Shown piece after piece: positions 1 to 64,000 of a DNA stretch of 64,000 nucleotides (the stretch's first letter is position 1; each line of letters begins with the position of its first letter). The translations under genes were made by a program, and so were the position numbers. The stretch lies in IMG/VR virus record IMGVR_UViG_3300043395_003089, positions 25,168-89,167 of that record, one strand, 5' to 3'. The DNA is from a virus. Below the pieces are notes generated by a model that made no database searches, was not told the origin of the DNA, and saw only the letters and a program-made list of their open reading frames with translations.

Positions 1-1035
1 ATCAACGCTTGGCGTGGCGCCGTCGCGGGCGTCGTGCGCCAGTTGATGTGCGACGAGCGCAAGGCGAAGGTCATGACGCTCACGATCTCGTTCCGTTGCA
101 GCAAGGCCGTGATCGACGCTGCGCGAGCGCTCGTGCCCGAAGTCCGGGCGTTGCCCGACGCGCTCGAAGGCTCGGTCACGACTGTCGGCCTGCGCGACGT
201 GCCACGCATGATCATCGCGCGGCCGAGCGACGAGATCCACACGTTCGTGTTGTCGCGCAACAACGCCGCGCTACTCGACACGGCGCTCTTGCTCTGGCGC
301 GAGGGCGTGCGCTTTCAGCTCAATGCAGGTCAGGAGATGCTCGCGCCGCTGTTCGAGTTGCTCGACAAGTTGGATCTGCGTACGCCCGATCTGTTTCGCA
401 AGTCGCTCAAGAAATGGCACGCCGAGGCGCTGGAGAAAGCCGAGACCGCGGGCTCGATCGAGCAGATCGAACGCGTCAACGAGCAACACTCGATGCTGCA
501 CTCGGCGGTGAGCTACGTCGCGCCGACGGGGCTTCGCAAGCTCCTCAACACGATCTTGGAAGTTGGCAAGACCGGTGTGCTGCTCTCGACCGTGCACAAG
601 GTCAAGGGCCTCGAAGCCGATCGCGTGTTCTTGCTCAAGCAGACGTTCAATCGTCACAAGGCTGTGCCAGTGTGGCAGCGCGTTGGTGGTGACGAGCACG
701 GCGACGAGCGGATCGATTACATCAAGGTCGGCGTGTTCAAAGCCGGTGACGACAGCGACGAGGCGAACATCGAATACGTCGCGATCACGCGCGCGAAGGA
801 GCACTTGATCTGGGTCAACATGCCCGAGCGCGAGCACGAGGAGCTGCCCGCCGAGCCGCTGATCCCACAGATGCTCGCGTCGCTGACCGATGCGCAGCTC
901 GCCGAGGAATTCGAGAAAGCGGAGGGCGAGTTGATGCGCTACTCCTCGATGGGCGAGCAAGACAAGGCCGATCATTGGGCGAAGTACGCCAAGCTGATCG
1001 CAGCCGAACAATCCAAGCAGGAACGCGCACGATGA
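1..1035 (+). CDS. UvrD/PcrA-like SF1 DNA helicase, C-terminal part (5' end outside window)
   Basis: The frame is open from base 1, so the N-terminal half with the Walker A motif lies outside the window. The visible 344 residues start with AWRGA, the end of helicase motif III, followed by SFRC (motif IV), TVHKVKGLEAD (motif V) and YVAITRAKEHL (motif VI with its arginine finger). These are diagnostic of 3'-5' DNA helicases of the UvrD/PcrA/Rep family, which unwind DNA in replication or repair. The 2A/2B region is short compared with cellular UvrD. The last codon overlaps the next start (ATGA). Confidence 0.85.
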   Translation: MNAWRGAVAGVVRQLMCDERKAKVMTLTISFRCSKAVIDAARALVPEVRALPDALEGSVTTVGLRDVPRMIIARPSDEIHTFVLSRNNAALLDTALLLWREGVRFQLNAGQEMLAPLFELLDKLDLRTPDLFRKSLKKWHAEALEKAETAGSIEQIERVNEQHSMLHSAVSYVAPTGLRKLLNTILEVGKTGVLLSTVHKVKGLEADRVFLLKQTFNRHKAVPVWQRVGGDEHGDERIDYIKVGVFKAGDDSDEANIEYVAITRAKEHLIWVNMPEREHEELPAEPLIPQMLASLTDAQLAEEFEKAEGELMRYSSMGEQDKADHWAKYAKLIAAEQSKQERAR

Positions 1036-1307
1036 GCAATCGCTACAAAGTCTGGCCGGCGCTTCCCGATGGCTCTCGCGACAGCGAACGCATCTTGCTG
1101 CGCACGGGCCTATCGAAAGACGCCCCCGACTTCGGCGAGAACGACATCGAAGACTTTTTCGGCTCGCTCGTCGAGCTGGCGCAGCTCGCGCGCGAGACGC
1201 GCGGCTACGTCGGGCGCGTGTACATCAGGCAGTTTTTCCCGGGCGAGATCACCACCAAGAGCTGGATCGTCGAGGCCGACGATACCGTTATCGAGGGCTG
1301 GCACTGA
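1032..1307 (+). CDS. Hypothetical protein (91 aa) coupled to the helicase
   Basis: I do not recognise this 91-residue, mostly acidic protein. Its ATG shares ATGA with the helicase stop codon, so the two are translationally coupled. A role alongside the helicase is possible but only inferred. A promoter-type element begins directly after its stop, closing this transcription unit. Confidence 0.75.
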   Translation: MSNRYKVWPALPDGSRDSERILLRTGLSKDAPDFGENDIEDFFGSLVELAQLARETRGYVGRVYIRQFFPGEITTKSWIVEADDTVIEGWH

Positions 1308-1330
1308 CTGTCAGACCAGTGAGGTAGCGT
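1308..1330 (+). promoter_or_regulatory. TGGCAG-box promoter variant before gene at 1339
   Basis: CTGTCAGACCAGTG followed by TAGCGT; the hexamer ends 8 bases before the ATG at 1339. A diverged copy of the window-wide element. Confidence 0.55.
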
Positions 1331-1338
1331 AGGTCTCG

Positions 1339-2006
1339 ATGAAGACCAGCTATCAGATCGCACCGCGAGCGGCGTCAACCTGTTCGACAATGATCGCGGC
1401 GTGACCTGTATCGATCTGACGACGTTGCCGATCATCAATCGCAAGATGGTCAAGAGCGTCGCGCTGAAAGACGCCGCGTCGATCGCGTGGAAGCTTCAGT
1501 ACGCGCGGGCCTATCAGAAGGTCTACAAGGACTACGTCAAGAACAAGTTCCCCGGCCTGACCGAGCACAACGGGTTCTCGCCGCCTCGAACGCAGGCCGA
1601 GGCCGTGAGAAGCTCGCGGGCTACATCATGGGCAAGGAGCTCGAATTCAAGATCAAGGGCTACTCGTCTGCCGCCAGTCTCGAAGGTCATCGAGAAAGTG
1701 AAAGCCAAGGGCAAGCTCAACGGGCCCGAGACGCTCATGGCCGAGGCGATCTTTGAAGTCGAGTCGTTCCTGAGCGCCAACCCGGCGAAGCTGCACCATG
1801 ACTGGCTCGTCGGCAAAGAGAAGATGAACGGCGCGACCGTGCGCGGCCTAGCCTATCAGCTCTCGCAGATCGTGTTCTCGATCATCGTCGGTCAGACGTG
1901 GTTCAGCGATTGCCCGACGCCCGACGACAACACGGTCACGCACAAGACGCAGCACGGCGACGTCGTGATCGCGGCCGAGCTGCGCGAGATCGAGATCAAG
2001 CTGTAG
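1339..2006 (+). pseudogene. Frameshifted gene of unknown function
   Basis: A promoter-type element points at ATG 1339 (MKTSYQIAPR), but that frame stops at the TGA ending 1404, while a coding-like sequence (SGVNLFDNDRG) continues in another frame. That frame runs to about 1590. There the sensible protein (REKLAGYIMGKELEF) switches frame, and near 1680 it returns (VIEKVKAKGKL) and runs to the stop at 2006. Three indels in one 670-base gene, with intact neighbours, indicate a decayed gene or local sequence errors. The original product would be about 215 residues. The family is not recognised. Confidence 0.6.
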
Positions 2007-2029
2007 CTGGCAGACCAGCGAGCTAAGGT
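2007..2029 (+). promoter_or_regulatory. TGGCAG-box promoter of gene at 2039
   Basis: CTGGCAGACCAGCG followed by GC and TAAGGT; the hexamer ends 9 bases before the ATG. Confidence 0.6.
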
Positions 2030-2038
2030 CGTTGCGCG

Positions 2039-2842
2039 ATGGCAAAGACCTGGTGTTCTGTTTGCGGCGAGCGGCAGTTTCACGTTCCTGACAACGAGCT
2101 GCCAACGTGCGCGAATGGTCACGGCGGCGCTCCCGGCCTCGATCAAAGTGAAGCGCAAGCGCTGGGCTACGACACGTCCAAGCGCTTGCGCCGGATCATT
2201 CGAGTGCCGCGCGCCGAGGTGCACAAGCGACCGACGATCGCGAAGCGCTCGCAGGACGAACGCGATCTGTCCGATGCAACGTGCACGCCGAAGTGGCTCG
2301 CGGATTTTCTCTACAAGGCCCGAGGCAATCGGCCGTTCGATCTCGACCCGTGCAGCAACGAACGCTCGCACATCATCGCGCATTGGTCATTCTCGCTAGA
2401 GAAGAAGCTCGACGGGCTCAAGCTTCCGTGGCGCGGTGAAGTCTTCAAGAACAACCCGTTCTCGGCGCCGATGCTGTGGCAAGAGAAAGCCGTCTACGAG
2501 CTGACGCTCGGTCGTTGCACCGAGCTCGTCGAGCTGTGCAAGATGGATCCGAGCACCGAGTGGTGGGGCGTTATCGCGCAGCCGATCGTTGCCGGTGGCG
2601 CGGATTGGAGCCATCGCGAGATCGTCTACACGCCGGACTTGTGGCTGTTCCGCGATCGCATCCAATACGACGAGCACCCGCTGTTGATCGAGAAACGCCG
2701 CTGCGAGATCGCCGAGGGCAAGCGCAAGGGCAACAAGAGCGGCAAGAGCTCGAACAACTTCTGCTCGGCGCTGATCCATCATCGGTTCGACAAGCCGCGC
2801 TTGCCGCTCGAAGAATTCGCCGACCTGTGGATCAGGCCGTAG
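2039..2842 (+). CDS. Phage DNA N6-adenine methyltransferase (Dam-like)
   Basis: 267 residues. The N-terminus has a small zinc-ribbon pattern (Cys6, Cys9, Cys24, His28). The body contains FDLDPC at 100-105 and NNPFS at 138-142 after WRGEVF. This is the order seen in the phage DNA N-6-adenine-methyltransferase family, where the second motif is usually NPPY/F and forms the catalytic loop. The product probably methylates adenine in the element's own DNA, for protection or regulation. It has its own promoter and is followed by the basic micro-protein cluster. The lysine/serine-rich stretch near residue 230 is probably a loop. Confidence 0.8.
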   Translation: MAKTWCSVCGERQFHVPDNELPTCANGHGGAPGLDQSEAQALGYDTSKRLRRIIRVPRAEVHKRPTIAKRSQDERDLSDATCTPKWLADFLYKARGNRPFDLDPCSNERSHIIAHWSFSLEKKLDGLKLPWRGEVFKNNPFSAPMLWQEKAVYELTLGRCTELVELCKMDPSTEWWGVIAQPIVAGGADWSHREIVYTPDLWLFRDRIQYDEHPLLIEKRRCEIAEGKRKGNKSGKSSNNFCSALIHHRFDKPRLPLEEFADLWIRP

Positions 2843-2900
2843 CTATCAGCCTGGCGCACCACCACTTGACGTCGGATTTCTCTTGTGGGAGCTTTGGGGC

Positions 2901-2993
2901 ATGGCGAAAAAGCACTGCAAGTTTGGCAAGGTCTCTCGTGGTCGTCGCAAGGGCCAGTGCCGAAAGTCGCGCAAGACGCGACGCAAGCGCTAG
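2901..2993 (+). CDS. 30-aa very basic micro-protein
   Basis: ATG at 2901 begins MAKKHCKFGK and ends RKTRRKR before TAG at 2991. More than half of the residues are Lys or Arg, with two cysteines. A TGGGAG sequence lies about 13 bases upstream. It heads the run of small basic proteins and is best explained as a nucleic-acid-binding, protamine-like peptide (inference from composition). Confidence 0.6.
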   Translation: MAKKHCKFGKVSRGRRKGQCRKSRKTRRKR

Positions 2994-3044
2994 TCGATCG
3001 CTTTCTCGAAGCGGGCTATGATGTCCGCTAGTGGAGGCTGATCA

Positions 3045-3377
3045 ATGTACGCGCTGAGATCCTACGAACAGACCGCGGTGTATGACCCCACGAATCCCGA
3101 TCAACGGATTCGTGAAGGCTACGCCAGCGACCCGGGGCGCTGGACTTCCTACTACTGGAACCCAGTGGACACGGGTGCGCAGTTGCGCGGCTCGGGTCTC
3201 GGGATCTCGTGGTCGTCGCTCGGCTCGACGGCGCAGATCGGCGTGATCGCGGTTGTCGGCGCGCTCGCCGGCTACTTCACGTGGAAGCAGTGGGGCGACA
3301 AGCTCCGTCCGACCATGAAAAAGATCCCGATCATCGGCTCGCAATTCGCCGGCTACAAGCGGCGGGGGCGGCGCTGA
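3045..3377 (+). CDS. Small membrane protein with LRGSGLG motif (110 aa)
   Basis: Begins MYALRS, has LRGSGLG near residue 48, one hydrophobic segment (about 60-80, with Gly/Ala/Val) and a basic C-terminus ending RRGRR. GGAGG lies 9 bases before the ATG, and TATGAT further upstream could be the -10. The LRGxGLG motif recurs in the membrane proteins encoded near 50 kb, so this is a candidate virion membrane protein. Function unknown. Confidence 0.75.
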   Translation: MYALRSYEQTAVYDPTNPDQRIREGYASDPGRWTSYYWNPVDTGAQLRGSGLGISWSSLGSTAQIGVIAVVGALAGYFTWKQWGDKLRPTMKKIPIIGSQFAGYKRRGRR

Positions 3378-3380
3378 CCG

Positions 3381-3686
3381 ATGGCTCGCGTATCTGGTCG
3401 AACGATTCGAGCCATCCCATCGTTCAAGGCATTTTGCGCGTCCGTACACTCGACCAAGGCAGCGCGAACGCGCTGCGTCCGTCAATTGATGGACAGCGCC
3501 GAGACCAAGGCAGAGATGCGAGGCCTAGGGGCTCCGGGCTGCGTCGAGACGGTGAAGACGATCACCAAGCGTGACGGTAAAAAGGTCACGTTCCGTACGC
3601 GCGTTGGTGATGATTGCCCCAAAAGGATGCGGCCATCCACGCAGCATCTTCGGCCGTGGCAGTACAAATCGCAGGGTCGGCGCTGA
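3381..3686 (+). CDS. Basic cysteine-containing small protein (101 aa)
   Basis: Starts three bases after the previous stop. Rich in Arg/Lys/Thr with four cysteines and a MRGLGAPGC motif at about 46-54. The C-terminus ends SQGRR. No known family. It fits the adjacent group of basic proteins that may bind and compact DNA (inference). Confidence 0.7.
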   Translation: MARVSGRTIRAIPSFKAFCASVHSTKAARTRCVRQLMDSAETKAEMRGLGAPGCVETVKTITKRDGKKVTFRTRVGDDCPKRMRPSTQHLRPWQYKSQGRR

Positions 3687-3689
3687 CCG

Positions 3690-3938
3690 ATGGCTCGCAC
3701 CGTCACCAGCGAGAACGCGCGGATCAACCGGCGCTGCGAAACAGCGCTGAAGGCCTTGAGCCCGCGCGAGTGCGACGCCCGAGCGGCGCTGCGCGCGAGC
3801 AACGCATGCGCCCACGTTCAATGGGGCACGCGGCTCGACAAGCACGCCAAGCGCGTGCTCAAGCGGCACGGGACATCATGCCCGGCGTTGCGCTTCGATG
3901 GATTCCACGGAACCCGCCGACGTCGGCGCCGTCGGTGA
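3690..3938 (+). CDS. Basic small protein with poly-arginine tail (82 aa)
   Basis: Starts four bases after the previous stop. MARTVTSEN start, several cysteines, and a C-terminus of seven consecutive arginines after a threonine. Composition is like protamines or viral core proteins. Probably co-transcribed with the two preceding genes. Confidence 0.7.
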   Translation: MARTVTSENARINRRCETALKALSPRECDARAALRASNACAHVQWGTRLDKHAKRVLKRHGTSCPALRFDGFHGTRRRRRRR

Positions 3939-3944
3939 TAGGCT
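3939..3944 (+). promoter_or_regulatory. Leaderless-type promoter (TAGGCT) of gene at 3951
   Basis: GTGATAGGCT with TAGGCT ending 6 bases before the ATG. Confidence 0.6.
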
Positions 3945-3950
3945 AGGGCC

Positions 3951-4193
3951 ATGCCCGCGTTGATGTCATTGGAAGGCCCCCGGGTCACGCACCTGGACGA
4001 GATCCGCAATCAGCTCTACGCCGCAACACCGCGGAGCTGGTGGCGAGCACAGGCCTCGCTCAAGGGCTTCACCGAGCCGTTCATCGCGCACCCGGTGTGG
4101 CTGCTTCTTGGCATCTTCGGCGGCATGTGGCTCGCGGGCAGCAAGACGGGGCAGACGTTGATCGCGAAGGCGAAGTACAAGCCCGGGTCTTAG
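3951..4193 (+). CDS. Single-span membrane protein (80 aa)
   Basis: A hydrophilic N-terminal 45 residues is followed by HPVWLLLGIFGGMWLAG, a single transmembrane segment, and a basic tail. The promoter hexamer sits 6 bases upstream with no Shine-Dalgarno, so translation is probably leaderless. Candidate virion membrane protein; no family recognised. Confidence 0.75.
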   Translation: MPALMSLEGPRVTHLDEIRNQLYAATPRSWWRAQASLKGFTEPFIAHPVWLLLGIFGGMWLAGSKTGQTLIAKAKYKPGS

Positions 4194-4325
4194 TCGTTGC
4201 CGTTCGAGCTCGCGTCTCGCTTGCACGATGGCGCGGATGAGCAGCGCGGCGCGATCTGGTTGGTTGGGCATGCTCGGGTTCTAGTCGGGAGCCGATCGGG
4301 AGGGCAAGCGGGAGCGATCTCGGTG

Positions 4326-4331
4326 TAGGCT
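4326..4331 (+). promoter_or_regulatory. Leaderless-type promoter (TAGGCT) of gene at 4339
   Basis: GTGTAGGCT with the hexamer ending 7 bases before the ATG. Confidence 0.6.
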
Positions 4332-4338
4332 AGACCGC

Positions 4339-4656
4339 ATGGCCAAGCGGATCGACGATAGCCACCAGCCGTACAAGCGCACGCGCAAGCTCGGGCCCGG
4401 CCCCGATCGGAGCCCGCCCAAGCTTCAGGCGCGCGACTGGGAGTGTCATCGCGGGAAGCGGCCCTACGAGCAGATCTGCGTGTGGGTCGGCGAGGGCAAG
4501 CGCTCGAACACCACGAACCGGATGAATCGCGCGAAGAAAAAGCGCTACAACAAGCGCTATCGCGCGTGGGCGAAGACGCATCGCGCGGCGCTGCGCAACA
4601 AGGGCCGGATCGGCACGTATCGTTGCCACAAGACCAAGCAGACGAGGTGCAAATGA
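4339..4656 (+). CDS. Basic small protein (105 aa)
   Basis: Lys/Arg-rich throughout (RAKKKRYNKRYRAWAK in the middle) with three cysteines. It resembles the 86-residue basic protein at 37561 in composition and Cys spacing, though I cannot show homology by eye. Likely nucleic-acid binding. Its stop overlaps the next start (ATGA). Confidence 0.7.
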   Translation: MAKRIDDSHQPYKRTRKLGPGPDRSPPKLQARDWECHRGKRPYEQICVWVGEGKRSNTTNRMNRAKKKRYNKRYRAWAKTHRAALRNKGRIGTYRCHKTKQTRCK

Positions 4657-4787
4657 GCGTATCGGGCAACAGCCGAGTCGTGCCGATCCGAGAGCGCGAG
4701 ATCTTGGTGCTGCCGATCATAGACGCGACGCCGCCCGAGATGTATCGCCGGCTCGAAACTGACTTGCGGAAGGCGCTCAAGCGATGA
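4653..4787 (+). CDS. 44-aa protein in the basic-protein operon
   Basis: ATGA overlap with the gene before and the gene after supports translation. The sequence is mixed (REREILVLPIIDATPPEMY), less basic than its neighbours, with an amphipathic C-terminal helix. Function unknown. Confidence 0.6.
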   Translation: MSVSGNSRVVPIREREILVLPIIDATPPEMYRRLETDLRKALKR

Positions 4788-4954
4788 GCAAGCATCGCGT
4801 TGGACGCCCCAAGCGCACGAAGGCCGCGCGAGCTTGCCTCGCGCAGCGGATCCGCAAGCACTGTCGCAAAAAGAATTGCGAGCGGATCGAGCCCCGACGG
4901 CAAGCGATCGCGATCGCGTTCAGCCAGTGCCGGCGGCTTGGCTTCAAGGTCTGA
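4784..4954 (+). CDS. Basic 56-aa protein
   Basis: Starts in an ATGA overlap. MSKHRVGRPKRTK start, four cysteines, strongly basic. Last gene of the rightward micro-protein run, ending one base before the stop of the opposing gene at 4955. Confidence 0.65.
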   Translation: MSKHRVGRPKRTKAARACLAQRIRKHCRKKNCERIEPRRQAIAIAFSQCRRLGFKV

Positions 4955-5065
4955 CTAAAACGTAGCCTTAGCAGCCTCGTCCAGATGGCAAGCATCCTTG
5001 CGTGTCTTGAGCTGCTTGAGTGTTTCGGTGTTGAGCGAGAGCTTGGTGTTCTTGATTTTCTTCAT
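4955..5065 (-). CDS. 36-aa peptide with a lanthipeptide-like leader motif
   Basis: ATG at 5065 with AAGGA about 10 bases upstream. The sequence contains KLSLNTETLKQL, which closely matches the leader signature of class I lanthipeptide precursors (KLxLxKETL). A short, charged C-terminus with one cysteine and a final ATF follows. No lanthionine synthetase is visible, so a modified-peptide identity is tentative. It could be an unrelated small helical protein. Confidence 0.5.
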   Translation of the reverse strand: MKKIKNTKLSLNTETLKQLKTRKDACHLDEAAKATF

Positions 5066-5119
5066 CGACGCATTCCTTGGTTGGTTGTTTCATCAAGCCA
5101 CGGCAGGTGCCGTAGGGCA

Positions 5120-5422
5120 TCAAGTAGCGTAACCCAGCTCGTAGAGTAATCGCATGAGGATGTCGCCATGACAGGCAAGCGGCGCGCAGTAGCAAGCAAG
5201 CGGCTTGTCACCGTCGACGAGCTCAGGGAGCGCGGCCATGAGCTGAGGCGAGCTACGAAGCCACGGCTCGTAGGCTTGAATCGCGAGCGCGCGATTGAGA
5301 ACTTTGAAGCGCGCGATCGTTGATGGCAGATGCGAGTACGGGTTACCCCACTTCGACGGTCGGCCGATATAGACGTACTGATCCGGCCGCAGTCGAGTCG
5401 TGTTGAGATTGATCAGCCGCAT
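5120..5422 (-). CDS. DUF4326-like protein (100 aa)
   Basis: Starting at ATG 5422 the protein has YIGRPSKWGNP and ends with LACYCAPLACHGDIL, the two conserved blocks of the DUF4326 family (small phage and bacterial proteins with a Cys/His cluster, role unknown). The upstream in-frame extension is arginine-rich and non-coding in appearance. It overlaps the 48-residue gene upstream by 10 bases. Confidence 0.75.
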   Translation of the reverse strand: MRLINLNTTRLRPDQYVYIGRPSKWGNPYSHLPSTIARFKVLNRALAIQAYEPWLRSSPQLMAALPELVDGDKPLACYCAPLACHGDILMRLLYELGYAT

Positions 5423-5559
5423 CGCGCTTCCGGCCAGCCGAGCAATCGCCGCACGCGGCGTTGACGCTCTTGTGCCTCTTGCTCGACACGCGCGATCTCC
5501 AGGCGGCACCAGACGCAACCGCACGTCGGTGACACAGGATGATGGTCGTGTTTCTTCAT
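5413..5559 (-). CDS. 48-aa protein with CxCxxC motif
   Basis: ATG 5559 follows GTGATAGG about 14 bases upstream, a degenerate copy of the leaderless promoter. MKKHDHHPVS is followed by TCGCVWC, a possible metal site, and a basic amphipathic helix. Ends inside the start of the DUF4326 gene, so the two are coupled. Confidence 0.55.
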   Translation of the reverse strand: MKKHDHHPVSPTCGCVWCRLEIARVEQEAQERQRRVRRLLGWPEARCG

Positions 5560-5575
5560 GCCGCTCGTGCTCCTA

Positions 5576-6079
5576 TCACAACTCCTCGTCGAATTCTTCC
5601 TCGTCTTCGTCGTCGTGCATGCCGTGGAGCAGTGCCCGCATCTTGATCAACTCGGCTGCGCCCATCTCGCGTGGGTCATCCCAGAATTCGAGGATCGAGT
5701 ACGAGACCACGTCGGGCGTCTTGCCGTTGGTCGACGTCGGGAACAGCGGATCGAGCATCTCGCCCGCGAACTTGGCATTGACAGCCGACTCGCGCTCGCG
5801 CTCGTCGCGGATCTTGCGACGTAAGTCCGTCGTCGCGCGGCGCCTGGCCTCACGCGCGAGCTTGCGGCTCGACCGTGCCTGTCTGTAGTCGTAGACCAGC
5901 GCAGTCAGCCGGTTGTGGATCGGTTCGAGCGCCTTGAAGAATGCATCACGCTGTTGTTCACAGACATCGAGAACAGCTTGAGCGTCCTCGCGAGTCATGC
6001 GATACGCGACCGGCCACATGGTGTCGAGTGCCTCGGCAACGTACGTGTGGCGTCCAACGACGCAGTAGAGCGCGGGCAT
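5576..6079 (-). CDS. Hypothetical protein with coiled-coil and acidic tail (167 aa)
   Basis: The start at ATG 6079 (MPALYCVVGRHTY) is chosen because a full TGGCAG-box promoter ends 10 bases before it; the longer in-frame start would lie inside that promoter. The central 60 residues are Arg/Glu-rich and helical, and the C-terminus is strongly acidic (DDEDEEEFDEEL). Function unknown. Confidence 0.75.
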   Translation of the reverse strand: MPALYCVVGRHTYVAEALDTMWPVAYRMTREDAQAVLDVCEQQRDAFFKALEPIHNRLTALVYDYRQARSSRKLAREARRRATTDLRRKIRDERERESAVNAKFAGEMLDPLFPTSTNGKTPDVVSYSILEFWDDPREMGAAELIKMRALLHGMHDDEDEEEFDEEL

Positions 6080-6089
6080 CTCGACAGGG

Positions 6090-6112
6090 AGTCTAGCTCG
6101 CTGCTCTGACAG
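6090..6112 (-). promoter_or_regulatory. TGGCAG-box promoter of leftward gene at 6079
   Basis: On the minus strand CTGTCAGAGCAGCG, GC, then TAGACT. It sits back to back with the rightward copy at 6118-6140. Confidence 0.6.
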
Positions 6113-6117
6113 CAACG

Positions 6118-6140
6118 TTGGCAGCTCAGCGAGGTAGACT
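6118..6140 (+). promoter_or_regulatory. TGGCAG-box promoter of gene at 6150
   Basis: TTGGCAGCTCAGCG followed by TAGACT, ending 9 bases before the ATG. Divergent from the copy at 6090-6112, only 5 bases apart. Confidence 0.6.
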
Positions 6141-6149
6141 GGCTACGAC

Positions 6150-6407
6150 ATGAAACTACGCGAGCCCGAACCACTGCCGCACTTGCGCGACTGCCGAGCC
6201 GAGCCGTTACCGCTCGCGCGCTCGCATCCGCGCACGATCTTGCCGCGTTGGGGTCGGCGCTTTTTCGCGTTCGTCGACAAGACACTCGCGCGGCGTGACG
6301 CCCCGTTGTCGTTGCTCTGCGCGTTGCTGCTCGGCCTCGTATTCGTCGTGATCCCGACGGTGTTCGCGCTGTGGATCTGGCGTGGAGATTATCGTGTCGA
6401 GACGTAG
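6150..6407 (+). CDS. Single-span membrane protein (85 aa)
   Basis: A basic N-terminal 50 residues is followed by one long hydrophobic segment (LSLLCALLLGLVFVVIPTVF) near the C-terminus. Overlaps the next gene by 26 bases. Function unknown; membrane topology is clear. Confidence 0.75.
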   Translation: MKLREPEPLPHLRDCRAEPLPLARSHPRTILPRWGRRFFAFVDKTLARRDAPLSLLCALLLGLVFVVIPTVFALWIWRGDYRVET

Positions 6408-6612
6408 ACGACGATGCGTCGGTTGCGGCGCGCTCTTTCTGATGCCGCGCGACCCGAGTCGCTACAACGATAGCTGCATGCGCTGCATGGGCTACACGGT
6501 GAAGACGCTCTTGCAACTACGCACGCTTCAGAGCCCGGCGCGCTACAACCGACAGTGCGAGGCCTGCACGCCGCGAGGAAGAACACTCAACGAGCGCCAC
6601 GAGCTCGACTAG
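6382..6612 (+). CDS. Small zinc-ribbon-like protein (76 aa)
   Basis: Three CxxC pairs (CVGC, CMRC, CEAC) indicate one or two zinc sites. The start is GTG at 6382 or 6394. It overlaps the upstream membrane protein and ends within the stop region of the opposing gene. Possible small nucleic-acid-binding protein. Confidence 0.65.
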   Translation: MEIIVSRRRRRCVGCGALFLMPRDPSRYNDSCMRCMGYTVKTLLQLRTLQSPARYNRQCEACTPRGRTLNERHELD

Positions 6613-9488
6613 CGTGGGCGCGCGTAGTCGGCCGTGAGCGTCGCGTGAACATCGCCGGGCCGCGCGTCGTCGTAGAAAGGCACCGGTCGCATGGCGCCCT
6701 TCACGGGCACGTGCTGGCCATCCATCGTCTCGACCCAAGCGGTTCCCTGTTGCTTCCACTTGCGGCGCCACGCCTCGGCCTCGGGCAACGTCAGCGCCCG
6801 CGGGGCGTCGACGATCTTGCGGACGCTAACGATCTTGCCGTCGCGGCGCGTGACGAGGTTGTAGGCGACGCGATAGCCGGTGGTGGAGCCCATGCCGGCA
6901 TTCTTGCGCGCTGCTCTGCCACGAAGGCCGAACAGATGGTGCTTGCTGAGTGTGTGGTGAGCAGCGGCGAAGCGTCGATCCGTCGAAGGCGATTGCTCGA
7001 AGTCTCGAAGGAGCTTGCGTGCATCATCGAGCGACGCCGAACGCGGCAACGTACGGAGCAGCTTCGAGACCTGCCATGCGCCCATTGCGGCGACGCGGCG
7101 AGCTTCTTCCTCGGTATCAGCCGTGCCGAACGGGATCAGCGGCTTGGTCCATTCGCCGTTGCGAATGTGCGGCACGCTCGCGATCTCGTCGCGTTCAAGC
7201 CCCCATGCGAGGAGTAGCTCGGGTTCCCACTGGCCTGGATTTTTTGGATCCTCGTGAACGTCCCACCAGACGTTGTAGACATTGTTGGAGCCGTCCTGTG
7301 GATAGATTCTCACGGCGCCCGAGTCGGCGTGGTCATGATTCATCGTCGTCAGTACCGAGATCGGGATCTCGTTCTGCTCGGCGAAGTCTTCGGCGATGTC
7401 TAGCGCCTCGGGTCCTTCGTTGTTGATCAGCCGACGAAACATGTTGCGCTGGTTCCTGAGATCCTCGTCGTCGAGCTCGAAGTACGTTACGTTCTCGTTC
7501 ATGCGCCCCGCAGCCATCGCCTCTTCGCGGGTCGCGTAGCGCGACGTCTTGATCTTGCGGGCGCCGAGCCCGAACAGCTCGGGCTGCTCCTTCAAGTGAT
7601 CGCGCGCGGAGTCGCGATAGATCGCGTCGACGACACGTTGACGATAGGCTCCCTCGGTCAGATTTTTCCCGCGGTACAGCTTCAACTCGTTGGCGACTTC
7701 CCAAGCCTCGGCGCCGACGATCTGTTCGAGCTCGCGAAGCGACTTGGCTCGACGAGGGTAGCCAGCGCCGATGTGTAGCGGCTTGTTGTCAAGCAATGTA
7801 TTCCACTCGACATCGTAGAGTTGTTTGCCGTCGACGCTCCTCCCCGGGAGACGGGTGATCGTCCAACTCACGCGTGTCGCCGGATCGTCTGGGGCTCCAA
7901 CCGGGCTCAAGTAAAGCGTACGCAGCTCGCCGATCTTGATTCCGTGCTCTAGCGCGTAGTCGGTCGCAGCAACCAACTCGGCCGGCGTCTGCGCGGTCTG
8001 AGTGAGCATCTTGAAAGTCTCGGTCGGAAACTCGTTGCGGTCCTCGCGCTCGCCACGAAGCCCGAACAGCTCCTCGGGCTCGCTGTTGTCGCGATCGAGC
8101 GTATGGAAGATATCGCGTGCTTGCGGCGTGAAGCCTTGCGCACGCAGCTTCTTCGTCTCTTTCGCGAGTGCCCATGCCTGCGCGGTCGCCGCGCGTCGGC
8201 AGTAGTCCATGTTGCCTTGGTAGTGCTCCTCGAACTTGACGTGATCGCTCTCGCGTTCTTCGCCGCCAACGCGCGCTCCATCGATACGAACATCGAAGAC
8301 GGCTTTGCACTCGCCACCGTGGCGCTCGTTCACGCGCTTGACGCGCCACGAGACACGGTCACGCTTGAAGATGTCCTCGTTGTTGTCGAGCCAGAACGTG
8401 CCGCGGTTGTCGGTGCCGCCTTTGGACAGCTCGCTCAGCTTGATCTCGTGTTGAAGCGCGAGATCCTCGGCGGGAACAAGCGCGCCCGGATCGGGGTCAG
8501 CGATCAGCTCCTTGATCTGCTTGCTCACGCGTTGACGTTCGGCCAACGGATCTTCGCCGAGGCCGCGTTTCTGGCGCGCGACGCAACGCTTGAACGCAGC
8601 GGGTGGCATGTTGACGCTACACGTCTCGCCGAGATCGTCGAGCCCCTTTAGCTTGTAGCCTTTCTCTCGAAGTTTTTGCACTTCCCGCAGGCGCTCCTGC
8701 CACTCGTTGTGCGACTCATGCGGATGCCAGGCGTCGACCGGCGTCGAGCGCGTTGGTGGCGGCACTGGCGGCGTATCCTGTCGGCCGAGGCCTGAGATCA
8801 TCGGCAGATCGATCTTGCCTTTCTTCCACCACGAGTAGGCCAGCGCGCCACCGACGGCGCCGAGGATGCCAATCGCGAACGGGAGCCACGTCTTGGGCTG
8901 CGCAGCGTCGAGCACGAGCTTTTGCAAGCCCTGCGCGGTCACGCGCGCGGCGTCGCCGCCGAAGTGCACGCCATCGCGAGCTCGACCGACCATCGCCGTG
9001 ATCGGCCGCGGATCGATGTAGCGGTTCTTGCCGAACACGCTCTGCATCATCTCGATCACGGGCAGCGCCTGTTGGGTCAGCTGATCATTGGCGTACGCGA
9101 ACGGCCCGATCGCCCACACGTCGGCGCCGAGGCCCTTGTAGAAGTCGCGGATCTTCGTCATCGCCTGCTTGTCGACGTCGAGATTGAGCCCGATGTCGTT
9201 GGTGCCAAGCACGACGAAAACCTTGGTCGGCATGAACGCTTGATCGCTGCCGAGCAAGGCCTGGAAGTTCTCGCGGCCGAAGAAATTGTGCGCGCTGCGG
9301 CCCACACGCGCGTTGACACGCACGGCCGAGGCTCCCTGTTCGAGCAGCATGCTCGCGAGCAAGTCGCCGGGCTGGCCGGACGCGCGATTCGAGCCCGTGT
9401 CAACGTCCCAGATCTCGGGCCCGGCGTCGGGGCCGTGATGGCTCAACGAATCGCCAAAAATCAAGATGCGCTGCCCGCGGACGTCCAT
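6609..9488 (-). CDS. SGNH/GDSL hydrolase with membrane span and three large internal repeats (959 aa)
   Basis: Residues 1-195 form an SGNH hydrolase: FGDSL at 11-15 (nucleophile Ser14), GTND at 95-98 and DGVH at 172-175 (catalytic Asp/His). Such enzymes are esterases or lipases acting on acyl or acetyl groups, for example on cell-wall or capsule sugars. One transmembrane segment follows at about 202-220. The rest is three repeats (about 320-475, 485-640, 680-855), each with a PxxL...AxDxAxxxxIxIxxL helix block and each ending in LFGLRG or LFGLGA (474, 638, 852), plus a fourth partial unit. The promoter hexamer lies 7 bases upstream. Probably a virion enzyme with a host-surface role; the repeats are unfamiliar. 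Confidence 0.75.
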   Translation of the reverse strand: MDVRGQRILIFGDSLSHHGPDAGPEIWDVDTGSNRASGQPGDLLASMLLEQGASAVRVNARVGRSAHNFFGRENFQALLGSDQAFMPTKVFVVLGTNDIGLNLDVDKQAMTKIRDFYKGLGADVWAIGPFAYANDQLTQQALPVIEMMQSVFGKNRYIDPRPITAMVGRARDGVHFGGDAARVTAQGLQKLVLDAAQPKTWLPFAIGILGAVGGALAYSWWKKGKIDLPMISGLGRQDTPPVPPPTRSTPVDAWHPHESHNEWQERLREVQKLREKGYKLKGLDDLGETCSVNMPPAAFKRCVARQKRGLGEDPLAERQRVSKQIKELIADPDPGALVPAEDLALQHEIKLSELSKGGTDNRGTFWLDNNEDIFKRDRVSWRVKRVNERHGGECKAVFDVRIDGARVGGEERESDHVKFEEHYQGNMDYCRRAATAQAWALAKETKKLRAQGFTPQARDIFHTLDRDNSEPEELFGLRGEREDRNEFPTETFKMLTQTAQTPAELVAATDYALEHGIKIGELRTLYLSPVGAPDDPATRVSWTITRLPGRSVDGKQLYDVEWNTLLDNKPLHIGAGYPRRAKSLRELEQIVGAEAWEVANELKLYRGKNLTEGAYRQRVVDAIYRDSARDHLKEQPELFGLGARKIKTSRYATREEAMAAGRMNENVTYFELDDEDLRNQRNMFRRLINNEGPEALDIAEDFAEQNEIPISVLTTMNHDHADSGAVRIYPQDGSNNVYNVWWDVHEDPKNPGQWEPELLLAWGLERDEIASVPHIRNGEWTKPLIPFGTADTEEEARRVAAMGAWQVSKLLRTLPRSASLDDARKLLRDFEQSPSTDRRFAAAHHTLSKHHLFGLRGRAARKNAGMGSTTGYRVAYNLVTRRDGKIVSVRKIVDAPRALTLPEAEAWRRKWKQQGTAWVETMDGQHVPVKGAMRPVPFYDDARPGDVHATLTADYARPR

Positions 9489-9495
9489 GCCCTAC

Positions 9496-9501
9496 AGGCT
9501 A
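9496..9501 (-). promoter_or_regulatory. Leaderless-type promoter (TAGCCT) of gene at 9488
   Basis: GTGATAGCCT on the minus strand, ending 7 bases before the ATG. Confidence 0.6.
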
Positions 9502-9665
9502 TCACGAGCGGAAATAGGCGAGCCGGCCGGGGTTTCACCGGCTGAGGGAGGAACGCGCACCGCTACGCGCCACAATGGGGCCCTCAACAGCGATCGGGAC
9601 GCGACATCGCACGATCGAGGCCTAGCCAGCGAGGGAAGTCTCTGGGGTCGGCGTTCAGCTCAGAA

Positions 9666-9836
9666 GTGGCGGATACGATCGAGTGCGGGGTGCGCGAGAG
9701 TCAGGTCCATTACCTGATGCTTGTCGAGAGCATCGTGCGTGTGGGCACCACGCGGCGGATCGTGTCCGAGGCTGGTTCTACGCCGCTCCTTCCTCGGCGT
9801 CAAGTTTCGGTAGTTCGAGCGCGCCTTTCAGGTTGA
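9666..9836 (+). CDS. Possible 56-aa protein
   Basis: Weakly supported. GTG at 9666 opens a frame reading VHYLMLVESIVRVGTTRR that runs into the 3' end of the opposing gene by 59 bases. No ribosome-binding site or promoter is seen. The rest of 9489-9777 shows only a GCCGG/CCGGC hairpin near 9520 and no other gene. Confidence 0.25.
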   Translation: MADTIECGVRESQVHYLMLVESIVRVGTTRRIVSEAGSTPLLPRRQVSVVRARLSG

Positions 9837-10287
9837 ACTGGAACACGAAGCGCTGGTGTAGTGCCCGCGCCTCGGGCAGCTCGCCGACGAGCCCGACGAT
9901 GTTGTTCGAGCTCTCATCGACGGCGTAGAGCATCGGCCCGTGGCGATGGAACGTCACGATGCGCTCGACGCGTATGGCGTCGAGATCGAGCACCAGCGAC
10001 AGCTCGTGGATCTTGGCCTGTGTGAACGGGCGAATCTCGCCGAGCGTCTCGATCGTGCAGAACGTCGAGTGCTCTGATGGCGGCTTCGGTTCGTAGTAAT
10101 AGCTCGGGCGTGGCGCTCGGTGCGGGCAGACGCCCGACACAGGCGGCACGTGATAGAGCTGATCGTCGATTCCGATGATCCCGGCGTTGCCCTTGTAGAG
10201 CTGAGTCAGGCGCTGCGTGCCGAGGAAGAAATCCAGCGGCACGGCCGGCGCTTCGTCGGCGTCGTCGGGCTCGTCGGTGTCGTGCAC
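9778..10287 (-). CDS. Hypothetical protein (169 aa)
   Basis: Acidic N-terminus (HDTDEPDDADEAP), then a beta-rich domain of unknown family. GTG 10287 is preferred over TTG 10290 because it lies exactly 6 bases after the TAGGCT hexamer. No membrane segment. Role unknown. Confidence 0.7.
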   Translation of the reverse strand: MHDTDEPDDADEAPAVPLDFFLGTQRLTQLYKGNAGIIGIDDQLYHVPPVSGVCPHRAPRPSYYYEPKPPSEHSTFCTIETLGEIRPFTQAKIHELSLVLDLDAIRVERIVTFHRHGPMLYAVDESSNNIVGLVGELPEARALHQRFVFQFNLKGALELPKLDAEEGAA

Positions 10288-10293
10288 CAAGAG

Positions 10294-10316
10294 AGCCTAG
10301 CTCGCTGCTCTGCCAG
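10294..10316 (-). promoter_or_regulatory. TGGCAG-box promoter of leftward gene at 10287
   Basis: CTGGCAGAGCAGCG, AGC, then TAGGCT on the minus strand. The same bases encode the C-terminal RAAS and stop of the upstream gene. Confidence 0.65.
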
Positions 10317-10818
10317 TCCTAGCTACGTCGAAAGCAACCGTAATGCGCGGAGTCTCGTGCGGGTGTTTCTCGACGGAATGCCCGAGCCGCGATGGGAAGA
10401 GAACGAGTAGATCGGTTACTGGCTCGACACGCTCGACGCAAACCTCGTATCTCGACGGGCACCACTCGAAGATCGTTGCGGCACTTCGAGGGCCCCCTGG
10501 TTCCAGGTAAACGATTCCTGACCATGCATAGCGCGCGTTGTGCGTGTGCGCTCGATGATGTGAGCCCAGACGATTCACGACGGCCCAGCCAACGAGCGAG
10601 GCTGGATCAGCTTCGAGCTCAGGTATCGAGGCAAGCAAGGCGCAGAGCCGCGCGTGCAGCCACGTCGTCTTGAGCCACGTAGGCGACGAGCGCCAACCGC
10701 CTCGGTTGTGTGAGGCGTGAGATTCCGTCGACGCGGCGAGCTGCAAGATGTCGGCGCAGAGCGCTTGGCGTTCGAGCTCGCCGAGGCCGAGCGACAAGCG
10801 CTTGATCGGCGACGTCAC
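10297..10818 (-). CDS. Putative 2OG-Fe(II) oxygenase (173 aa)
   Basis: Contains HTHNARYAWSGIVYLEPGG, then LVLFPSRLGHSVEKH and PRITVAFDV. This matches the order in small 2-oxoglutarate/Fe(II) dioxygenases: an N-terminal His metal ligand beside SGxxYL, a later His in LFPSxLxH, and an Arg in RIxVAF that binds 2-oxoglutarate. The start is taken as GTG 10818, in a GTGA overlap with the upstream stop. The substrate is unknown; viral homologues hydroxylate proteins, nucleic acids or small molecules. Confidence 0.7.
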   Translation of the reverse strand: MTSPIKRLSLGLGELERQALCADILQLAASTESHASHNRGGWRSSPTWLKTTWLHARLCALLASIPELEADPASLVGWAVVNRLGSHHRAHTHNARYAWSGIVYLEPGGPRSAATIFEWCPSRYEVCVERVEPVTDLLVLFPSRLGHSVEKHPHETPRITVAFDVARTGRAAS

Positions 10819-11216
10819 TCGGTCGGGTTGTACGTGTCGCACTTGCCGGGGCCCGCGTTGGTGTGCGGAACCCAGAACAGCACGTTCGGTGCCGCAGCGC
10901 CTTCATCGCTGTTCGACAGCACGACATGCACCGTGTTGGTGTCGGTGTCGAGGTAGGGCTCGCCGACGATCGTGATGCTCGCCCATTCGCTCATCGGTGG
11001 TAGCGGGATCACCATGCAACGCGACGCGGGCGTCGTGCCATCGGATGGTGGCGTCGATTGCGCGACACCGAGCGGCGGATCGACGGGGTCCGATGGACCA
11101 CCAGACGTGTTGTAGGCCTGATTGGCGACCTGCAACAGCGTATCCACGTTGGTGTCACCGCCAGGGAGGGAGAGTCGAGCTCGACGCCAATGGAGATTGC
11201 CAGCTTGTGCGCTCAT
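10815..11216 (-). CDS. Hypothetical protein (133 aa)
   Basis: Pro/Thr/Ser-rich N-terminal half, then a beta-rich segment (WASITIVGEPYLDTDTN). Two cysteines. The leaderless-type hexamer is 6 bases upstream and the gene is coupled to the oxygenase by GTGA. No family recognised. Confidence 0.65.
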   Translation of the reverse strand: MSAQAGNLHWRRARLSLPGGDTNVDTLLQVANQAYNTSGGPSDPVDPPLGVAQSTPPSDGTTPASRCMVIPLPPMSEWASITIVGEPYLDTDTNTVHVVLSNSDEGAAAPNVLFWVPHTNAGPGKCDTYNPTE

Positions 11217-11222
11217 GGCACG

Positions 11223-11228
11223 ACGCTA
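11223..11228 (-). promoter_or_regulatory. Leaderless-type promoter (TAGCGT) of gene at 11216
   Basis: GTGCTAGCGT on the minus strand, ending 6 bases before the ATG. Confidence 0.55.
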
Positions 11229-11249
11229 GCACGGCGCCGGAAGTACGCG

Positions 11250-11774
11250 CTAGCGGCGAACGAGCAACGCGGCGATGATCGCGACGACCGAGAGCCCGCC
11301 GATCACGAGGGCCCAGCGCGGGATCCGCGTCGCGTAGACCTGACTGGCAGGCACGGTCGCGACGATCTGTGTCCCCGGATTCGGGCTGACATCGACGGGA
11401 ATCCCCGGTTGCGGCGGGTTGATGCCCGGCACGCTTGGCGCGTTCGGCGGCGCCGGCAACGCGGGCGCTGGGCCACATGCAGGCGTGCCGGTCTTGGCCT
11501 GGAACGCGAGGAGCTGATCGTAGCTGCACGTGCGGCCGTAGCCATCCATCACGACGCACTGCGAACGTCCGTCGATGCAGCCTTGCGACATGCAGACGCC
11601 GTTGTTCGAGACATAGCCATAGCCGCAGCCGCCACCAACCGTCAGCCCGCCGCCGGTCGTGGCGTTCGGTGGCATCGTCGACGTTGGAGGCCTCGCTGCG
11701 CCCCCGCGCGAGACGGTCATCGGGTACGAGGCCGGCATGTACTGCGCGGGGCCGTTGAGGTTCAGCTGCAACAT
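11250..11774 (-). CDS. Cys- and Pro-rich protein with C-terminal membrane anchor (174 aa)
   Basis: MLQLNLNG start, a Gly/Cys-rich middle (six cysteines, likely disulphides), a proline-rich linker, then WALVIGGLSVVAIIAALLVRR as a tail anchor. The layout (short LQL start, linker, C-terminal span with basic end) matches the membrane proteins at 49-52 kb. Candidate virion membrane protein with an exposed disulphide-bonded domain. Confidence 0.7.
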   Translation of the reverse strand: MLQLNLNGPAQYMPASYPMTVSRGGAARPPTSTMPPNATTGGGLTVGGGCGYGYVSNNGVCMSQGCIDGRSQCVVMDGYGRTCSYDQLLAFQAKTGTPACGPAPALPAPPNAPSVPGINPPQPGIPVDVSPNPGTQIVATVPASQVYATRIPRWALVIGGLSVVAIIAALLVRR

Positions 11775-11780
11775 GCTGTC

Positions 11781-11786
11781 AGCCTA
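11781..11786 (-). promoter_or_regulatory. Leaderless-type promoter (TAGGCT) of gene at 11774
   Basis: GTGATAGGCTGACAGC then ATG on the minus strand; 6-base gap. Confidence 0.65.
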
Positions 11787-12149
11787 TCACGGCACGCGCT
11801 TGTGCTCACCCTCGTGGTTGAGCTTGAGCCCGCAACGATGTCGGGTCTTGCACTCGCCGCAGTAGACGTGTTCGCGGCACTGATCGAGCATCCGGCCGTA
11901 TTCGTCGATCGGCATCAGGTTGTGCCCGAGATGCTTGCGAAACCACGCCGGGTCGATTGACCCGTAGCACCCGCTGTAGCCCAAGCGGAAGTTGAGTTGA
12001 TCGCCAAGCTCGGTGGATAGCTCGGCGAGCGCTGCGATTGCGTCAGCATGCTTGATCAAGAGCAACATGCGATCGTCTTGGTGATTCGCGTCGTCGAAGT
12101 GGTGGATCTCATCGCAATCGACGCACTTGATGTTCCAGTCCGTGCTCAT
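11787..12149 (-). CDS. Zinc-site protein (120 aa)
   Basis: ATG 12149 overlaps the previous stop (ATGA). CVDC near the N-terminus and CGECKTRHRCG near the C-terminus suggest metal binding. A helical region lies between them. Function unknown; last gene of the long leftward run. Confidence 0.65.
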   Translation of the reverse strand: MSTDWNIKCVDCDEIHHFDDANHQDDRMLLLIKHADAIAALAELSTELGDQLNFRLGYSGCYGSIDPAWFRKHLGHNLMPIDEYGRMLDQCREHVYCGECKTRHRCGLKLNHEGEHKRVP

Positions 12150-12355
12150 CGCTTGCTCCAGATCTTGTGCACGCGAAGCGTCTCGCGCAGCACGGTCGGA
12201 TGTGCACCTTCCGTGATCGCAGCGTCGGCGTGTTGTGCTGCGCGTTCCTGCGCCCACGCTTCGATGCACGCGTCGCATTGGCCCTGATCGAATGTCATCC
12301 AAGGCTCGCGCTCGTAAGGTTTCGAGCACACGACGCAGGTTCGCGTCTCTTTCAC
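12146..12355 (-). CDS. Small CxxC protein (69 aa)
   Basis: GTG 12355 lies in a GTGA overlap with the upstream stop. CVVC and CDAC pairs form a likely zinc ribbon, followed by a helical tail. Coupled at both ends. Function unknown. Confidence 0.65.
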   Translation of the reverse strand: MKETRTCVVCSKPYEREPWMTFDQGQCDACIEAWAQERAAQHADAAITEGAHPTVLRETLRVHKIWSKR

Positions 12356-12639
12356 GGCGCGACCTTGCGACGACGCACGAGGCTCGCGCCGTCGTAGATC
12401 AAACACGCCTTGTCGAGCGCCTTCGATGCCGGGCACTCCGCGTGGATCTTGCAATCGCAGTGGGCGACCCACGCCGACGCTTGACGCTCATCTTCGGGCC
12501 ACTCGGCGTCTTCCTTCGAGATCCCGAAGAACGCGAGGCCTGGTTTTCCGTCGTCGGCCTTCCACCGGCCGTTCGGAAAGAGCTTGCGGACGTCGATCGC
12601 GCCGCTTGGTGGTCGACACAGCGGGTGTTTTTTGAGCAT
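12352..12639 (-). CDS. Hypothetical protein with Cys cluster (95 aa)
   Basis: AAGG lies at a good distance before ATG 12639 (MLKKHPLCRPPSG); an ATG two codons earlier is too close to it. Contains HCDCKIHAEC, a possible metal site. Overlaps the upstream gene by 152 bases in another frame, and the downstream gene by GTGA. Confidence 0.6.
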   Translation of the reverse strand: MLKKHPLCRPPSGAIDVRKLFPNGRWKADDGKPGLAFFGISKEDAEWPEDERQASAWVAHCDCKIHAECPASKALDKACLIYDGASLVRRRKVAP

Positions 12640-12874
12640 CGGCATCCTTCATGAATTTATAGGCGGCAGCCAATCGATCGCTGAACGCCTGAAGATTTTC
12701 TAGTGATTGCTCGACGAGCAGCTCGCGAGCGTAGTAGTTGCCGTCGTCGACTTCGAGCTGTACGTGATCACGTCGTAGACAGAGCCTGTCGCGCTGACGA
12801 TGCGTGTGCAGCGAGATCTCGACGGTCCAGTGTCCGACGATGAACGTCGGCCGCGAGTAGCCCTCGCGCTTCAT
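12488..12874 (-). CDS. Hypothetical protein with anomalous out-of-frame 3' overlap (128 aa)
   Basis: ATG 12874 overlaps the upstream stop (ATGA). Residues 1-75 look normal (PTFIVGHWTVEI). The last 50 (KRRDRRPQALSERPVEGRRR) look like the other frame of the gene at 12639. The natural stop was probably near 12640 and was lost by an indel or mutation, or the pair was once a fusion. Confidence 0.5.
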   Translation of the reverse strand: MKREGYSRPTFIVGHWTVEISLHTHRQRDRLCLRRDHVQLEVDDGNYYARELLVEQSLENLQAFSDRLAAAYKFMKDADAQKTPAVSTTKRRDRRPQALSERPVEGRRRKTRPRVLRDLEGRRRVARR

Positions 12875-13413
12875 GGATTTTGCACCGACATCGCCTTTTT
12901 CCAGGTCTCGATCGCGCGAGCGTAAACCGCGATCTGCTCGCGCATCTCGATTCGCCCAGTCCAGTGACCGGCGCTGCGTTGCACCATTCGCTCGTAGGCA
13001 TCGAGCGCCGGCAATGCGGCGAACGCGGCTAAGAAGTCTTCGAGCGCCTTGATGTATGGCGTTACATGCGGCGCTTTCTCGACGAGCATCGCGACAGCTT
13101 CCGCGTCTCGCCCGAGACGGATCATGTCTGCGGCGATGCCACGCCACTCGTCGTCGGCGACGAGCGTCGGGTGCGTGACTTTGTAGACTTCCTGAAGCGC
13201 GATGATCAACTCGGGCAACGAATTGGTTTCGAGGATAATCGTGCGAGCTGTTTCGACGGTGCGCGATGGGATACTTAGCTGCGCGATCTTGACGCCGAAC
13301 TTGATGTGAAAGCCATCGCGCGCAATCGCGCGAGCCTCGGTGTGCTGCGGGTCCTCGCAGCGTTCACACGGCAAGTGCGCGCGAAATTCCTCGGCGGTAC
13401 GAAACGCGTGCAT
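12871..13413 (-). CDS. Hypothetical helical protein (180 aa)
   Basis: Start at ATG 13413 (MHAFRTAEEFRAHLPCERC). CERC near the start, then mostly alpha-helical sequence. No recognised family. First gene downstream of the integrase, 32 bases away. Confidence 0.6.
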   Translation of the reverse strand: MHAFRTAEEFRAHLPCERCEDPQHTEARAIARDGFHIKFGVKIAQLSIPSRTVETARTIILETNSLPELIIALQEVYKVTHPTLVADDEWRGIAADMIRLGRDAEAVAMLVEKAPHVTPYIKALEDFLAAFAALPALDAYERMVQRSAGHWTGRIEMREQIAVYARAIETWKKAMSVQNP

Positions 13414-13445
13414 TGACTCGATTACCCTTCGTGTTCGTCCGTCGC

Positions 13446-14399
13446 TCACTTGATCACCAGCTCGCGCAGCCACTGCGGTGTCGAGTTGCGAACTTTCTCG
13501 GCGATCGCCTTCATGTCGATGTAGCCGCCCATCGCGCCGAGGCCGGGCAACGTGTGACCGGTCATCGCGGCGATCTCGTGCGGCGCGAGCCCGGCGTCTG
13601 CGCGCCACGTCACGAACGTGTGACGAAACTGGTGGGGATGGATGTGGCCGATCTTCGCCTCAGCCGTGCGCTTGTTGAGCACCCGGTTGACGTGATCGGG
13701 GTAGAACGGCGTGCGCTCGATCGCGTATGCCGCACCGAACGGCCCGATCTGGCGTTGCACACCGCAGAACACGGGGCCCGAGCCGCGACTTCGCCCCGAG
13801 AGCCACGCGAGCCACGGGCGCAGCGCCGCGATCGCGGTGTCCGAGAGCGGCACGGCGACGTCATCGAGCCCGGTGCCTTTCATCCGCACCCACGCGTGCG
13901 GGTAGTTGCCCTTGCTCAAGGCGATATCGAGATGCGTACGCTCGACCGTCATCGAGCAGATCGACATCTTCCGCATGCCGGTTTCGAGCATGACGATCAC
14001 CATCGCGTGATCGCGCAGCGCGAGCGGATCGCTGACGGCCGCGCGTGCGAGCGACTGCACAAGCTTGGTGACGGTCTCTTGCTGTAGCGCGTGCTTGGGG
14101 CGAGCCTTGCGGCCCTTGGCTTTCTGCACGTACGCGAAGTCGAGCTCGGGCTTGTTCTGGTAGTGAGCGCGCCACTTCGAGGCGTACGCGACGCTCGCCA
14201 TCAACCGATTCGCGCTCTGCGGGCGCAGCTCGCGCTCGTCGAGCAAGTGATCGTAGAACGCTTGAGCGCGCTCGCGCGTCCAGCCGCTCGGCGCCTCGCC
14301 TGCGAACGCGATCCACTGATCGATGTCGCGCAGGTAGCGCTTCCTCGACGATGGCGCGAGGTTGCGGCTTTTCTTGATGACGTCGTGTAGTTCGCTCAT
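13446..14399 (-). CDS. Tyrosine recombinase / integrase (317 aa)
   Basis: A SAM-like N-terminal core-binding domain (about 1-90) and a catalytic domain with Arg143 (ETGMRKM), Lys174, His256-Arg259 (HQFRH), His282 (TGHTLPG) and the nucleophile Tyr293 (GGYID). All catalytic residues are present and length is typical. It could integrate the element, resolve multimers or invert a DNA segment. No attachment site next to the gene is evident. It lies inside a coupled run of small genes rather than at a boundary. Confidence 0.9.
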   Translation of the reverse strand: MSELHDVIKKSRNLAPSSRKRYLRDIDQWIAFAGEAPSGWTRERAQAFYDHLLDERELRPQSANRLMASVAYASKWRAHYQNKPELDFAYVQKAKGRKARPKHALQQETVTKLVQSLARAAVSDPLALRDHAMVIVMLETGMRKMSICSMTVERTHLDIALSKGNYPHAWVRMKGTGLDDVAVPLSDTAIAALRPWLAWLSGRSRGSGPVFCGVQRQIGPFGAAYAIERTPFYPDHVNRVLNKRTAEAKIGHIHPHQFRHTFVTWRADAGLAPHEIAAMTGHTLPGLGAMGGYIDMKAIAEKVRNSTPQWLRELVIK

Positions 14400-14402
14400 G
14401 GA

Positions 14403-14576
14403 TTACTCGTCGACGTCGAAGCGTGTTTCTTCGATATCGTGTAGCTGCATACGCCAGCCCTTGCCACGAACGAAGTGCAATGAGGCTTTGGGCAGGCCCA
14501 TCGATTCGCGCCACGCGTGCGCCTCGGCGCCAGTCTTGAACCAGCGCACCGGATGAAGTCGCATCGAGCAGCTCAT
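14403..14576 (-). CDS. Hypothetical protein (57 aa)
   Basis: ATG 14576 overlaps the upstream stop (ATGA). Mixed basic/hydrophobic sequence with an acidic end (DIEETRFDVDE). Immediately precedes the integrase by 3 bases. Unknown. Confidence 0.6.
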   Translation of the reverse strand: MSCSMRLHPVRWFKTGAEAHAWRESMGLPKASLHFVRGKGWRMQLHDIEETRFDVDE

Positions 14577-14890
14577 TTGGGCGGCTTCCATTCTGGGCGC
14601 GGTTTGACGATGAGCGTGTTGCTCGCGTGCGTCTCGACGTCGAGCATGCAGTCGATCCCACGCACGTGCAGCCCGATCGAATGCTCTGGTCGCACGTACG
14701 CCTCGATCTCGATCACGTTGCCGTTAGGCAGGGTGAAGCGCAGCGGCCCACCGGATGTCGCGTACGCGGGCGCGGGGTCGCCACGACGCACGTGATGCGT
14801 GAACGCGATCGGAATCGGTGGCGGCGGTGGCGCGATCGATGATGCGCCGGTTGTCCATAGCTTGGGCTTGCGGCCCGGAATCCGCGGCAT
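14573..14890 (-). CDS. Hypothetical protein (105 aa)
   Basis: A proline-rich segment (PPPPPIPI) is followed by a beta-rich domain (LRFTLPNGNVIEIEAYV). Starts at the base before the upstream stop. No family recognised. Confidence 0.6.
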   Translation of the reverse strand: MPRIPGRKPKLWTTGASSIAPPPPPIPIAFTHHVRRGDPAPAYATSGGPLRFTLPNGNVIEIEAYVRPEHSIGLHVRGIDCMLDVETHASNTLIVKPRPEWKPPK

Positions 14891-15124
14891 CTAGTTGAGC
14901 CTCGTGCGCTCGGCGTGCTCGGCTTCGGTGAGGCCGTACGCGACTCGCTCGGCGAGGTTACGCCACTTGTCGCGCTGCTCTATCCAGTATCGAATGTCGT
15001 CGGCGTGGAGCTTCGCGAGCTGCTTGTTCCGTCGACGCAACGAGATCGCGCACACGAACGCGAAGCCGGCGAGCGTGCCGCTACACACCGACACGACCCA
15101 ACAAAGGTAGCTGTGCTCGAACAT
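14891..15124 (-). CDS. Small membrane protein (77 aa)
   Basis: Start at ATG 15124 (MFEHSYLCWVVSV), with AAAGGA about 6 bases upstream and a TGGCAG box behind it. One transmembrane segment at residues 6-30, then a basic and helical cytoplasmic tail. Unknown function. Confidence 0.7.
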   Translation of the reverse strand: MFEHSYLCWVVSVCSGTLAGFAFVCAISLRRRNKQLAKLHADDIRYWIEQRDKWRNLAERVAYGLTEAEHAERTRLN

Positions 15125-15132
15125 ACGGATCC

Positions 15133-15155
15133 TTTCTAGCGCGCTGCCCTGCCAG
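15133..15155 (-). promoter_or_regulatory. TGGCAG-box promoter of gene at 15124
   Basis: CTGGCAGGGCAGCG, CGC, then TAGAAA on the minus strand. The box also encodes the RAAR end of the upstream protein. Confidence 0.55.
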
Positions 15156-15720
15156 CTCTCGCGCGAAGTCGCAGCCGAATCGCTTGGAACGTTGCCTTGA
15201 AAGCGCACGTGGGGCACGGTGCGGTCTTGTTCGCTCGCGGGTGTTCGCACGTGTAGGGCCTCGTCGCGGCGTTCACCGCATCGCGAAGCAACTTGTAGGC
15301 GTTGACGTTGGCGATGCAGCTCGCGCAGGTCTTGTTGCCGAGCTTGGGCCAGCCGTGGCCGCACTTCACGCAACGCCCGAGCGCGACCCAGCGTCGCGCG
15401 CGACGCTTGCGCGAGCTAGCCATCGTCGCGATGCAGCTCGGGCATCGCATCCGACCACGCGCCCGCTTGTTGCCACACGAGCAGAGCCCGGATGCGATGT
15501 AGCCGGCGGCGCGTTCGTTCTTCTTTGCGTTGCAGTGAGCGCAGATCTTCTGTCCGGCTTTCGGATAACGCATCCGGCACACGAGGCAAAGCCCTCGCTT
15601 GACCGCCTTTTTGCGTAGACGCCTCAGTCGAATCGCATTGGGGGTTTGCGATAGCCGAGGTTGTCGGGCTTGCGATCGCGCTCGACGACGCTTCGGTACT
15701 TTGATCTTGCGCTTACCCAT
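15136..15720 (-). CDS. Basic multi-zinc-ribbon protein (194 aa)
   Basis: A very basic N-terminus (MGKRKIKVPKRRR) precedes repeated Cys pairs: CLVC/CAHC, CSCG/CPSC, CVKC/CASC and CEH/CPTC, spaced about 35-40 residues apart. This predicts three or four zinc ribbons in a row in an Arg/Lys-rich chain, typical of nucleic-acid binding. The exact family is not recognised. A palindrome lies about 50 bases upstream of the start. Confidence 0.65.
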   Translation of the reverse strand: MGKRKIKVPKRRRARSQARQPRLSQTPNAIRLRRLRKKAVKRGLCLVCRMRYPKAGQKICAHCNAKKNERAAGYIASGLCSCGNKRARGRMRCPSCIATMASSRKRRARRWVALGRCVKCGHGWPKLGNKTCASCIANVNAYKLLRDAVNAATRPYTCEHPRANKTAPCPTCAFKATFQAIRLRLRARAGRAAR

Positions 15721-15765
15721 GATTGTGGCCTAAGTAGTTGTTTTCATTGGTTAAATCGGATGCCC

Positions 15766-15782
15766 TGATATTATGAATATCA
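15766..15782. promoter_or_regulatory. AT-rich palindrome upstream of the zinc-ribbon gene
   Basis: TGATATT-ATG-AATATCA, 7-base arms with a 3-base centre, in an unusually AT-rich 90-base gap between genes at 15720 and 15810. Operator-like; binding protein unknown. Confidence 0.4.
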
Positions 15783-15809
15783 CGACAACGCCCCACCGTC
15801 GAGCTAGAT

Positions 15810-16619
15810 CTAGAAGTTCGAGCGGCACTGCCCATCGCAGTCGGGATCCTTGCATCCGAGTGAATGCAGGCTCGCAGCGCGCGTTGGCTTAGCCGTTCGC
15901 TTGCGCGCTGGGATGTTTTGCATCGGCGGATCCCGATGGTTCATGCGATCGATTCGCTTCGGTGGTGGGAGTAGCGGAGCCCAATCCAAATCGCGACGGC
16001 CCCACGCGCGAAACGCGAGCACACGCACGAACGGATCCGAGTGAATCCCACCGTGTTGCTGGCCGATGTATCGGCGAGCCTCGACAAGTGGCCCTGGCGA
16101 CTTCCTAAAGGCCTTCGTGAGCTGCTCGAATTCCTTTAGCTCGCTCGGTGGTACGGCCCATCGTTCGAGCTCGTGGACGATCAAGTAGTCGGTCGATTCC
16201 TGCGACGTCATCTCGTACTCGATCTCGTCATGAACCATCCCGACAGAGACCCAACCCGGGCGCGGTTCGAGTGCCTCGATCTCGCGCTCGCGCGGCGTGA
16301 TGTCCGAGTCGAGCAACGTGCCTCGACGATGCAACGCGATATGCATCACGAGATCGTCTTCAGGGTCGAGATCGAACGCAGCGATCTTGGGCTTGGTCAT
16401 CCAACCACATTCGCAGCCGACGAGTACCGCTCGGCCTTGAGCGTCCATTCGCATGCGTGGCTGGTGTAGCGTCGCTACAGGCAGATCTTCCGTGATTGTC
16501 CCCTTGCCATGGCAACGCGGGCATGACGACCATCCGTCAACGATCGAGCCGTAGCCCTTTTGCCCGAGGCAATCCGGGCAGAGCTTACTCGCGCCATTCT
16601 TGAATTCGATCGTCGTCAT
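15810..16619 (-). CDS. Protein with DnaJ-type zinc finger (269 aa)
   Basis: CPDCLGQKGYG and CPRCHGKGTI near residues 14-43 are the CxxCxGxG repeats of a DnaJ-type zinc finger. GCECG follows at about 68, and a final CxxxDCDGxC cluster sits at the C-terminus. There is no J domain. The middle is mixed alpha/beta of unknown family. Probably binds zinc and a protein or nucleic acid. Confidence 0.6.
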   Translation of the reverse strand: MTTIEFKNGASKLCPDCLGQKGYGSIVDGWSSCPRCHGKGTITEDLPVATLHQPRMRMDAQGRAVLVGCECGWMTKPKIAAFDLDPEDDLVMHIALHRRGTLLDSDITPREREIEALEPRPGWVSVGMVHDEIEYEMTSQESTDYLIVHELERWAVPPSELKEFEQLTKAFRKSPGPLVEARRYIGQQHGGIHSDPFVRVLAFRAWGRRDLDWAPLLPPPKRIDRMNHRDPPMQNIPARKRTAKPTRAASLHSLGCKDPDCDGQCRSNF

Positions 16620-16846
16620 GGCGCCTCGACTCGCTCGCTCGGATCTTCGTCGCCCGGATCGTGGTTCGCGAACGGGAACGCATCCAAGCGTTGCGGGTTG
16701 CTACACGTGCCGCACTTGATCCGGTTGTCGCTGTTCCAAGGCGCAAACCAGCCGACGAAGATCAACCGCCCGCATGCCATGCAGATCTGTTGCAGCCCGT
16801 CGAGATGCGCGCCCGTGAAGACGTCGCGATGCGTGATCTTTGGCAT
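16616..16846 (-). CDS. Small zinc-ribbon protein (76 aa)
   Basis: CMACG and CGTC pairs about 25 residues apart form a single predicted zinc ribbon. ATGA overlap with the DnaJ-finger gene. Function unknown. Confidence 0.65.
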   Translation of the reverse strand: MPKITHRDVFTGAHLDGLQQICMACGRLIFVGWFAPWNSDNRIKCGTCSNPQRLDAFPFANHDPGDEDPSERVEAP

Positions 16847-16878
16847 CTAGATCGTTCCTTCCTGTGCCCGCTTCCCGG

Positions 16879-17661
16879 TCACCGCTTCACCATTCGCAGC
16901 ATGCAGGTCCGTACGCTCGTGCCCGATGGCTTGAACGCGTCGTCAGGTAGGTTCTCGATGCTGTTCTCGTCGTCGTTCGCGCGTAGCGCCCACTCGCGAA
17001 ACTCGCGATGGCGCCTGTCCCGACGAAACTGCACGCCAGCGGGCAACACGCTCACGAGCACGCCACCAGGCACGAGCATCGAGAACGCGTGGCGCACGTG
17101 ATCGAGGTGATCGCCGAGCCCGACTTTGCAGAACGGCGGGTTCATGACGACGCGATCGAACGGCTCATCCGGCACGTATTCGAGGAAGTCGTCTTCGGTT
17201 TTCTGTGACAGCACGGTCAGTGTCAGCATGCGTCGCGACAGGTCCATCAACCCGAGCTTGCGTTGTCGATCGCGCTCGATCGCGACCACGCCGCACTCGA
17301 TTTCGAGTAGCACGCGCACGATCGCGCCGTCGCCCGCGCTCGGTTCGAGCACGATGTGCCCCGGGCGCACGTCGGCAGCCTCGACGAGCTGACGCGCGAT
17401 CGGGTCGGGTGTCCTGAAGAAGCCTAGCTCTTGATGCGTCGTGACTTCGCCGGTCGTGAGCGCGAGCTCGATGCGTTCGCGCGCGTCGCACGAGAACGAA
17501 TGCGCCTTGAGCTTGCGTTGCCACTTGCCGCCGAGCGCTTCGAGGACTTGGTTTGTCTTCGTGTAGAGCGCGCGATCGAGCTGTTGCGCGATCACGACGT
17601 TGCCCGAGGCGTCGTATTCGACGGCCGAGAGCACGCTTAGAACTTCGTCGCTGATCTTCAT
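16879..17661 (-). CDS. Class I N6-adenine DNA methyltransferase-like protein (260 aa)
   Basis: EPSAGDG at 106-112 is the S-adenosylmethionine-binding motif I and NPPF at 174-177 is the N6-adenine catalytic motif IV. TPDPIARQLVE before motif I is typical of this group. The first 75 residues form a separate helical domain. Likely a DNA adenine methyltransferase; a role in rRNA or protein methylation cannot be ruled out from motifs alone. Confidence 0.8.
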   Translation of the reverse strand: MKISDEVLSVLSAVEYDASGNVVIAQQLDRALYTKTNQVLEALGGKWQRKLKAHSFSCDARERIELALTTGEVTTHQELGFFRTPDPIARQLVEAADVRPGHIVLEPSAGDGAIVRVLLEIECGVVAIERDRQRKLGLMDLSRRMLTLTVLSQKTEDDFLEYVPDEPFDRVVMNPPFCKVGLGDHLDHVRHAFSMLVPGGVLVSVLPAGVQFRRDRRHREFREWALRANDDENSIENLPDDAFKPSGTSVRTCMLRMVKR

Positions 17662-17663
17662 GG

Positions 17664-17864
17664 TCAGTCTCCAGCGGCGCCGCTGTTACGGTCACGCGCG
17701 TAGTTGGGTCGATAGTCGATAAACGGTGGCGGGTCGATGGCGTCGAGGATGATGGCGCGACAGCGCTCGTACTCCTCGATGTCGCCGGGCTGGGTCGGGC
17801 GCGAGCCCATGCGGAAGATTCTCCCGAGTGCTAGCGCCACCAGCCCGGAGCGTTCTTGGTTCAT
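17664..17864 (-). CDS. Hypothetical protein (66 aa)
   Basis: ATG 17864 overlaps the upstream stop (ATGA), and the gene ends three bases before the methyltransferase start. Helical N-terminal half, Pro-rich tail. Unknown. Confidence 0.6.
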   Translation of the reverse strand: MNQERSGLVALALGRIFRMGSRPTQPGDIEEYERCRAIILDAIDPPPFIDYRPNYARDRNSGAAGD

Positions 17865-18343
17865 TGGAAGACTTCCAGCTTGACGGTGAACGTCGTCTCG
17901 CTCGAATTCGTCAGCGTGCCCGAGCCCGAGTAGCGCTCGGTGCGTGTGCCGCACAAGATCGTCAACGCGCCATCGTAGAACGACGCGCTCCCTCGCGAGA
18001 CGCCGCAGACCTGCGATGCCGCCGGTTCGAGCGAGCCCGTGCAGACGTCGCTACCCGAGCACGTCGGCGTGCTCTGCGTGTCGCACTTCGACAGCACGAA
18101 ATCGGCCCCCGGCGCGAGCGCGACGGTCGCGAAGCGATTGATCGTCACGTCGCGCGAATTGTCGGTAGAGACGTGGTGGACTTCGCGCATGAACGGCTGA
18201 CAGTCGAGCGGCATCTCGACGAGCCCCGGAGTCGGCGGCGGCATCACGTGTGGCGCGTCGGTGATCGGGTTGCCGGCGTCGTCGAGCGGCGTTGCGCTCG
18301 AACCACAGCCAAGGACGAATAGGGCGATTGCGATGATCTTCAT
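17861..18343 (-). CDS. Predicted lipoprotein (160 aa)
   Basis: Starts at ATG 18343 with MKIIAIALFVLGC: a short signal peptide ending in the lipobox LFVLGC, so Cys13 is the expected lipidation site. The region after it (SSATPLDDAGNP) resembles myxobacterial lipoproteins in composition. The mature part is beta-rich with five more cysteines. Exported and anchored to a membrane after expression in the host. Possible surface-exclusion or lysogenic function (inference). Confidence 0.75.
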   Translation of the reverse strand: MKIIAIALFVLGCGSSATPLDDAGNPITDAPHVMPPPTPGLVEMPLDCQPFMREVHHVSTDNSRDVTINRFATVALAPGADFVLSKCDTQSTPTCSGSDVCTGSLEPAASQVCGVSRGSASFYDGALTILCGTRTERYSGSGTLTNSSETTFTVKLEVFQ

Positions 18344-18570
18344 GGATGCCTCTTGCAAGGAAGTTGGTTGCCGCAGATCCGCTCGTCGGGATCGTTGGTG
18401 TAGTTATCGACGATGTACGCGCAACGGCCGGGTGGATGCGGCAACACCGTGCGCACCATGCCGTTCCCGTCGACGCAGAACATGATCCGCGTGGTCTCGT
18501 CACGCCACGTGGATTGTCCGAGGCCGTCGAGATCGTTCGGCTGCCAATCGATGAATTGCGAGCGAGCCAT
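18340..18570 (-). CDS. Hypothetical protein (76 aa)
   Basis: ATGA overlap with the lipoprotein gene. Three cysteines and many Asp/Asn residues (VDNYTNDPDERICGNQ). Unknown family. Confidence 0.6.
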   Translation of the reverse strand: MARSQFIDWQPNDLDGLGQSTWRDETTRIMFCVDGNGMVRTVLPHPPGRCAYIVDNYTNDPDERICGNQLPCKRHP

Positions 18571-18574
18571 CAGC

Positions 18575-18664
18575 TCAAACAGGAATGGGGTATGTCTCTT
18601 TCGCTGGGGTTGTCGTGTCGTCGCTCAAGTCGCGCTCGAAGGATTTGACGCTCGGGGCCGACAT
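18575..18664 (-). CDS. 29-aa micro-protein
   Basis: AGGGG lies just upstream of ATG 18664 (MSAPSVKSFERDL), and the stop is 4 bases before the next start at 18570. The spacing fits the operon. Product unknown. Confidence 0.45.
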   Translation of the reverse strand: MSAPSVKSFERDLSDDTTTPAKETYPIPV

Positions 18665-18708
18665 ACCCCTATGCATCCCCGAGGGTTTGATCCTTCGGGC
18701 GCGGCTTG

Positions 18709-18724
18709 AACAGCGAGCGCTGTT
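18709..18724 (-). terminator. Short hairpin after gene at 18733
   Basis: AACAGC-gagc-GCTGTT, a 6-base stem with a 4-base loop, directly downstream of the leftward gene ending at 18733. There is no T tract, so a weak or non-canonical terminator at best. Confidence 0.3.
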
Positions 18725-18732
18725 CGTCAGAT

Positions 18733-19305
18733 CTAGATCGCGTATTTCGACAGCGCGTGCTTGGTCCAGAACGCGATCGCCTCGGGCTTGCGCACGTCGG
18801 GGATCTTGGGGTCGGTCGGCTCTTGCGGCGCGAGCGGGCCCCCGTAGCACGTGTAAAGGATGCACGCGTGTTCCTCGTGTGGCCCGGCGATGACGGTGAT
18901 CTGCCGGGTCGGCCGCATCGGCAGATCGATCAGCCGTGATTCCCAGCCACGCGCGCCGCGCTTGCCGAGCGTGATCGCGCCCGTGAACGTCGGAAGCTGC
19001 ACGAACATGCTCGCGATGCCGCCGCGCTTGAACGCTTCCTCCATGCGCTCGACGTTCGCGAGCATGATCGAGCCCGTCGGCATGAGGTAATCACCGGGCC
19101 CCAGCGGCATCAACTCGGTGCCGTTCAGGATCTCGGGGTCGCCCATCGCCGGGCCCCACAGCCCGCACGGCACGGTGCCTAGCTCGGGCGGTAGTTCGAT
19201 CGTCTCGATGAAGAACGCGCGGCGATCCTCGAAACGCGTGAACAGGAAATCGATCTGTGCCGAGTTGAGGCCGTGATCGAGGTGGGATTCTCGGTGTCGT
19301 TGCAT
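18733..19305 (-). CDS. Hypothetical protein (190 aa)
   Basis: Start at ATG 19305 overlapping the upstream stop by one base (TGATG). Mixed alpha/beta with MGDPEILNGTELMPLGPGDY in the middle. No recognised motif or membrane span. Confidence 0.65.
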   Translation of the reverse strand: MQRHRESHLDHGLNSAQIDFLFTRFEDRRAFFIETIELPPELGTVPCGLWGPAMGDPEILNGTELMPLGPGDYLMPTGSIMLANVERMEEAFKRGGIASMFVQLPTFTGAITLGKRGARGWESRLIDLPMRPTRQITVIAGPHEEHACILYTCYGGPLAPQEPTDPKIPDVRKPEAIAFWTKHALSKYAI

Positions 19306-19517
19306 CACTTGATCCTTTCGATGATTTCGAGCGCAGATTGCAGCGTGCGCACGCGCTGAATGTCTTTGTGAGAAGTCGCGATCCAGCAATCGATCGCGTG
19401 GCCACTCGAATGAACGCGTGCGCCGCGGTACACGCCGGTTACGTCGGCGCTAACACACGAGCACAAGTTTTCGAGCGCGGCGTGCAAGATCTTGGCGAGC
19501 GCCTTGGAGAGCTTCAT
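19305..19517 (-). CDS. Hypothetical protein (70 aa)
   Basis: ATG 19517 in an ATGA overlap with the 25-residue gene. Amphipathic N-terminal helix (MKLSKALAKILHAALEN), three cysteines. Unknown. Confidence 0.6.
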   Translation of the reverse strand: MKLSKALAKILHAALENLCSCVSADVTGVYRGARVHSSGHAIDCWIATSHKDIQRVRTLQSALEIIERIK

Positions 19518-19591
19518 ACGCAGCGCTCCAACGGCTCGATCTCGCCCGCGTCTAGGCATCGATAGAGGGCCATGCCGATCGCGGGCTTCAC
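19514..19591 (-). CDS. 25-aa micro-gene coupled on both sides
   Basis: GTG 19591 lies in a GTGA overlap with the stop at 19588, and its own stop shares ATGA with the next gene. Sequence MKPAIGMALYRCLDAGEIEP. The double coupling argues that it is translated, possibly to keep ribosomes moving through the operon. Confidence 0.45.
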   Translation of the reverse strand: MKPAIGMALYRCLDAGEIEPLERCV

Positions 19592-20148
19592 GACACGTGC
19601 CTCCACGCGGTGATGTAGAGGTAGCCGTGCGAGCCGTTCGGGTTGGCCACGATCGTGTATTCGCCGTCGGTGAAGCGCACGAGCGCCTCGGGGCCGTCCA
19701 TCTCGGGATGCCGCGAGCCCATCGCGCGGCAGAGCGTCACGAGCATCGGGCGCGCGGTGTCGTCGATCCACTTGCCCATCGTCTGCACGCGAGTCTTGCC
19801 CTCGGCGTCGAGCGCACCGAACGAGGACCAGCCCATGCGATCCCAGAGCAGATCGATCGACGGCTCGTAGGTCGTGCTCGTCAGCTTGCGCCCGCGGCTG
19901 ATCTTGATCTTGCCGGTCGCGGTGTGCACGGGCTTGGTGACGGAACGCCACGAGTAGATCGCGCGAGCGCCCCATGCGAGCGTCACGCCCTCGGGAATCG
20001 CGTGGGTCAGTCCCCACGGCGGTTTGATGAACGTGCGTTCGTGCTCGGGCGCGACCTTGCTGGTTTCGATCGGGCACTTCTCTTGAAGATGCGCGGTGCC
20101 GGTAGTTCCCGGACAATCGTCGCGCCCGCATTCGTAGATCGGTTTCAT
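19588..20148 (-). CDS. Hypothetical protein (186 aa)
   Basis: Start ATG 20148 (MKPIYECGRDDCPG) with two N-terminal cysteines that may bind metal. The rest is alpha/beta (TSTTYEPSIDLLWDRMGW). It follows a 36-base leader that is repeated before the gene at 20983. Function unknown. Confidence 0.65.
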   Translation of the reverse strand: MKPIYECGRDDCPGTTGTAHLQEKCPIETSKVAPEHERTFIKPPWGLTHAIPEGVTLAWGARAIYSWRSVTKPVHTATGKIKISRGRKLTSTTYEPSIDLLWDRMGWSSFGALDAEGKTRVQTMGKWIDDTARPMLVTLCRAMGSRHPEMDGPEALVRFTDGEYTIVANPNGSHGYLYITAWRHVS

Positions 20149-20184
20149 GGGGGTATGTCCTTGGTTGTGGTTGCGAGCTAGAGC
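20149..20184 (-). promoter_or_regulatory. Conserved 36-base leader, copy 1
   Basis: On the minus strand GCTCTAGCTCGCAACCAC, then AAGGACATACC, then the ATG at 20148. Nearly the same sequence precedes the ATG at 20983. Confidence 0.45.
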
Positions 20185-20228
20185 TACTCGGCCGCGCCGC
20201 GAGCTGTCTCGCGGCACCGACGAACGCG

Positions 20229-20486
20229 CTAGGTCAGATACGGCACGCGCCCGGAGCGCGAAGCGAACCAATAGATCAACTGATCGACGGTGAGATTGCC
20301 CGGCACGCGCTCGGGCCATGCGAGCGTCCACACGTCGTCATCGTCGGGGCGCACGGCGAAGGCTTCGAGCCGACGCGGCTTGTAGTAGACATACAGCGCG
20401 AGCGTCGGATCGCGCATCAACAGCGCGTGCGCGGCGCGTGCCGCTCGTGCGGTCTCGTTGTTGTGGAACAGTGCATCGCTCGACAT
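20229..20486 (-). CDS. Hypothetical protein (85 aa)
   Basis: MSSDALFHNNET start two bases after the upstream gene. Helical N-terminal half and a beta hairpin-like C-terminus. No known family. Confidence 0.6.
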   Translation of the reverse strand: MSSDALFHNNETARAARAAHALLMRDPTLALYVYYKPRRLEAFAVRPDDDDVWTLAWPERVPGNLTVDQLIYWFASRSGRVPYLT

Positions 20487-20488
20487 GG

Positions 20489-20983
20489 CTAGCCCTCCAT
20501 CGCTTGGACAGAGACTCGGTTCTCGATCAGCTCGATCACCGGAGCGATCACGTCGTTCGTGGTCAGCTCGTCAGCCTCGGGCTCGAAAGGCTCGTATAGC
20601 TCACGAGCGAATTCCTGCGCCGCTTCGAGCAACGTGCTCGAATCGAGATCGTCGTGCGCGTCGATCTCGATCTGGTACCGCGTGAAACCCTCGGGGGGCG
20701 CTTCGCCCTTGTCATGCGGCTTCGCGAGCGTTTGCCCCGTCGCGCGCTCGGCGAGCGACACGAGCCCCTCGGCGAGCGATTCGAGGTACTCGCCTTGATC
20801 CCACGAATCGCCGCATGAAGGGCCCCAGTCGGCCGTGACGAACGGGTGATCGTCGTCGGGGCGATGCACGAGCACCACGAGTTGGTGCCCGACGTTGATC
20901 GAGCCCTTGGACTTGAGCATGGCGCCCGTGACGCGCGGCAACGCCGCGATCACCGAGTGCCCGTTGAGTGTCTGAGGAATCAT
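20489..20983 (-). CDS. Hypothetical protein (164 aa)
   Basis: Start ATG 20983 (MIPQTLNGHSVIAALPR) directly after the conserved leader. Alpha/beta with an acidic C-terminal half (EPFEPEADELTTND). No recognised motif. Confidence 0.65.
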   Translation of the reverse strand: MIPQTLNGHSVIAALPRVTGAMLKSKGSINVGHQLVVLVHRPDDDHPFVTADWGPSCGDSWDQGEYLESLAEGLVSLAERATGQTLAKPHDKGEAPPEGFTRYQIEIDAHDDLDSSTLLEAAQEFARELYEPFEPEADELTTNDVIAPVIELIENRVSVQAMEG

Positions 20984-21019
20984 GAGGTATGTCTTTCGTT
21001 GGTGGTTGCGAGCTAGAGC
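20984..21019 (-). promoter_or_regulatory. Conserved 36-base leader, copy 2
   Basis: GCTCTAGCTCGCAACCAC then AAAGACATACC before the ATG at 20983; matches the copy at 20149-20184 at about 31 of 36 positions. Confidence 0.45.
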
Positions 21020-21046
21020 CTCTAGTGAGCGCACGAGCCATCGCGG

Positions 21047-21130
21047 CTAGGCTTTCCCGTTCTTTGACCGCACGTTCAAGCGATGGCCGGTTCGCGGATC
21101 CGGCGACGCTTGCCCGCTTGTGATGTTCAA
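21047..21130 (-). CDS. Possible 27-aa peptide
   Basis: TTG 21130 opens a basic, coding-like frame (SPDPRTGHRLNVRSKN) that begins 12 bases after the upstream stop. No clear ribosome-binding site; weakly supported. Confidence 0.3.
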   Translation of the reverse strand: MNITSGQASPDPRTGHRLNVRSKNGKA

Positions 21131-21142
21131 CTCGTGCGCTCG

Positions 21143-21454
21143 CTACAGCCTCCAGCGCAGCGACGCGGCGACGCGCACGCGCTCTAAGTTGAACGGGTTC
21201 TCCGCAGCGTGCGGTGTGTCCGCGAACATCGCCGCTTCATCGAACGAGCGCCCGCCGACAAGGGCCGCGAGGCGCACGACTTCGCGTTGAAGTCTCGCGC
21301 GCTCGTCGATCGCGTACTGCGGTTGCTCGGTGTCAGGGATGACGGCGCGCGGGTCGCCCTCGGGGTACGAGAGATCGATCCACCGTTGTTCGTAGACTCG
21401 CAACTGCATCATGGCAGTCTTGAGCGTGGCGAGATGTCGGTTGTAGCGGATCAT
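21143..21454 (-). CDS. Hypothetical protein (103 aa)
   Basis: ATG 21454 in an ATGA overlap. Helical N-terminus, then repeated Arg/Glu helices. Unknown. Confidence 0.6.
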   Translation of the reverse strand: MIRYNRHLATLKTAMMQLRVYEQRWIDLSYPEGDPRAVIPDTEQPQYAIDERARLQREVVRLAALVGGRSFDEAAMFADTPHAAENPFNLERVRVAASLRWRL

Positions 21455-21630
21455 GATCGAGTGCCCCCTGCGCACCACGCGCGATAGAGGCGCGCGGCGC
21501 GCTTGTTCTTGGTCCAGTCCGGCACGAAGCCACCCCGCGCGATCCACGCCGCGAGATCGCGGCATGCGTCGCGCCGCTCGGTCGCGTCGCTCGCGTCGCC
21601 GATACGGTTAAGGCACGCTTGCGGGTCCAT
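21451..21630 (-). CDS. Hypothetical helical protein (59 aa)
   Basis: Start ATG 21630 (MDPQACLNRIGDASDATERRDAC), 2 bases after the upstream stop. Looks like a small helical bundle with three cysteines. Function unknown. Confidence 0.6.
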   Translation of the reverse strand: MDPQACLNRIGDASDATERRDACRDLAAWIARGGFVPDWTKNKRAARLYRAWCAGGTRS

Positions 21631-21632
21631 CG

Positions 21633-21941
21633 CTACACGCGCCCTTTCCAGGCTTCCGGCTTGTCGCCGCGATCCCACGCGTCGCGGAGCACGCGAGCGC
21701 TCGCGCCCCACAAATCATCGTCGGTCGCCTCGCGCCCGAGCACGAGCACGAGCCACGCGCCGAACGTGGGCCGTTCTTCGATCGCGACGCGATGCGTGTA
21801 GCCCTTGTCGCGGATCATGGCGCGATGGTTGTTCGCGGCGTGCTCGGCTTGCTTCGCCGTCATCCAACGCGAGGTATGCACGGGCGCGGGGGCGCCCTCG
21901 ACGCGAACCGTCACGCGATGCGTAGCGTTGTCGCTCGCCAC
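21633..21941 (-). CDS. Hypothetical protein (102 aa)
   Basis: GTG 21941 lies 4 bases after the stop of the 682-residue gene. Mixed alpha/beta with RWMTAKQAEHAANNHRAMIR in the centre. No family recognised. Confidence 0.6.
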   Translation of the reverse strand: MASDNATHRVTVRVEGAPAPVHTSRWMTAKQAEHAANNHRAMIRDKGYTHRVAIEERPTFGAWLVLVLGREATDDDLWGASARVLRDAWDRGDKPEAWKGRV

Positions 21942-21945
21942 GGGC

Positions 21946-23994
21946 CTACTCCAACTCCAACATCGCGCCACGAAGCGCGGTGTCATCGGTGAGCGGTTCG
22001 AGCGCGCGGCGCAGGTCGTTGATCAGCGCTTTCGCGTTGGTGACCGACTCGGCGCCGAGCACGGTCTCATAGCCAGCGACGCGCGCCGCGACCGTGCCGA
22101 TCTCGCGCAAGAGGCGCGCGGCGATCGTGGGACTCACGGTCGCGCGCTTGTACGCCGCTTCGCCCTCGGCATCAATATAGGCTTCGCTCGCGTTGTGCCG
22201 CTTCGCCGCTTTCTCGCGCGCTTTCTCGCGCGCCGCTTCGCGCGCCTTGATGGTCTGCTCGGCGTAGTCATCGGCGATCGCTTGCGCCTCGACGGTGAGA
22301 CCGCGGGTCAGCGACGAGAACAGATCCGGGCCCGTCGTGACGCTGATCGTTTCGTGGTCGCCCCACAAAGGCGAGATCGCCGCGATCAGCGCGCGAACGG
22401 CTGTCGCGTGGCCCGGCGGGACGTACCACACGTGACCGCGCTTGACCGCGCCGTGCCGCGTGCGCAGCACGCGACCGAGCCACGGGGTGAGCACGCGCGA
22501 CGTCAGAGCCACGCTCGCGACGCTCGCGCTGTAGGCGTCGCGGACCATGTCCGCGAGCCGCGGGTTGCCGCGGAACTTGAGCAAGCCGGATTCCGCGTCG
22601 CCCTCGACGAGATCGACGAACAGCTCAGCCGTACCGTAGGCATCGCCCGGCAACGCCGCGCGATCACCGCCGAGGGCGCGACCCACGAGCCACGTAGCCT
22701 TGACGCCCGCGGGCGTCGCGCTCTTGCTGAGGCGCTTAACGTCCCAATCGCGCCCGCGGAGCGTATCGACGGCAAGCCCCGCGTAGTGTTCCGCGCTCGG
22801 CACTCCGGGCGCGTCGCTCTCGCGCTCGATCGCGATCAGCCCGTCGGTGACCTTACCGTGCTCCGTCGAGCCGGCACCCGTCCAAGAGACCTGCAACCAA
22901 CCATCGGCCGCGATAGCGCCCGCGATCAAGTCGCGCTCCGACAGCAAGCGCTGACGCTCGGTCAACGTCGCGCCGCGCGTGGCGTTCGTCGGCACGAACG
23001 CGCGTTGTGCACGGGGCAGGGCGAAGATCCCGATGCTCGCGCCGCTGTCGACGGACGCGCTACCGTTGCCGCGTGTCGTCGGTTCCACGTAGGCCGCTTC
23101 GCGTTGCGCCGTCGCGATATTCGCGCCCTCGGTTGCGATGTTCGCGAGCGCGCTTTCGACGGCCGCGATCTCGCTCGCGAGACCCTGGATCGCCGTGTCG
23201 TCGCGGAGTGCCGCGGGGATCATGCTCGCGGGGATCGCATCGGGCATGAGGGACGAGAGCGGAATCGCGCCCTCGGGCGTGTTGATCACGGGCGCCGTGC
23301 GCTCGTCGCGAACCGTCACGACGGGCGCGCTACCCGCAGCGACACGAGGGCGCGGCGCCATATCGGCGTCGGTCGTATCGCGGACGGTCACGTAGGCCAC
23401 GCCGGGCTCGGAGTGCACGATTCCCGTGACGGTCTTACGCTGCGACTGGCCACCGTTCGCGCGCTGCACGCGCAGCACGGTCCCGACGGTGACAGGATCG
23501 GTCGGGTCGTGGTCGACCCGCGCGCCCCACATATCGGGCGACACGCGGCGCGCTTTCTCGCTACCCGTCGCCGGGCGGAACGAGGCGCCCTGCGCCATGA
23601 GGGGCACCCACGTGGCCGGGCGCACCACGGGAACAGACAGCACGGGTGCGCTCGGGGCGTCCGTCACGACGGGGATCGCCTGTCGTTCGGTGGCCGGCGG
23701 GGGCGCGCTCGCGCTCGGCGCGCTACGCGCCGCTTGGATCGCCTCGAACTTGGCGTTGTACGCCTCGGTAAGCAGCGCCCGATGGGCCTTCGAGAGCGCT
23801 TCCACGCGCTCGCGCTCCGGGCCCCCCTTGCTGTAGGGGCGCACGAGCGCTTGGAGGGCCGCGAGCGCGATCTCCGGGGGGAGCGGCACGATCGCGCCGA
23901 TCGCCACGAGCAGCGTCGCGAGCCACGCGGGCGGGTCGAGATCGAGCATGAACGTTTCGTTGTTGTCGGTCGGGGGGAGCGCGGGAGTGGCCAT
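21946..23994 (-). CDS. Large early protein, possibly DUF6744-like (682 aa)
   Basis: The first gene of the leftward run. ATG 23994 is preferred because GAAAGG lies about 12 bases upstream; ATG 24021 is possible. The N-terminus is Pro/Ala-rich and low-complexity. The second half (about 340-690) has RGHVWYVPPGHATAVRALIAAISPLWG, which reminds me of actinophage DUF6744 proteins, and a Lys/Glu-rich helical stretch (AREAAREKAREKAAKRHN). The function is unknown. Driven by a sigma-70-type promoter at 24045-24073, it is likely expressed early. Confidence 0.6.
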   Translation of the reverse strand: MATPALPPTDNNETFMLDLDPPAWLATLLVAIGAIVPLPPEIALAALQALVRPYSKGGPERERVEALSKAHRALLTEAYNAKFEAIQAARSAPSASAPPPATERQAIPVVTDAPSAPVLSVPVVRPATWVPLMAQGASFRPATGSEKARRVSPDMWGARVDHDPTDPVTVGTVLRVQRANGGQSQRKTVTGIVHSEPGVAYVTVRDTTDADMAPRPRVAAGSAPVVTVRDERTAPVINTPEGAIPLSSLMPDAIPASMIPAALRDDTAIQGLASEIAAVESALANIATEGANIATAQREAAYVEPTTRGNGSASVDSGASIGIFALPRAQRAFVPTNATRGATLTERQRLLSERDLIAGAIAADGWLQVSWTGAGSTEHGKVTDGLIAIERESDAPGVPSAEHYAGLAVDTLRGRDWDVKRLSKSATPAGVKATWLVGRALGGDRAALPGDAYGTAELFVDLVEGDAESGLLKFRGNPRLADMVRDAYSASVASVALTSRVLTPWLGRVLRTRHGAVKRGHVWYVPPGHATAVRALIAAISPLWGDHETISVTTGPDLFSSLTRGLTVEAQAIADDYAEQTIKAREAAREKAREKAAKRHNASEAYIDAEGEAAYKRATVSPTIAARLLREIGTVAARVAGYETVLGAESVTNAKALINDLRRALEPLTDDTALRGAMLELE

Positions 23995-24044
23995 GTCGGG
24001 GGTACCTTTCGGGTCCTGCATAGGGGTTTTTGGGGTGGACTCGA

Positions 24045-24073
24045 ACGATATCCATCCGGCGGGCGATTGTCAA
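24045..24073 (-). promoter_or_regulatory. Sigma-70-type promoter driving the leftward run
   Basis: On the minus strand TTGACA (24073-24068), exactly 17 bases, then TATCGT (24050-24045). The transcription start should be near 24038, giving a 44-base leader to ATG 23994. Confidence 0.65.
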
Positions 24074-24222
24074 ACACATTGTTTTCCTCCTTAGATTTCG
24101 CATAGTTACAAGGACGGATCCGAGTCGTCGAATCGGATAATAGCCGCGTTCGAGGCATGGGATCCCGCTCGGATCTGACCGGATCTCGCGCTTTCCAGAC
24201 TCGGATCACGCGGTTGCGCGCT

Positions 24223-24248
24223 CGGATAGTTCCGCGTGGAACTATCCG
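24223..24248. other. parS-like palindrome
   Basis: CGGATAGTTCC-GCGT-GGAACTATCCG: 11-base perfect arms. The core GTTCCGCGTGGAAC differs by one base from GTTCCACGTGGAAC, the parS form I recall for Myxococcus xanthus and some other proteobacteria. No ParA or ParB gene is seen in the window, so it may recruit the host ParB, or be an operator of the nearby regulator. Confidence 0.5.
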
Positions 24249-24340
24249 AAATCACTCGGATTTATCCGAGTCACGCCCGCGCGCCGGGCGCCACGGATCG
24301 CGCGGGTGGGGGGCTTCGAGCTTCCAGCCAGACGCATTGT

Positions 24341-24369
24341 TTGACACTCGGATTCGAGCTCGCTAAAGT
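24341..24369 (+). promoter_or_regulatory. Sigma-70-type promoter of gene at 24422
   Basis: TTGACA, 17 bases, TAAAGT. An ACTCGGAT box starts on the last base of the -35, as expected for repression. A TTCGAG/CTCGAA palindrome lies at 24390-24406 in the leader. Confidence 0.65.
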
Positions 24370-24421
24370 CGACGCCAGCGTTGACCATTTTCGAGTGGAG
24401 CTCGAATGACTCGGATCTAAA

Positions 24422-24790
24422 ATGCCTCGGCACTACCAGCGGCAGACGCCATTCGATCACTCGTCAGGGCGCAGCCCGCGCGTGGTCGACTACGTTGGCG
24501 TGCGCCTCGGCGTCGAGCTTCGCCAGCGCGCGATCATGGCAGCCGAGCAGCTCGGGATCCCGCTCTCGGAGTGGGTCCGGCTCGTGGTCGCCAACGCGCT
24601 CGCGAACGGCAACGCCGGCATGAACGGGATCGGCGATCCGACGAACGCCGGCTATCTACATGGCCGCTCGCTCGGCTTCGCGCTCGCGCAACAGCAAGTG
24701 GCCAACGCGGTACGCGCCGCGATCGAGGGCTCGCCGAGCAGCGTCGAGGAAGCGACCGCGCGCGGGATGCTGCCGCCTGCGACCTACTAG
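24422..24790 (+). CDS. Small DNA-binding-protein candidate, ribbon-helix-helix type (122 aa)
   Basis: VDYVGVRLGVELRQRAIMAAEQLGIPLSEWVRLVVANAL has the strand-helix-turn-helix pattern of a ribbon-helix-helix fold (a short beta strand, then two amphipathic helices with SEWVR between). A Gly/Ala-rich helical C-terminus follows. It lies beside the ACTCGGAT boxes, which are the obvious candidate operator, so autoregulation and control of the divergent early promoter are likely (inference). Confidence 0.6.
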   Translation: MPRHYQRQTPFDHSSGRSPRVVDYVGVRLGVELRQRAIMAAEQLGIPLSEWVRLVVANALANGNAGMNGIGDPTNAGYLHGRSLGFALAQQQVANAVRAAIEGSPSSVEEATARGMLPPATY

Positions 24791-24813
24791 CTGTCAGCCC
24801 AGCGAGCTAGTCT
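24791..24813 (+). promoter_or_regulatory. TGGCAG-box promoter of gene at 24821
   Basis: CTGTCAGCCCAGCG, AGC, then TAGTCT ending 7 bases before the ATG. Confidence 0.6.
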
Positions 24814-24820
24814 CGTATGC

Positions 24821-25042
24821 ATGATCGCAACCGTGAAGACGCGGCGCTCGCCAAAGCCGTGCATCGTGTTTCGTACTGCCAAGACCGGCTTCGTCACCGT
24901 CGAGACGCAAACGTATTGCGGTGAGACCGTGCCGGCGGCAGACGGCGTCACGCAGCTCCCTGACGAGATCGAGTGCTGCACCGATTGCGAAACTGCCGTC
25001 AAGCAAGCCATCGAGGCTCTGAAGGCAGTCGCTTCGACGTGA
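24821..25042 (+). CDS. Small Cys-rich protein (73 aa)
   Basis: Six cysteines including CCTDC near residue 51, probably a metal site. Its own TGGCAG-box promoter; predicted leaderless. Unknown function. Confidence 0.65.
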   Translation: MIATVKTRRSPKPCIVFRTAKTGFVTVETQTYCGETVPAADGVTQLPDEIECCTDCETAVKQAIEALKAVAST

Positions 25043-25059
25043 AACTCCGCAGCGAAGCC

Positions 25060-25437
25060 TTAGCGCTCCGGTGTCACGTGCGCGCGGAGCTCGACGATCG
25101 CGAGATCGCCGTTGCCGAGCCCGACGCCAGTGACGCGCAGCGAGCGCGCTGTCGCCGTGTTGAACTTGCCGGCGATCGTCGAGGCTGCCGTCGACTGGAT
25201 GACCGGCGTGATGAGCAACGAGAAAAGCCCCGTGCCCGGCGCCGCTGCCCAGATCGTGTTGTCGGTGATCGCTTCGAGGAGCTGCTTGAGCAAGCTTGGC
25301 CCCGGGCCTGCTGTCGCGGCATCGGTGATGAGCTGCGTTTGCAGCACGTCGCCCACCAACGAGCCCGAGCCATCGTAGGCGTACTCGTATTTGAGGGCGT
25401 TGGGGGTCGCGGACTTGAGGGTCATTGTTGCAGCCAT
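25060..25437 (-). CDS. Putative small structural protein (125 aa)
   Basis: Thr/Ala-rich and beta-prone (ATMTLKSATPNALKYEYAYDGSG, TGVGLGNGDLAIVELRAHV), the look of a virion or fibre-associated protein. It lies at the end of the host-contact module. No family recognised. Confidence 0.55.
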   Translation of the reverse strand: MAATMTLKSATPNALKYEYAYDGSGSLVGDVLQTQLITDAATAGPGPSLLKQLLEAITDNTIWAAAPGTGLFSLLITPVIQSTAASTIAGKFNTATARSLRVTGVGLGNGDLAIVELRAHVTPER

Positions 25438-25443
25438 GGCCTG

Positions 25444-25449
25444 ACCCTA
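25444..25449 (-). promoter_or_regulatory. Leaderless-type promoter (TAGGGT) of gene at 25437
   Basis: GTGGTAGGGTCAGGCC then ATG; 6-base gap. Confidence 0.6.
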
Positions 25450-25457
25450 CCACAATA

Positions 25458-25476
25458 GGCTGACGCGTTGTCAGCC
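25458..25476 (-). terminator. Hairpin after the lysozyme gene
   Basis: GGCTGAC-gcgtt-GTCAGCC, a 7-base stem immediately after the stop at 25477. No T tract. It is also an inverted pair of the TAGGCTGAC promoter motif. Confidence 0.4.
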
Positions 25477-26376
25477 CTACGCGGGCGCAGGGTTCAGCCA
25501 CGTCAGGAGCGTCAACGTATCGCAGCCGACGATGCCATCGGCCGAAAGCCCATAGCAGCTCTGGACGTCTTTGATCCGCGCCTCGGTCGCTGGGCCAAAG
25601 TCTCCGTCGATAGCGAGCTTGCCCGCGCGAGCTTGGATCCATTTGACCATCTCGCCGGTCGCGCCGCGCTTCACGAGATTGATCGTGTTGGTGTCGACGG
25701 CGCCCGGCGAGAATCCGGGCATCCCGAGCGCGTCGCCCGCGTACTGGTAGATCAACCACTGGTTGCCCCACGCCGGGATGTACGTCGGATGCGCCGGCAT
25801 GCCGGTGAAGCGCACGGGCTGACCAACATCCCAGAGCCACGGCTTGGCGAGCCAGAGTGGGCAGTTGATCAACTTGCCGGGCGCGTGGTTCTTGAGAACT
25901 TCATTCCATACGCGTGCACTCGTGTACATGCCGGGCCATGCGCCGTAGTACAGGCGCAACGCGATCGCGGCTTCGAGGATCCACGCGAAGTATTGATCCG
26001 ACGAGAGCACATCGGATTCCTGTTCGACGTCGAAGAACGGCACCATGTTGCGCGCGGGCGAGCCGAGCACCGGAGCTTTCAGCTCGGCGCCAACGTAATC
26101 AATGAAGGCCTTGACCTGTTCTTTCGGGCTCGGAACATTCGGCGCTTTCTTCGTCGGTACGGTGATGAAGATGTAGGCGCTGCGGTTGAGCCCAGCGGCG
26201 AGGATCGTCGCCTTGTCGCGGTCCCAGTAGCTGTCTCGAATCGGCGCCGTGAAGCCACCGAAGATCGCGCGCGGGATGATGAGGCGTGTACCGACGGCCT
26301 TCGCCTGCGTTAGCCCTGCGACGGTTAACGCTTTGATCGTGTCGGTGTTCGCGTAATCGACGCCGAATTGGGTCAT
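25477..26376 (-). CDS. GH25-type lysozyme with C-terminal peptidoglycan-binding domain (299 aa)
   Basis: MTQFGVDYAN at the start (Asp7) and FFDVEQE (Asp116, Glu118) match the catalytic strands of glycoside hydrolase family 25 muramidases, which cleave the MurNAc-GlcNAc bond. The last 70 residues (GATGEMVKWIQ, LAIDGDFGPATEARI) are a type 1 peptidoglycan-binding domain. Likely an endolysin or virion-borne wall hydrolase. There is no signal peptide, so it needs a holin or acts from the virion. Confidence 0.8.
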   Translation of the reverse strand: MTQFGVDYANTDTIKALTVAGLTQAKAVGTRLIIPRAIFGGFTAPIRDSYWDRDKATILAAGLNRSAYIFITVPTKKAPNVPSPKEQVKAFIDYVGAELKAPVLGSPARNMVPFFDVEQESDVLSSDQYFAWILEAAIALRLYYGAWPGMYTSARVWNEVLKNHAPGKLINCPLWLAKPWLWDVGQPVRFTGMPAHPTYIPAWGNQWLIYQYAGDALGMPGFSPGAVDTNTINLVKRGATGEMVKWIQARAGKLAIDGDFGPATEARIKDVQSCYGLSADGIVGCDTLTLLTWLNPAPA

Positions 26377-26705
26377 GGCTTGATCTCCTCGATATCGAGG
26401 ATCTCGTTGAGCTTGGGGAACGCTGGATCGATCTTGTCGAACGAGTCGAGCACGTGCTGTTGCGGGGGCCCGAGCTTGGAGAGCTGCAACGCGAGGTTCG
26501 TGACAGCCGCTTGCTGTTCGAGCTCGTCTTGCATCGCGCGCACGTAGGCCTCTTGCGCGCGGCGCCGGATCTTGTCGATCTTGGCCTTGGCGTCATCGCT
26601 CGACGTGTCGCCTTGGAGCGCGTGCCAGAGGAAGCGTACGAGCTCCTCGCCACCATCGATGAACAGGCGAAGGATCTGGGGATCGATTTCGGGCCAGCCT
26701 GACAT
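26373..26705 (-). CDS. Hypothetical helical protein, lysis-operon partner (110 aa)
   Basis: Coiled-coil-like helix in the middle (DDAKAKIDKIRRRAQEAYV). No strong transmembrane span, so not an obvious holin. ATGA overlap with the lysozyme gene and a shared promoter suggest joint function. Confidence 0.55.
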   Translation of the reverse strand: MSGWPEIDPQILRLFIDGGEELVRFLWHALQGDTSSDDAKAKIDKIRRRAQEAYVRAMQDELEQQAAVTNLALQLSKLGPPQQHVLDSFDKIDPAFPKLNEILDIEEIKP

Positions 26706-26711
26706 GCTGTC

Positions 26712-26717
26712 AGCCTA
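26712..26717 (-). promoter_or_regulatory. Leaderless-type promoter (TAGGCT) of gene at 26705
   Basis: GTGGTAGGCTGACAGC then ATG on the minus strand; 6-base gap. Confidence 0.65.
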
Positions 26718-26730
26718 CCACGTAGATACG

Positions 26731-27762
26731 CTAGCTCGCGTAGAGGACGAATTCGATGACGTCGTTCGAGACAAGCGCATTGGACGGCTCGGCGATGAAT
26801 GCCGTCGTCGAACGCGAACCCTTGGGACAATCCCAGCCAACGATCGAAGCGACACCCGCGTTGGTTGGCTGCACAGCGTAGTTGGTGTTCGCGACAGCGG
26901 CCATCGTGACAGTGAGCCGTGTCTCGCCGCCAGTCGCCGTGATCGCGACGACGCGTTGCACGCTCGGGAGGTTCGCGCTCGCCGTGATCGTGTTGCCAGC
27001 AACGCCGAACGAGATGCTGTTGCTGTTCGAGAACACGACTTCGCCGTTGGTTGCACGCGTGGTGCCGCCCGAGATCGACTTGATCGCTGCAAACGTCGCC
27101 GTCAGCGTCTGTGCGTTGAGCCCGAACGAGATGTTGTTCGAGTTGCTGAAGATGACCGCGCCCGTCGTCGCGACTTCGGTTCCGGCGCTGATCGCGACAC
27201 CCGTCGCCGTGCCACCGACGGTCTGCACGCTTGCCGTGATCGTGTTACCGTTCATGCCAAACGTCACGCCGTTGCCGTTGAGGAAGCTGACGGTTGGTCC
27301 GGTTGCCGTCGAGCCCAGCGCGATTACGCTGCGGAACGCGTCACCGGACATCGTCATCTGCGAGCTGCCCGAGAGCCCGAACGAGTAGCCGTTCGAGTTG
27401 CTGAACACGACGGTGCCAGTCGCTGCGGTTTGTGTACCGCCTGCGAGCGCGACGCCCGCGCCCGCGCCCGAACCGCCGCCCGCACCTTGCATGATAAACG
27501 GTAGGGCTGTGATGCCACCGGGCGGCTCGGCGTCTTCGATCGAGTGCCAGAGCTCGACGGCGGCATCGACGGCCGCTTGACCGCTTGGCGTTCGCTCGAT
27601 GGTCAGGTTGGACGCATCGACCGAGACGTTGAATCCGCCACCGTTGAGCCAGACATTGTCCGGCGCCAGTGGCAACGCGTTGCGATTCAGGCTGTGGGCT
27701 TGCGAAGCGGTGACCCCGATCGCAAGGCCGGTGAACCGCAGGACGTTTTTGAGGATTGACAC
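26731..27762 (-). CDS. Fibre-like protein with four FSNSNGxSFG repeats (343 aa)
   Basis: After a 110-residue N-terminal region come four repeats of about 38 residues of the pattern TGTVVFSNSNGxSFGxxGxTITAS (about 125-275), then a compact C-terminal domain (EVTRL-type beta sequence). The same repeat builds the fibre gene at 34092. Such repeats form extended beta structures in phage fibres and bind surface glycans. GTG start with the TATCGT hexamer 6 bases upstream. Confidence 0.7.
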   Translation of the reverse strand: MSILKNVLRFTGLAIGVTASQAHSLNRNALPLAPDNVWLNGGGFNVSVDASNLTIERTPSGQAAVDAAVELWHSIEDAEPPGGITALPFIMQGAGGGSGAGAGVALAGGTQTAATGTVVFSNSNGYSFGLSGSSQMTMSGDAFRSVIALGSTATGPTVSFLNGNGVTFGMNGNTITASVQTVGGTATGVAISAGTEVATTGAVIFSNSNNISFGLNAQTLTATFAAIKSISGGTTRATNGEVVFSNSNSISFGVAGNTITASANLPSVQRVVAITATGGETRLTVTMAAVANTNYAVQPTNAGVASIVGWDCPKGSRSTTAFIAEPSNALVSNDVIEFVLYAS

Positions 27763-27768
27763 GAAACG

Positions 27769-27774
27769 ACGATA
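27769..27774 (-). promoter_or_regulatory. Leaderless-type promoter (TATCGT) of gene at 27762
   Basis: GTGATATCGT on the minus strand ends 6 bases before the GTG start. Confidence 0.55.
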
Positions 27775-27794
27775 TCACATCGTCGAAACGCGGC

Positions 27795-28634
27795 CTACGC
27801 AGCCTTGAAGCGCTTGGCGTATTGCTCCATGCAAGCCCGCAGCGCCGTCGAGACCGGGCGCATCTCGACGCCTAGGGCTGACAGCCGCGTGTTTTGCAAG
27901 ATGCAATTCGAGCGACCCTTAGAGATCAGGCCTAGGGACAAGAGCTTGTCGCTGGAGATCCATTCGTTGGTGTGCGTCGGGTCGACGAGCTGCTCGTAGA
28001 GAGCAATCAAGTCGCGGTGCCGCATGGCGCCATCGTTGACGGCATGGAACACGCCTGTCGCCTGTTGCTCGACGATCGCTTGCACCGCGCGCACGAGATC
28101 ATCGATCACTGTCACCGAGTTTTCGACATCGATGATCTTGGGGTAGCCCGCGAGCTTGGTGATCAGGTTGCGGGGCCCTGGGATGCTGTCGATCGGCATG
28201 CGTAGCCGTACGACCGCGACGTTATCGAGATCCGACAACACGATGTCGCTCGCATACTTCGAGCGCGAGTAGAACGCCGACGGGTTCGCGTGATCGGTTT
28301 CGTGCCAGCCCTTGGGGTCCGGCGACTGCCCGTAGAAAATACAGCCCGAGCTAAGGTGCGTCAGATGGATATCAAGCTCGGCACAAGCGTCCGCGAGCAC
28401 GAGCGCGCCGATCGTGTTCGAGCGCATCGTGATCGTCTTGTTCGCTTCGCACCAGTCGACGTTCGGTAGCCCGGTCTTGCCCGCTGCGTTGATGACGGCT
28501 CGCGGCTCGTGGTAGCGCAGCAACGTCGTCATGAAATTGCGATCGCTGATGTCCTGCGAGATCAAGCGAGCGTCGGGAATCACCGACGCTAGCTTGTGGC
28601 CCAGAAACCCGGCGCCGAAGATCAAGACGGTCAT
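27795..28634 (-). CDS. NAD(P)-dependent sugar epimerase/reductase, RmlD-like (279 aa)
   Basis: GAGFLG at 7-12 is the Rossmann dinucleotide-binding motif, THLSSGCIF carries the catalytic Ser and YSRSK at 122-126 the Tyr-Lys pair of extended short-chain dehydrogenases. The order and length fit dTDP-4-dehydrorhamnose reductase and related sugar-nucleotide enzymes. With the neighbouring glycosyltransferase and methyltransferase it may build or alter a sugar on the virion spikes or on the host surface. Confidence 0.75.
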   Translation of the reverse strand: MTVLIFGAGFLGHKLASVIPDARLISQDISDRNFMTTLLRYHEPRAVINAAGKTGLPNVDWCEANKTITMRSNTIGALVLADACAELDIHLTHLSSGCIFYGQSPDPKGWHETDHANPSAFYSRSKYASDIVLSDLDNVAVVRLRMPIDSIPGPRNLITKLAGYPKIIDVENSVTVIDDLVRAVQAIVEQQATGVFHAVNDGAMRHRDLIALYEQLVDPTHTNEWISSDKLLSLGLISKGRSNCILQNTRLSALGVEMRPVSTALRACMEQYAKRFKAA

Positions 28635-29104
28635 TCGTTGTTGTCCCGCGATTGCCCGTAGCGTGGCGAGATACCAAAGGAGACGCCACTCACTCCTGAA
28701 TAAACGATCGCGCTTGTCACCGTTGCCGCTGGACGCGTCGCTGCCTCGACCGGCTTGTTCGCGAACACGACTTCCGCTGTTGGCGGCGCGAGCGCTTTCG
28801 CCGCGTCTTCCTCGTCACGCTTGCGCCTTGCAATCGCCGCTCGTGCAAGCAACTCGCTCGCGCGTTCGAGCATCTCCTCCGAGCAGTCGCCAAGCTCGGC
28901 ACTCGCGATGATCTTGAGCAGCCGCTCCTCGTCAGCCTTGCGCGCTTTTTCGTAGGCCTGTGCGATCGCCTGTAGGATGGGCTCGACGATGGTTTCTACT
29001 TCGTGGCGTCGGTTGGTAGCCTGCGAGTTATATTCGGTGATGCGGCTCGCTCGAAGCGAGAGCACCATATCGACTACCGAGAAGACATCGAGCTCCAACT
29101 TCAC
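28631..29104 (-). CDS. Helical protein with short fibre-repeat end (157 aa)
   Basis: GTG 29104 in a GTGA overlap with the upstream stop. Long helical, Glu/Ala/Arg-rich centre (probable coiled coil), then YSGVSGVSFGIS near the end, which resembles the VSFG core of the fibre repeat. Possibly a fibre-associated or trimerising protein (inference). Confidence 0.55.
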   Translation of the reverse strand: MKLELDVFSVVDMVLSLRASRITEYNSQATNRRHEVETIVEPILQAIAQAYEKARKADEERLLKIIASAELGDCSEEMLERASELLARAAIARRKRDEEDAAKALAPPTAEVVFANKPVEAATRPAATVTSAIVYSGVSGVSFGISPRYGQSRDNNE

Positions 29105-29736
29105 GGCTTGATCGCTTTCATGAACGCATGGAAGTCGATCGCCGTGTTCCAGTAGTTGCGCAGCTCGCGCTGCGCGACCTGCGGATGCTTGGTGTTGAGC
29201 ACCGAATCGACGGTGGTCTGTACGTTGACATCGAAGTCGCACTTGACGTTGTAGTGATCGAGCAACTGGCTCTTGCGCCACGCGGCCGAGAAATATGCGA
29301 ACGTCTCTTCGACGAAGAACCGGCGATGCGTCGGGTCTTGAAATGCGCGGTTGCTACGCCCGGCTGGCACGATCACCGTGAACAAGCCGCCCGGCACGAG
29401 CACGCGCCACGCCTCGTCCATGAAGCGAAACAGTGCATCTTGGCCACCGTGAGCGACAGGCTGACCACGTTCGTCGACATGCACCATCGGGATGTGCTCG
29501 GCGAAGTGACTGCTACGCAGCTCGGCGATCGAGCTGTCCGCAAACGGCCACGGATACGTCATCAGATCGACGACATGTTGCGCGCCCTCCCAGATGTCGA
29601 CGCCCTCGAAGCCTTCGCGTGGGCGTTGACCGCACGCGAGATCGAGCTTGCGCCCGGATGGTGACGCGGCGATCACTGGTGCAGCCGTGTTTGCGGCACG
29701 AGCAAGTGTCTTAGCCAACTTGGATTTCTTTTTCAC
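29101..29736 (-). CDS. Class I SAM-dependent methyltransferase (211 aa)
   Basis: LDLACGQ at 31-37 is motif I, followed by GVDIW, LRSSHFAEH and LVPGGLFTVIVP, the usual order of small-molecule or glycan methyltransferases. It lies between a sugar reductase and a glycosyltransferase, so methylation of a sugar is the simplest guess. Basic N-terminal tail. Confidence 0.75.
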   Translation of the reverse strand: MKKKSKLAKTLARAANTAAPVIAASPSGRKLDLACGQRPREGFEGVDIWEGAQHVVDLMTYPWPFADSSIAELRSSHFAEHIPMVHVDERGQPVAHGGQDALFRFMDEAWRVLVPGGLFTVIVPAGRSNRAFQDPTHRRFFVEETFAYFSAAWRKSQLLDHYNVKCDFDVNVQTTVDSVLNTKHPQVAQRELRNYWNTAIDFHAFMKAIKP

Positions 29737-29747
29737 GGTGATTTTCC

Positions 29748-30551
29748 TCAGTAGATGATGCCGGTCGCGAGATCGAGATGGCCGACGACCACTCGAAAGT
29801 CGACGGCGAAGCGCTTACCCTTCGAGCGCGCGTTCTTGCAGAAGTAGAGATCTTGCGTGAACGCGATCGGGCTACCGTCGACGACGTCAGCGACGGTGAC
29901 GAACCAAGGCGGTTCGAGCTGACGGAACAACTCCATACGATAGAGCGAGCAGCCCATCGCGATGCCGTTCACCTCCATCACATGGCCCTTGGCCTGCGCC
30001 TCGCGCACATCGCGTGGCCTGAAGTCGAGCACGCCAGTTCGCGCGTACTCCTCGGGGTCGCCGTACGCCATCGGCATGTTGATGTCGCCTTTGGTGTAGT
30101 AGATCCCAGACACGCCGTCATAGGGCCCAGCTTCGATCGTCTGTAGGAGCTTGATGTGCGCGTCGGGCGGCTGGAGGTTGTCGGTTTCCATCGTCATGAT
30201 GTACTTCCACTTCGACAGCTCCGGGTCGGCGAGTACCTGTTGGATCACTCGCGTATATGCAACACCGACTTCATCGCCGGTCGCGAACAGCATCGCGCGC
30301 TTCTGATTCATCGGCGCCATCAGACCCTGCCACGTCTGTTGGACGCGCAGATCGACCATCGTGTCTCGTGCTGGGACGATGATCACCGTCGAGTTGTCTT
30401 TGTAGGTCGAGCCCGGAAGATGCGTGACGCGCTCGAAGCCAAGGCCCTCGAAGGAGCCGATATCGACTTGGCCCTTGGGGGGCAGATGATATCGAACACC
30501 GTGAGGCGTTGACGCGGGCTGAGGCTTTCCAGCCGGCTTCTTTTTCTTCAC
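29748..30551 (-). CDS. GT-A glycosyltransferase (267 aa)
   Basis: STVIIVPARDTMVDLRV starts a GT-A fold, METDN near residue 118 is the metal-binding DxD-type motif, and YDGVSGIYYT and VNGIAMGCSLYRMELF are typical acceptor-side segments. Transfers a sugar from a nucleotide donor. GTG start with the promoter hexamer 7 bases upstream. Confidence 0.75.
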   Translation of the reverse strand: MKKKKPAGKPQPASTPHGVRYHLPPKGQVDIGSFEGLGFERVTHLPGSTYKDNSTVIIVPARDTMVDLRVQQTWQGLMAPMNQKRAMLFATGDEVGVAYTRVIQQVLADPELSKWKYIMTMETDNLQPPDAHIKLLQTIEAGPYDGVSGIYYTKGDINMPMAYGDPEEYARTGVLDFRPRDVREAQAKGHVMEVNGIAMGCSLYRMELFRQLEPPWFVTVADVVDGSPIAFTQDLYFCKNARSKGKRFAVDFRVVVGHLDLATGIIY

Positions 30552-30558
30552 GCAGCGG

Positions 30559-30581
30559 ACGCTACCACGCTGCTCTGCCAG
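30559..30581 (-). promoter_or_regulatory. TGGCAG-box promoter of gene at 30551
   Basis: CTGGCAGAGCAGCG, TGG, then TAGCGT on the minus strand. This copy joins the box and the GTGGTAGCGT form in one site. Confidence 0.65.
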
Positions 30582-32300
30582 CTACTTCGCGGCCCAACCC
30601 GTGTTCCCGGTGCCCGATTCCTTGATGTACATCGAAGTGCCGGCGCCGCCGTCGAGACGCAGAAACTGGGACCCGATTCGTGCCGTGACGTTGCTCTCTG
30701 GGTCACCGTTGCCGGCGATGATCTGCGGGCCGAACGTGCACGCGTTCGAGGCGATGCGAACGTAGACACCCGCTGGCATCGAGAACGCGGCGACCGAGGC
30801 ATTGATCGCCACACCCGCGACCATCAAGAAATCGGTGAACGCTGCCGCGTTGGGGCCGTCGAAGTTGACGCCGGTCGCGACCGCATCGAACGTGCCGCCC
30901 GTCACTTGAATCGCGCCGATGTTCGCGCCGTTCGACAGCACGTGCACGCCATTCGCCCAGGTGCCAGCGTCTGCGGCGATCAAGCTGTTCGAGACCTGGA
31001 TGTTATCGGCGACGACGGCAACCGCCTCGATCAAGATCGCGTCGGCAACGGAAGCCCCCGCGTCGGCGACGAGCGGAACGTTCGCCTGGATCTGCGTCGT
31101 GTGACAGTCGAGCGCATGCAGAAGCCCGGACGTCGCGCCCGTCGTGTCTTGGATCCAGTGGTTTCGTTGGACCTGGACCTGCGAACAGGTATCGAGCTTG
31201 ACGATGAGGCCATCGGCGCAAGTCGACGCACGCGAGACGATGTTGCCTTGCACCTGCGAGTTGGTGGTGTCCTCGACGGTGATGCAGGCATCGGTGATCG
31301 CGGCGACCGAACACACGATCTGGTTGTGCTGCAATTGCAGCTTGGTCGCGTCAGCGATCGCGACAAAGCCCGAGATGTCGTTGATCGCGATCGACACACG
31401 TTCCAGAATCGCCGTCGAGCCCAGCTTGATGGCACACTTGGTCGCGTTCGTGATCCGGTTGCCGATGATCTTGATGTCGGCGATGTCCTCGCCGACGGTG
31501 TCTTCGATCAAGATCGTATTGTCTTCGGCCGTCGTGTTGATGACGTCCGAATCGATGATCCACACCGTGCTGACGTTGCCGTCGAGCCAGATGTTCGGCC
31601 CACCAGCGTCGCGCATGTCACAGCCGTCGATCCACACGACATCGACTGGATCAGCCGTGCCGCCCATGAACACGTAGGCACCCGCGTTCGCGACGCCACC
31701 CGTGTAGCGGCAGTTGATGAACTTGACGATCGACGCCTCGATCACGTTGATCAGATGGCACTGATTCGCGCCGACGTTCGAGAGCCCAGATTGATCGAAC
31801 GTCAAGAGCTCGAATTCGGTCGAGTTGGAGCCACCGTCGATCCTGAACAGGTTGTAGGCGCCGCCGCCAGCGCTGCCGGATTGCTTGAGCGTCGATCCCT
31901 GCCAGCCCGTGCCGAGGAAGCGCACGTTGTCAATATTGTCGAGCAGAAACGAATACGGGTTCGCGCCGTTCTTGCCGCACAAGTACGTGCCGGGCGGAAA
32001 GTACACCGTCCCGCCGATCACGGCCGCATCGTCGATCGCGAGTTGGATCGCTGCGCGATCGTCGGTCACGCCGTCGCCGGTTGCGCCATAGTCCTTGACG
32101 TTGAAGTAGATGCCGGTCGGAACGAGCGTCCACGCGGTGTCGCCTGCACCGGTCTTGGTGTAGTCGCCAGCTGTCCCAGAGCGCCAATACTTACTGCCGA
32201 CCGCCGCCGCGATGCCCGCGCCAGCTGTCGGATCGACGGTGTCGGAGATGAGATCGACGGTGTTGAGCTTGCCGCGAACGAAGGAAAGTGTTTTGGACAT
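30582..32300 (-). CDS. Beta-helix spike protein with pectate-lyase-like fold (572 aa)
   Basis: Residues about 68-115 (FNVKDYGATGDGVTDDRAAIQ, YFPPGTYLCG) are the Pectate_lyase_3 signature found in phage spikes. A long right-handed beta-helix region rich in Asn/Asp/Val follows, ending with a short MYIKESGTGNTGWAAK motif shared with the next gene. Receptor binding or surface-polysaccharide depolymerisation is expected; a catalytic site is not identifiable by eye. Confidence 0.8.
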   Translation of the reverse strand: MSKTLSFVRGKLNTVDLISDTVDPTAGAGIAAAVGSKYWRSGTAGDYTKTGAGDTAWTLVPTGIYFNVKDYGATGDGVTDDRAAIQLAIDDAAVIGGTVYFPPGTYLCGKNGANPYSFLLDNIDNVRFLGTGWQGSTLKQSGSAGGGAYNLFRIDGGSNSTEFELLTFDQSGLSNVGANQCHLINVIEASIVKFINCRYTGGVANAGAYVFMGGTADPVDVVWIDGCDMRDAGGPNIWLDGNVSTVWIIDSDVINTTAEDNTILIEDTVGEDIADIKIIGNRITNATKCAIKLGSTAILERVSIAINDISGFVAIADATKLQLQHNQIVCSVAAITDACITVEDTTNSQVQGNIVSRASTCADGLIVKLDTCSQVQVQRNHWIQDTTGATSGLLHALDCHTTQIQANVPLVADAGASVADAILIEAVAVVADNIQVSNSLIAADAGTWANGVHVLSNGANIGAIQVTGGTFDAVATGVNFDGPNAAAFTDFLMVAGVAINASVAAFSMPAGVYVRIASNACTFGPQIIAGNGDPESNVTARIGSQFLRLDGGAGTSMYIKESGTGNTGWAAK

Positions 32301-32310
32301 CGCTTAGCTC

Positions 32311-34095
32311 CTACTTGGCATCCCAACCCGTGTTGCCGCCGCTGTCGCCTTCCTTGACGTAGAGCGTGGTGCCAGCGCCGCCGCCGGTCGAGCGAAGGCC
32401 GTACGAGCCGATCGCAGCATCGACGACGCCCGCGGGGTCGACCTGGAGTTGATAGATCGTTGGCCCAAGATCGGTGCCGGTGCCGTCGATCGGAATCGAC
32501 GTCAGCGGCGCGTTCAAGACCACTGCGCCGACGTTGGCATCCGCGAACACGTTGCGGCCGAACACCGATGCATCGGTGACCTGCGAGAGTCGCGCACCGC
32601 GTTGCGTGTGCCGAATGAAGTTGTCGGTGCAGCTCACCGGGCCACAGTCGAAACCGGTCGCACCAACAATAATCGCGTTCTCGAACCGTGCGTCAATACC
32701 GATGCCCATATTGGCCGTGACCGCGAGATCGAAGATGTCACGGTTGTTGGCGATGAATTGCGTCGCTTGGCCATTGTCGGCGGGGAATTCGAGGCGGATT
32801 AGGTTCGCGACGATGAGCCCGCGACGGACATCCTGATATGACACACCTGCGCCGTCGCTCGCGCCCGACAGGTTTTGCACGATGTTGCTATCGGTGACGA
32901 TGCCCTCGACGTCGCCATCGCCACCGAGATTCGCGACGTCGACCATCAATACAGTCGACGTGTTGCCGTCGACGTAGATCTGATTGCAATCGATCACGAG
33001 ATCGTGCGCGAACTTGAAGAAACTGATCGCGAAGGCTTCCGAGGCTGCGGGCGGCGAGATGTTGATGTCGACGATGTTTCCGGTGAATAGGAGCCTGGAA
33101 ATATTGCCGCCCGAGACATTGCCCTCACCAGCTTGCGAGACACCCTGCATTGTCGTGTTGTGCGCGTAGATCGTATCGGAATGCGACTGGTCATCAGAGC
33201 CGTTGCCCGATAGCGTGACCGAGCCCTCGAAGTGGTTGCGTAGGATGCGCATGCTCGTATTCGAGCCGACGCCCGATGGCTCGAAGTCGACCGGGCCCGC
33301 ACCCGTGCAGTAGTTCGCGTCGAGCGTGACGTCGTCGACGGCGCGTTGGAACGAGAAACACGTACGTGACGCAGGCGTGTTGTCCATCTCGAACACGCAG
33401 CGCTTGCAGAGAATGTCGCGTACGCGATTCGTGTTGTTGGCGCCGAGGAAGCGCACGGCGTCGCCACGCGTGTGGCCGAAGTAGCAATCGAGGATGAATG
33501 ATTGCCCGGTCTCGACGATCACCGAGGCGACCGTGTTCTCGAAGTGAATCAGGTGTTGCTGCTCGTTCTCGTTGGTGAGCGCCGAGCGCATCATCAGGCT
33601 CTTGAAGCCAATGCGCTTGCAGCCCGCGGTCATGTTGAACAAGCGACGATCTGTCGAAGTGCCGTTACCTGACATCACGAGCGCGCTCGAACGCCCGCAG
33701 CCCATGAACAAGACGCCCGAGCTCGCGGAGCCCGACATCGTAAAGATGGTGATTCCTGCAACGACGAAACACGCGTACGTGCCCGGCGGGAAGAACACGA
33801 CACCGCCACCAGCGGCGATCGCTGCATTGATCGCGAGTTGAATCGCTGCACGATCGTCGGTGACTCCGTCACCGGTCGCCCCGAACGTCTTGACGTTGAA
33901 GTACGGCGCACGTAGAAGCTCTTGCGTCCACGAGGTATCCGTCGAGCCCATCTTGAGCCACGGAATACCGATCGTCTGCTCGTATTGGCTGCCGACGGGA
34001 GCGGCGACGCCAGCACCAGCGATCGGGGATGCCACACCCGACACGAGATCGAGCGCGTTGAGCCGCGCCCGAATCATGGAGAGTGCCTTGCTCAT
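32311..34095 (-). CDS. Second beta-helix spike protein, paralogue (594 aa)
   Basis: Same architecture as the gene at 30582: MSKALSMIRARLNALDLVSG start, FNVKTFGATGDGVTDDRAAIQ near residue 68, beta-helix body, and an LYVKEGDSGGNTGWDAK end. The N- and C-terminal ends are well conserved and the body diverged, as for spikes that keep the same virion socket and oligomerisation end but bind different receptors. ATGA overlap with the fibre gene upstream. Confidence 0.8.
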   Translation of the reverse strand: MSKALSMIRARLNALDLVSGVASPIAGAGVAAPVGSQYEQTIGIPWLKMGSTDTSWTQELLRAPYFNVKTFGATGDGVTDDRAAIQLAINAAIAAGGGVVFFPPGTYACFVVAGITIFTMSGSASSGVLFMGCGRSSALVMSGNGTSTDRRLFNMTAGCKRIGFKSLMMRSALTNENEQQHLIHFENTVASVIVETGQSFILDCYFGHTRGDAVRFLGANNTNRVRDILCKRCVFEMDNTPASRTCFSFQRAVDDVTLDANYCTGAGPVDFEPSGVGSNTSMRILRNHFEGSVTLSGNGSDDQSHSDTIYAHNTTMQGVSQAGEGNVSGGNISRLLFTGNIVDINISPPAASEAFAISFFKFAHDLVIDCNQIYVDGNTSTVLMVDVANLGGDGDVEGIVTDSNIVQNLSGASDGAGVSYQDVRRGLIVANLIRLEFPADNGQATQFIANNRDIFDLAVTANMGIGIDARFENAIIVGATGFDCGPVSCTDNFIRHTQRGARLSQVTDASVFGRNVFADANVGAVVLNAPLTSIPIDGTGTDLGPTIYQLQVDPAGVVDAAIGSYGLRSTGGGAGTTLYVKEGDSGGNTGWDAK

Positions 34096-35387
34096 ACGCT
34101 TTGCCCGAGCTGAATGATCGGTAAGCTGCCAGCGGCGATTGCAGTGCCGCGGATATCGCTGAACGCGACCGAGCTCGGAAGCGCGGCGGTTTGCACGCTG
34201 AGGAAGCCACGACCAAGATACTCTTGATTGGTCGCGTTGTTTGCCGCACCGAGGAAGCCCGACAACGCCGAGGCTTGCGTCGCGTCAACTAGAAGCTGAC
34301 GGAATGACGCGTTCTGACTCGAAAACGTCGAGGCCGCGAGCACGCCGAACCAGTAGTCGTTTTTGGGCAACGTCGATGACCAAGCACCCGACGTGAGACG
34401 GATACCGTTGTTGATCGACGAGTTGACGGTGCCGCTATGGTTGACCGTGCCCGAGATCGACGACGACATCAGGAGCGAAAGCGTGCTGACGTTCTTGGTG
34501 TAAACGCCGAGCTGATAGCTCCACGAGATCGTGCCGGTCGAGTCGGTCGCGCCCGAGAAGTGCACGAGCGCGTTGAACTGGCTGAACACGACGTTTGGCG
34601 CCGTGAGCGGCTGGATGTGCAGCGAGCTTTGTTGAAGGTTCTGTAGGCCTGCGCTTTGAATCGAGAGCGGATAGAATTGCGAGTGGCTGAACGTGTCGCC
34701 GCCGGCTGCGACCGACGCCGTGATCACGTTCGAGCCGGCCATGCCGAATGTCACGCCGTTGCTGTTGGCGAAGCTCACGGTGCCCGTCGAGACGCTCTGC
34801 GTACCCGCGGAAAGCGCGAACGGCGTTTCAGCCGCGACGCTCGCCGTGATCGTATTGCCGTTGACGCCGAACGACACGCCGGAGCCGTTCGCGAACGAGA
34901 CGCCCTGTCCGGTCGCGTTCGTCGTGCCGCCCGAGATCGACTTGATCGCCGCGACTGACGCCGAGGCCGTCATCGTCGCCGAGCCCGCCATGCCGAACGA
35001 GACGTTGCCGGCGTTCGAGAACACGACGGTGCCCGTCGAGACGCTCTGCGTGCCGCCCGAGATCGCGAACGGGGTCTCGGCTGCGACGCTCGCCGTGATC
35101 GTCGAGGCGTTCAGCCCAAACGAGACGCCGTTCGAGTTGCTGAAAACAGCCGTACCCGTGGCCATCGATTGCGTACCCGCGGACAGGCCGATGCCGGCCT
35201 CGGGCACCACGCTCGCCGTGATCGTGTTGCCGTTGATCCCGAACGACACGTTGTTCGAGTTGGCGAAGCTGACGCCCGGTCCGGTGGCGTTGGTCGTGCC
35301 TCCCGAGATCGCGGTGATGCCGCCAGCGCCGCCGCTAGCACCACCAGCGCCCGCGTTTGGGGTAAAGCCATCACAACAGCCGCTCAT
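34092..35387 (-). CDS. Fibre-like protein with five FSNSNGxSFG repeats (431 aa)
   Basis: Begins MSGCCDGFTPNAG, then five repeats of about 38 residues (ISGGTxxxTGxxVSFANSNxVSFGxNGxTITASV) to about residue 215. A 215-residue C-terminal domain with FSHSQFYPLSIQ and an internal Ser/Thr-rich beta region follows. Shares its repeat with the gene at 26731. Candidate receptor-binding fibre. Confidence 0.7.
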   Translation of the reverse strand: MSGCCDGFTPNAGAGGASGGAGGITAISGGTTNATGPGVSFANSNNVSFGINGNTITASVVPEAGIGLSAGTQSMATGTAVFSNSNGVSFGLNASTITASVAAETPFAISGGTQSVSTGTVVFSNAGNVSFGMAGSATMTASASVAAIKSISGGTTNATGQGVSFANGSGVSFGVNGNTITASVAAETPFALSAGTQSVSTGTVSFANSNGVTFGMAGSNVITASVAAGGDTFSHSQFYPLSIQSAGLQNLQQSSLHIQPLTAPNVVFSQFNALVHFSGATDSTGTISWSYQLGVYTKNVSTLSLLMSSSISGTVNHSGTVNSSINNGIRLTSGAWSSTLPKNDYWFGVLAASTFSSQNASFRQLLVDATQASALSGFLGAANNATNQEYLGRGFLSVQTAALPSSVAFSDIRGTAIAAGSLPIIQLGQSV

Positions 35388-35390
35388 GAT

Positions 35391-35915
35391 TCACCCCAGA
35401 TATTCGCGTGCGCGAATCGGCCGCGCACGAACCGTGACGGTCTCGCCGCCGGGGATAGCGATGTCGCCAGCAACGCCGCCGACACTGATGAAGTCGTATA
35501 GCGATAGATCGCTGACCATCTCGGTGTAGCCAACGAGCTCGCCGCTTCCAACGTTCAAGACGATCGGAATCTGTGGCGCAACACCACCCCGCGCCATCCC
35601 GAGCGCACCAAGCAACGTTCGTTGCAAGTTGCCTGCGGCGTCGACGATCGCGCCGTAGAGGCCGATCTGTTCCGCGAACGTGCCGTTACCGATCACGAGG
35701 GCGGCACTCGCCGTGAATTCGAGCGCGAAACACGTGTACGGCGATTCGGTCGCGCGACGAAGCGTCTTCCAGACTTCGCAGCTCACGTAACCGCCGTTGG
35801 CGCCGCCGAGAGACAGGACGGGCGCGTTGGTGAGTACGTTCACGACGAGCGACGATTCGTCCCTCCCGACCGAAGGGACGTTGCGCAGAAGCGGAAAGCG
35901 GATCGTCTTGCTCAT
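35391..35915 (-). CDS. Putative virion protein, beta-rich (174 aa)
   Basis: MSKTIRFPLLRNVPSVGRDES start, then a domain dominated by beta strands and Ala/Gly/Val (FTASAALVIGNGTFAEQIGLYGAI). No membrane span. Its place between fibre and membrane-protein genes suggests a spike-base or capsid-associated protein (inference). Confidence 0.55.
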   Translation of the reverse strand: MSKTIRFPLLRNVPSVGRDESSLVVNVLTNAPVLSLGGANGGYVSCEVWKTLRRATESPYTCFALEFTASAALVIGNGTFAEQIGLYGAIVDAAGNLQRTLLGALGMARGGVAPQIPIVLNVGSGELVGYTEMVSDLSLYDFISVGGVAGDIAIPGGETVTVRARPIRAREYLG

Positions 35916-35918
35916 CGC

Positions 35919-36476
35919 TTAGCGGCCCTTCTTTGCCGGCTTGCGGAACTTGGTGAACGCGATCAGGAGCGCGATGCCGCCGCCGATGCCGATGCCGGCT
36001 TGCTGCCACTGTGGGAGCTGAGTGAACCAGAGCCGCGTCTTCATCCACGTGCCGGCGCCAGGTGGCGCTTGGACGTTGAACGCGCCGCGGTCGGGCAACG
36101 TGCCACCGCTTGGGGGCCGCACGAGGCTGACCGTCGCCGCTGGTTGAAGGTCGACGCCGTCTGCTACTTTCGTCAGGAACGTGTTGAGCCCGACGTTGGC
36201 TTGCATGACCTTAGTGTGATCGAGCGCGCCGCTGTCGGTGATCAGCGACGTCAATAGGCTGCGCGCGGTCTCTTTGTCGTTCTGATCGACGCAGAGCTCG
36301 ACGCCACCATCGCCGTCGACGCAGCCATCGGTGCCGCCCACCCAACCGAGCGCCCGAAAGACGCCGTTGGACGTCTTGTCGCCCATGCCGCCATCGATCG
36401 CGAGCTGCGAGAAGCCGGCCTCGCTGGCGTATCGATTCAGCGTCGCTTGCAGCTTGGCCAGATTCTCGCTTGCCAT
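35919..36476 (-). CDS. Membrane-anchored protein with peptidoglycan-binding-like N-terminus (185 aa)
   Basis: The N-terminus (LQATLNRYASEAGF, IDGGMGDKTSNGVFRALGW) resembles a type 1 peptidoglycan-binding domain. A Pro-rich linker and AGIGIGGGIALLIAFTKF, a C-terminal membrane anchor with a basic tail, follow. Same plan as the protein at 49254. Candidate virion membrane protein contacting the wall. Confidence 0.65.
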   Translation of the reverse strand: MASENLAKLQATLNRYASEAGFSQLAIDGGMGDKTSNGVFRALGWVGGTDGCVDGDGGVELCVDQNDKETARSLLTSLITDSGALDHTKVMQANVGLNTFLTKVADGVDLQPAATVSLVRPPSGGTLPDRGAFNVQAPPGAGTWMKTRLWFTQLPQWQQAGIGIGGGIALLIAFTKFRKPAKKGR

Positions 36477-36485
36477 GTTGCTTTG

Positions 36486-36491
36486 ACCCTA
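36486..36491 (-). promoter_or_regulatory. Leaderless-type promoter (TAGGGT) of gene at 36476
   Basis: GTGGTAGGGT on the minus strand; 9 bases to the ATG. Confidence 0.5.
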
Positions 36492-36506
36492 CCACAACAG
36501 CCGGGC

Positions 36507-36512
36507 TATCTT
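36507..36512 (+). promoter_or_regulatory. Leaderless-type promoter (TATCTT) of gene at 36519
   Basis: GGGCTATCTT ends 6 bases before ATG 36519; divergent from the copy at 36486. Confidence 0.5.
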
Positions 36513-36518
36513 GCTTGT

Positions 36519-37370
36519 ATGTCAGCCCTACGCGGTAGCTCTACGGCCTGCTACCCGTATTTTCATGGTCAGTACGCGCCGCTCGCCGCCGGGCCGCAGA
36601 CGTACATTCGATCGGGATGCAGCGTCGGCAGTAACGGCAACGTCAACTGCGACCCCGAAGACATGCGCGCGAACGCCGAGCTGCAACTGGCACAACTCGG
36701 CTTCCCTCGCGAGCTGTCACTAGAGACCTACACGCTCGCGCGCTACATGCAGGGCGAGGTTGGTAGCGGCACCGTCGAGGAACGCGTCGCCGTCGGTGAA
36801 GCCGCCGTCAATCGCGCGAAGCGTGAACGCACGACGGTCAACGGGCTGTTGCTGTTTCGCCAGCCACAAGGCCACCCGAACCGCGGATGGTACGGGCCGA
36901 TCCATGGCGTCGGGACTGGCGTCTCGACGGCGCCGTACGGCCGATGGGCGACGACAAGCGCCGACCCGACACTCCTGACGTTGCTGCTCGCCGAGCTGGT
37001 GATGTCGGGCAAGAGCTACGATTTCTCGCGCGGCGCCGACGATCAAGATGGGCCCGAGGCCTGGATCGGCCAGGGCCAGGCGTCGCTCGATGGCTACGTG
37101 CGGCGGCTCGCGAGCTCGAACAAGTTCTGGGTCGGGCCGTTGCCCGGCGTCGACCACTGGCACACGTTCCTACAATTCACCGCGGGGCCGTTCGACGACA
37201 AGCAAGCGCTCTTGCAACGAGGTCTCGAAGCACTCAGCCTGCCGGCGCAGCGCCCGCAATGGCCGGCGGATCTGCCGCTCTGTAGCAAGCCCGCGGGCGG
37301 GGCGTTGCTATGGACCGTCGGCGTACTCGCGACGATCTTCGGTGGGTGGTGGGCTGCAAATCGAGCCTAG
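36519..37370 (+). CDS. Cell-wall hydrolase (SleB/CwlJ-like) with C-terminal membrane anchor (283 aa)
   Basis: ATG 36519 gives MSALRG, the LRG-type N-terminus seen in other virion candidates. LARYMQGEVGSGTVEERVAVGEAAVNRA is the signature of the cell-wall hydrolase family (SleB/CwlJ, Hydrolase_2), with the conserved Glu in GEVG. The C-terminus GALLWTVGVLATIFGGWW is a membrane anchor. A virion-carried peptidoglycan hydrolase for genome entry fits best. Confidence 0.75.
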   Translation: MSALRGSSTACYPYFHGQYAPLAAGPQTYIRSGCSVGSNGNVNCDPEDMRANAELQLAQLGFPRELSLETYTLARYMQGEVGSGTVEERVAVGEAAVNRAKRERTTVNGLLLFRQPQGHPNRGWYGPIHGVGTGVSTAPYGRWATTSADPTLLTLLLAELVMSGKSYDFSRGADDQDGPEAWIGQGQASLDGYVRRLASSNKFWVGPLPGVDHWHTFLQFTAGPFDDKQALLQRGLEALSLPAQRPQWPADLPLCSKPAGGALLWTVGVLATIFGGWWAANRA

Positions 37371-37393
37371 TTCGCACGCACTGGAAACGGTGA

Positions 37394-37399
37394 TAGGCT
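37394..37399 (+). promoter_or_regulatory. Leaderless-type promoter (TAGGCT) of gene at 37410
   Basis: GTGATAGGCTGACAGC with a 10-base gap to the ATG. Confidence 0.55.
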
Positions 37400-37409
37400 G
37401 ACAGCTCAG

Positions 37410-37547
37410 ATGAGCAACACGCCCAACAAGTCGTGCTGCACGCGGCCGATCGTCAGGCCGGCAGTGCCGCCTGCCCGTCCCGCGATTCGACCGGTCGCCC
37501 CCAAACCACGCCCGATCCGCCCCCTCGGCACTCGGCCTGTGCGCTAG
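37410..37547 (+). CDS. Pro/Arg-rich 45-aa peptide
   Basis: MSNTPNKSCCTRPIVRP followed by repeated Arg-Pro pairs. Highly basic and proline-rich, like DNA- or RNA-binding tails. The promoter motif is directly upstream; the next gene's hexamer overlaps its stop. Confidence 0.55.
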   Translation: MSNTPNKSCCTRPIVRPAVPPARPAIRPVAPKPRPIRPLGTRPVR

Positions 37548-37550
37548 TAT
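37545..37550 (+). promoter_or_regulatory. Leaderless-type promoter (TAGTAT) of gene at 37561
   Basis: GCGCTAGTAT; the TAG is also the stop codon of the previous gene. 10-base gap. Confidence 0.45.
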
Positions 37551-37560
37551 CGGAGTCACT

Positions 37561-37821
37561 ATGGCAAAGGCATGCACCACTCGTCGCGTCGTCATTCGCA
37601 AGAAGCACGGCCGCAAGCTCAAGAGCCCGATCACGTTCACGGCACACAAGGGGACCGGATGCCCGAAGCCGCGCCGCTCGACGGGCCACCTGAAGGAGTA
37701 CAAGCAGATCTTCAGGATCGAGGCGAAGGCTTGCGCGAAGCGCCAGGGCAAGAACTGGAACCGCAAGACCTACGCGCACTGTATCGGCCAAGGCATGAAG
37801 ACCGCCTTCAAGAACCGCTAG
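37561..37821 (+). CDS. Basic Cys-containing small protein (86 aa)
   Basis: MAKACTTRRVVIRKKHGRK start; Lys/Arg-rich throughout with four cysteines. Composition and size resemble the protein at 4339. Likely nucleic-acid binding and possibly a genome-condensing virion protein. Confidence 0.7.
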   Translation: MAKACTTRRVVIRKKHGRKLKSPITFTAHKGTGCPKPRRSTGHLKEYKQIFRIEAKACAKRQGKNWNRKTYAHCIGQGMKTAFKNR

Positions 37822-37838
37822 AGCTGCGCTGGCTGTTC

Positions 37839-37907
37839 GTGATCTTCGGGCCGACGTTGCTCGTCATCGTCGGCGTAGCGGTAGCGCTGGTGGCGTGGCT
37901 CGGTTAG
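37839..37907 (+). CDS. Possible 22-aa membrane peptide
   Basis: GTG 37839 would give a peptide that is one transmembrane helix (FGPTLLVIVGVAVALVAWLG). The frame is open upstream but has no better start. No clear ribosome-binding site; low confidence. Confidence 0.35.
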   Translation: MIFGPTLLVIVGVAVALVAWLG

Positions 37908-37917
37908 CGAGCCGCGC

Positions 37918-38160
37918 TCACTTCGAGGCCGATGCGTTCGCTACGAGCGCGTCTTTGACGACGACGACGAGCGAGTCTTCCTCGTGTAGCTCGACATGAG
38001 GGACGCCACCGGTTCCGGTGATGTCGTCGAGCTCGGCGTTGATCTCATCGGCGAGCGCGCGGTTGCGCTTGTACGCATCGCAGGCTCGCTTGCCGGCCGC
38101 TTGCATCCGATGCGTTGCGACGACGCCCGACTCCCGTTTGGTGCCGTTCGTGGGGGGCAT
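37918..38160 (-). CDS. Hypothetical protein (80 aa)
   Basis: Predicted helical N-terminal half and an acidic C-terminal half (HEEDSLVVVVKD). Leaderless-type hexamer 6 bases upstream. Unknown. Confidence 0.65.
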   Translation of the reverse strand: MPPTNGTKRESGVVATHRMQAAGKRACDAYKRNRALADEINAELDDITGTGGVPHVELHEEDSLVVVVKDALVANASASK

Positions 38161-38166
38161 GGCTCT

Positions 38167-38172
38167 ACTGTA
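38167..38172 (-). promoter_or_regulatory. Leaderless-type promoter (TACAGT) of gene at 38160
   Basis: TACAGT on the minus strand ends 6 bases before the ATG. Confidence 0.45.
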
Positions 38173-38204
38173 AGCGATCCACGGGCCAAAAAGCGAAGGA
38201 CGCT

Positions 38205-38582
38205 CTAACGGCGAGGCATCAGGAAGCGCTCGTAGACCTTGTTGAGCACCTCGGTGTTCGATTGTGCGGTCTTGGTCGCCTCGTCGGCCATGCGATCAAC
38301 CACATCGGAAAATTCTTTCCTGATCATGTCTTCGCGCTCTTGCGCCGACTCGCGCAAAGCTTGCAGCTGCCTCGCGTACTCGACGAGCGCAGCGACGTGC
38401 TTGGCCTCGTACTCGGCGCGTAGCGACTGCTCCTTAGCGGCCCACGCGACACGATCGGCTGTGATCTTGTCGTCCTTCGCCTCGGAGCGCTTGTAGAGCG
38501 CGAGGATCACGTAAGCGAACACGAACACGAAGACGCCGAGGAGCCCGTATTGCAACGCGGTGCTTTTGGCGATCTCTTCCAC
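38205..38582 (-). CDS. Single-span membrane protein with coiled coil, holin/spanin-like (125 aa)
   Basis: N-terminal span (YGLLGVFVFVFAYVILALYK) followed by about 80 residues of charged coiled coil. This layout is common to phage inner-membrane spanins and some holins, but no specific family is recognised. GTG start, hexamer 6 bases upstream. Confidence 0.6.
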   Translation of the reverse strand: MEEIAKSTALQYGLLGVFVFVFAYVILALYKRSEAKDDKITADRVAWAAKEQSLRAEYEAKHVAALVEYARQLQALRESAQEREDMIRKEFSDVVDRMADEATKTAQSNTEVLNKVYERFLMPRR

Positions 38583-38588
38583 AGCCCG

Positions 38589-38594
38589 AGATTA
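38589..38594 (-). promoter_or_regulatory. Leaderless-type promoter (TAATCT) of gene at 38582
   Basis: TAATCT on the minus strand ends 6 bases before the GTG start. Confidence 0.45.
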
Positions 38595-38620
38595 CCATCA
38601 GGGGGTGACAGCCCGCGATG

Positions 38621-38974
38621 TTAGCGATTGGCCAGATGCGCCGACGCCAGGATCTCGTGGATTTGCTGGTCGTCTAGAGCGCCTTCGAGCTTCACCGGGC
38701 GCCGGTTGCGCGTCAGGAGTAGCGTCGTCGGTACGGCTTGGATCTCGTACTGATCGGCGAGCCCGACCACGCTCGGATCTTCGCTCGATGCATCGAGCAT
38801 GAGCACCGGGATCATGCGTGGCGGTACTTGGCCGCTCTCGAACCAGTACATCGGCACGCCGTGGCTGATCCACGCGTCGACCTGTCGCGCGAAGCGTGGC
38901 TTGTAGTCCTCGCATGCCTCGCAGCCCGGCATCGCGAAGACGATGATCATGCTCTTGACGTGGTCGAGGCTCAC
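38621..38974 (-). CDS. Thioredoxin-like protein (117 aa)
   Basis: FAMPGCEACEDYKPRF contains the redox CEAC site, and VPTTLLLTR carries the conserved cis-proline. Length and order fit a cytoplasmic thioredoxin fold without signal peptide. May reduce or form disulphides in the Cys-rich virion proteins or act as a host-metabolism helper. GTG start, TGGCAG-box promoter 6 bases upstream. Confidence 0.8.
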   Translation of the reverse strand: MSLDHVKSMIIVFAMPGCEACEDYKPRFARQVDAWISHGVPMYWFESGQVPPRMIPVLMLDASSEDPSVVGLADQYEIQAVPTTLLLTRNRRPVKLEGALDDQQIHEILASAHLANR

Positions 38975-38980
38975 GACGAC

Positions 38981-39002
38981 AGCCTAGCGCGCTGGTCTGC
39001 CA
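38981..39002 (-). promoter_or_regulatory. TGGCAG-box promoter of gene at 38974
   Basis: TGGCAGACCAGCG, CGC, then TAGGCT; 6-base gap. It also encodes the C-terminus and stop of the 42-residue gene upstream. Confidence 0.65.
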
Positions 39003-39112
39003 CCGGGGCGCAGCACCCGAGTCATCTGGATGCCCACCCCGTAGATGTGCATCTGCCAGACGACGCCTGTACCCATCATCGTCGTCGGCATCGCGGTGTT
39101 GTTTCGTCTCAC
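38984..39112 (-). CDS. 42-aa peptide sharing a motif with the capsid candidate
   Basis: GTG 39112 in a GTGA overlap with the upstream stop. Contains WQMHIYGVGIQMTRVLR, clearly alike to WEMYIYGIGIMMVRVMR in the protein at 41835. It looks like a detached copy of that beta hairpin region, or a small partner of the same fold. Confidence 0.55.
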   Translation of the reverse strand: MRRNNTAMPTTMMGTGVVWQMHIYGVGIQMTRVLRPGGRPAR

Positions 39113-39843
39113 GACTCGCCTTGCTTGCGCCATGGCGCGAACGTCTCGCGCTCACGCAGCTTGAGCGGATCGTACTTCGGCGGCAGGATCGTCTTCGTCG
39201 CCACGTAGTAGCCACCGAACGCGACCACGAACCACGGCAGGTAGCCGAGGAACTTGAAGAACGAGCCGAGTAGATCGGGGATCTTCAGGACCGTTTGACC
39301 GACTTGCTTGACGACGTTTCCGACAGCCTTCGCGAAGCTGATCAGCGCCTCAGCCGCGCCCCCGAGAGCCTGTAGCGCACCGAGCAACGCTCCGGGCCGC
39401 GAGCACTCGACGAACGACGTCGCTAGCTTCGCGACGCGTGCCGACTTGAGCACGTTGACGATGAAGCGCTTGAGCCCCTGCGCCTCGATGATGTCAATGC
39501 CCTTACGCTCGGCTTCGAGTTGCGCCTCGATGAAGCGTCTGGGGTCGTAGAGCTCGTCGTTGATGTCCTCGTGAGCCTTGAACAGAATCTCGTGGTGTGA
39601 TGGTAGCTGAAGCTGCTTGGACGCTGCGCTGATCGCCTGTTGCGAGGCGACACGCAGATCTGTCACGAGCAAGTTGATCTGCTTGAGCTGCTCGACGGTG
39701 TAGAACCCCGTCGTCTTCCAATTGTCGATCACGTCATCGATGTTGGCGTCCCACGGACGCATCGAGACCGTGATGAATTCGCGGCACGTGTCTTCGAGCG
39801 AGAAACCCGAGATCGTCTTCACCAGATCATCGTAGAGGCTCAT
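39109..39843 (-). CDS. Membrane-associated structural candidate (244 aa)
   Basis: Start ATG 39843 (MSLYDDLVKTISGF), ATGA-coupled to the upstream gene. Mostly helical, with an Ala/Val amphipathic region (ALISFAKAVGNVVKQVGQ) and FLGYLPWFVVAFGGYYVAT, a C-terminal anchor. Possible virion membrane or penetration protein (inference). Confidence 0.6.
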   Translation of the reverse strand: MSLYDDLVKTISGFSLEDTCREFITVSMRPWDANIDDVIDNWKTTGFYTVEQLKQINLLVTDLRVASQQAISAASKQLQLPSHHEILFKAHEDINDELYDPRRFIEAQLEAERKGIDIIEAQGLKRFIVNVLKSARVAKLATSFVECSRPGALLGALQALGGAAEALISFAKAVGNVVKQVGQTVLKIPDLLGSFFKFLGYLPWFVVAFGGYYVATKTILPPKYDPLKLRERETFAPWRKQGES

Positions 39844-40166
39844 AGACACGTCCCGTTGCGGCGCAGCTCGTTGAGCGCCGCCGAAAACTCGGGCAGCGTC
39901 GAGAGCCCAGTGGGGAACACCAGCTCGCACTTCATGCGCGCGGCTTCCTCGACGGTGATTCGCGGGCCGTCACCCGGATTCGGTTGGCCCTCGATCAAGA
40001 TCGCTTCGAGGAAACGCCGCGTCGGAATCTCGCCCGCGATCACCTTGGCGCGTAGCTCGTCGAGTCGCCGCTGGGCCTGATCCTTCAGCCACCAGCGGTA
40101 GAGCAGAAACGCCCCGACGAGCCCGCCGCCGATTCCGATTGCGTATTTCGCCTTTTTCGAGGCCAT
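39840..40166 (-). CDS. N-terminally anchored membrane protein (108 aa)
   Basis: ATG 40166 (MASKKAKYAIGIGGGLVGAFLLYRWW): one N-terminal span, then a soluble helical domain with two cysteines. The promoter hexamer lies 6 bases upstream and supports this start over one two codons earlier. Confidence 0.7.
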   Translation of the reverse strand: MASKKAKYAIGIGGGLVGAFLLYRWWLKDQAQRRLDELRAKVIAGEIPTRRFLEAILIEGQPNPGDGPRITVEEAARMKCELVFPTGLSTLPEFSAALNELRRNGTCL

Positions 40167-40172
40167 ACGCAC

Positions 40173-40178
40173 ACGCTA
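40173..40178 (-). promoter_or_regulatory. Leaderless-type promoter (TAGCGT) of gene at 40166
   Basis: GTGGTAGCGT on the minus strand; 6-base gap to the ATG. Confidence 0.6.
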
Positions 40179-40190
40179 CCACGAAGCCCG

Positions 40191-40550
40191 CTACGGCTTG
40201 GTGTCGATCGGTAGCGCCTCGGAGATCGCGAGCGAGACTTGCGCCCCGACACTGAGGCTGATCGCGTAGAGCCGCTGATCGGGTGCGAGCATGATGGTGA
40301 CCGAGCGCCCGGCTTGAAGCTGGAACGTCTCGCCGCCGGGCTCGTTGCTCTGTAGCGTCGCCGAATCGAGCGCGAGATACACCTCGGCTGCGAACGAGAC
40401 GTTGTCGATGACCACGCGTAACGGCTTTTTGCTCGCCGCGGTGAGCACCGTCGGAGCCGTTTTCTTGGTCTCGGCGGATAGCGTATCGCCAGCCGTACGA
40501 GTCAGCTGAAGCATACCGACGGAGATCGTGCTGAGGCGTGAATCCATCAT
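40191..40550 (-). CDS. Putative small beta-rich virion protein (119 aa)
   Basis: Strong ribosome-binding site (AGGAAGG) before ATG 40550. Beta-rich, Thr/Ser/Val-rich (LRVVIDNVSFAAEVYLALDSA, RSVTIMLAPDQRLYAISL), like a small jelly-roll or Ig-type decoration protein. Sits downstream of the capsid candidate at 40596. Confidence 0.55.
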   Translation of the reverse strand: MMDSRLSTISVGMLQLTRTAGDTLSAETKKTAPTVLTAASKKPLRVVIDNVSFAAEVYLALDSATLQSNEPGGETFQLQAGRSVTIMLAPDQRLYAISLSVGAQVSLAISEALPIDTKP

Positions 40551-40561
40551 GGCGGGCCTTC

Positions 40562-40584
40562 CTGGCAGAGCAGCGAGCTAGGGT
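40562..40584 (+). promoter_or_regulatory. TGGCAG-box promoter, antisense to the gene at 40596
   Basis: CTGGCAGAGCAGCG, AGC, then TAGGGT on the plus strand, ending 6 bases before an ATG at 40591 that lies antisense to the capsid candidate. The only copy pointing into an opposing gene. Confidence 0.5.
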
Positions 40585-40595
40585 GACGCGATGCC

Positions 40596-41093
40596 TTACC
40601 GGTTCTCGCTCGGCGGCGCGACCACACAGACGAAGCCCTGGAAGTCGATCGCGACTTTCAGTTGGTCGAGGTTCGAGATGACCGGAAACGTCAACGCGTC
40701 GAGCGTGATCTGGATCTGCTCGGCGCGGATGAGATACATCGGCTCGGCGAATTCCCACGTCCGCTCCGAGGAGCCCTTGCAGAGTAGCCCGAGCAGCGTT
40801 GGGTTCTTGGTCATGAGCTGCTCGCGGCCGAGATCGACGATCTTCGCGCGCACGAGCCCGAGGAGGAGCTCCTGGTCGGGTTGCGTGGGAAGGAGCACGC
40901 CCTCGCTGTCGAGCGCGTAGACACGAGGAATCATGCGATGGATCTCGAACGGCTTGTCCTGGCCGTTCTGGAACGTCGCGTCCGGGAATTGCTGCCCGGT
41001 TTCCGCCGACTCGATCAGAAACTCGCCCGAGATGGTGTAGGGCCAACGACTTTGGATGATCCGGTTGGCCCACGTAGCAGGAAGACGACCCAT
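40596..41093 (-). CDS. Candidate small capsid protein, single jelly-roll-like (165 aa)
   Basis: Strong AGGAG site with a 40-base leader. Beta-rich sequence: PYTISGEFLIESAETG, KPFEIHRMIPRVYAL, EPMYLIRAEQIQITLDAL, LKVAIDFQGFVCVV. The strand pattern and late aromatic/arginine loop recall jelly-roll capsid proteins, and the size is close to the small major capsid protein of P23-77-like viruses. This is inference without a profile search; it could also be another virion protein. Confidence 0.4.
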   Translation of the reverse strand: MGRLPATWANRIIQSRWPYTISGEFLIESAETGQQFPDATFQNGQDKPFEIHRMIPRVYALDSEGVLLPTQPDQELLLGLVRAKIVDLGREQLMTKNPTLLGLLCKGSSERTWEFAEPMYLIRAEQIQITLDALTFPVISNLDQLKVAIDFQGFVCVVAPPSENR

Positions 41094-41138
41094 TTTGTTT
41101 CTCCTGATCGTCGTTTGAACTTGATGACGATCGCTTAG

Positions 41139-41144
41139 AGCCTA
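41139..41144 (-). promoter_or_regulatory. Promoter (TAGGCT) with long leader for gene at 41093
   Basis: GCGATAGGCT on the minus strand, 45 bases before the ATG. Unlike most copies this gene has a full leader with AGGAG at 41101-41105. Confidence 0.5.
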
Positions 41145-41177
41145 TCGCAAATCAGGCACCTACACAAAGAGGCTGAC

Positions 41178-41213
41178 ATGCATGTACGTACGTACTACCA
41201 GGGGCTGACATGA
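41178..41213 (+). CDS. Possible 11-codon leader peptide
   Basis: ATG 41178 opens MHVRTYYQGLT, whose TGA overlaps the ATG at 41210. A GTACGTAC repeat lies inside. Could couple or regulate the next gene; weakly supported. Confidence 0.25.
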   Translation: MHVRTYYQGLT

Positions 41214-41551
41214 TGACGATTTCCGTCGAGAGCGTCTCGTTTTCCTGTCCGACGATCGCGCCCAAGCACTACATCGTGAAGGGGCCGTCAGGCTGGACTG
41301 AGACATTCGATCGCAAGACGCTCGACGACGAGCTCGCGCGGTTCATCAGCCCAGCCGAGCCGCGAGCGCTGGCCGATGTTTTCGTGACCCAACGGGCCGT
41401 TGCCGACAAGCCCGATCCGGTCAACTGGCACACGATCGTGGGCTTCCTGGGACGCGTCCTCGGGCACTCGCCGCGCGCTGTCCCGGCGACGGTGGGCATC
41501 GCGTTCTGGGCTCACGTCGAGCTGTTCAAGCGCGAGCAAGCGAGCAACTGA
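41210..41551 (+). CDS. Hypothetical protein (113 aa)
   Basis: Starts MMTISVESVSFSCPT. Beta-rich first 35 residues, then a helical part (NWHTIVGFLGRVLGH). Three bases before the next gene. Unknown. Confidence 0.65.
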   Translation: MMTISVESVSFSCPTIAPKHYIVKGPSGWTETFDRKTLDDELARFISPAEPRALADVFVTQRAVADKPDPVNWHTIVGFLGRVLGHSPRAVPATVGIAFWAHVELFKREQASN

Positions 41552-41553
41552 CG

Positions 41554-41787
41554 ATGATGACTAACCGCGAAGTCACGATCCTCTACACCAATCACCGCGG
41601 CGAGAAAGCCGATCGCCGGATCACACCGTTACACATCTGGTGGGGCTTCACGAAGCATCACCCGCAACCGCAGTGGCTCTTGCACGCGTACTGTCACGAA
41701 AAGCAGGCGCCGCGCGACTTCGCGCTACGCGACATCCACGAGTGGAGGCCCGAAACGACAACAGCCACCCCGAAGGATGGCCGTTGA
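41554..41787 (+). CDS. WYL-domain-like small protein (77 aa)
   Basis: VTILYTNHRGEKADRRITPLHIWWGF and LLHAYCHEKQAPRDFALRDI match the strand pattern and RxF ending of WYL ligand-binding domains, here without a helix-turn-helix. Such domains bind nucleotides or ssDNA in phage and defence regulators. Function here unknown. Confidence 0.55.
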   Translation: MMTNREVTILYTNHRGEKADRRITPLHIWWGFTKHHPQPQWLLHAYCHEKQAPRDFALRDIHEWRPETTTATPKDGR

Positions 41788-41813
41788 CGTCTAGCTTTCC
41801 GTGAAGCCTAGAA

Positions 41814-41829
41814 CGGCGCGCGTGCGCCG
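41814..41829. terminator. GC hairpin between convergent genes
   Basis: CGGCGC-gcgt-GCGCCG between the rightward gene ending 41787 and the leftward gene ending 41835. Placed as a bidirectional terminator, but no T tract. Confidence 0.4.
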
Positions 41830-41834
41830 CCCGA

Positions 41835-42539
41835 TTAGACCACGTTGCGGCGGATCAGGCCGTACAGGTACGACTTGACATCCGCGAACGTCAGCGCCGT
41901 CGAGTTGTCCGACGCCGGCTGGTTGATCACCAGCGGGGCCTCGGGCGAGAACGACAGCTTGTACGCGAGGTTCTCGCGCAGCCAGATCGGCAGGACGAGC
42001 GCGTTGCGATCGCGCGGCGACGGGACGCCGTTCTGCGCGAGCTCGAACGAGCTGTTGGTCGAGAACACGTTGTAACCGTGTCCCTGCGGGTAGTCCTGCA
42101 TCACGCCATACGTGTACTTCTTGTCGTTGTACGTGAATTCGAGGTACGTCACGCGATCGACCGAGAACAGCGTCTGGAGCTGCGGCGGGTTCGAGAGCGC
42201 GCCCGAACCGTCGGCGAGCACGACCGCGCCGGCCGTGGTCGCGCGCATCACGCGGACCATCATGATGCCGATGCCGTAGATGTACATCTCCCACGACATC
42301 GGGAGACCGGTGTCACCCGAGCGGGGGACGTTGGTGTCGACGCGGGTCGCCGCGCGCGTACCACCGGGGATCGGCTGCGAGCGGCCCGAGACGAACGCCT
42401 CGACGGGCGACGTCTGGCCGTTCACGAGCTGAACGGTCGAATAGAGCTTGTCATCGATCCAGTCCTCGATCGAAACGGTCTGACCGTTCGGGAGGGTGAT
42501 CGTCGTGGTTCCTGGTGCAACGCCAACAGTGCCGGCCAT
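41835..42539 (-). CDS. Candidate major capsid protein (234 aa)
   Basis: ATG 42539 follows AGGAGAA at ideal spacing and a leader of five hairpins, the signs of a very highly expressed gene. The protein is beta-rich: VGVAPGTTTITL at 5-16, MSWEMYIYGIGIMMVRVMRA at 81-100, VTYLEFTYNDKKYTYGV, LPIWLRENLAYKLSF, then a short helix at the end. No transmembrane segment. Placed between a Gly-rich membrane protein and the second capsid candidate. Jelly-roll capsid is my best guess; no database check was possible. Confidence 0.45.
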   Translation of the reverse strand: MAGTVGVAPGTTTITLPNGQTVSIEDWIDDKLYSTVQLVNGQTSPVEAFVSGRSQPIPGGTRAATRVDTNVPRSGDTGLPMSWEMYIYGIGIMMVRVMRATTAGAVVLADGSGALSNPPQLQTLFSVDRVTYLEFTYNDKKYTYGVMQDYPQGHGYNVFSTNSSFELAQNGVPSPRDRNALVLPIWLRENLAYKLSFSPEAPLVINQPASDNSTALTFADVKSYLYGLIRRNVV

Positions 42540-42561
42540 GTCAATTCTCCTGCGAGTGTCA

Positions 42562-42696
42562 CCGGCAAAACGGCCGGCACGTTGACGCCCGATGAGGGGT
42601 CGTCCCCTCGACGAGCACGGCACCAACACGGTGCCTTCGACGCCCTATGCCCCCGACGGGGCTTCCGTTCGGGGGCGACGTCGAGCGAGCTCGACG
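42562..42696 (-). promoter_or_regulatory. Array of five hairpins in the leader of the capsid candidate
   Basis: In order: CCGGC/GCCGG (42562-42577), GAGGGG/CCCCTC (42594-42609), GGCACC/GGTGCC (42619-42635), GCCCCCGA/TCGGGGGC (42649-42676) and CGTCGAGC/GCTCGACG (42679-42696). They fill the 178-base gap between two leftward genes. Possible functions are mRNA protection, processing or attenuation. Confidence 0.65.
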
Positions 42697-42717
42697 CTGG
42701 TGGGTGAGGCGAGTCGC

Positions 42718-43359
42718 TTAGCCGCGACCACCACCGAGCAGCGTTGCGCCGTACGCTGCGCTGAGGCCGTGCACCGCCGGGCCACCGATGCCGCGCAGGT
42801 GCGAGGCCTGCGGGCTCATCGGGCCGAGCAACGAGACGGGCGGCATGCTCGCGCCGGGCGAAGCGAGCTGGTTGCCGGCGACGCCCGGGATCGTGCCCGC
42901 GGGCGCCGTGCGCTCGGCGATCATCGGCACGCCGAGGCCGTTCAGGTCACGAGCCATCGGGATGCCGAGGCCGTTGAGCGCGTTGATCTGCGGGATGCCG
43001 AGACCGGCCGTGCCGCCCGCGGCGGGAACGACGGCCGCAGCTGGCGCCGTGATCGTGCCGAACAGGAGCCGTTCGAGCAGCGCGATACCCGAGGCGAACG
43101 CCGCACCGAGCGCTGCGCCGAGCGCCGCGTGACGCGTCGACTTCATCGCGTACATCACGCCCGCGGTTGCGAGACCGGCACCGAGGCCGATGCCCTCGGC
43201 GTACTTGACGCCCGAGCCGCTACCGCTGTGACGAGCGAGCATCGTCGAGGCGCCGGAGACGCCGCCACCAATGAGCGTGCCCCACAGCGGCGACAGGCCG
43301 GGATTCTGCCCGTAGGCGTTGAGGCCGAGCAGATCGACTTTTCCGAGGGAGCGCGACAT
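42718..43359 (-). CDS. Gly-rich multi-span membrane protein (213 aa)
   Basis: AGAAAGG site before ATG 43359. Two or three Gly/Ala-zipper spans (WGTLIGGGVSGASTML, AEGIGLGAGLATAGVMY, HAALGAALGAAFASGIALL), then a Pro/Gly-rich tail with repeated NGLGIP/NGLGVP units. Directly upstream of the capsid candidate. A structural membrane or scaffolding protein is likely (inference). Confidence 0.65.
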   Translation of the reverse strand: MSRSLGKVDLLGLNAYGQNPGLSPLWGTLIGGGVSGASTMLARHSGSGSGVKYAEGIGLGAGLATAGVMYAMKSTRHAALGAALGAAFASGIALLERLLFGTITAPAAAVVPAAGGTAGLGIPQINALNGLGIPMARDLNGLGVPMIAERTAPAGTIPGVAGNQLASPGASMPPVSLLGPMSPQASHLRGIGGPAVHGLSAAYGATLLGGGRG

Positions 43360-43395
43360 TGATGGATGACCTTTCTGGGAGTGAGGGACGAGGAA

Positions 43396-43575
43396 CTACT
43401 TGCGGCGAGGCGAGCATTCGCCCGGTTGGAAAATCCAGCCCGAGCGCGTGCGCTTGCCCTTGCCGACGAAACAGAGCTTCGCGGACTTCTTCGTCCGCGG
43501 GTTGTAGACGCACTTGCACTGACCCTCGGTAGGAGCACCGAGGCCAGGACCCGAGAGCGTCATGATCTTTGCCAT
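43396..43575 (-). CDS. Basic Cys-containing protein (59 aa)
   Basis: MAKIMTLSGPGLGAPTEGQC start (GLG motif), four cysteines and a Lys/Arg-rich centre (RTKKSAKLCFVGKGKRTR). In the structural block, so possibly a basic virion protein. Confidence 0.6.
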   Translation of the reverse strand: MAKIMTLSGPGLGAPTEGQCKCVYNPRTKKSAKLCFVGKGKRTRSGWIFQPGECSPRRK

Positions 43576-43596
43576 TGGATTTCCGCGAGAGGCTGA

Positions 43597-44052
43597 CTAG
43601 CCGGCGCGGTAGTAGGTGAAGTATCGGCGTGACGCGAGCGCGCGACCGGCCTGCGCGATCGGGCCGCGCACCTGCAACGCGTTCGAGTGCTGCGTCAGAT
43701 GGCGAAGCATCTGCATCTGCGCCTGCATCTGCGGCGCGACCTGCGAGGCTGTCACGGTCTCGGGGCCGGGCGAGCTCGACGCTGCGATGATCGCCGCCTT
43801 CTCGACGGCCTTCTCGACCTTGCGCATCGCGAAGCGAGCCTTGACGTTGGCCCACCATGTAGCGATCGGACCCGGAGCGCCCAAGCCCGCGAGCTGCGTC
43901 GCGAGCGGTCCGCCCGTGGTGAAGGCCTGCGCGACTGCCTGGACGTCGGCCTGTGGGTTGTACCCCACGAACGGCCGGATGATGCTGGAACGCATGACGC
44001 CGTCGGGGCGCATGACGTGTGCTTCGCCGCCGTGCCTGAAAATCGTCGCCAT
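43597..44052 (-). CDS. Structural-block protein with coiled coil (151 aa)
   Basis: Begins MATIFRHGGEAHVMRPDGV, has LAGLGAPGPIATWW (GLG motif) in the middle, an Ala/Lys-rich helix (KVEKAVEKAAIIAA) and a Gln/Met-rich helix. Hexamer TAGTTT 6 bases upstream. Unknown virion-associated candidate. Confidence 0.6.
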   Translation of the reverse strand: MATIFRHGGEAHVMRPDGVMRSSIIRPFVGYNPQADVQAVAQAFTTGGPLATQLAGLGAPGPIATWWANVKARFAMRKVEKAVEKAAIIAASSSPGPETVTASQVAPQMQAQMQMLRHLTQHSNALQVRGPIAQAGRALASRRYFTYYRAG

Positions 44053-44058
44053 GCGGAC

Positions 44059-44064
44059 AAACTA
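44059..44064 (-). promoter_or_regulatory. Leaderless-type promoter (TAGTTT) of gene at 44052
   Basis: GCGTAGTTT on the minus strand; 6-base gap to the ATG. Confidence 0.5.
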
Positions 44065-44134
44065 CGCGAGGCGATCGCTATTCCGCAATGATCGTAGTAC
44101 GATAGGCTGACAGCGAGGAATCAAAGTCCATTCG

Positions 44135-44212
44135 ATGATAGCTATGTGGTGGATCTCGGCGCGCTGGGGGCGGCGCGCAGGTGACCCACCAAGACCGCGA
44201 CCAACGTGCTGA
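44135..44212 (+). CDS. Possible 25-aa peptide before the regulator gene
   Basis: ATG 44135 begins MIAMWWISARWGRR; its TGA overlaps the GTG start at 44206 by 7 bases. TAGGCT lies further upstream (44103-44108). Low confidence. Confidence 0.3.
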   Translation: MIAMWWISARWGRRAGDPPRPRPTC

Positions 44213-44742
44213 TCGTCTCGCCTTCCACCGCAAACGCCATCACCCCACACGCGAGCGAGCGCGCGTTCGTGATGTTCGTGCAGGTCAATCCACCTGGTGG
44301 CGTTGGGCCGATCCTGATCGAAGGTACGAAAGGCGCCGCGCTCGGGCGACGACTAGGCCAGCTCGCGCGCGACAACGCTTTCGACGCACGTTTGATCGGG
44401 CTCTACGAGACGACGCAGCCCGAGCAGACGGCTTATCAGATCCGTTCGCAGCACGATGACGACCGCGTGCATGACGACTGGTTCGAGCCGACGACGGCGC
44501 TGCTCGCGTTCATTCAACAAGCCGCGCAGCAACCGTTGCAGGAGTTGCTCGCGCAGACGCATCCGGGCGCGATGGAGGCGACGCCCGTCGATATCGATGC
44601 GATCGCGAGCTTGCTCGGCGTATCCGTCAAGACGATTCGTCGCATGGTCGACAAGAACCAGATCCCATACCTACGCGCGGGTCGCGTGCTGCGCTTCGTG
44701 CCCGCCGATGTGATCGCGTCGCTGCAACACGGCCGTCGATAG
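44206..44742 (+). CDS. DNA-binding protein with C-terminal excisionase/MerR-type HTH (178 aa)
   Basis: The C-terminus (DIDAIASLLGVSVKTIRRMVDKNQIPYLRAGRVLRF) is a textbook excisionase/DNA-binding domain of the MerR-like superfamily. The N-terminal 125 residues are alpha/beta of unknown family. Probably a transcription regulator or recombination directionality factor for the integrase at 13446 (inference). Confidence 0.75.
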   Translation: MLIVSPSTANAITPHASERAFVMFVQVNPPGGVGPILIEGTKGAALGRRLGQLARDNAFDARLIGLYETTQPEQTAYQIRSQHDDDRVHDDWFEPTTALLAFIQQAAQQPLQELLAQTHPGAMEATPVDIDAIASLLGVSVKTIRRMVDKNQIPYLRAGRVLRFVPADVIASLQHGRR

Positions 44743-44765
44743 CTGGCAGACCAGCGCGCTAGGCT
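44743..44765 (+). promoter_or_regulatory. TGGCAG-box promoter of gene at 44777
   Basis: CTGGCAGACCAGCG, CGC, then TAGGCT; 11 bases to ATG 44777 (a TTG in frame lies 5 bases after). Confidence 0.6.
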
Positions 44766-44776
44766 TGGTCTTGCCG

Positions 44777-45172
44777 ATGGAAATTCTCATGCCCAAGAAA
44801 ACGAAGTCGAAGCCCGTCGCCAAACGTGCCGGCAAGCTCAAGATCAAGACGCCTACCAGGCACGCGAAGCAACTCGGCGTGCGCGGCGTCAAGCGGCTGC
44901 TGATCGACACGATCGAAGGCATCGTGACCAACGTGCCACCCAAGGATCAACTCGAAGTCGCCGAGCACGTCTGCGACATCGGGATCGATCTGCTCGGGCT
45001 CGTGACCGGCGTCGACGCCGAGAACGCCGTCGTGGTGTTCCCCGATGACGGTGTCGCGCGACTGTTGTCGCTGATCCATGAACGCGAAGCGGCGACGCAG
45101 GTCCCGAGTGAGCAGATCATCGAGCGGCTGATCCAACAGCTCAACGATGAAGCTGCGGCGATGGCGAACTAG
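44777..45172 (+). CDS. Hypothetical protein with basic N-terminus (131 aa)
   Basis: A Lys-rich N-terminal 30 residues, then a helical domain (LIDTIEGIVTNVPPKDQLEVAEHVCDIG) and a VVVFPDDGVARLLSLI block. Followed in two bases by a membrane-protein gene. No family recognised. Confidence 0.65.
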   Translation: MEILMPKKTKSKPVAKRAGKLKIKTPTRHAKQLGVRGVKRLLIDTIEGIVTNVPPKDQLEVAEHVCDIGIDLLGLVTGVDAENAVVVFPDDGVARLLSLIHEREAATQVPSEQIIERLIQQLNDEAAAMAN

Positions 45173-45174
45173 TC

Positions 45175-45330
45175 ATGCGTTCGATGCCAATGATCGTGGT
45201 CGGCGCGGTGCTCGCGCTGATCTTCGGCTGGATCACCGGCTCGTACTGGCTCGCGATGGCGCTCTACTACGTGTTCGCGCTCGGGCTCTTGCTCGGGCGC
45301 CGCTCGCTGCGCGCCGAGATCAAACCATGA
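45175..45330 (+). CDS. Two-span membrane peptide (51 aa)
   Basis: Two hydrophobic segments (MIVVGAVLALIFGWITG and WLAMALYYVFALGLLL) with a short turn and basic end. Holin-sized and holin-like, but not near the lysozyme. ATGA overlap with the next gene. Confidence 0.6.
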   Translation: MRSMPMIVVGAVLALIFGWITGSYWLAMALYYVFALGLLLGRRSLRAEIKP

Positions 45331-45434
45331 AGCGCTTTCCTTCGATTGCGATGTTCCTCGCGTTCGCGTTGCCCTCGATGTTGATCGGCGCCGAGCGCGA
45401 GGCCAAGGCCGTAGCTGGCAGAGCAGCGAGCTAA
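45327..45434 (+). CDS. 35-aa peptide with signal-anchor-like sequence
   Basis: MKRFPSIAMFLAFALPSMLIG is a short signal-like helix; the C-terminus AGRAAS is encoded by the TGGCAG box of the next gene. Unknown. Confidence 0.5.
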   Translation: MKRFPSIAMFLAFALPSMLIGAEREAKAVAGRAAS

Positions 45435-45437
45435 CGT
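45415..45437 (+). promoter_or_regulatory. TGGCAG-box promoter of gene at 45444
   Basis: CTGGCAGAGCAGCG, AGC, then TAACGT; 6-base gap to the ATG. Confidence 0.65.
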
Positions 45438-45443
45438 CGTCGC

Positions 45444-46202
45444 ATGTCGATGACGCCTGAAGAATACAGAGTCGCCGCCCTTCGCACCGAGCACACGCCG
45501 AGGTTCATCAACCACGCGTGCCGCAACATCGAGGCGATCGATACGAACGCCGAGCAATATGATCGCGCTCGCAAGCATGATCAACGCCTGTCGCGCATGA
45601 TGCACGCCGTGCTCGGCATGATCACCGAGCTTGGCGAGCTATGCGATCCGCTCAAGAAACATCTGATCTATGGCGCGACGCTCGATACCAAGAATCTCGC
45701 CGAGGAGATCGGTGATCAGGCGTGGTACTCCAATTTGTTCATCGACGCTCTCGAAGTGAGGCTCGCGAGCATCTGGGAACGCAACATCGCCAAGCTACGC
45801 GCGCGATTCCCCGACAAGTTCACCGAGGAGAAAGCGCTCAACCGAGATCTCGACGCCGAGAAACGCGCGCTCGAAGGCAACGATCACCAGCAAGAGATTC
45901 GTGACCGCGCCGACTGGACGAACCTCGACGGCGACAAGACAAACAACACGCCGCGCGAGGAGTATCTGCCACTGCCGGCGGGTCGCGCGCTCGAAGCGAT
46001 CCGCGAGAGACTCGATCAGGACTTCGCGCCTACTAGCAAGTATCCAGATGCAATCGTCGCGGCCGTCGACAATCTCCTCAAAGGCTACGCCGATCGTGGG
46101 CGTATGCTCGACGAGCAAACCAAGGTCTCAACGGAGGCGCTCAAAGAGCTCAACGGGCTGCGTGCGAAGATCAAAAACTTCGCGCTCTCGAACGGCGCTT
46201 GA
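45444..46202 (+). CDS. MazG-like nucleotide pyrophosphohydrolase domain protein (252 aa)
   Basis: HAVLGMITELGELCDPLKKHLIYG followed by EEIGDQAWY is the EExxD-type metal-binding layout of the all-alpha NTP-PPase (MazG) superfamily, and NIAKLRARFPDKFTEEKALNRDL is the usual end of the phage version. Hydrolyses non-canonical or regulatory nucleotides such as (p)ppGpp precursors. About 90 extra C-terminal helical residues are of unknown role. Confidence 0.75.
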   Translation: MSMTPEEYRVAALRTEHTPRFINHACRNIEAIDTNAEQYDRARKHDQRLSRMMHAVLGMITELGELCDPLKKHLIYGATLDTKNLAEEIGDQAWYSNLFIDALEVRLASIWERNIAKLRARFPDKFTEEKALNRDLDAEKRALEGNDHQQEIRDRADWTNLDGDKTNNTPREEYLPLPAGRALEAIRERLDQDFAPTSKYPDAIVAAVDNLLKGYADRGRMLDEQTKVSTEALKELNGLRAKIKNFALSNGA

Positions 46203-46203
46203 G

Positions 46204-46548
46204 CTACTTGCGTGAGAGCCAGAGCCCGGCGATCGCGGCGACACCCGCGAGCACAGCGCCACCGACGGTCAATCGTGTTGCCCAGACATCGCTGATTCCG
46301 AGCCCGCGAAACCCGAACCGGCGATTCGTACAGCACCACTCGTGGCCGCTGTCGCAGAAGCAGTCACGCACGCGAGCCGCACCGAGCCCAGCTTCAGGCG
46401 GCGGCGCGTAGTAGGGCCCGACAGGCTGCGGCGTCATTTGATCCATCCCGGGAGGAAAGGCCACGTGACGGTTGTATTTCGGATTCTGCGCCCACCCTTG
46501 GTTGTATTGCCAGGCAGGCACCATGCCGAGAGACTTGGCGAGAATCAT
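46204..46548 (-). CDS. Cys-containing protein with C-terminal membrane anchor (114 aa)
   Basis: Pro/Tyr-rich N-terminus, [11 protein letters not shown] cluster, FRGLGIS motif, then [19 protein letters not shown] as tail anchor. Same plan as the other GLG/tail-anchored proteins. ATGA-coupled to the nuclease gene upstream. Confidence 0.65.
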
Positions 46549-47192
46549 GTCAGTTCTTTCTTGAAGTTCAGTTGAGCAAACTCGCCGTGGTATTTCACGG
46601 CGGCTTCATCATACGCCCTAGCCGCCGCTTCCGCTGTAGCGAAGGAGCCTAACGAGATTCGCCGACCATCTGCCCTAATCGCCGCCCGCCAGCTATTGGG
46701 GCCGGTTTGATCCACGCCTCGAAATCCAACCCAGTGCTGACGGTTTTGCATGTTCTGCGCACGCGACGCGAACCGTAGGTTCGCTCGACGATTATCGAGC
46801 GTGTCTCGATTGCGATGATCGATCATCAAGCCATCTGGTGGTGCGCCAATGATCAAGTGGTGCAAGAACACCCAAGACTTCCGCCTGTGCTTGACGCCTG
46901 CGTAGCGCTCGCTATGCAACTGCCAAGACAATATTGAGACGTGCTCGAAGATGTCTTCATCTACGAGCGAAAACACATAGCCGCTCGTCGAGCGTATCGC
47001 CAACCAACGGGCACCTTCAGGCGCTTGCTGCGCGAGTGCTTTGAGCTGCTCAACAGCTCGACGCTCTACAAGAACCGTGTTGGTTCGTTGCTGAATGCGA
47101 CAGCGTTTCGAGCACGTCTTCGCCGGCTCGGCGCTACGCGTGCTGAATTCAGCTCCACAACAGGCGCAGCTTATCAGCACGAACAACGTCAC
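46545..47192 (-). CDS. HNH homing-type endonuclease with AP2 domain (215 aa)
   Basis: [33 protein letters not shown] is an HNH motif (His-His, Asn, His) and [40 protein letters not shown] is an AP2-type DNA-binding domain. An N-terminal CxxC/CxxC ribbon is also present. This domain order is typical of mobile HNH-AP2 nucleases. It is inserted between two structural genes, as homing nucleases often are. Confidence 0.85.
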
Positions 47193-47204
47193 GCTTTGAC
47201 AGTA

Positions 47205-47894
47205 TCATGCTGGCAAATCGACGGCCTTGAAGTCGACGCCCTTCACGTAGACGCCCTCTTTATCGAACGACCTGTTCCCGGGCAACGTAGTGTCCAGCGG
47301 CACAAATCTGCCGTTGATCATCCCGCCACAGAACACGTGACTCCAATCAGGATCCTTGCGCTGACGGACAACGCGTAGACGCGGCTCGATGCCGTTGAGC
47401 GCGAGCAGCGTCGCACCAAGGATTGCATGATCATCGCAGTCACCGCCGGAAAACTCCCAGGTGCGTTTGGCGCTCTGGTAGAGATCGATGCCCTCGACCT
47501 TGCCGTCGGGATGGCGGATCGGGCCGATGTCGCCCGTGTAGCGCACGCGATTCTTGATCGCGTGATAGATCGCCTCGGCTTCGCAGCGCTGATCGCGCTC
47601 GGGGCACTTGTTCGTGATCTGGAGCGCGAGCTTTCTCATCTCTGCGTTCTGGACTGACTTATGGACAAGGTCTTGGATCGTCGCGATGCGCTGCTCGATC
47701 GGCATCTGGTTCGACGCGCGCAGGATCGTCTTCATGCGGCCATCGGAGTAGGTGCCGACGACCGGCGCTTGCTTGAAGCGACCGAGGCCCATGAGCACGC
47801 GGTTCTGTCGCGTCGCCCAGATCCCGAGCGCCAAGATGCCTAGACCGGCGAGCCCAGAGGCGATGATAACTTTCTTGCGCTGCGTGAGCTTCAC
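47205..47894 (-). CDS. Membrane-anchored transglutaminase-like cysteine protein (229 aa)
   Basis: One span at about 9-27, a MGLGRF motif at 35-40, then a transglutaminase-like domain with Cys153 (GGDCDDHA), His186 (DWSHVF) and Asp201 (VPLDTT), the papain-like triad in the right order. Phage members of this fold act as proteases or cross-linkers. Its place beside the virion membrane proteins makes it a candidate maturation protease. GTG start with the hexamer 6 bases upstream. Confidence 0.7.
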   Translation of the reverse strand: MKLTQRKKVIIASGLAGLGILALGIWATRQNRVLMGLGRFKQAPVVGTYSDGRMKTILRASNQMPIEQRIATIQDLVHKSVQNAEMRKLALQITNKCPERDQRCEAEAIYHAIKNRVRYTGDIGPIRHPDGKVEGIDLYQSAKRTWEFSGGDCDDHAILGATLLALNGIEPRLRVVRQRKDPDWSHVFCGGMINGRFVPLDTTLPGNRSFDKEGVYVKGVDFKAVDLPA

Positions 47895-47900
47895 GCTCCA

Positions 47901-47906
47901 ACGCTA
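47901..47906 (-). promoter_or_regulatory. Leaderless-type promoter (TAGCGT) of gene at 47894
   Basis: GTGGTAGCGT on the minus strand; 6-base gap to the GTG. Confidence 0.6.
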
Positions 47907-47932
47907 CCACAGATGATTTGTTTCTAGCGTGA

Positions 47933-47938
47933 TAGGCT
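47933..47938 (+). promoter_or_regulatory. Leaderless-type promoter (TAGGCT) of gene at 47946
   Basis: GTGATAGGCTGACTGCC then ATG; 7-base gap. Confidence 0.65.
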
Positions 47939-47945
47939 GACTGCC

Positions 47946-49226
47946 ATGCTGCTCGCGCGCGATGGCTTCGGAGGGCTCGGTGCTTTCGGGGCCAACTACG
48001 TCCCCAAGCCGTCGCATACACCGTATACGCCGCAACCAAGCGCGGGGGTGCCGTACACACCGCAGCCGTCGACTACCACGAAGCGGTACACGTACGCGGA
48101 GCTGCAAACGAAATACGCCGAGTTTTTGCAGGCGCAAACCGAGCAGCAACGCATCGAAGAATTCGGGCTCGCGTCGATGATCCCGACTTGCCCACCAACG
48201 GCGATGTCGAGCGCGACGGCTTGCTACAACGGCGCCGCGCCGAACCTCCTGACGCCCGGTACGTTCATCGCCTATGGTGTGCCGTTCAACGTCAGCGAAT
48301 TCAAGCCTGGCGACGGACGGAGCTTCAGCAAGACGGTCGTTGCGAATCCGATCCAGCGTGAAGTGATCGAGCGCGCGATTCGTACGCGCTCGGCGCAGGT
48401 CGTCAGCAAGTACATGAGCCAGCTGGCGATCTCCGGCTACCCGGATCCGGCGAATTTGTCGATCACGCAGCTCGCGAAGCTGGCCCCGGATTTCGCGACC
48501 AACATCCGCGGGCTCAAATACAACCCGATCCTCCCGAACGACGACGAGCTCAACAACACAGGCGGCTATCGCAAGTGGATCGCGCGCGGTGGGTTTCCTC
48601 TTAGCTCGGGCGTCGCGTACGGCACGATCTCGCTCGACGAGGCGTACTCGCCGGTCGTCTGCCAATCGATCTTGTGCCGTTGCCCGGTCGCGTCGACGCG
48701 GCCGATCGCATGTGTGCGCGCGTATATCACCAAGGACGGCGCGATCTCGCAACACCCGAGCTCCGATTTGGCGTCGTTCTGGGTGTTCCTCAAGATCGAG
48801 AACGACAACCAGATCACCGTCTCGCTCGATTACGTCGAGAAAACGAAGTTGCAGAAGTTCGGCAACGCGATGGCGAGTCTGCTCAACGCAATCGCCAAGA
48901 CGCTCTGTGTCGCAGCGCCCGCAGCGAAAGACCAAATGAACAAGTTGGCGTTGCCCAAATGCGTCGACAAGGCTAACAAGCCTTGCAAGCAAGGCGCTAC
49001 GGGATGCACGTGCGTGACGCCACCAGACAGCACGGCGATGGCCGTCGGTACGACCAACCTCGTGATGCAGAAGTGGTGCGAGGGTTGGGCTGCTGCGAAC
49101 GCTGCGCCGATCGATTACCCGATCGATAACATCATGCCACCCGTTCAGCCCAAGCCGTTTCCATGGGCTTGGCTCGTCGGTGGGCTCGCGGTATTCGGTG
49201 GCCTCGTGTACGCTTCGCGTAGATAG
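47946..49226 (+). CDS. Tail-anchored virion protein candidate (426 aa)
   Basis: N-terminus MLLARDGFGGLGAFG (GLG motif), Tyr/Pro-rich repeats (HTPYTPQPS), a large alpha/beta middle with an eight-Cys cluster near 340-375, and FPWAWLVGGLAVFGGLVYASRR as C-terminal anchor. First gene of the rightward virion-membrane block. No homologue recognised. Confidence 0.65.
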   Translation: MLLARDGFGGLGAFGANYVPKPSHTPYTPQPSAGVPYTPQPSTTTKRYTYAELQTKYAEFLQAQTEQQRIEEFGLASMIPTCPPTAMSSATACYNGAAPNLLTPGTFIAYGVPFNVSEFKPGDGRSFSKTVVANPIQREVIERAIRTRSAQVVSKYMSQLAISGYPDPANLSITQLAKLAPDFATNIRGLKYNPILPNDDELNNTGGYRKWIARGGFPLSSGVAYGTISLDEAYSPVVCQSILCRCPVASTRPIACVRAYITKDGAISQHPSSDLASFWVFLKIENDNQITVSLDYVEKTKLQKFGNAMASLLNAIAKTLCVAAPAAKDQMNKLALPKCVDKANKPCKQGATGCTCVTPPDSTAMAVGTTNLVMQKWCEGWAAANAAPIDYPIDNIMPPVQPKPFPWAWLVGGLAVFGGLVYASRR

Positions 49227-49239
49227 CGATCTTCTGTGA

Positions 49240-49245
49240 TAGGCT
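49240..49245 (+). promoter_or_regulatory. Leaderless-type promoter (TAGGCT) of gene at 49254
   Basis: GTGATAGGCTGACTGG with 8 bases to the ATG. Confidence 0.6.
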
Positions 49246-49253
49246 GACTGGCG

Positions 49254-49745
49254 ATGCTGCTCTCCACGCCAACAGCCCTTCCCGTCGAGCTCATGGGGCC
49301 GATGCTCCAAGGGCCCGCCGAGGTAAAGTCGCTCCAACAGGCGCTCAAGAATTTGAGCGTCGCGACGCAGCGACCGGACATCGATCCGGGGCCCATCGAT
49401 GGCAACGTCAACCCGCAAACGGTGCAGGCCGTCATCGCCGGGCAAACGCTGCTCTCGGCCGAGCTGCCCTCGTGGGCGTTCGTCGCGTTGCAGGCGGCGC
49501 TCGCCGCGGGCGCGATGACGAGCAAGGCCAAGGAAGCTGTTGCCGCAGCGGCTGTTCCGCTCACCGTCGCCGCGAACACGGCCGCGGTGAAGTTCAAGAC
49601 GGCCAATCCCACGATGATGCCGAGCAGCGTCGTCGGTTTCTTCGCACCAGGCTGGTACAAGACGCCACTCGGGATCGCGTTGATCCTCGGCGCGGCGTTC
49701 GTCGGCTGGAAGCTGTTCTTCACTCCCCCCACCAAGGCGGCATGA
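49254..49745 (+). CDS. Tail-anchored protein with WYKTP motif and peptidoglycan-binding-like domain (163 aa)
   Basis: Residues 20-70 (VKSLQQALKNLSV, DPGPIDGNVNPQTVQAV) resemble a type 1 peptidoglycan-binding repeat. An Ala-rich helix and PGWYKTPLGIALILGAAFVGW as C-terminal span follow. Founder of a paralogous anchor family with the next two genes. Confidence 0.65.
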   Translation: MLLSTPTALPVELMGPMLQGPAEVKSLQQALKNLSVATQRPDIDPGPIDGNVNPQTVQAVIAGQTLLSAELPSWAFVALQAALAAGAMTSKAKEAVAAAAVPLTVAANTAAVKFKTANPTMMPSSVVGFFAPGWYKTPLGIALILGAAFVGWKLFFTPPTKAA

Positions 49746-49748
49746 GCC

Positions 49749-50045
49749 ATGTTTCAACTTCGAGGACTCTCGGCAGATGATCAGTGGTCGGAAGCGGCCT
49801 CTGGCGAAGTGGTCGACATGAACGCCGAGGCCGGCGGCGCCAAGATCGTCGAGTCGATCAAGAATTTCTTCACCAGCGCGCCGACCGTCGCCGCGGTGAT
49901 GACGCAACCGACGCCGACGACGCAGACGACGACCATGTTCGCGATCCCGCGCCCCTGGTACAAGACGCCGATCGGTATCCTCGCGATCATCGGTGGCGGC
50001 TTCGTCGGCTGGAAGTACGTACTCCCCAAGCTCCGTAAGAAATAA
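49749..50045 (+). CDS. Tail-anchored protein with LRG and WYKTP motifs (98 aa)
   Basis: MFQLRGLSADDQW start, Thr/Pro-rich linker, then PWYKTPIGILAIIGGGFVGW as anchor and a Lys-rich end. Three bases after the previous stop. Virion membrane protein candidate. Confidence 0.7.
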   Translation: MFQLRGLSADDQWSEAASGEVVDMNAEAGGAKIVESIKNFFTSAPTVAAVMTQPTPTTQTTTMFAIPRPWYKTPIGILAIIGGGFVGWKYVLPKLRKK

Positions 50046-50054
50046 GGAGTCGTC

Positions 50055-50480
50055 ATGTTGCAGCTACGCGGCAGTGGGCTCGGTGAAGATTGGTCGACGA
50101 TGACGCCCGACGAGGCACCGACCGGCGAGGATCGCCCTGCGGCTGCGGTCTACTGCGGAAAGAAGTACGGCACGACGAGCCCATACTTCCAACCGTGCGT
50201 TGACTTCTACGCCGGCCCGCACATCGGCGAGTACGTTCCATCGAGTGCGTCACCTGGTACCAAGATCACCAAGTTGCCGCCGATCTTCGGTGGTGGTTCT
50301 CCGTCGACGTTCTTGAACCCGAGCTCGACGGCGACCAACAAGATCGGCTCGGGTGGCGTGCTTCCGCTGCCGTCGATCCCCGTGGTCTTTCCGGCCGGTG
50401 TGCCGTGGTACAAGACGCCGCTCGGCATCGGCGCGCTCGTACTCGGCGGGATCTTCGCGTATCGTCGACTCAAGCGCTAA
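50055..50480 (+). CDS. Tail-anchored protein with LRGSGLG and WYKTP motifs (141 aa)
   Basis: AAGGAG site before ATG. MLQLRGSGLGEDW start, two cysteines (YCGKKYG, QPCVDF), a Pro/Ser-rich linker and WYKTPLGIGALVLGGIFAY anchor with RRLKR end. Paralogue of the two preceding anchors. Confidence 0.7.
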   Translation: MLQLRGSGLGEDWSTMTPDEAPTGEDRPAAAVYCGKKYGTTSPYFQPCVDFYAGPHIGEYVPSSASPGTKITKLPPIFGGGSPSTFLNPSSTATNKIGSGGVLPLPSIPVVFPAGVPWYKTPLGIGALVLGGIFAYRRLKR

Positions 50481-50489
50481 GGAGCTTCG

Positions 50490-50804
50490 ATGTCGACCGC
50501 GGCTGACGCAGCACAAGGGTTCTTGAACGTTGTTGCAGACCCGTGCTTGCCGCAGGTCGGGCAGCTCCTGTTTCGCCTGCACGAGCTCGAAGCGACGCCC
50601 GACGATCCGACGCAGCCACCAAAGCCGGTGCAAGCCTCGCTCGGCATCGGGCTCTGCAAGGTCGTCACGCCGCTCAAGGCCGTCGTGTTCCTGCGCGAGA
50701 ACCCGGTGATCGGCGTCGCTGCGATCGCCGGTTTCTTCGGGATCTTCGTTGGCATCGGTTATCGCCTCGGGCATCGCTCGGGCCGTAGGAGCCTCAAGCC
50801 ATGA
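50490..50804 (+). CDS. Membrane protein (104 aa)
   Basis: AAGGAG site. N-terminal helical part with DPCLPQVGQLLF, then one span (NPVIGVAAIAGFFGIFVGIG) and a basic tail. ATGA overlap with the next gene. Confidence 0.65.
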   Translation: MSTAADAAQGFLNVVADPCLPQVGQLLFRLHELEATPDDPTQPPKPVQASLGIGLCKVVTPLKAVVFLRENPVIGVAAIAGFFGIFVGIGYRLGHRSGRRSLKP

Positions 50805-51058
50805 GTGCCGCGATTGTCAGGTTCACCAACAGCGTCGGCGTCGCGCCGGGCACGACGACGATGCAGCTCGGTCAGATCGGCGGCACCCGGCGCTGGGATA
50901 TGTACCAGGACATGATCGCGCTCAACGACGCGTCGATCCCGCCGCCGCCGCTTCAAGACCGGCCAATCCGTTGGGATATCGTCGCCATCATCGGCGGCGG
51001 GTCGCTGATTGTCGCGCTCGGCGCGGCGTTCCTCGCGGCTGCATTTGCCCGGCGATGA
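50801..51058 (+). CDS. Tail-anchored protein sharing VGVAPGTTT with the capsid candidate (85 aa)
   Basis: GVAPGTTTMQLGQ near the N-terminus matches GVAPGTTTITLPN in the protein at 41835. RWDMYQDMIALND follows, then RWDIVAIIGGGSLIVALG as anchor. A second copy of most of the gene lies at 51733-51949. Perhaps a membrane link to the capsid (inference). Confidence 0.65.
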   Translation: MSAAIVRFTNSVGVAPGTTTMQLGQIGGTRRWDMYQDMIALNDASIPPPPLQDRPIRWDIVAIIGGGSLIVALGAAFLAAAFARR

Positions 51059-51405
51059 AATTCGAACGGACATCCAATGGTGTCTCGTTCGCCTGTCCTG
51101 GCTGCGGCGATCGACATTACATCCCCGTCGAGGGAGATAGCGCCAAGTGGGTGTGGAACGGCTCACTCGACATGCCAACGCTTACGCCATCGATCGACGT
51201 CAAGAGCGGTCACTACGGCTCAACGTGGAAACAAGGTGACTCCTGTTGGTGTACGTACAATGCCGCGCATCCCGAGCGGCCAAGTAGCTTCACGTGCTAT
51301 CGCTGCCACTCGATCATTACCGACGGTAAAATCTCGTTCTGCACCGACAGTACCCATGCACTCGCCGGACAAGTCGTAGACCTGCCCGAGATCCCTGCGA
51401 GGTAG
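51055..51405 (+). CDS. DUF6527-like zinc protein (116 aa)
   Basis: FACPGCGDRHYIPV, WNGSLDMPTLTPSI and CYRCHSIITDGKISFCTDSTHALAGQ follow the conserved layout of DUF6527 (CPxC, WxWNG, PTxxPSI, final HALAGQ). Some members are fused to or encoded near ubiquitin-like and defence genes; the role here is unknown. ATGA overlap with the anchor gene. Confidence 0.65.
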   Translation: MKFERTSNGVSFACPGCGDRHYIPVEGDSAKWVWNGSLDMPTLTPSIDVKSGHYGSTWKQGDSCWCTYNAAHPERPSSFTCYRCHSIITDGKISFCTDSTHALAGQVVDLPEIPAR

Positions 51406-51430
51406 GCTGTTCGCCCGACGATAGCTGTGA

Positions 51431-51436
51431 TAGCCT
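51431..51436 (+). promoter_or_regulatory. Leaderless-type promoter (TAGCCT) of gene at 51444
   Basis: TGTGATAGCCTCGCTGTC then ATG; 7-base gap. Confidence 0.6.
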
Positions 51437-51443
51437 CGCTGTC

Positions 51444-51668
51444 ATGGCAAAGCGCTGGACTCCTACCGCGAAGACTCTCGACAACGTGATCAAGCGCGTC
51501 AAAGTCGGTGACGCGATTTCGAATCCTGTGTGCGCCGCACGAACCGGCACTCACGCGAAGCGTTCGGCTGCGTATCAGCTCGCGGATCGCATCGATGCCA
51601 AGCTCGATGCGAAAGGGCTTCGCATCGACAACACGGCGCTCTGCATCGGCTACGTCGAGCGCAAGTAG
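51444..51668 (+). CDS. Small basic protein (74 aa)
   Basis: Lys/Arg-rich, two cysteines, a helical centre (AAYQLADRIDAKLDAKGL). Own leaderless-type promoter. Unknown; nucleic-acid binding is possible. Confidence 0.65.
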   Translation: MAKRWTPTAKTLDNVIKRVKVGDAISNPVCAARTGTHAKRSAAYQLADRIDAKLDAKGLRIDNTALCIGYVERK

Positions 51669-51732
51669 GTTGTGATAGCCTAGCGGCATGCTTCGCAGCG
51701 TGTTCGCACCCTACGGCAAGATCCCGGGCTCG
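51662..51732 (+). repeat. 71-base exact direct repeat, copy 1
   Basis: Identical to 52162-52232 (offset exactly 500). Holds the end of a gene, the promoter TAGCCT and the first 15 codons of the gene at 52188. Confidence 0.85.
51676..51681 (+). promoter_or_regulatory. Leaderless-type promoter (TAGCCT), duplicated copy
   Basis: 6 bases before ATG 51688; the gene it drives is broken by the duplication junction. Confidence 0.5.
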
Positions 51733-51952
51733 CGTCGCGCCGGGCACGACGACGATGCAACTCGGTCAGATCGGCGGCACCCGGCGCTGGGATCTGTACC
51801 AGGACATGATCTCGCTCAACGACGCGTCGATCCCACCGCCGCCGCTTCAAGACCGGCCGATCCGTTGGGATATCGTCGCCATCATCGGTGGCGGGTCGCT
51901 GATCGTCGCGCTCGGCGCGGCCTTCCTCGCGGCTGCATTCGCCCGACGATAG
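51688..51952 (+). pseudogene. Chimeric duplicate: start of gene 52188 joined to tail of gene 50801
   Basis: The first 15 codons copy the gene at 52188 (MLRSVFAPYGKIPGS). At 51733 the sequence switches, out of frame, to a near-identical copy of 50839-51055. In its own frame the copy could be translated from ATG 51755 (MQLGQIGGTRRWDLY) with the intact membrane anchor, so a 65-residue product is possible. The last bases diverge from the parent. A recombination product that may still make a short anchor. Confidence 0.7.
51733..51949 (+). repeat. About 217-base duplication of 50839-51055
   Basis: About 95% identical to the parent segment (differences such as CTG for ATG in WDLY and TCG for GCG in ISLND). 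The offset is 894 bases. Confidence 0.75.
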
Positions 51953-51958
51953 CTGTGA

Positions 51959-51964
51959 TAGCCT
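51959..51964 (+). promoter_or_regulatory. Leaderless-type promoter (TAGCCT) of gene at 51971
   Basis: GTGATAGCCTAGCGGC then ATG; 6-base gap. Confidence 0.65.
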
Positions 51965-51970
51965 AGCGGC

Positions 51971-52168
51971 ATGGCGACGTTTCGCACGTATTACAACACT
52001 GGCTCCGTGCGCAAAGGAACCGACCGCGCGCAGACGACATTTCATCGCTCGAAGCGTGCAGCGATGAAGGAAGCTTGTAGGCTATCAAAGTTCACCAAGG
52101 GCTACGTGACCGTCGATCGAAACGGGATCGAAGTTGGCTCGTGCTTCAGGGGTAAGCCGGTCAAGTAG
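51971..52168 (+). CDS. Small basic protein (65 aa)
   Basis: Arg/Lys-rich (SVRKGTDRAQTTFHRSKRAAMK), two cysteines, a VTVDRNGIEVG beta hairpin. Own leaderless-type promoter, and the next promoter begins at its stop. Unknown. Confidence 0.65.
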   Translation: MATFRTYYNTGSVRKGTDRAQTTFHRSKRAAMKEACRLSKFTKGYVTVDRNGIEVGSCFRGKPVK

Positions 52169-52232
52169 GTTGTGATAGCCTAGCGGCATGCTTCGCAGCG
52201 TGTTCGCACCCTACGGCAAGATCCCGGGCTCG
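52162..52232 (+). repeat. 71-base exact direct repeat, copy 2
   Basis: Identical to 51662-51732; this is the intact context (gene 52188). Confidence 0.85.
52176..52181 (+). promoter_or_regulatory. Leaderless-type promoter (TAGCCT) of gene at 52188
   Basis: GTGATAGCCTAGCGGC then ATG; 6-base gap. Confidence 0.65.
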
Positions 52233-52802
52233 TGGCCCACCGGCATCACACAGAGCCGTGGGCCCCGCGGCGAGTATTTGCAGCCGTACGATCCGCAGTA
52301 CAACACGCGTGATCAGGCCGGCTACTACCACGACACGCCGCTCGGCAGGCCGTCGCTGTTCCAGCGCTGGCGCCGTCGCCGCACGCTCAAGAAAGCGCTC
52401 GGCGCGATCCCGACCGATTTCGAGATGGCGTCGCTGTACAACTACACGCCGGTCGCAAGCGGCTGGATCTCGACCGAGCAAGGCTACCTGACGCCGCCGT
52501 GGCTACCACCGAACGGCTACAACCAGGGCGGCTACCCGGTGCCCGTGCAGCCCAACGACGGCGGCGGCAAGCCCGAGAGCTCGATGGCGCTGCGGTTCTA
52601 CACGCCCGAGCGCGCCCGCGATCCCAACTGGAACACGACGACGCTCGGCGACGGTGCGCCGGCCAGCGTCGAGGATGTCGTCGCGCAGATGAACGCGCAC
52701 AACGATCGCGTGTTCGCGCTCGCACTGGTGTCGACGACGGCGGTTGCCGTCTCGGCGATCATCACGGTGTTCCGCACGCTGCGGCTCATCCGCAAGGACT
52801 AA
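52188..52802 (+). CDS. Tail-anchored virion protein candidate (204 aa)
   Basis: MLRSVFAPYGKIPGS start, a Tyr/Pro/Gly-rich stretch, a basic patch (FQRWRRRRTLKKAL) and VFALALVSTTAVAVSAIITVF near the C-terminus as membrane anchor. Part of the membrane-protein block; no known family. Confidence 0.65.
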   Translation: MLRSVFAPYGKIPGSWPTGITQSRGPRGEYLQPYDPQYNTRDQAGYYHDTPLGRPSLFQRWRRRRTLKKALGAIPTDFEMASLYNYTPVASGWISTEQGYLTPPWLPPNGYNQGGYPVPVQPNDGGGKPESSMALRFYTPERARDPNWNTTTLGDGAPASVEDVVAQMNAHNDRVFALALVSTTAVAVSAIITVFRTLRLIRKD

Positions 52803-52807
52803 ACGCC

Positions 52808-52954
52808 ATGATGCCGCCGTACCCCCGATTACTCGGGTGGCTAGCGGCGCTCGCTACCGTCGCCGGGAATGGCGCTGCCGCTCGTGCCTACTTCGAGCAG
52901 CTCGTCTCGTGGTGCTTTTTCTCTGACCGTACTGTCGATCTCACCGACGACTGA
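52808..52954 (+). CDS. 48-aa peptide with hydrophobic segment
   Basis: MMPPYPRLLGWLAALATVAG is a signal- or span-like N-terminus, followed by an acidic end (DRTVDLTDD). Begins 5 bases after the previous stop; overlaps the opposing gene by 14 bases. Confidence 0.5.
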   Translation: MMPPYPRLLGWLAALATVAGNGAAARAYFEQLVSWCFFSDRTVDLTDD

Positions 52955-53159
52955 ATACGAGCGCCCTTGCGTGAAAGCCTCGCGAGGCGGCTTCGCGAAC
53001 AGCTCCGGGATACATCTCGGTGTGCTTACGTTTGCCGCAAACCAGGCACTTCTGAAGCATCTGCGGAGGGCTACTTTTGATCACCTTCATCTTGATGTGC
53101 CCAGTTGCGTCTAGTTTCAGCTTGGCAACAGCTTCGAGCACTTCGCGTTGCGTTCTCAT
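52941..53159 (-). CDS. Small CxxC protein (72 aa)
   Basis: Helical N-terminus (MRTQREVLEAVAKLKLDA), CLVCGKRKH metal-like site. ATGA overlap with the glycosyltransferase gene. Unknown. Confidence 0.6.
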   Translation of the reverse strand: MRTQREVLEAVAKLKLDATGHIKMKVIKSSPPQMLQKCLVCGKRKHTEMYPGAVREAASRGFHARALVFSRR

Positions 53160-53839
53160 CGCGAGTAGAGCGCGAACGGGCGCGACTTGTGGCCGGTGCG
53201 AACGCGTGGATCACAGAAGATCTTGCCGCCGGTTGTGCGCACGACGCGGCACGCGTACTTGTCTTCGGGCAGGCCGTGCGCAAACTGAAACAGCTCAGAG
53301 CTGTAGGTGCGCCGCATGCTCATCGCGAAACACGCCGTCGCGCACGCATCGATCGGGAACAGGTGCCGCGACGTCAGATCGGCGAGATCCTCGCCGCGCG
53401 TGAACGTCAGCGGTTCGAGCTGATCGATGTTGAGCGAGCCCTCGCGCTTGCGGTAGACCATGTACTCGTCGTGCTCCGAGGCCTGTAGCCGGCGACGGAT
53501 GACCGGCGCACAGACGATCGCGGCGTCCGCACGATCGGCATCGGAGATCATACGCAAGAGCTGTTGCCCGGCGTCTTCGGTCTGATCGATCGGCTCGACC
53601 CACGTATCGGCATCGATCATGAGCAGCCAGTCAGCGTTGTGGCGCCTCGCGGCGACCACGAGATCGTTACGCGCCTTCGAGATCGGGTTGACGTCGATCG
53701 TCTCGAACATCACGAGCTCGAACCGCTCGGGCGAGCCGGACAGTGTAGCTCCCATCTCCATCCACATGCGAGCATGGTGCGCCGTCAAGCTATCGCCGTA
53801 GGCGGGTAAGCCGATCGCCAATTTCAGCCTGTTGCTCAT
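53156..53839 (-). CDS. GT-A glycosyltransferase (227 aa)
   Basis: LKLAIGLPAYGDSL, ARNDLVVAARRHNADWLLMIDADTW with the DxD metal motif (DAD), and FAMSMRRTY; the order fits a short GT2-type glycosyltransferase. Distinct from the enzyme at 29748. A ribosome-binding site (AGGA) precedes ATG 53839. Could modify host or virion sugars. Confidence 0.75.
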   Translation of the reverse strand: MSNRLKLAIGLPAYGDSLTAHHARMWMEMGATLSGSPERFELVMFETIDVNPISKARNDLVVAARRHNADWLLMIDADTWVEPIDQTEDAGQQLLRMISDADRADAAIVCAPVIRRRLQASEHDEYMVYRKREGSLNIDQLEPLTFTRGEDLADLTSRHLFPIDACATACFAMSMRRTYSSELFQFAHGLPEDKYACRVVRTTGGKIFCDPRVRTGHKSRPFALYSR

Positions 53840-53855
53840 ATTCCTGTCCCCTTGG

Positions 53856-53861
53856 TATTGT
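53856..53861 (+). promoter_or_regulatory. Leaderless-type promoter (TATTGT) of gene at 53869
   Basis: TATTGT ends 7 bases before the ATG, within the divergent gap between the genes at 53839 and 53869. Confidence 0.45.
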
Positions 53862-53868
53862 TCATCTC

Positions 53869-54159
53869 ATGCTCGGTACAGCGCTTGGAAGCCCCTCGAC
53901 AGCGATCGCCGGTCCCAAACTGCCAACGTACAAGACCGCGGCGCGCGTGCTCGAAGGCTCCAAGGGCTCCGGGCTCGCGCTCGTCGGCTGGACGATGGCA
54001 CGTACGATCCTGATCGCGCCGGCCATGCAAATCGTCGGCGTCGAATGGAAGAAAGCATGGCTCGGGGCGTTGCTGGCATCGGGCATCATGTCGCTGTTCG
54101 TGCTGATTCGGCTTTTCGACGCGCGGAAGACGAACCTCGCTGGCTTGCGACGGCGCTAG
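53869..54159 (+). CDS. Membrane protein (96 aa)
   Basis: MLGTALGSPSTAIAGP start (LG motif), two hydrophobic segments (LALVGWTMARTILIAPAM, AWLGALLASGIMSLFVLI), basic C-terminus ending GLRRR. Its end overlaps the opposing gene by 74 bases. Confidence 0.65.
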   Translation: MLGTALGSPSTAIAGPKLPTYKTAARVLEGSKGSGLALVGWTMARTILIAPAMQIVGVEWKKAWLGALLASGIMSLFVLIRLFDARKTNLAGLRRR

Positions 54160-54508
54160 AACGCTTTCGCTTTGGTTTGGTTAGTTCGTACGGTTTACTT
54201 GCCTGAGTCAGCGCTTCTTGAGCACGAATAGTCATTCGGCGCTCGAAGTGTTCTGCGGCTTCTTGCTCGGACATCTTGATGTCGATCATGTCGTCGGTGT
54301 CACCCACAAGGACAACGCCACGATTCCCTGCGCGGGTGACATCCGACTTGGCTTGCCCGATCGTCGTGCGAAACCGAATACGGTCGGTAGCTCGTGGGGC
54401 TTTGGCATGCGGACAGCCGCCCCATTCAACACGGCTAGAACGACATGGAGACGCGTGCGTGCACGCTAGAATCGTTCGTCCAGGCACTATCGACGCGTAG
54501 AACTTCAT
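54086..54508 (-). CDS. Hypothetical basic protein (140 aa)
   Basis: ATG 54508 overlaps the upstream stop (ATGA). VVLVGDTDDMIDIKMSEQEAAEHF in the middle looks genuine; the last 25 residues overlap the opposing gene and are Ser/Arg-rich, so the true end may be earlier. Unknown. Confidence 0.5.
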   Translation of the reverse strand: MKFYASIVPGRTILACTHASPCRSSRVEWGGCPHAKAPRATDRIRFRTTIGQAKSDVTRAGNRGVVLVGDTDDMIDIKMSEQEAAEHFERRMTIRAQEALTQASKPYELTKPKRKRSSAVASQRGSSSARRKAESARTAT

Positions 54509-54714
54509 CTCACCGCGAAGCCCGGCGCACGGATCTCCGATTCCTCGGCGAACAGCACGCAGTGGTCGGCCTTCACGATGTTACTGCCCCGAGGCAGGAT
54601 CTCGAACTTGATCGCGCGTCCATCAGCGTCACGCTCGATGATCTTGAACGGCACAGCGCGCAGCGTGCGCCCACCAGGAAGTTGGATGACGGACGGAACA
54701 GATTTCAGTGCCAT
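54505..54714 (-). CDS. Hypothetical beta-rich protein (69 aa)
   Basis: MALKSVPSVIQLPGGRTLRAVPF; short strands throughout, one cysteine. Overlaps the stop of the 413-residue gene by 10 bases and the next gene by ATGA. Unknown. Confidence 0.6.
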   Translation of the reverse strand: MALKSVPSVIQLPGGRTLRAVPFKIIERDADGRAIKFEILPRGSNIVKADHCVLFAEESEIRAPGFAVR

Positions 54715-55946
54715 GGATTGGGTGCTTTCGGTTTGTAGGTGTGGACGAGCGCGGCCCCATTTTCGGGGCCCTTCCAGTACGCCTCGACGTAGATCTCTTT
54801 GCGCAGAGAGTGATTCGATCCGTACGCTTGCTGCTTGAAGTGGCCGCGCACGATGTGGCGATGCTTGAGCCGAAACGTGATCTCGTGGCTGCCCTGTCGC
54901 GCGGCGCGCACCAGCTCGGGGTGTAGCTTGATCGTACGGCCGACCGTCCAGCGCTTGGGTTGTTGCTCGGTTGTCTTCGCTTTGCGTTCCTTGCGCTGAA
55001 CCTCGACGGGTTCGAGCGCGGTCTTCACCGCGTTGATGTACGCCAGCGTCGAGAACACGAGCATCTGGATCGTGTGCACGACGTGTAGATCTTCGGGATG
55101 CTCGATGTCTTCGTTGGCCGCATCGATCTTGTCCCACGTTAGGCCATCGCGCTTGACCACGAAGTTGAAGCCGATCGTGCCTGTCGTCGCATGGATGCAA
55201 AGCCGCGAGCCCGGAAACGGCGTGAGCAGCTTCTCCATGCTGTTGTTGATGAACGCGGGCGTGTTCTTGGCGTCTTTAGTTGCGCGATCAAGGATCTCTC
55301 TCGCTTCGTCACGTGGCAGCTTGCCAAGCTCCTTGTTGACATTCTTCGCAGCGGTCAGCATCGAAGCCTCGCGCTCGGTGATCTCGTTGACGTGGATCTT
55401 GGTGTAGCTACGCCCCTCGCCATCGCGCGCGAAACCGTCCGGGATCAGGATCAAGATGCCGCCGAATGGTAGCCGCGTACGCGCGATGTCGATCTCGCGC
55501 GAGTCGGTGAGTAGCATCGCCGCGACGAAATCGGGCGACAAGTCGAACACGTTGTAGCCATCACGACCCCACGCGACGAGGAAGCGGCCGAGGATCTCTT
55601 GCGTGGTCTGGATCTTCGCGAGGCCCTCGTCGGTAGGCTCGTTGATGTAGTCCTCGACGACTCGCATGCTCTTATCGACTTCGCCGAACGAATAGGCAGC
55701 ACGCCCGATGTTGTCGGTCAGCTTCTCTAGCGAGGCGTCAATCTCGGCGACAGCGGCATGATGGGGTAGCTTCGCCGTGAGCGAGGCTGCGCGCTTGAAT
55801 GCGAGCTCGCCATCCAGACGATCGTCTTCGTGCTTCTGACGAATGCGCATGTACTCGGGCACACGCAGGAACGGATCGTCCTTGTCGGGGTTCTCGCGAA
55901 GCCAATCGCTCGCAGCCTGCATGAGTTGCTTGGTGTAGCTACTCAC
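54705..55946 (-). CDS. Large hypothetical protein with VRGHxxxQ...YWKGPE end (413 aa)
   Basis: GTG start. Helical N-terminal 200 residues, then an alpha/beta part. The last 50 residues contain IVRGHFKQQAYG and KEIYVEAYWKGPE, a C-terminal pattern I have seen in phage and plasmid proteins of unknown function. No catalytic motif. Part of the 53-58 kb leftward run. Confidence 0.55.
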   Translation of the reverse strand: MSSYTKQLMQAASDWLRENPDKDDPFLRVPEYMRIRQKHEDDRLDGELAFKRAASLTAKLPHHAAVAEIDASLEKLTDNIGRAAYSFGEVDKSMRVVEDYINEPTDEGLAKIQTTQEILGRFLVAWGRDGYNVFDLSPDFVAAMLLTDSREIDIARTRLPFGGILILIPDGFARDGEGRSYTKIHVNEITEREASMLTAAKNVNKELGKLPRDEAREILDRATKDAKNTPAFINNSMEKLLTPFPGSRLCIHATTGTIGFNFVVKRDGLTWDKIDAANEDIEHPEDLHVVHTIQMLVFSTLAYINAVKTALEPVEVQRKERKAKTTEQQPKRWTVGRTIKLHPELVRAARQGSHEITFRLKHRHIVRGHFKQQAYGSNHSLRKEIYVEAYWKGPENGAALVHTYKPKAPNPWH

Positions 55947-56205
55947 GACGAGACTCCCGCCAATGCTGCACGGCGAAGATCAATGGCACCGCCGGCCAGA
56001 TCAAGCTAAGCGCGATGCTGATCCCGAGCGTCGCCGCGAACCACGACCACGCAAACGCGAGGTGCCGATCACGGGTGATCGTTGCCCCGAAGATCGGGAA
56101 CCACACGAGCGCGACGACGAGTAGATAATGCAGCGGCCCGATGCCGAGCAGTGCGAGCGCTGAGACTCCGCACGCGAGTAGCGTTTCGATGATGAAGCGC
56201 AACAT
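55939..56205 (-). CDS. Three-span membrane protein (88 aa)
   Basis: Three hydrophobic segments (FIIETLLACGVSALALLGIG, YLLVVALVWFPIFG, FAWSWFAATLGISIALSLIW) fill the chain. Small integral membrane protein; holin-like size, role unknown. Confidence 0.65.
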   Translation of the reverse strand: MLRFIIETLLACGVSALALLGIGPLHYLLVVALVWFPIFGATITRDRHLAFAWSWFAATLGISIALSLIWPAVPLIFAVQHWRESRRE

Positions 56206-56729
56206 CAGAACGGGCCCTCGGGCACTTCCTCGTCGACGAAGCCGCTATCCCCACAGCGCGAGCAAGCGCTCGCCAACGTTTTACCAGTGCATGTTGGACA
56301 GCGCACTCTATTACCCGTTCGTCTCACGACTGGTTCGAGTGGCGGCGTGGGTGGTGTCGGCTCGGCGTCGGCGCGAAACAGAACCAAGAGATCGATGATG
56401 GGGTCGATCTCGCTGGGGGGCCGCTTGAGAGCCGCTGCGCCCTGCGAGCGACGCACGCGATTGACTGTACCGAGACGCTTCACGTGCTGACCTAATTGAG
56501 TCAGAGACCTTGATTCGATGTCCTTCAGCGTACTCTTCGTCCAGAACCTAAGCTGGCTCCACACGAATACGCTCGCGAGACGGAGATCATGTCTCGCGAT
56601 CAATTGCTCCTCGTCGTGGCATCGAACCAAGACCCACTCCGACTCGTGCTCGTCGATACCAGGTAGCTCGACCGTCGCGTCTTTGAGGCAACGATCGCAG
56701 ATGATGCGCGGTAGGGCTGGCTCGGCCAT
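56205..56729 (-). CDS. Zinc-motif protein (174 aa)
   Basis: CDRCLKD at the N-terminus, and CPTCTGK then CSRCGDSG at the C-terminus, suggesting one DnaJ-type or ribbon zinc site at each end. Helical middle. TGGCAG-box promoter 9 bases upstream. Confidence 0.6.
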   Translation of the reverse strand: MAEPALPRIICDRCLKDATVELPGIDEHESEWVLVRCHDEEQLIARHDLRLASVFVWSQLRFWTKSTLKDIESRSLTQLGQHVKRLGTVNRVRRSQGAAALKRPPSEIDPIIDLLVLFRADAEPTPPTPPLEPVVRRTGNRVRCPTCTGKTLASACSRCGDSGFVDEEVPEGPF

Positions 56730-56738
56730 CGAGCGCTA

Positions 56739-56761
56739 ACCCTACCGCGCTGGTCTGCCAG
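56739..56761 (-). promoter_or_regulatory. TGGCAG-box promoter of gene at 56729
   Basis: CTGGCAGACCAGCG, CGG, then TAGGGT on the minus strand. Confidence 0.6.
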
Positions 56762-58927
56762 CTACGCGCGACGCGGCTGAGAGCCGTTGGGCTTTTTGGC
56801 GACCGGAAGCGGGATCACTGCGGGCGGCGTGGCGGCTTCGTCGGCGTTGTCGTCGCCGTCGCCGCTGGCCTCGCTGGTGTCGTCGGCGTCGTCATCGGCG
56901 TCGTCGTCGTCGTTGTCGACGCCTTGGCTCTGATCCATCTCGCCACCACCGTCATCGTCCGGGTCCTGTCCCGAGGCGATGCGCGCTTGACGGATGATCA
57001 TCTGTGTCAGCTCGTCGCGGTATTGCTGCGTGACGATCGGATCGGGCACGAGCACGTCGACGAAATCGGCGAAGCGATCTTGGAACAACAGGTTCATCAA
57101 GATCGGGATCTCGATCTGACGCTGCACGACCATCCCGACGGCTTGGATCACGACGCCCGCTGCGTACTCGGGCGACCACCCGAACGGGTTGCCGTTCTTG
57201 TCGAGCTTGCCCTCACGGATCGACTCGATGAACTTGTTCGCTTGCGTACGTAGCTCCTGCACTTGCGGCAGGATCGGACCGAACCACTCCTGGTCGGTCT
57301 TGCCGAGGCGCCGATCGTTCGACACGGGTGCTGTCTCGGCTGCGGCCTCGGGCTTCGCCTTTTTCTTGGCCTGTGGCTTGGCCTGCGGTTGCGGCTTGGG
57401 CTGTTCCGGCTGCGGCTGCGGCTGCGGATTGCCGAGCCCCGCGCTCTGCATGTTCGGTTGCGCCGGCTGCGCTTGCTGTTGCTGCTGTTGCGCCGCGACG
57501 ACAGTTTGTGCGTATGCGCGAGCCTGCGCCTCGGCAACTGCGACTTGGCTGTGCGCCGCGAGCTGCGCTTCCATCTGCTTGCCGCCGAGGTAGCGCTCGG
57601 CGAGCGAGCCGACGCGATCGATGCCACTGCCGACGAGCTCGACGACGCCATTCGAGCCCGGCTGCATCTGCAACAGGTTCTCGGTGACCTTCTGTTGGGT
57701 CTCGATCACCTTGCCGAAGAAATTCGTGACGCGCTCGGTGGCGTGATCGACGGCGCCAGACGACTCCTTGGCCATCGCCATGATGTCGCGTGGATTCATC
57801 ATGTACGCTTGGAGCGACTGCATCTGCGCTGTCTGGTTGCGTGACAGCTCCTTCGCCAGCTCCATCTGCTCGCGCTGGCTGTTCTGCATCATCATGAGCA
57901 TCTGATCGGGCGCCTTGTTGGCGTTCATCGCCGCGATCGTCTGCTCGAACTGGCGCTGCATCATCTCGGCCTGACGCTTGGCCTCGTCGGCTTGTCGCCG
58001 CATCTCCTCGCGGAGCATCGTGTCGCGACGCTCGGCCTCGCGCTCTTGGCGCTCGCGATCGGCCTTCGCGTTGGCCTCGGCGATCTGGAGGCGCATCGCT
58101 TCGAGCTCGGGCGACGGGCCGCGCGGCGCCGTCGCAGCCTCTTTGATCGTCGACGCGAGCCCGGCGACCATGTTGCGCAGCTCGTTGAGCTGTGCGGCCT
58201 GCGCGTTGATGCGCGCGTCGTTTGCTTGGCGCTCGCGTTCGAGCGCGGCAGCGTGTTGCTGCGCGATCGCCTCGCGCTGCATCTTCTCTTTCTCTTCACG
58301 CTCGCGACGCAGCTCGGCCTCGCGTTCGCGATCACGCGTCTCGCGCTCGCGGCGCTCGACTTCGGCCTTGTAGGCTTCCCACTGATAGGTTCCCGGCATC
58401 GGCGGGTTGGGCAGCGGCGGCGATTGAAAGTACGGCTGCTGCTGGAAGTACGGTTGCTGCGGATAGGCCTGCCCTTGCGGGAGGCCATGTGGGAAGACGG
58501 GAGGCGCCATGCGGTATTGACCTTGCTGTGGTTGGGGTGGAGCGATGATCGTGGGGGGTGGAGGCGGCGGCTGTACAGCCGCGGCAGCCGCGGCGTCGAT
58601 CATGGTGGGAGGCAGCTTCTCCGGGTACGTCTTCACGTCCCAGAACGGCGACCACGTCATCGTCTGCGGCGTCGGCGACGAGTCGGTGATCGAGATCTCG
58701 TAGAGCCCGCCACCGGTCCACTCGTTGACGAGCCACTGTTCGAGGCCTCGAACGTCTTCGACGGCCCATCCGGTGCCGCTCGGGGCGCCGTCGTCGCCCT
58801 CGGGTAGCGGAATCGGGGTGCGTTGGTTCCCGCGGATCTTTTCGACGCGGACATTGAAGGGGGCGGTCATCGCCGCGAGCTTGGCTTCGTCGTAGCGCTT
58901 GGGCTTGTTGTCCAGTGGTCGTGCCAT
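56762..58927 (-). CDS. Large coiled-coil, Gln/Pro-rich protein (721 aa)
   Basis: Residues 1-100 form a folded domain. A Pro/Gln/Tyr-rich stretch (about 115-180) and a very long charged coiled coil (about 185-370; RERETRDREREAELRREREE) follow. Another Gln/Pro-rich linker and a helical C-terminal domain (QEWFGPILPQVQELRTQANKF) precede an acidic tail (DNDDDDADDDADD). An assembly scaffold or an organiser of DNA or membranes is conceivable; no homologue is recognised. Begins in a divergent gap with the gene at 59001. Confidence 0.6.
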   Translation of the reverse strand: MARPLDNKPKRYDEAKLAAMTAPFNVRVEKIRGNQRTPIPLPEGDDGAPSGTGWAVEDVRGLEQWLVNEWTGGGLYEISITDSSPTPQTMTWSPFWDVKTYPEKLPPTMIDAAAAAAVQPPPPPPTIIAPPQPQQGQYRMAPPVFPHGLPQGQAYPQQPYFQQQPYFQSPPLPNPPMPGTYQWEAYKAEVERRERETRDREREAELRREREEKEKMQREAIAQQHAAALERERQANDARINAQAAQLNELRNMVAGLASTIKEAATAPRGPSPELEAMRLQIAEANAKADRERQEREAERRDTMLREEMRRQADEAKRQAEMMQRQFEQTIAAMNANKAPDQMLMMMQNSQREQMELAKELSRNQTAQMQSLQAYMMNPRDIMAMAKESSGAVDHATERVTNFFGKVIETQQKVTENLLQMQPGSNGVVELVGSGIDRVGSLAERYLGGKQMEAQLAAHSQVAVAEAQARAYAQTVVAAQQQQQQAQPAQPNMQSAGLGNPQPQPQPEQPKPQPQAKPQAKKKAKPEAAAETAPVSNDRRLGKTDQEWFGPILPQVQELRTQANKFIESIREGKLDKNGNPFGWSPEYAAGVVIQAVGMVVQRQIEIPILMNLLFQDRFADFVDVLVPDPIVTQQYRDELTQMIIRQARIASGQDPDDDGGGEMDQSQGVDNDDDDADDDADDTSEASGDGDDNADEAATPPAVIPLPVAKKPNGSQPRRA

Positions 58928-59000
58928 CGCAAGGCAGTATGTCGATTTGCTTATTCGTCGTCAAATTGACCGTAAAACAAATCACGAGTACATAGGACGC

Positions 59001-59528
59001 ATGGCTGACAGCGGCGGAAACAAGCCCAAGATCTTCGTTCCCCAAGACCGCATCTTCGAGCGCACGCAAGGGTGCTGGAACTGCGTTCACAAGTCCGATC
59101 CCAAGGAGTGGTGGAATGAACAGCGCCAGAAGGATCTCAAGCGAGCGCTCGACGTCTCGCTCGCGTCGAAGCTCGGTGAAAACCACCCGAAGTGCATGAA
59201 CATCAAGGCAATGGTCGACAAGATCGACCACTTGATCGCCGCCAAGGCGCTCGTGCGCTGTGGGTCGGGCTTGGTGCGCCCCGGGCGTACCGCTGATGGG
59301 AAGCCAGTTGGGGACCTGATCGCACCGAACTACTTGTGCAATCGCTGGTCGGGCGCGCAGGGCGCCTCGATCGCTCGCGCCGGCCAAGCCCCGGATCCGC
59401 TGCCCGAGGAGCTCGCCGACAAGATCGGCAACGCGCTGCCCGACCCCGAGCACGTCGCGAAACAGGTCAAGGACTATGAGGCCGCGACGGGTCTGGTGGC
59501 CGTCGCGAACGACGAGGAGTCGAACTAG
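59001..59528 (+). CDS. Cys-containing hypothetical protein (175 aa)
   Basis: ATG 59001 (MADSGGNKPKIFVPQD). CWNC at about 25, further cysteines at about 63, 87 and 112 spaced like a metal site. The C-terminus is helical. Overlaps the next start (TAGTG). Confidence 0.65.
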   Translation: MADSGGNKPKIFVPQDRIFERTQGCWNCVHKSDPKEWWNEQRQKDLKRALDVSLASKLGENHPKCMNIKAMVDKIDHLIAAKALVRCGSGLVRPGRTADGKPVGDLIAPNYLCNRWSGAQGASIARAGQAPDPLPEELADKIGNALPDPEHVAKQVKDYEAATGLVAVANDEESN

Positions 59529-59746
59529 TGGCGGGCGCGCACAAGATCAACGTCGAGCTCGAAGTCGCCGATATCGAGCTGCTCGTCTCGGCGCTGCGGC
59601 TCGCCGGCTCAACGAGAACCCTCGGGCGCAGGCTCGGCGAGGCGATCGTGCCCAAGCTCATGCCGCAGCTCGCGCCGCCGACGCCAAAGGCCGACGAACG
59701 CGAGAAACTGTTGCTCGACAAGCTGCTCAACATCCTCGGGCACTAG
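59528..59746 (+). CDS. Hypothetical helical protein (72 aa)
   Basis: GTG start sharing a base with the upstream stop. VELEVADIELLVSALRLAG then basic helix and LLLDKLLNILG. Unknown; the next promoter starts at its stop. Confidence 0.6.
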   Translation: MAGAHKINVELEVADIELLVSALRLAGSTRTLGRRLGEAIVPKLMPQLAPPTPKADEREKLLLDKLLNILGH

Positions 59747-59769
59747 CTGGCAGAGCAGCGCGCTAGGAT
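59747..59769 (+). promoter_or_regulatory. TGGCAG-box promoter of gene at 59777
   Basis: CTGGCAGAGCAGCG, CGC, then TAGGAT; 7-base gap to the ATG. Confidence 0.65.
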
Positions 59770-59776
59770 GCGCGCC

Positions 59777-60244
59777 ATGCGACCAACATCCAAGCCGTGC
59801 TGCAAATGCAAGCGCGTGCTTCCGTTGGAAGCCTTTTACGTATACGCCAGAGGACGTCTAGGACGCGCGTCTAGATGCAAGAGTTGCCAAAAGGCGTACT
59901 ACGCGAAGCGATGGAAACGGCATCGCAAACGTCTCGCTCCGAAATTGGTTGCGTGGAAGAAAGCGAATCCGACAAAGGTTCGTGCGATCTGGCTTCGTCG
60001 TTATGGGCTAGATGCAGCCGCGTATGATGCGCTACTCGTCGCTCAGGATGGGCGCTGCGCGCTCTGCTCCGGGGCTTTCGACTCGACGAGCAAGCTCGAC
60101 AAACCCTGCATCGATCATGATCATGCTAGTGGCGTCGTACGTGGAGTTGTGCATGGCCGCTGCAATTTGATTTTGGGAATGGCCCAAGAGCGCCCATCGA
60201 TTCTCGACGACGCCGCGGCATATTTACGGAGGCACGGCAAGTGA
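59777..60244 (+). CDS. Endonuclease VII-like His-Me finger nuclease (155 aa)
   Basis: N-terminal CCKC/CKSC zinc pairs, YGLDAAAYDALL, CALC, then CIDHDHASGVVRGVVHGRCN, the recombination endonuclease VII signature (DHDH catalytic segment, N at the end). The family resolves branched DNA such as Holliday junctions in phage replication and packaging. ATG 59777 is chosen because an earlier in-frame ATG at 59768 lies inside the promoter hexamer. Confidence 0.85.
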   Translation: MRPTSKPCCKCKRVLPLEAFYVYARGRLGRASRCKSCQKAYYAKRWKRHRKRLAPKLVAWKKANPTKVRAIWLRRYGLDAAAYDALLVAQDGRCALCSGAFDSTSKLDKPCIDHDHASGVVRGVVHGRCNLILGMAQERPSILDDAAAYLRRHGK

Positions 60245-60597
60245 TCACGACACTCCTGGTTTTTGGTTTGCTCTCAACGGCGCTGTTCTATCTAGGCAGT
60301 AGAGCACTCATCACACGCTGGTTGTGGTCACGCTACCCGTTACCACTGGCGCGCTGGGCCGATTGTCCGTCCTGCTCTGGTTTTTGGTACGGCGTGTTCT
60401 TGTCGCTCGTCATAGGCGATCTGTTCTCGCCGCTCCTAGAACTAGGAGTACAAGCACCGGTAGCTGCACAAGTTGGACTTGAAGCTTTTCTCGTCGGCCT
60501 GACGATGCTCGTCTTGACGCCGCTCGGTGCTGGTCTCATGCAACACGCTCTCAACGTCGTCGGCTCGGCCGTCGACACAGACTCCAACGAAGGATAG
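60241..60597 (+). CDS. Multi-span membrane protein with CPSC motif (118 aa)
   Basis: GTGA overlap with the nuclease stop. Three or four hydrophobic segments; CPSCSGFWYGVF is a motif of small bacterial DUF1360-type membrane proteins. Function unknown. Confidence 0.65.
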   Translation: MITTLLVFGLLSTALFYLGSRALITRWLWSRYPLPLARWADCPSCSGFWYGVFLSLVIGDLFSPLLELGVQAPVAAQVGLEAFLVGLTMLVLTPLGAGLMQHALNVVGSAVDTDSNEG

Positions 60598-60600
60598 GAA

Positions 60601-60981
60601 ATGCCCGCCAAGATCGAGATGTCGCTCGACGAGTACAAGGCCGTCGAGAACGAGCGCGATACCGCGCTCAAGGAAGTAGCGCGGCTACGCGCCGAGTTGA
60701 TCGACGCCAAGCTCAACGTCGTCGTCGAGGGTAGCGATACCAACGTGCGCAAGCTGGTCACGCTCACGCGAGCGCTACTCGACGTCACGCGGTTCGCCGT
60801 CGGGCAGTTGCCGCCCGAGACGCACAAGGGCTGGCCGTTCGCGGCGCTCAAGACGGCAAGCGATCTGTTGCCGGTGCTACCCGATCACACCGTCGACGAC
60901 ATCTCGATCGCGAACGAGTTTCGCTCGTTCGTGAAAGAGGGCGAGCGCGTCGAGCGCGTTCGCGAGGAGAAGACATTGTGA
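60601..60981 (+). CDS. Hypothetical helical protein (126 aa)
   Basis: MPAKIEMSLDEYKAVENERD: a helical N-terminus with Lys/Glu, then mixed sequence and an acidic end (EGERVERVREEKTL). Coupled to the next gene by GTGA. Unknown. Confidence 0.65.
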   Translation: MPAKIEMSLDEYKAVENERDTALKEVARLRAELIDAKLNVVVEGSDTNVRKLVTLTRALLDVTRFAVGQLPPETHKGWPFAALKTASDLLPVLPDHTVDDISIANEFRSFVKEGERVERVREEKTL

Positions 60982-61205
60982 ATGTACCTATCGAGCTTGC
61001 CAGCAAGCTGATCGGCCCTGTCGCGGTGATCCGCACGGCTTTGGACCTGCATGACGATGGTGTTGTACTCGGCGAGCAAAGCATCGCCGAGATCAGGCGG
61101 CTCCTCGACATGATCCAAACGATGAGGAAGCCATATCCCGGCGTCGAGCTGCCGCAGTCGATCAACGCGACCATCGAGCGCGCTACCAAGTTGGTGGCGT
61201 CGTGA
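60978..61205 (+). CDS. Hypothetical protein (75 aa)
   Basis: GTG in a GTGA overlap. Helical (ELASKLIGPVAVIRTALDL). Coupled on both sides. Unknown. Confidence 0.6.
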   Translation: MNVPIELASKLIGPVAVIRTALDLHDDGVVLGEQSIAEIRRLLDMIQTMRKPYPGVELPQSINATIERATKLVAS

Positions 61206-61528
61206 AGTGGACCCCGTTGCTTGCCTACTTCGTCGAGCGCAAGCGGCCCGTGCAGATCGGCCTGTTGACGGTTCCTGATGGCGCCCCACGCGGCATCGTC
61301 GAGGAGTTTCCCGTCGAGGGTTTCTTCGCGATCGAAGCAACGATGCACGCGACGAGCAACGCGACCGGCGAAGTCGTTGCGAAGGGCGCCACCAAGCTGA
61401 TCTTCCACGTCGATGACGTTGGCTGGTTGATGCCGATCCCACCGGAGTTACTCTCGGTCGCCGAGCAAGCTACGCAGGGCTCGGCGTTGACACCAGAAGA
61501 ACGCAAGGCGCTCGGCCTCGACGAGTGA
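61202..61528 (+). CDS. Hypothetical beta-rich protein (108 aa)
   Basis: GTG start in a GTGA overlap. KRPVQIGLLTVPDGAPR, EATMHATSNATG and TKLIFHVDDVGWL suggest a beta sandwich; ends LTPEERKALGLDE. Unknown. Confidence 0.6.
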   Translation: MKWTPLLAYFVERKRPVQIGLLTVPDGAPRGIVEEFPVEGFFAIEATMHATSNATGEVVAKGATKLIFHVDDVGWLMPIPPELLSVAEQATQGSALTPEERKALGLDE

Positions 61529-61608
61529 CGAGTTTGATCGGCGCCGCATGATCGAGTAAAACTAGGATCACGATCGCCGCTGTAATCGACGCCAGCGACG
61601 CCGATCCA

Positions 61609-61642
61609 GGCGCCCGATACGAGCCCCCTTGTATCGGGCGCC
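61609..61642 (+). terminator. Perfect 12-base hairpin after the gene at 61528
   Basis: GGCGCCCGATAC/GTATCGGGCGCC with a 10-base loop, in the gap after a rightward operon. No T tract, so Rho-independent action is uncertain; it may protect the mRNA end. Confidence 0.5.
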
Positions 61643-61674
61643 CCTCGACATTTCCAATCGCGCCGGGTTTGTTC

Positions 61675-61680
61675 TAAGCT
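61675..61680 (+). promoter_or_regulatory. Leaderless-type promoter (TAAGCT) of gene at 61688
   Basis: TTCTAAGCT ends 7 bases before the GTG start. Confidence 0.5.
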
Positions 61681-61687
61681 CGGTCGG

Positions 61688-61981
61688 GTGAACGTCCCCA
61701 ACGTCGCCCCCAACATGCCTCACGTGCTGCCCGGCATGCCGAACGCAGCCCCCAACGCGCCCGTTGCGATGCCGTCGCAGCAAGCCGGCCAAGTGCAGCT
61801 CGGCTGCATGGGCTGCGGTCAGAAGGGCCTCGGCTCATACTGGGAGCGTGTGCCGTTGTGGGCCAAGATCGCTGTGCCGATCGGTGTGATCACCGCGGTC
61901 ATCGTGATCGCCGTCGCCGTCACGAATCGGCGCCGCGTACTGCCCTACGAGGCCTTCGCCGAGGAAGAGATCGACTACTAG
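61688..61981 (+). CDS. Single-span membrane protein with GLG motif (97 aa)
   Basis: A Pro/Met/Asn-rich N-terminus, QLGCMGCGQKGLGSYWERVPLW, then AKIAVPIGVITAVIVIAVAV as a span and an acidic tail. Shares LG...GLG...W before the span with the block at 49-51 kb. GTG start. Ends on a shared CTAG with the opposing gene. Confidence 0.65.
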   Translation: MNVPNVAPNMPHVLPGMPNAAPNAPVAMPSQQAGQVQLGCMGCGQKGLGSYWERVPLWAKIAVPIGVITAVIVIAVAVTNRRRVLPYEAFAEEEIDY

Positions 61982-62808
61982 CCCTCGGCCGGGTCATCGG
62001 TCGCCCATCCGGGCGGCACGTCGTCTGGGTCGAGCTTGAAGGCCTTTCGAGGCGGCGCCGCGGGTTGCTCCGGGGCCGTGTGCACAGCTGGCGGTGGCGG
62101 CTTGGCGAGCACTTCCTCGCGCTTCGGGAGCCGCTTGCTGAATGTCGGCTCGATGGTGCACGAGCCCGGCCCGAAAATCACGTCGTAGGTACCCGAGATC
62201 ACTGCATGACGCTTGATCTCCGCGATCAGCTCCTCGTCGGTCTTGTCAGCGGCACCCCACTGGACCGTATCCTTGCGCCAGCGCTCCATTTCTGCGGCGA
62301 GCTCGCCATACGCGAGGTTATTCGCTCGGTGGTACATGTATCGTCTGTGCGCGGCTTCCTCGGGGCTCTGATACGTTCCGATGACGATCGTTTTCCCGGA
62401 GATATCGCGTCCCATTGCCCGGAACCCCTGCCCGTTGGCGTAAACACCTTCGTAACCACTCTTAAGCTTTGGGTTCTTGTGGAGCACGTCTAGATCGATC
62501 GCGGAGGTTGCCGTGCTCGGGATCGCGCCGAAGTTTCCACCCTTGAGCGTGGCGATGGCCTTAGCGAACGCGCGGTCAGGTAGCCAGTCGGCGTCGCCGC
62601 CCACAAGCAGGTCGTCGACGTGTCGCATGAGCATCGCGAGCCCGATTTGGGATGCTTGATCATCCGAGTTGATTCGGATGAGTGAACCGAAAGTCCTGGC
62701 CGCTTGCTGCCCCACAGCATTCAGTAGGGCCCAAAGCTCTGGGGACAGGGTTATCTTTGCGTGGTATCTACCGTGTTCGTCACGGAATGTCGCCGGTCGC
62801 CTCGCCAT
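61978..62808 (-). CDS. AP2-domain DNA-binding protein (276 aa)
   Basis: Start ATG 62808 (MARRPATFRDEHGRYHAKIT). About residues 120-175 (GYEGVYANGQGFRAMGRDISGKTIVIGTYQSPEEAAHRR) are an AP2-type DNA-binding domain. The first 60 residues are a helical or ribbon-like region, and the C-terminus is Pro-rich. No HNH motif, so probably a regulator or an inactivated relative of homing nucleases. Confidence 0.65.
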   Translation of the reverse strand: MARRPATFRDEHGRYHAKITLSPELWALLNAVGQQAARTFGSLIRINSDDQASQIGLAMLMRHVDDLLVGGDADWLPDRAFAKAIATLKGGNFGAIPSTATSAIDLDVLHKNPKLKSGYEGVYANGQGFRAMGRDISGKTIVIGTYQSPEEAAHRRYMYHRANNLAYGELAAEMERWRKDTVQWGAADKTDEELIAEIKRHAVISGTYDVIFGPGSCTIEPTFSKRLPKREEVLAKPPPPAVHTAPEQPAAPPRKAFKLDPDDVPPGWATDDPAEG

Positions 62809-62978
62809 GGGGTACATTTAGCCCATAATTCGGACGTCTCGCAACCGAGCTAGAGAGGGATCGGTATGGGATCCGTCACAGTCACGTCTGAGCCGAACTG
62901 GATTCTGGCGTTCGTTCGAGCTCGGATCCGTGATCCTTGAAGCGTAACTATTCGATCTTGTTCTTGACCTAAAAAGCG

Positions 62979-63113
62979 TTTTATGCTCCCATCGTTTTTT
63001 CGATCTCTACTAATTCGTTAGAGACGACCAAAATAATATTAGAAATAAGAGAGAATTATTTTGATCGTTCTAAACGAATTGGCGCGTTCCGAAAAAACGA
63101 TGGGAGCATAAAA
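62979..63113. repeat. 135-base AT-rich inverted repeat (24-base perfect outer arms)
   Basis: Outer arms TTTTATGCTCCCATCGTTTT... (62979-63002) and their exact complement (63090-63113). Inside is a second, imperfect pair around AATTCGTT/AACGAATT with about 24 of 29 matches. Centre near 63046. The block is about 70% A+T inside a GC-rich genome, in the 317-base divergent gap 62809-63125. The remainder of the gap has GGATCCG and CTCGGATCC words but nothing else I can name. Candidate origin, mobile-element remnant or invertible segment. Confidence 0.8.
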
Positions 63114-63125
63114 AGGATTTTGTGT

Positions 63126-63782
63126 ATGGGTAGAAAGCGCAACGAAGAAATCCCGCAACATCCAACAGTTGGCCGCGAAGTCGTCGTCTTCACGAAGTAC
63201 GGCGCCGATCGCTACGGCGTCACCGTGACGTGCCCGCAGTGCCAAGCTGTGAGGGTCAAGGCCCTGACGGAGATTCGCGCGGCGGTCGCACGCGGCGGCT
63301 TTACGGGGCGCTGCCTGTTCTGTGCCGATCCCAAGCCTAGGGGCCATCTCGGGCTGGGGCGCTTTCGGCTCCCCGATGGTTTCATCGCGATCGATGAACG
63401 CGGGATCGTCGATGGCGCCGAGCTCGCGCTCCATCGGCGGATCCGCGGCTGGCCGGCGACCGGCCCAGCATGGATCGTTGAGCAGCATTGGCTCATGGCC
63501 AAGTTGCTCGGGCGCCCGCTGCACAAATACGAGCGCGTCGTGCATCGCAACGGCCGGCGCGACGACAACCGGCTCGAAAACTTGGAGCTGGTGATCGTCT
63601 ACCCGGACGGCAGAACGCGCCCGGTGTTGGAGGCCCTCACCAGCGCTCGAAGCCTGATCGAGCGCTACGAGGCCGAGGAGCAGCTCCTACGTGAAGCTCA
63701 AGAGTCGCGGCCCCAAGAGGCCGACTTGAGCGGTCCGTCGACGGCGGCGAGCACCTCATCGAATGTGAGCCCGGCCGAGTAG
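63126..63782 (+). CDS. HNH endonuclease with zinc ribbon (218 aa)
   Basis: N-terminal CPQC/CLFC ribbon, then EQHWLMAKLLGRPLHKYERVVHRNGRRDDNRLENLEL, an HNH_3-type nuclease motif. Start ATG 63126 with AAGGA upstream, just after the inverted repeat. A mobile nuclease or a replication/packaging cutter. Its end overlaps the opposing partial gene by 85 bases. Confidence 0.75.
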   Translation: MGRKRNEEIPQHPTVGREVVVFTKYGADRYGVTVTCPQCQAVRVKALTEIRAAVARGGFTGRCLFCADPKPRGHLGLGRFRLPDGFIAIDERGIVDGAELALHRRIRGWPATGPAWIVEQHWLMAKLLGRPLHKYERVVHRNGRRDDNRLENLELVIVYPDGRTRPVLEALTSARSLIERYEAEEQLLREAQESRPQEADLSGPSTAASTSSNVSPAE

Positions 63783-64000
63783 TCGGTGTCGTCGTGCCGA
63801 CCGGCGAGAACGCCGTAGTTCTGGTGGTCGCTGAATGCGTTGGGCCCGAAACGAAACCCGTGGCCACCCTGGAATTGCTGGGGCCCATGCCCCGAGATCG
63901 TGCGCGAGCGCATCACGCGCCGCCCGTTGCAGAGCAACACGTATTCGTTCGGCTTGGCACCGTCGGTGTAGCCCTGGCCGTACGGCTGCGCGTAGACCGT
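63698..64000 (-). CDS. Partial gene, C-terminal 100 residues, running off the right edge
   Basis: Open minus-strand frame from the window edge (PYGQGYTDGAKPNEY) to the stop at 63698. Gly/Asn/Gln-rich, ending GPLKSASWGRDS. Possibly a structural protein; start lies outside the window. Not recognised. Confidence 0.5.
   Translation of the reverse strand, partial: TVYAQPYGQGYTDGAKPNEYVLLCNGRRVMRSRTISGHGPQQFQGGHGFRFGPNAFSDHQNYGVLAGRHDDTDYSAGLTFDEVLAAVDGPLKSASWGRDS

Follow-up and report, generated by a model that had tools for sequence, protein, structure and literature searches.

What purpose does a 135-base near-palindrome serve in the genome of an uncultured virus? The question is raised by positions 62979-63113 of the window, by which we mean the whole 64,000-nucleotide stretch analyzed here (bases 25168-89167 of the 89,167-base IMG/VR record IMGVR_UViG_3300043395_003089; G000, L098). 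To our knowledge, the origins of uncultured viruses have seldom been located. An earlier note on this DNA, made from the sequence alone, had listed an origin of replication, a MITE-like remnant, a promoter inverted by the tyrosine recombinase encoded at 13446, and a replication-termination structure as options. Our analysis indicates that the virus probably starts replication at this palindrome, which would form the core of a stem-loop origin; this reading is based on hairpins of similar size in related viruses, which mostly lie where the strand bias changes sign.

The palindrome and its neighborhood

The elements of the palindrome are listed in Table 1. All 24 positions of the outer arms pair (24/24), and the outer pairing can be extended to 32 nucleotides at 91% (62971-63002 with 63090-63121). 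The palindrome, with 66% A+T against a genomic G+C content of about 62%, lies in a divergent gap, flanked by genes at 61978-62817 (minus strand) and 63120/63126-63782 (plus strand); the coordinates, symmetry, and setting described in the earlier note were thus confirmed. Folded as single-stranded DNA, it reaches -43 kcal/mol compared with -15.0 +/- 3.1 kcal/mol in shuffled sequences (z -9.1; equaled by none of 200 shuffles), and folded as RNA it yields a z of -8.3. No other inverted repeat in the 89,167-base record is as strong; the runner-up perfect arms measure 16 bp over a 394-bp span.

Table 1. Coordinates of the palindrome, of genes in the window, and of hairpins in four related records.
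Feature	Position	Strand	Remark
Left outer arm	62979-63002	+	perfect, 24 nt
Right outer arm	63090-63113	-	perfect, 24 nt
Left inner arm	63012-63037	+	26 nt, 81% complementary to right inner arm
Right inner arm	63055-63080	-	partner of 63012-63037
Central loop	63038-63054	.	17 nt, AT-rich, asymmetric
Unpaired internal loop, left side, between outer and inner stem	63003-63011	.	faces 63081-63089
Non-coding gap containing the putative replication origin	62818-63125	.	from relatives' skew and gap-folding rank
AP2-like DNA-binding protein gene (predicted)	61978-62817	-	phrog_99; homologs in relatives; alternative start 62805
HNH_3-type endonuclease gene	63126-63782	+	AAGGA ribosome-binding-like site 63113-63117 touches right outer arm
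Conserved 234-residue protein gene	41838-42539	-	no Pfam or PHROG match; 20 records
G002 hairpin	107684-107834		upstream of AP2-like gene
G004 hairpin	12405-12532		upstream of AP2-like gene
G012 hairpin	L121 locus, 2206-2337		upstream of AP2-like gene; inner arms perfect
G021 hairpin	L201		upstream of AP2-like gene

A search for further copies within the element, suggested earlier, returned none, the palindrome being single-copy in its own genome. The gap sequence matched nothing among INPHARED phages and PLSDB plasmids, and a 16-mer from the outer arm gave 16 matches across IMG/VR, none of them with a hairpin. Other repeats in the window comprise a 219-bp direct repeat of 95% identity (approximately 50838-51056 and 51732-51950) and a perfect 71-bp repeat (near 51662-51732 and 52162-52232).

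The two ends of the record overlap by about 370 bp at 93% identity, which makes the map effectively circular and the 0.9-kb distance between the palindrome and the contig end an accident of linearization. The overlap (window 63628-64000 with L098:1-370) contains a diverged stretch of about 100 bases within one coding frame, which suggests strain variation at the circular join.

The product of 61978-62817 is assigned to AP2-like proteins on the basis of phrog_99 and an alignment showing conserved AP2-like motifs; by Pfam the assignment is weak, with AP2 matched in one of eight family members and in the G013 protein. Homologs were found in 7 of 13 relatives at the first search, and more were recovered by profile, which retrieved no cellular relatives from genome contigs. 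The structure model (pLDDT 66) was too poor for a fold search; together with one sub-threshold CopG match, it points to a possible N-terminal ribbon-helix-helix module. We regard this protein as a candidate origin-binding or regulatory protein. The HNH gene on the other side is absent from the first 13 relatives and is probably a later arrival; viruses retrieved through its product are unrelated, and the few that carry other hairpins have none resembling that of the window. On the same side of the hairpin, G014 carries an endonuclease VII-type gene (L242:11066-11662), apparently non-homologous to the HNH_3-type gene, as if, in these two viruses, the site attracted endonuclease genes.

Hairpins in related viruses

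Relatives were gathered using the conserved 234-residue protein, which yielded 13 and then 20 IMG/VR records (33-88% identity). This protein is possibly structural, and our guess is that it may be the major capsid protein of an undescribed lineage; its AlphaFold model (pLDDT 46) was too poor for a fold search. The lineage presumably comprises bacterial viruses of approximately 70-220 kb, whose structural genes resemble those of no known family. In total, 21 records were examined, some of them fragments, with genes called by a simple codon-score method, and hairpins were found in 12.

Besides the window's genome, 11 other records carry a hairpin at the corresponding spot. These hairpins span 120-190 bp and are mostly two-tier, the usual layout being an outer stem, an internal loop, an inner stem, and a loop. 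Their sequences are nearly unrelated between genomes, although those of G002 and G003 resemble each other, and the palindrome sequence itself was not found in the first 13 relatives. Conservation in relatives, the lack of which the earlier note would have counted against its reading, holds for structure and place, not for sequence. Likewise, the observation that the outer arms are better kept than the inner ones applies to the window's palindrome and fails as a rule, since the inner arms are perfect in G012 and both tiers are near-perfect in G020. The least regular hairpins are those of G003 and G011.

In nine genomes (G000, G002, G003, G004, G011, G012, G013, G014, and G021) the hairpin lies beside the AP2-like gene, in most of them 80-170 bp upstream of it. 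No AP2 homolog was recognized in G015, G019, and G020, the strongest palindromes of which occupy corresponding places: in G015 and G019 they adjoin a small membrane-protein gene that elsewhere precedes the site, and in G020 a helix-turn-helix gene flanks the hairpin on one side and a D5/DUF5906-like gene on the other, the hairpin being just 3' of the latter. At the corresponding place in G015 (L247, approximately 2250-2370) we observed a near-perfect loopless 48-bp palindrome, AAAAAACGCTCACTTTTTTACATCGATGTAAAAAAGTGAGCGTTTTTT, inside CTACGAGGG-type repeats.

To rank the hairpin gaps, every non-coding gap of at least 150 bp was compared by folding energy with dinucleotide shuffles in 11 genomes (G021 was left out, as a gene call covers the site). 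The hairpin gap ranked first in 8 of the 11: G000 (of 36 gaps), G002 (51), G004 (29), G013 (29), and G014 (31), as well as G015 (41), G019 (40), and G020 (27), although the last three had been picked for the strongest hairpin in the genome, so that, for these, independent evidence comes from position and skew only. It ranked second in G003 (of 52) and G012 (39), and the G011 hairpin tied for first by inverted-repeat score but did not rank near the top by folding energy. These results come from a centre scan and the gap-wise shuffle test; whole-genome folding in 60-base steps under-samples such lengths and missed the hairpin of the window. No clearly significant hairpin was found in G005 and G007, which have good AP2 homologs, and no clear one in G006, G009, G010, G016, and G018, the AP2 matches of G009 and G010 being weak. 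Among the hairpin loci, neither an iteron common to all gaps nor a conserved box was found.

Strand composition around the hairpins

The distance between the hairpin and the uncorrected cumulative GC-skew minimum is 0.5 kb (G020), 1.2 kb (G019), 2.8 kb (G015), 3.7 kb (G002), 4 kb (G014), 4.9 kb (G011), and 5 kb (G003); in the window's own genome it is about 21 kb. Since skew can follow gene direction, third-position (GC3) skew was examined gene by gene. Genes that run in the direction of forks leaving the hairpin exceed head-on genes in coding-strand GC3 skew, on either side of the hairpin, in 8 of 11 genomes (one of the 16 side-wise comparisons rests on very few bases). In the same eight, the orientation-corrected cumulative GC3-skew minimum falls within 6% of genome length from the hairpin (Kolmogorov-Smirnov, KS, p = 8.5e-5). 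The corrected skew is individually significant in seven of these eight; in G002 the minimum is well placed, but p = 0.49.

Corrected skew is not significant in G012 or in the window's own genome (p = 0.14), so that the origin claim for the latter rests on its relatives. The skew analysis proposed in the earlier note speaks for an origin in most of the relatives and gives no significant signal in the virus from which the question arose. In G013, a skew maximum lies exactly at the hairpin. A maximum was also seen at the AP2 gene in G009 and G010, and this subgroup of three may have either a reversed skew sign or a terminus at the locus.

A probable stem-loop origin and its alternatives

Position, cross-genome structural conservation, and the strand skew of relatives support the origin option. 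The hairpins show generic traits of origins: they are AT-rich (individual A+T values range from about 0.48 to 0.66, so that some are exceptions), non-coding, and, apart from G013, near replication genes, and the strand composition switches at the hairpin in 8 of 11 genomes, with a maximum in G013 and no significant signal in the window's own genome. An alternative, which we consider unlikely, is that the palindrome is a cruciform-type regulatory element, a binding or switch site through which the AP2-like protein governs neighboring promoters, unrelated to the start of replication. Such an element would fit both the DNA-binding AP2-like core of the neighboring protein and the location of the hairpin upstream of its gene in most of the nine genomes having both. 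However, it gives no reason to expect hairpins at skew switch points or in the three genomes without a recognized AP2 homolog, and operators normally are short, with a sequence preserved from one close homolog to the next. Distinctly unlikely, in our view, is a replication terminus, fork-arrest, packaging-start, or dimer-resolution site. A skew switch would be expected there too, and the maxima in G013, G009, and G010 agree with it, so that the termination structure suggested earlier keeps some ground in this subgroup; nevertheless, eight genomes show a minimum rather than a maximum at the hairpin, and replication genes lie nearby in most. A hairpin-telomere junction should be a perfect palindrome, which the asymmetric loop and imperfect inner arms do not fit; the asymmetry of the centre led us to reject a hairpin telomere.

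A structured non-coding RNA or 5' leader (a decoy, an antisense RNA, or a control element of the HNH gene) appears decidedly improbable. The RNA fold is strong, and the ribosome-binding-like site of the HNH gene abuts the stem; however, that gene is not present in the relatives, and arm mismatches counted in a fixed orientation comprise 28 G-T and 28 A-C, so that the excess of G-U over A-C expected from wobble tolerance is not seen. No strand folds consistently better across the hairpins. The palindrome shares with intrinsic terminators and Rfam families the form of an intergenic stem-loop, but it differs from them in that no terminator pattern (a GC-rich stem followed by a T-run) was found at the hairpin and no Rfam family matched at gathering score. 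Only generic sub-threshold matches to plant miRNA precursors were obtained, which are the usual response to any long hairpin. Equal mismatch counts, no better strand, and no terminator or Rfam family favor selection on DNA pairing, and suggest that the arms are selected as DNA rather than RNA. A MITE-like transposon remnant or an invertible segment is very improbable. The outer arms are perfect, and the TA on each side can be read as a mariner-type target duplication, but the palindrome is single-copy and has no phage or plasmid match, none of its 16-base matches in other viruses has a hairpin, and corresponding places in relatives hold unrelated sequences of similar architecture; the MITE-like option is not supported. 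The invertible promoter fares no better, the integrase at 13446 being separated from the palindrome by about 40 kb of the circular map and the hairpins of relatives having no common arm sequence for a recombinase to recognize; the integrase gene itself is conserved in 16 relatives.

If the palindrome is a stem-loop origin, it would extrude, or be unwound, into hairpins under negative supercoiling, possibly helped by the AP2-like DNA-binding protein encoded alongside in most genomes. The exposed single strands could then serve for loading of the viral AAA+ ATPase/helicase and primase, and forks would depart from the hairpin in both directions. We propose that shape is recognized rather than sequence, which would leave the arm sequences free to turn over while pairing is kept. 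Starting from a single palindrome, the analysis arrived at an element that is kept as a structure, not as a sequence, and that coincides with the switch in strand skew in many viruses of what seems to be an undescribed lineage. It can now be tested whether the shape of a DNA hairpin can by itself define an origin, and whether such a hairpin has its reader in a small AP2-like protein. It is conceivable, although we hold it with considerable doubt, that these hairpins represent a new class of viral origin, a shape-recognized two-tier palindrome with a dedicated AP2-like reader (possibly with an N-terminal ribbon-helix-helix).

The closest documented case is the crenarchaeal plasmid pRN1, in which a stem-loop of about 100 nucleotides in a non-coding gap is reported as required for replication; similar stem-loops occur in other pRN plasmids and are predicted in several phages, including BIP-1, and the pRN1/BIP-1 stem-loop sits 3' of the primase/helicase gene (PMC4234260). 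A large stem-loop in a non-coding gap, conserved as a structure among relatives, is found here too, and in G020 alone it also lies 3' of a D5/DUF5906-like gene. In contrast, the other hairpins of the lineage lie several kb from the ATPase/helicase genes, usually adjoining the AP2-like gene, and are 120-190 bp long, mostly two-tier, and located in viruses of approximately 70-140 kb. The likeness drawn here is one of stem-loop and, in G020, of layout, and does not extend to a claim of homology with the pRN1 replication protein, ORF904.

Among viruses, the OriL of herpes simplex virus lies between divergent genes, and herpes origins contain conserved boxes read by the OBP/UL9 helicase. OriS of the same virus is a palindrome with an AT-rich centre (PMC12543377). 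The resemblance in palindrome, AT-rich centre, and divergent-gene gap is offered as an analogy only, and herpes origins differ in having conserved boxes, whereas no conserved box was found at the hairpins of the lineage. The ssiA and ssiB sites of RSF1010 are hairpins exposed at the origin and read by primase (PMC4234260). Hairpins at an origin, a putative one here, may be the common trait, whereas the RSF1010 sites are short, conserved, and accompanied by iterons, of which none is common to all gaps here.

The distance from the hairpin to an SNF2-type helicase or AAA gene is approximately 4-12 kb in the relatives, with the exception of G013 (21-23 kb), and the G020 protein beside the hairpin matches Pfam DUF5906/D5_N/Pox_D5. 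In the window's virus, genes for an intein-bearing ATPase, an SNF2-type helicase, a PD-(D/E)XK nuclease, AAA_24, DUF669, and polymerase-like proteins lie beyond the contig join, several of these functions being putative; the intein-split ATPase has no host-domain Pfam match. Apparent inteins were observed in three replication genes of this genome, L098:6220-8859 (ATPase-like), 9519-12128 (SNF2-type helicase), and 17920-22788 (uracil-glycosylase/polymerase-like), with Pfam matches to Hint/homing-endonuclease domains in the first and to a LAGLIDADG domain in the second.
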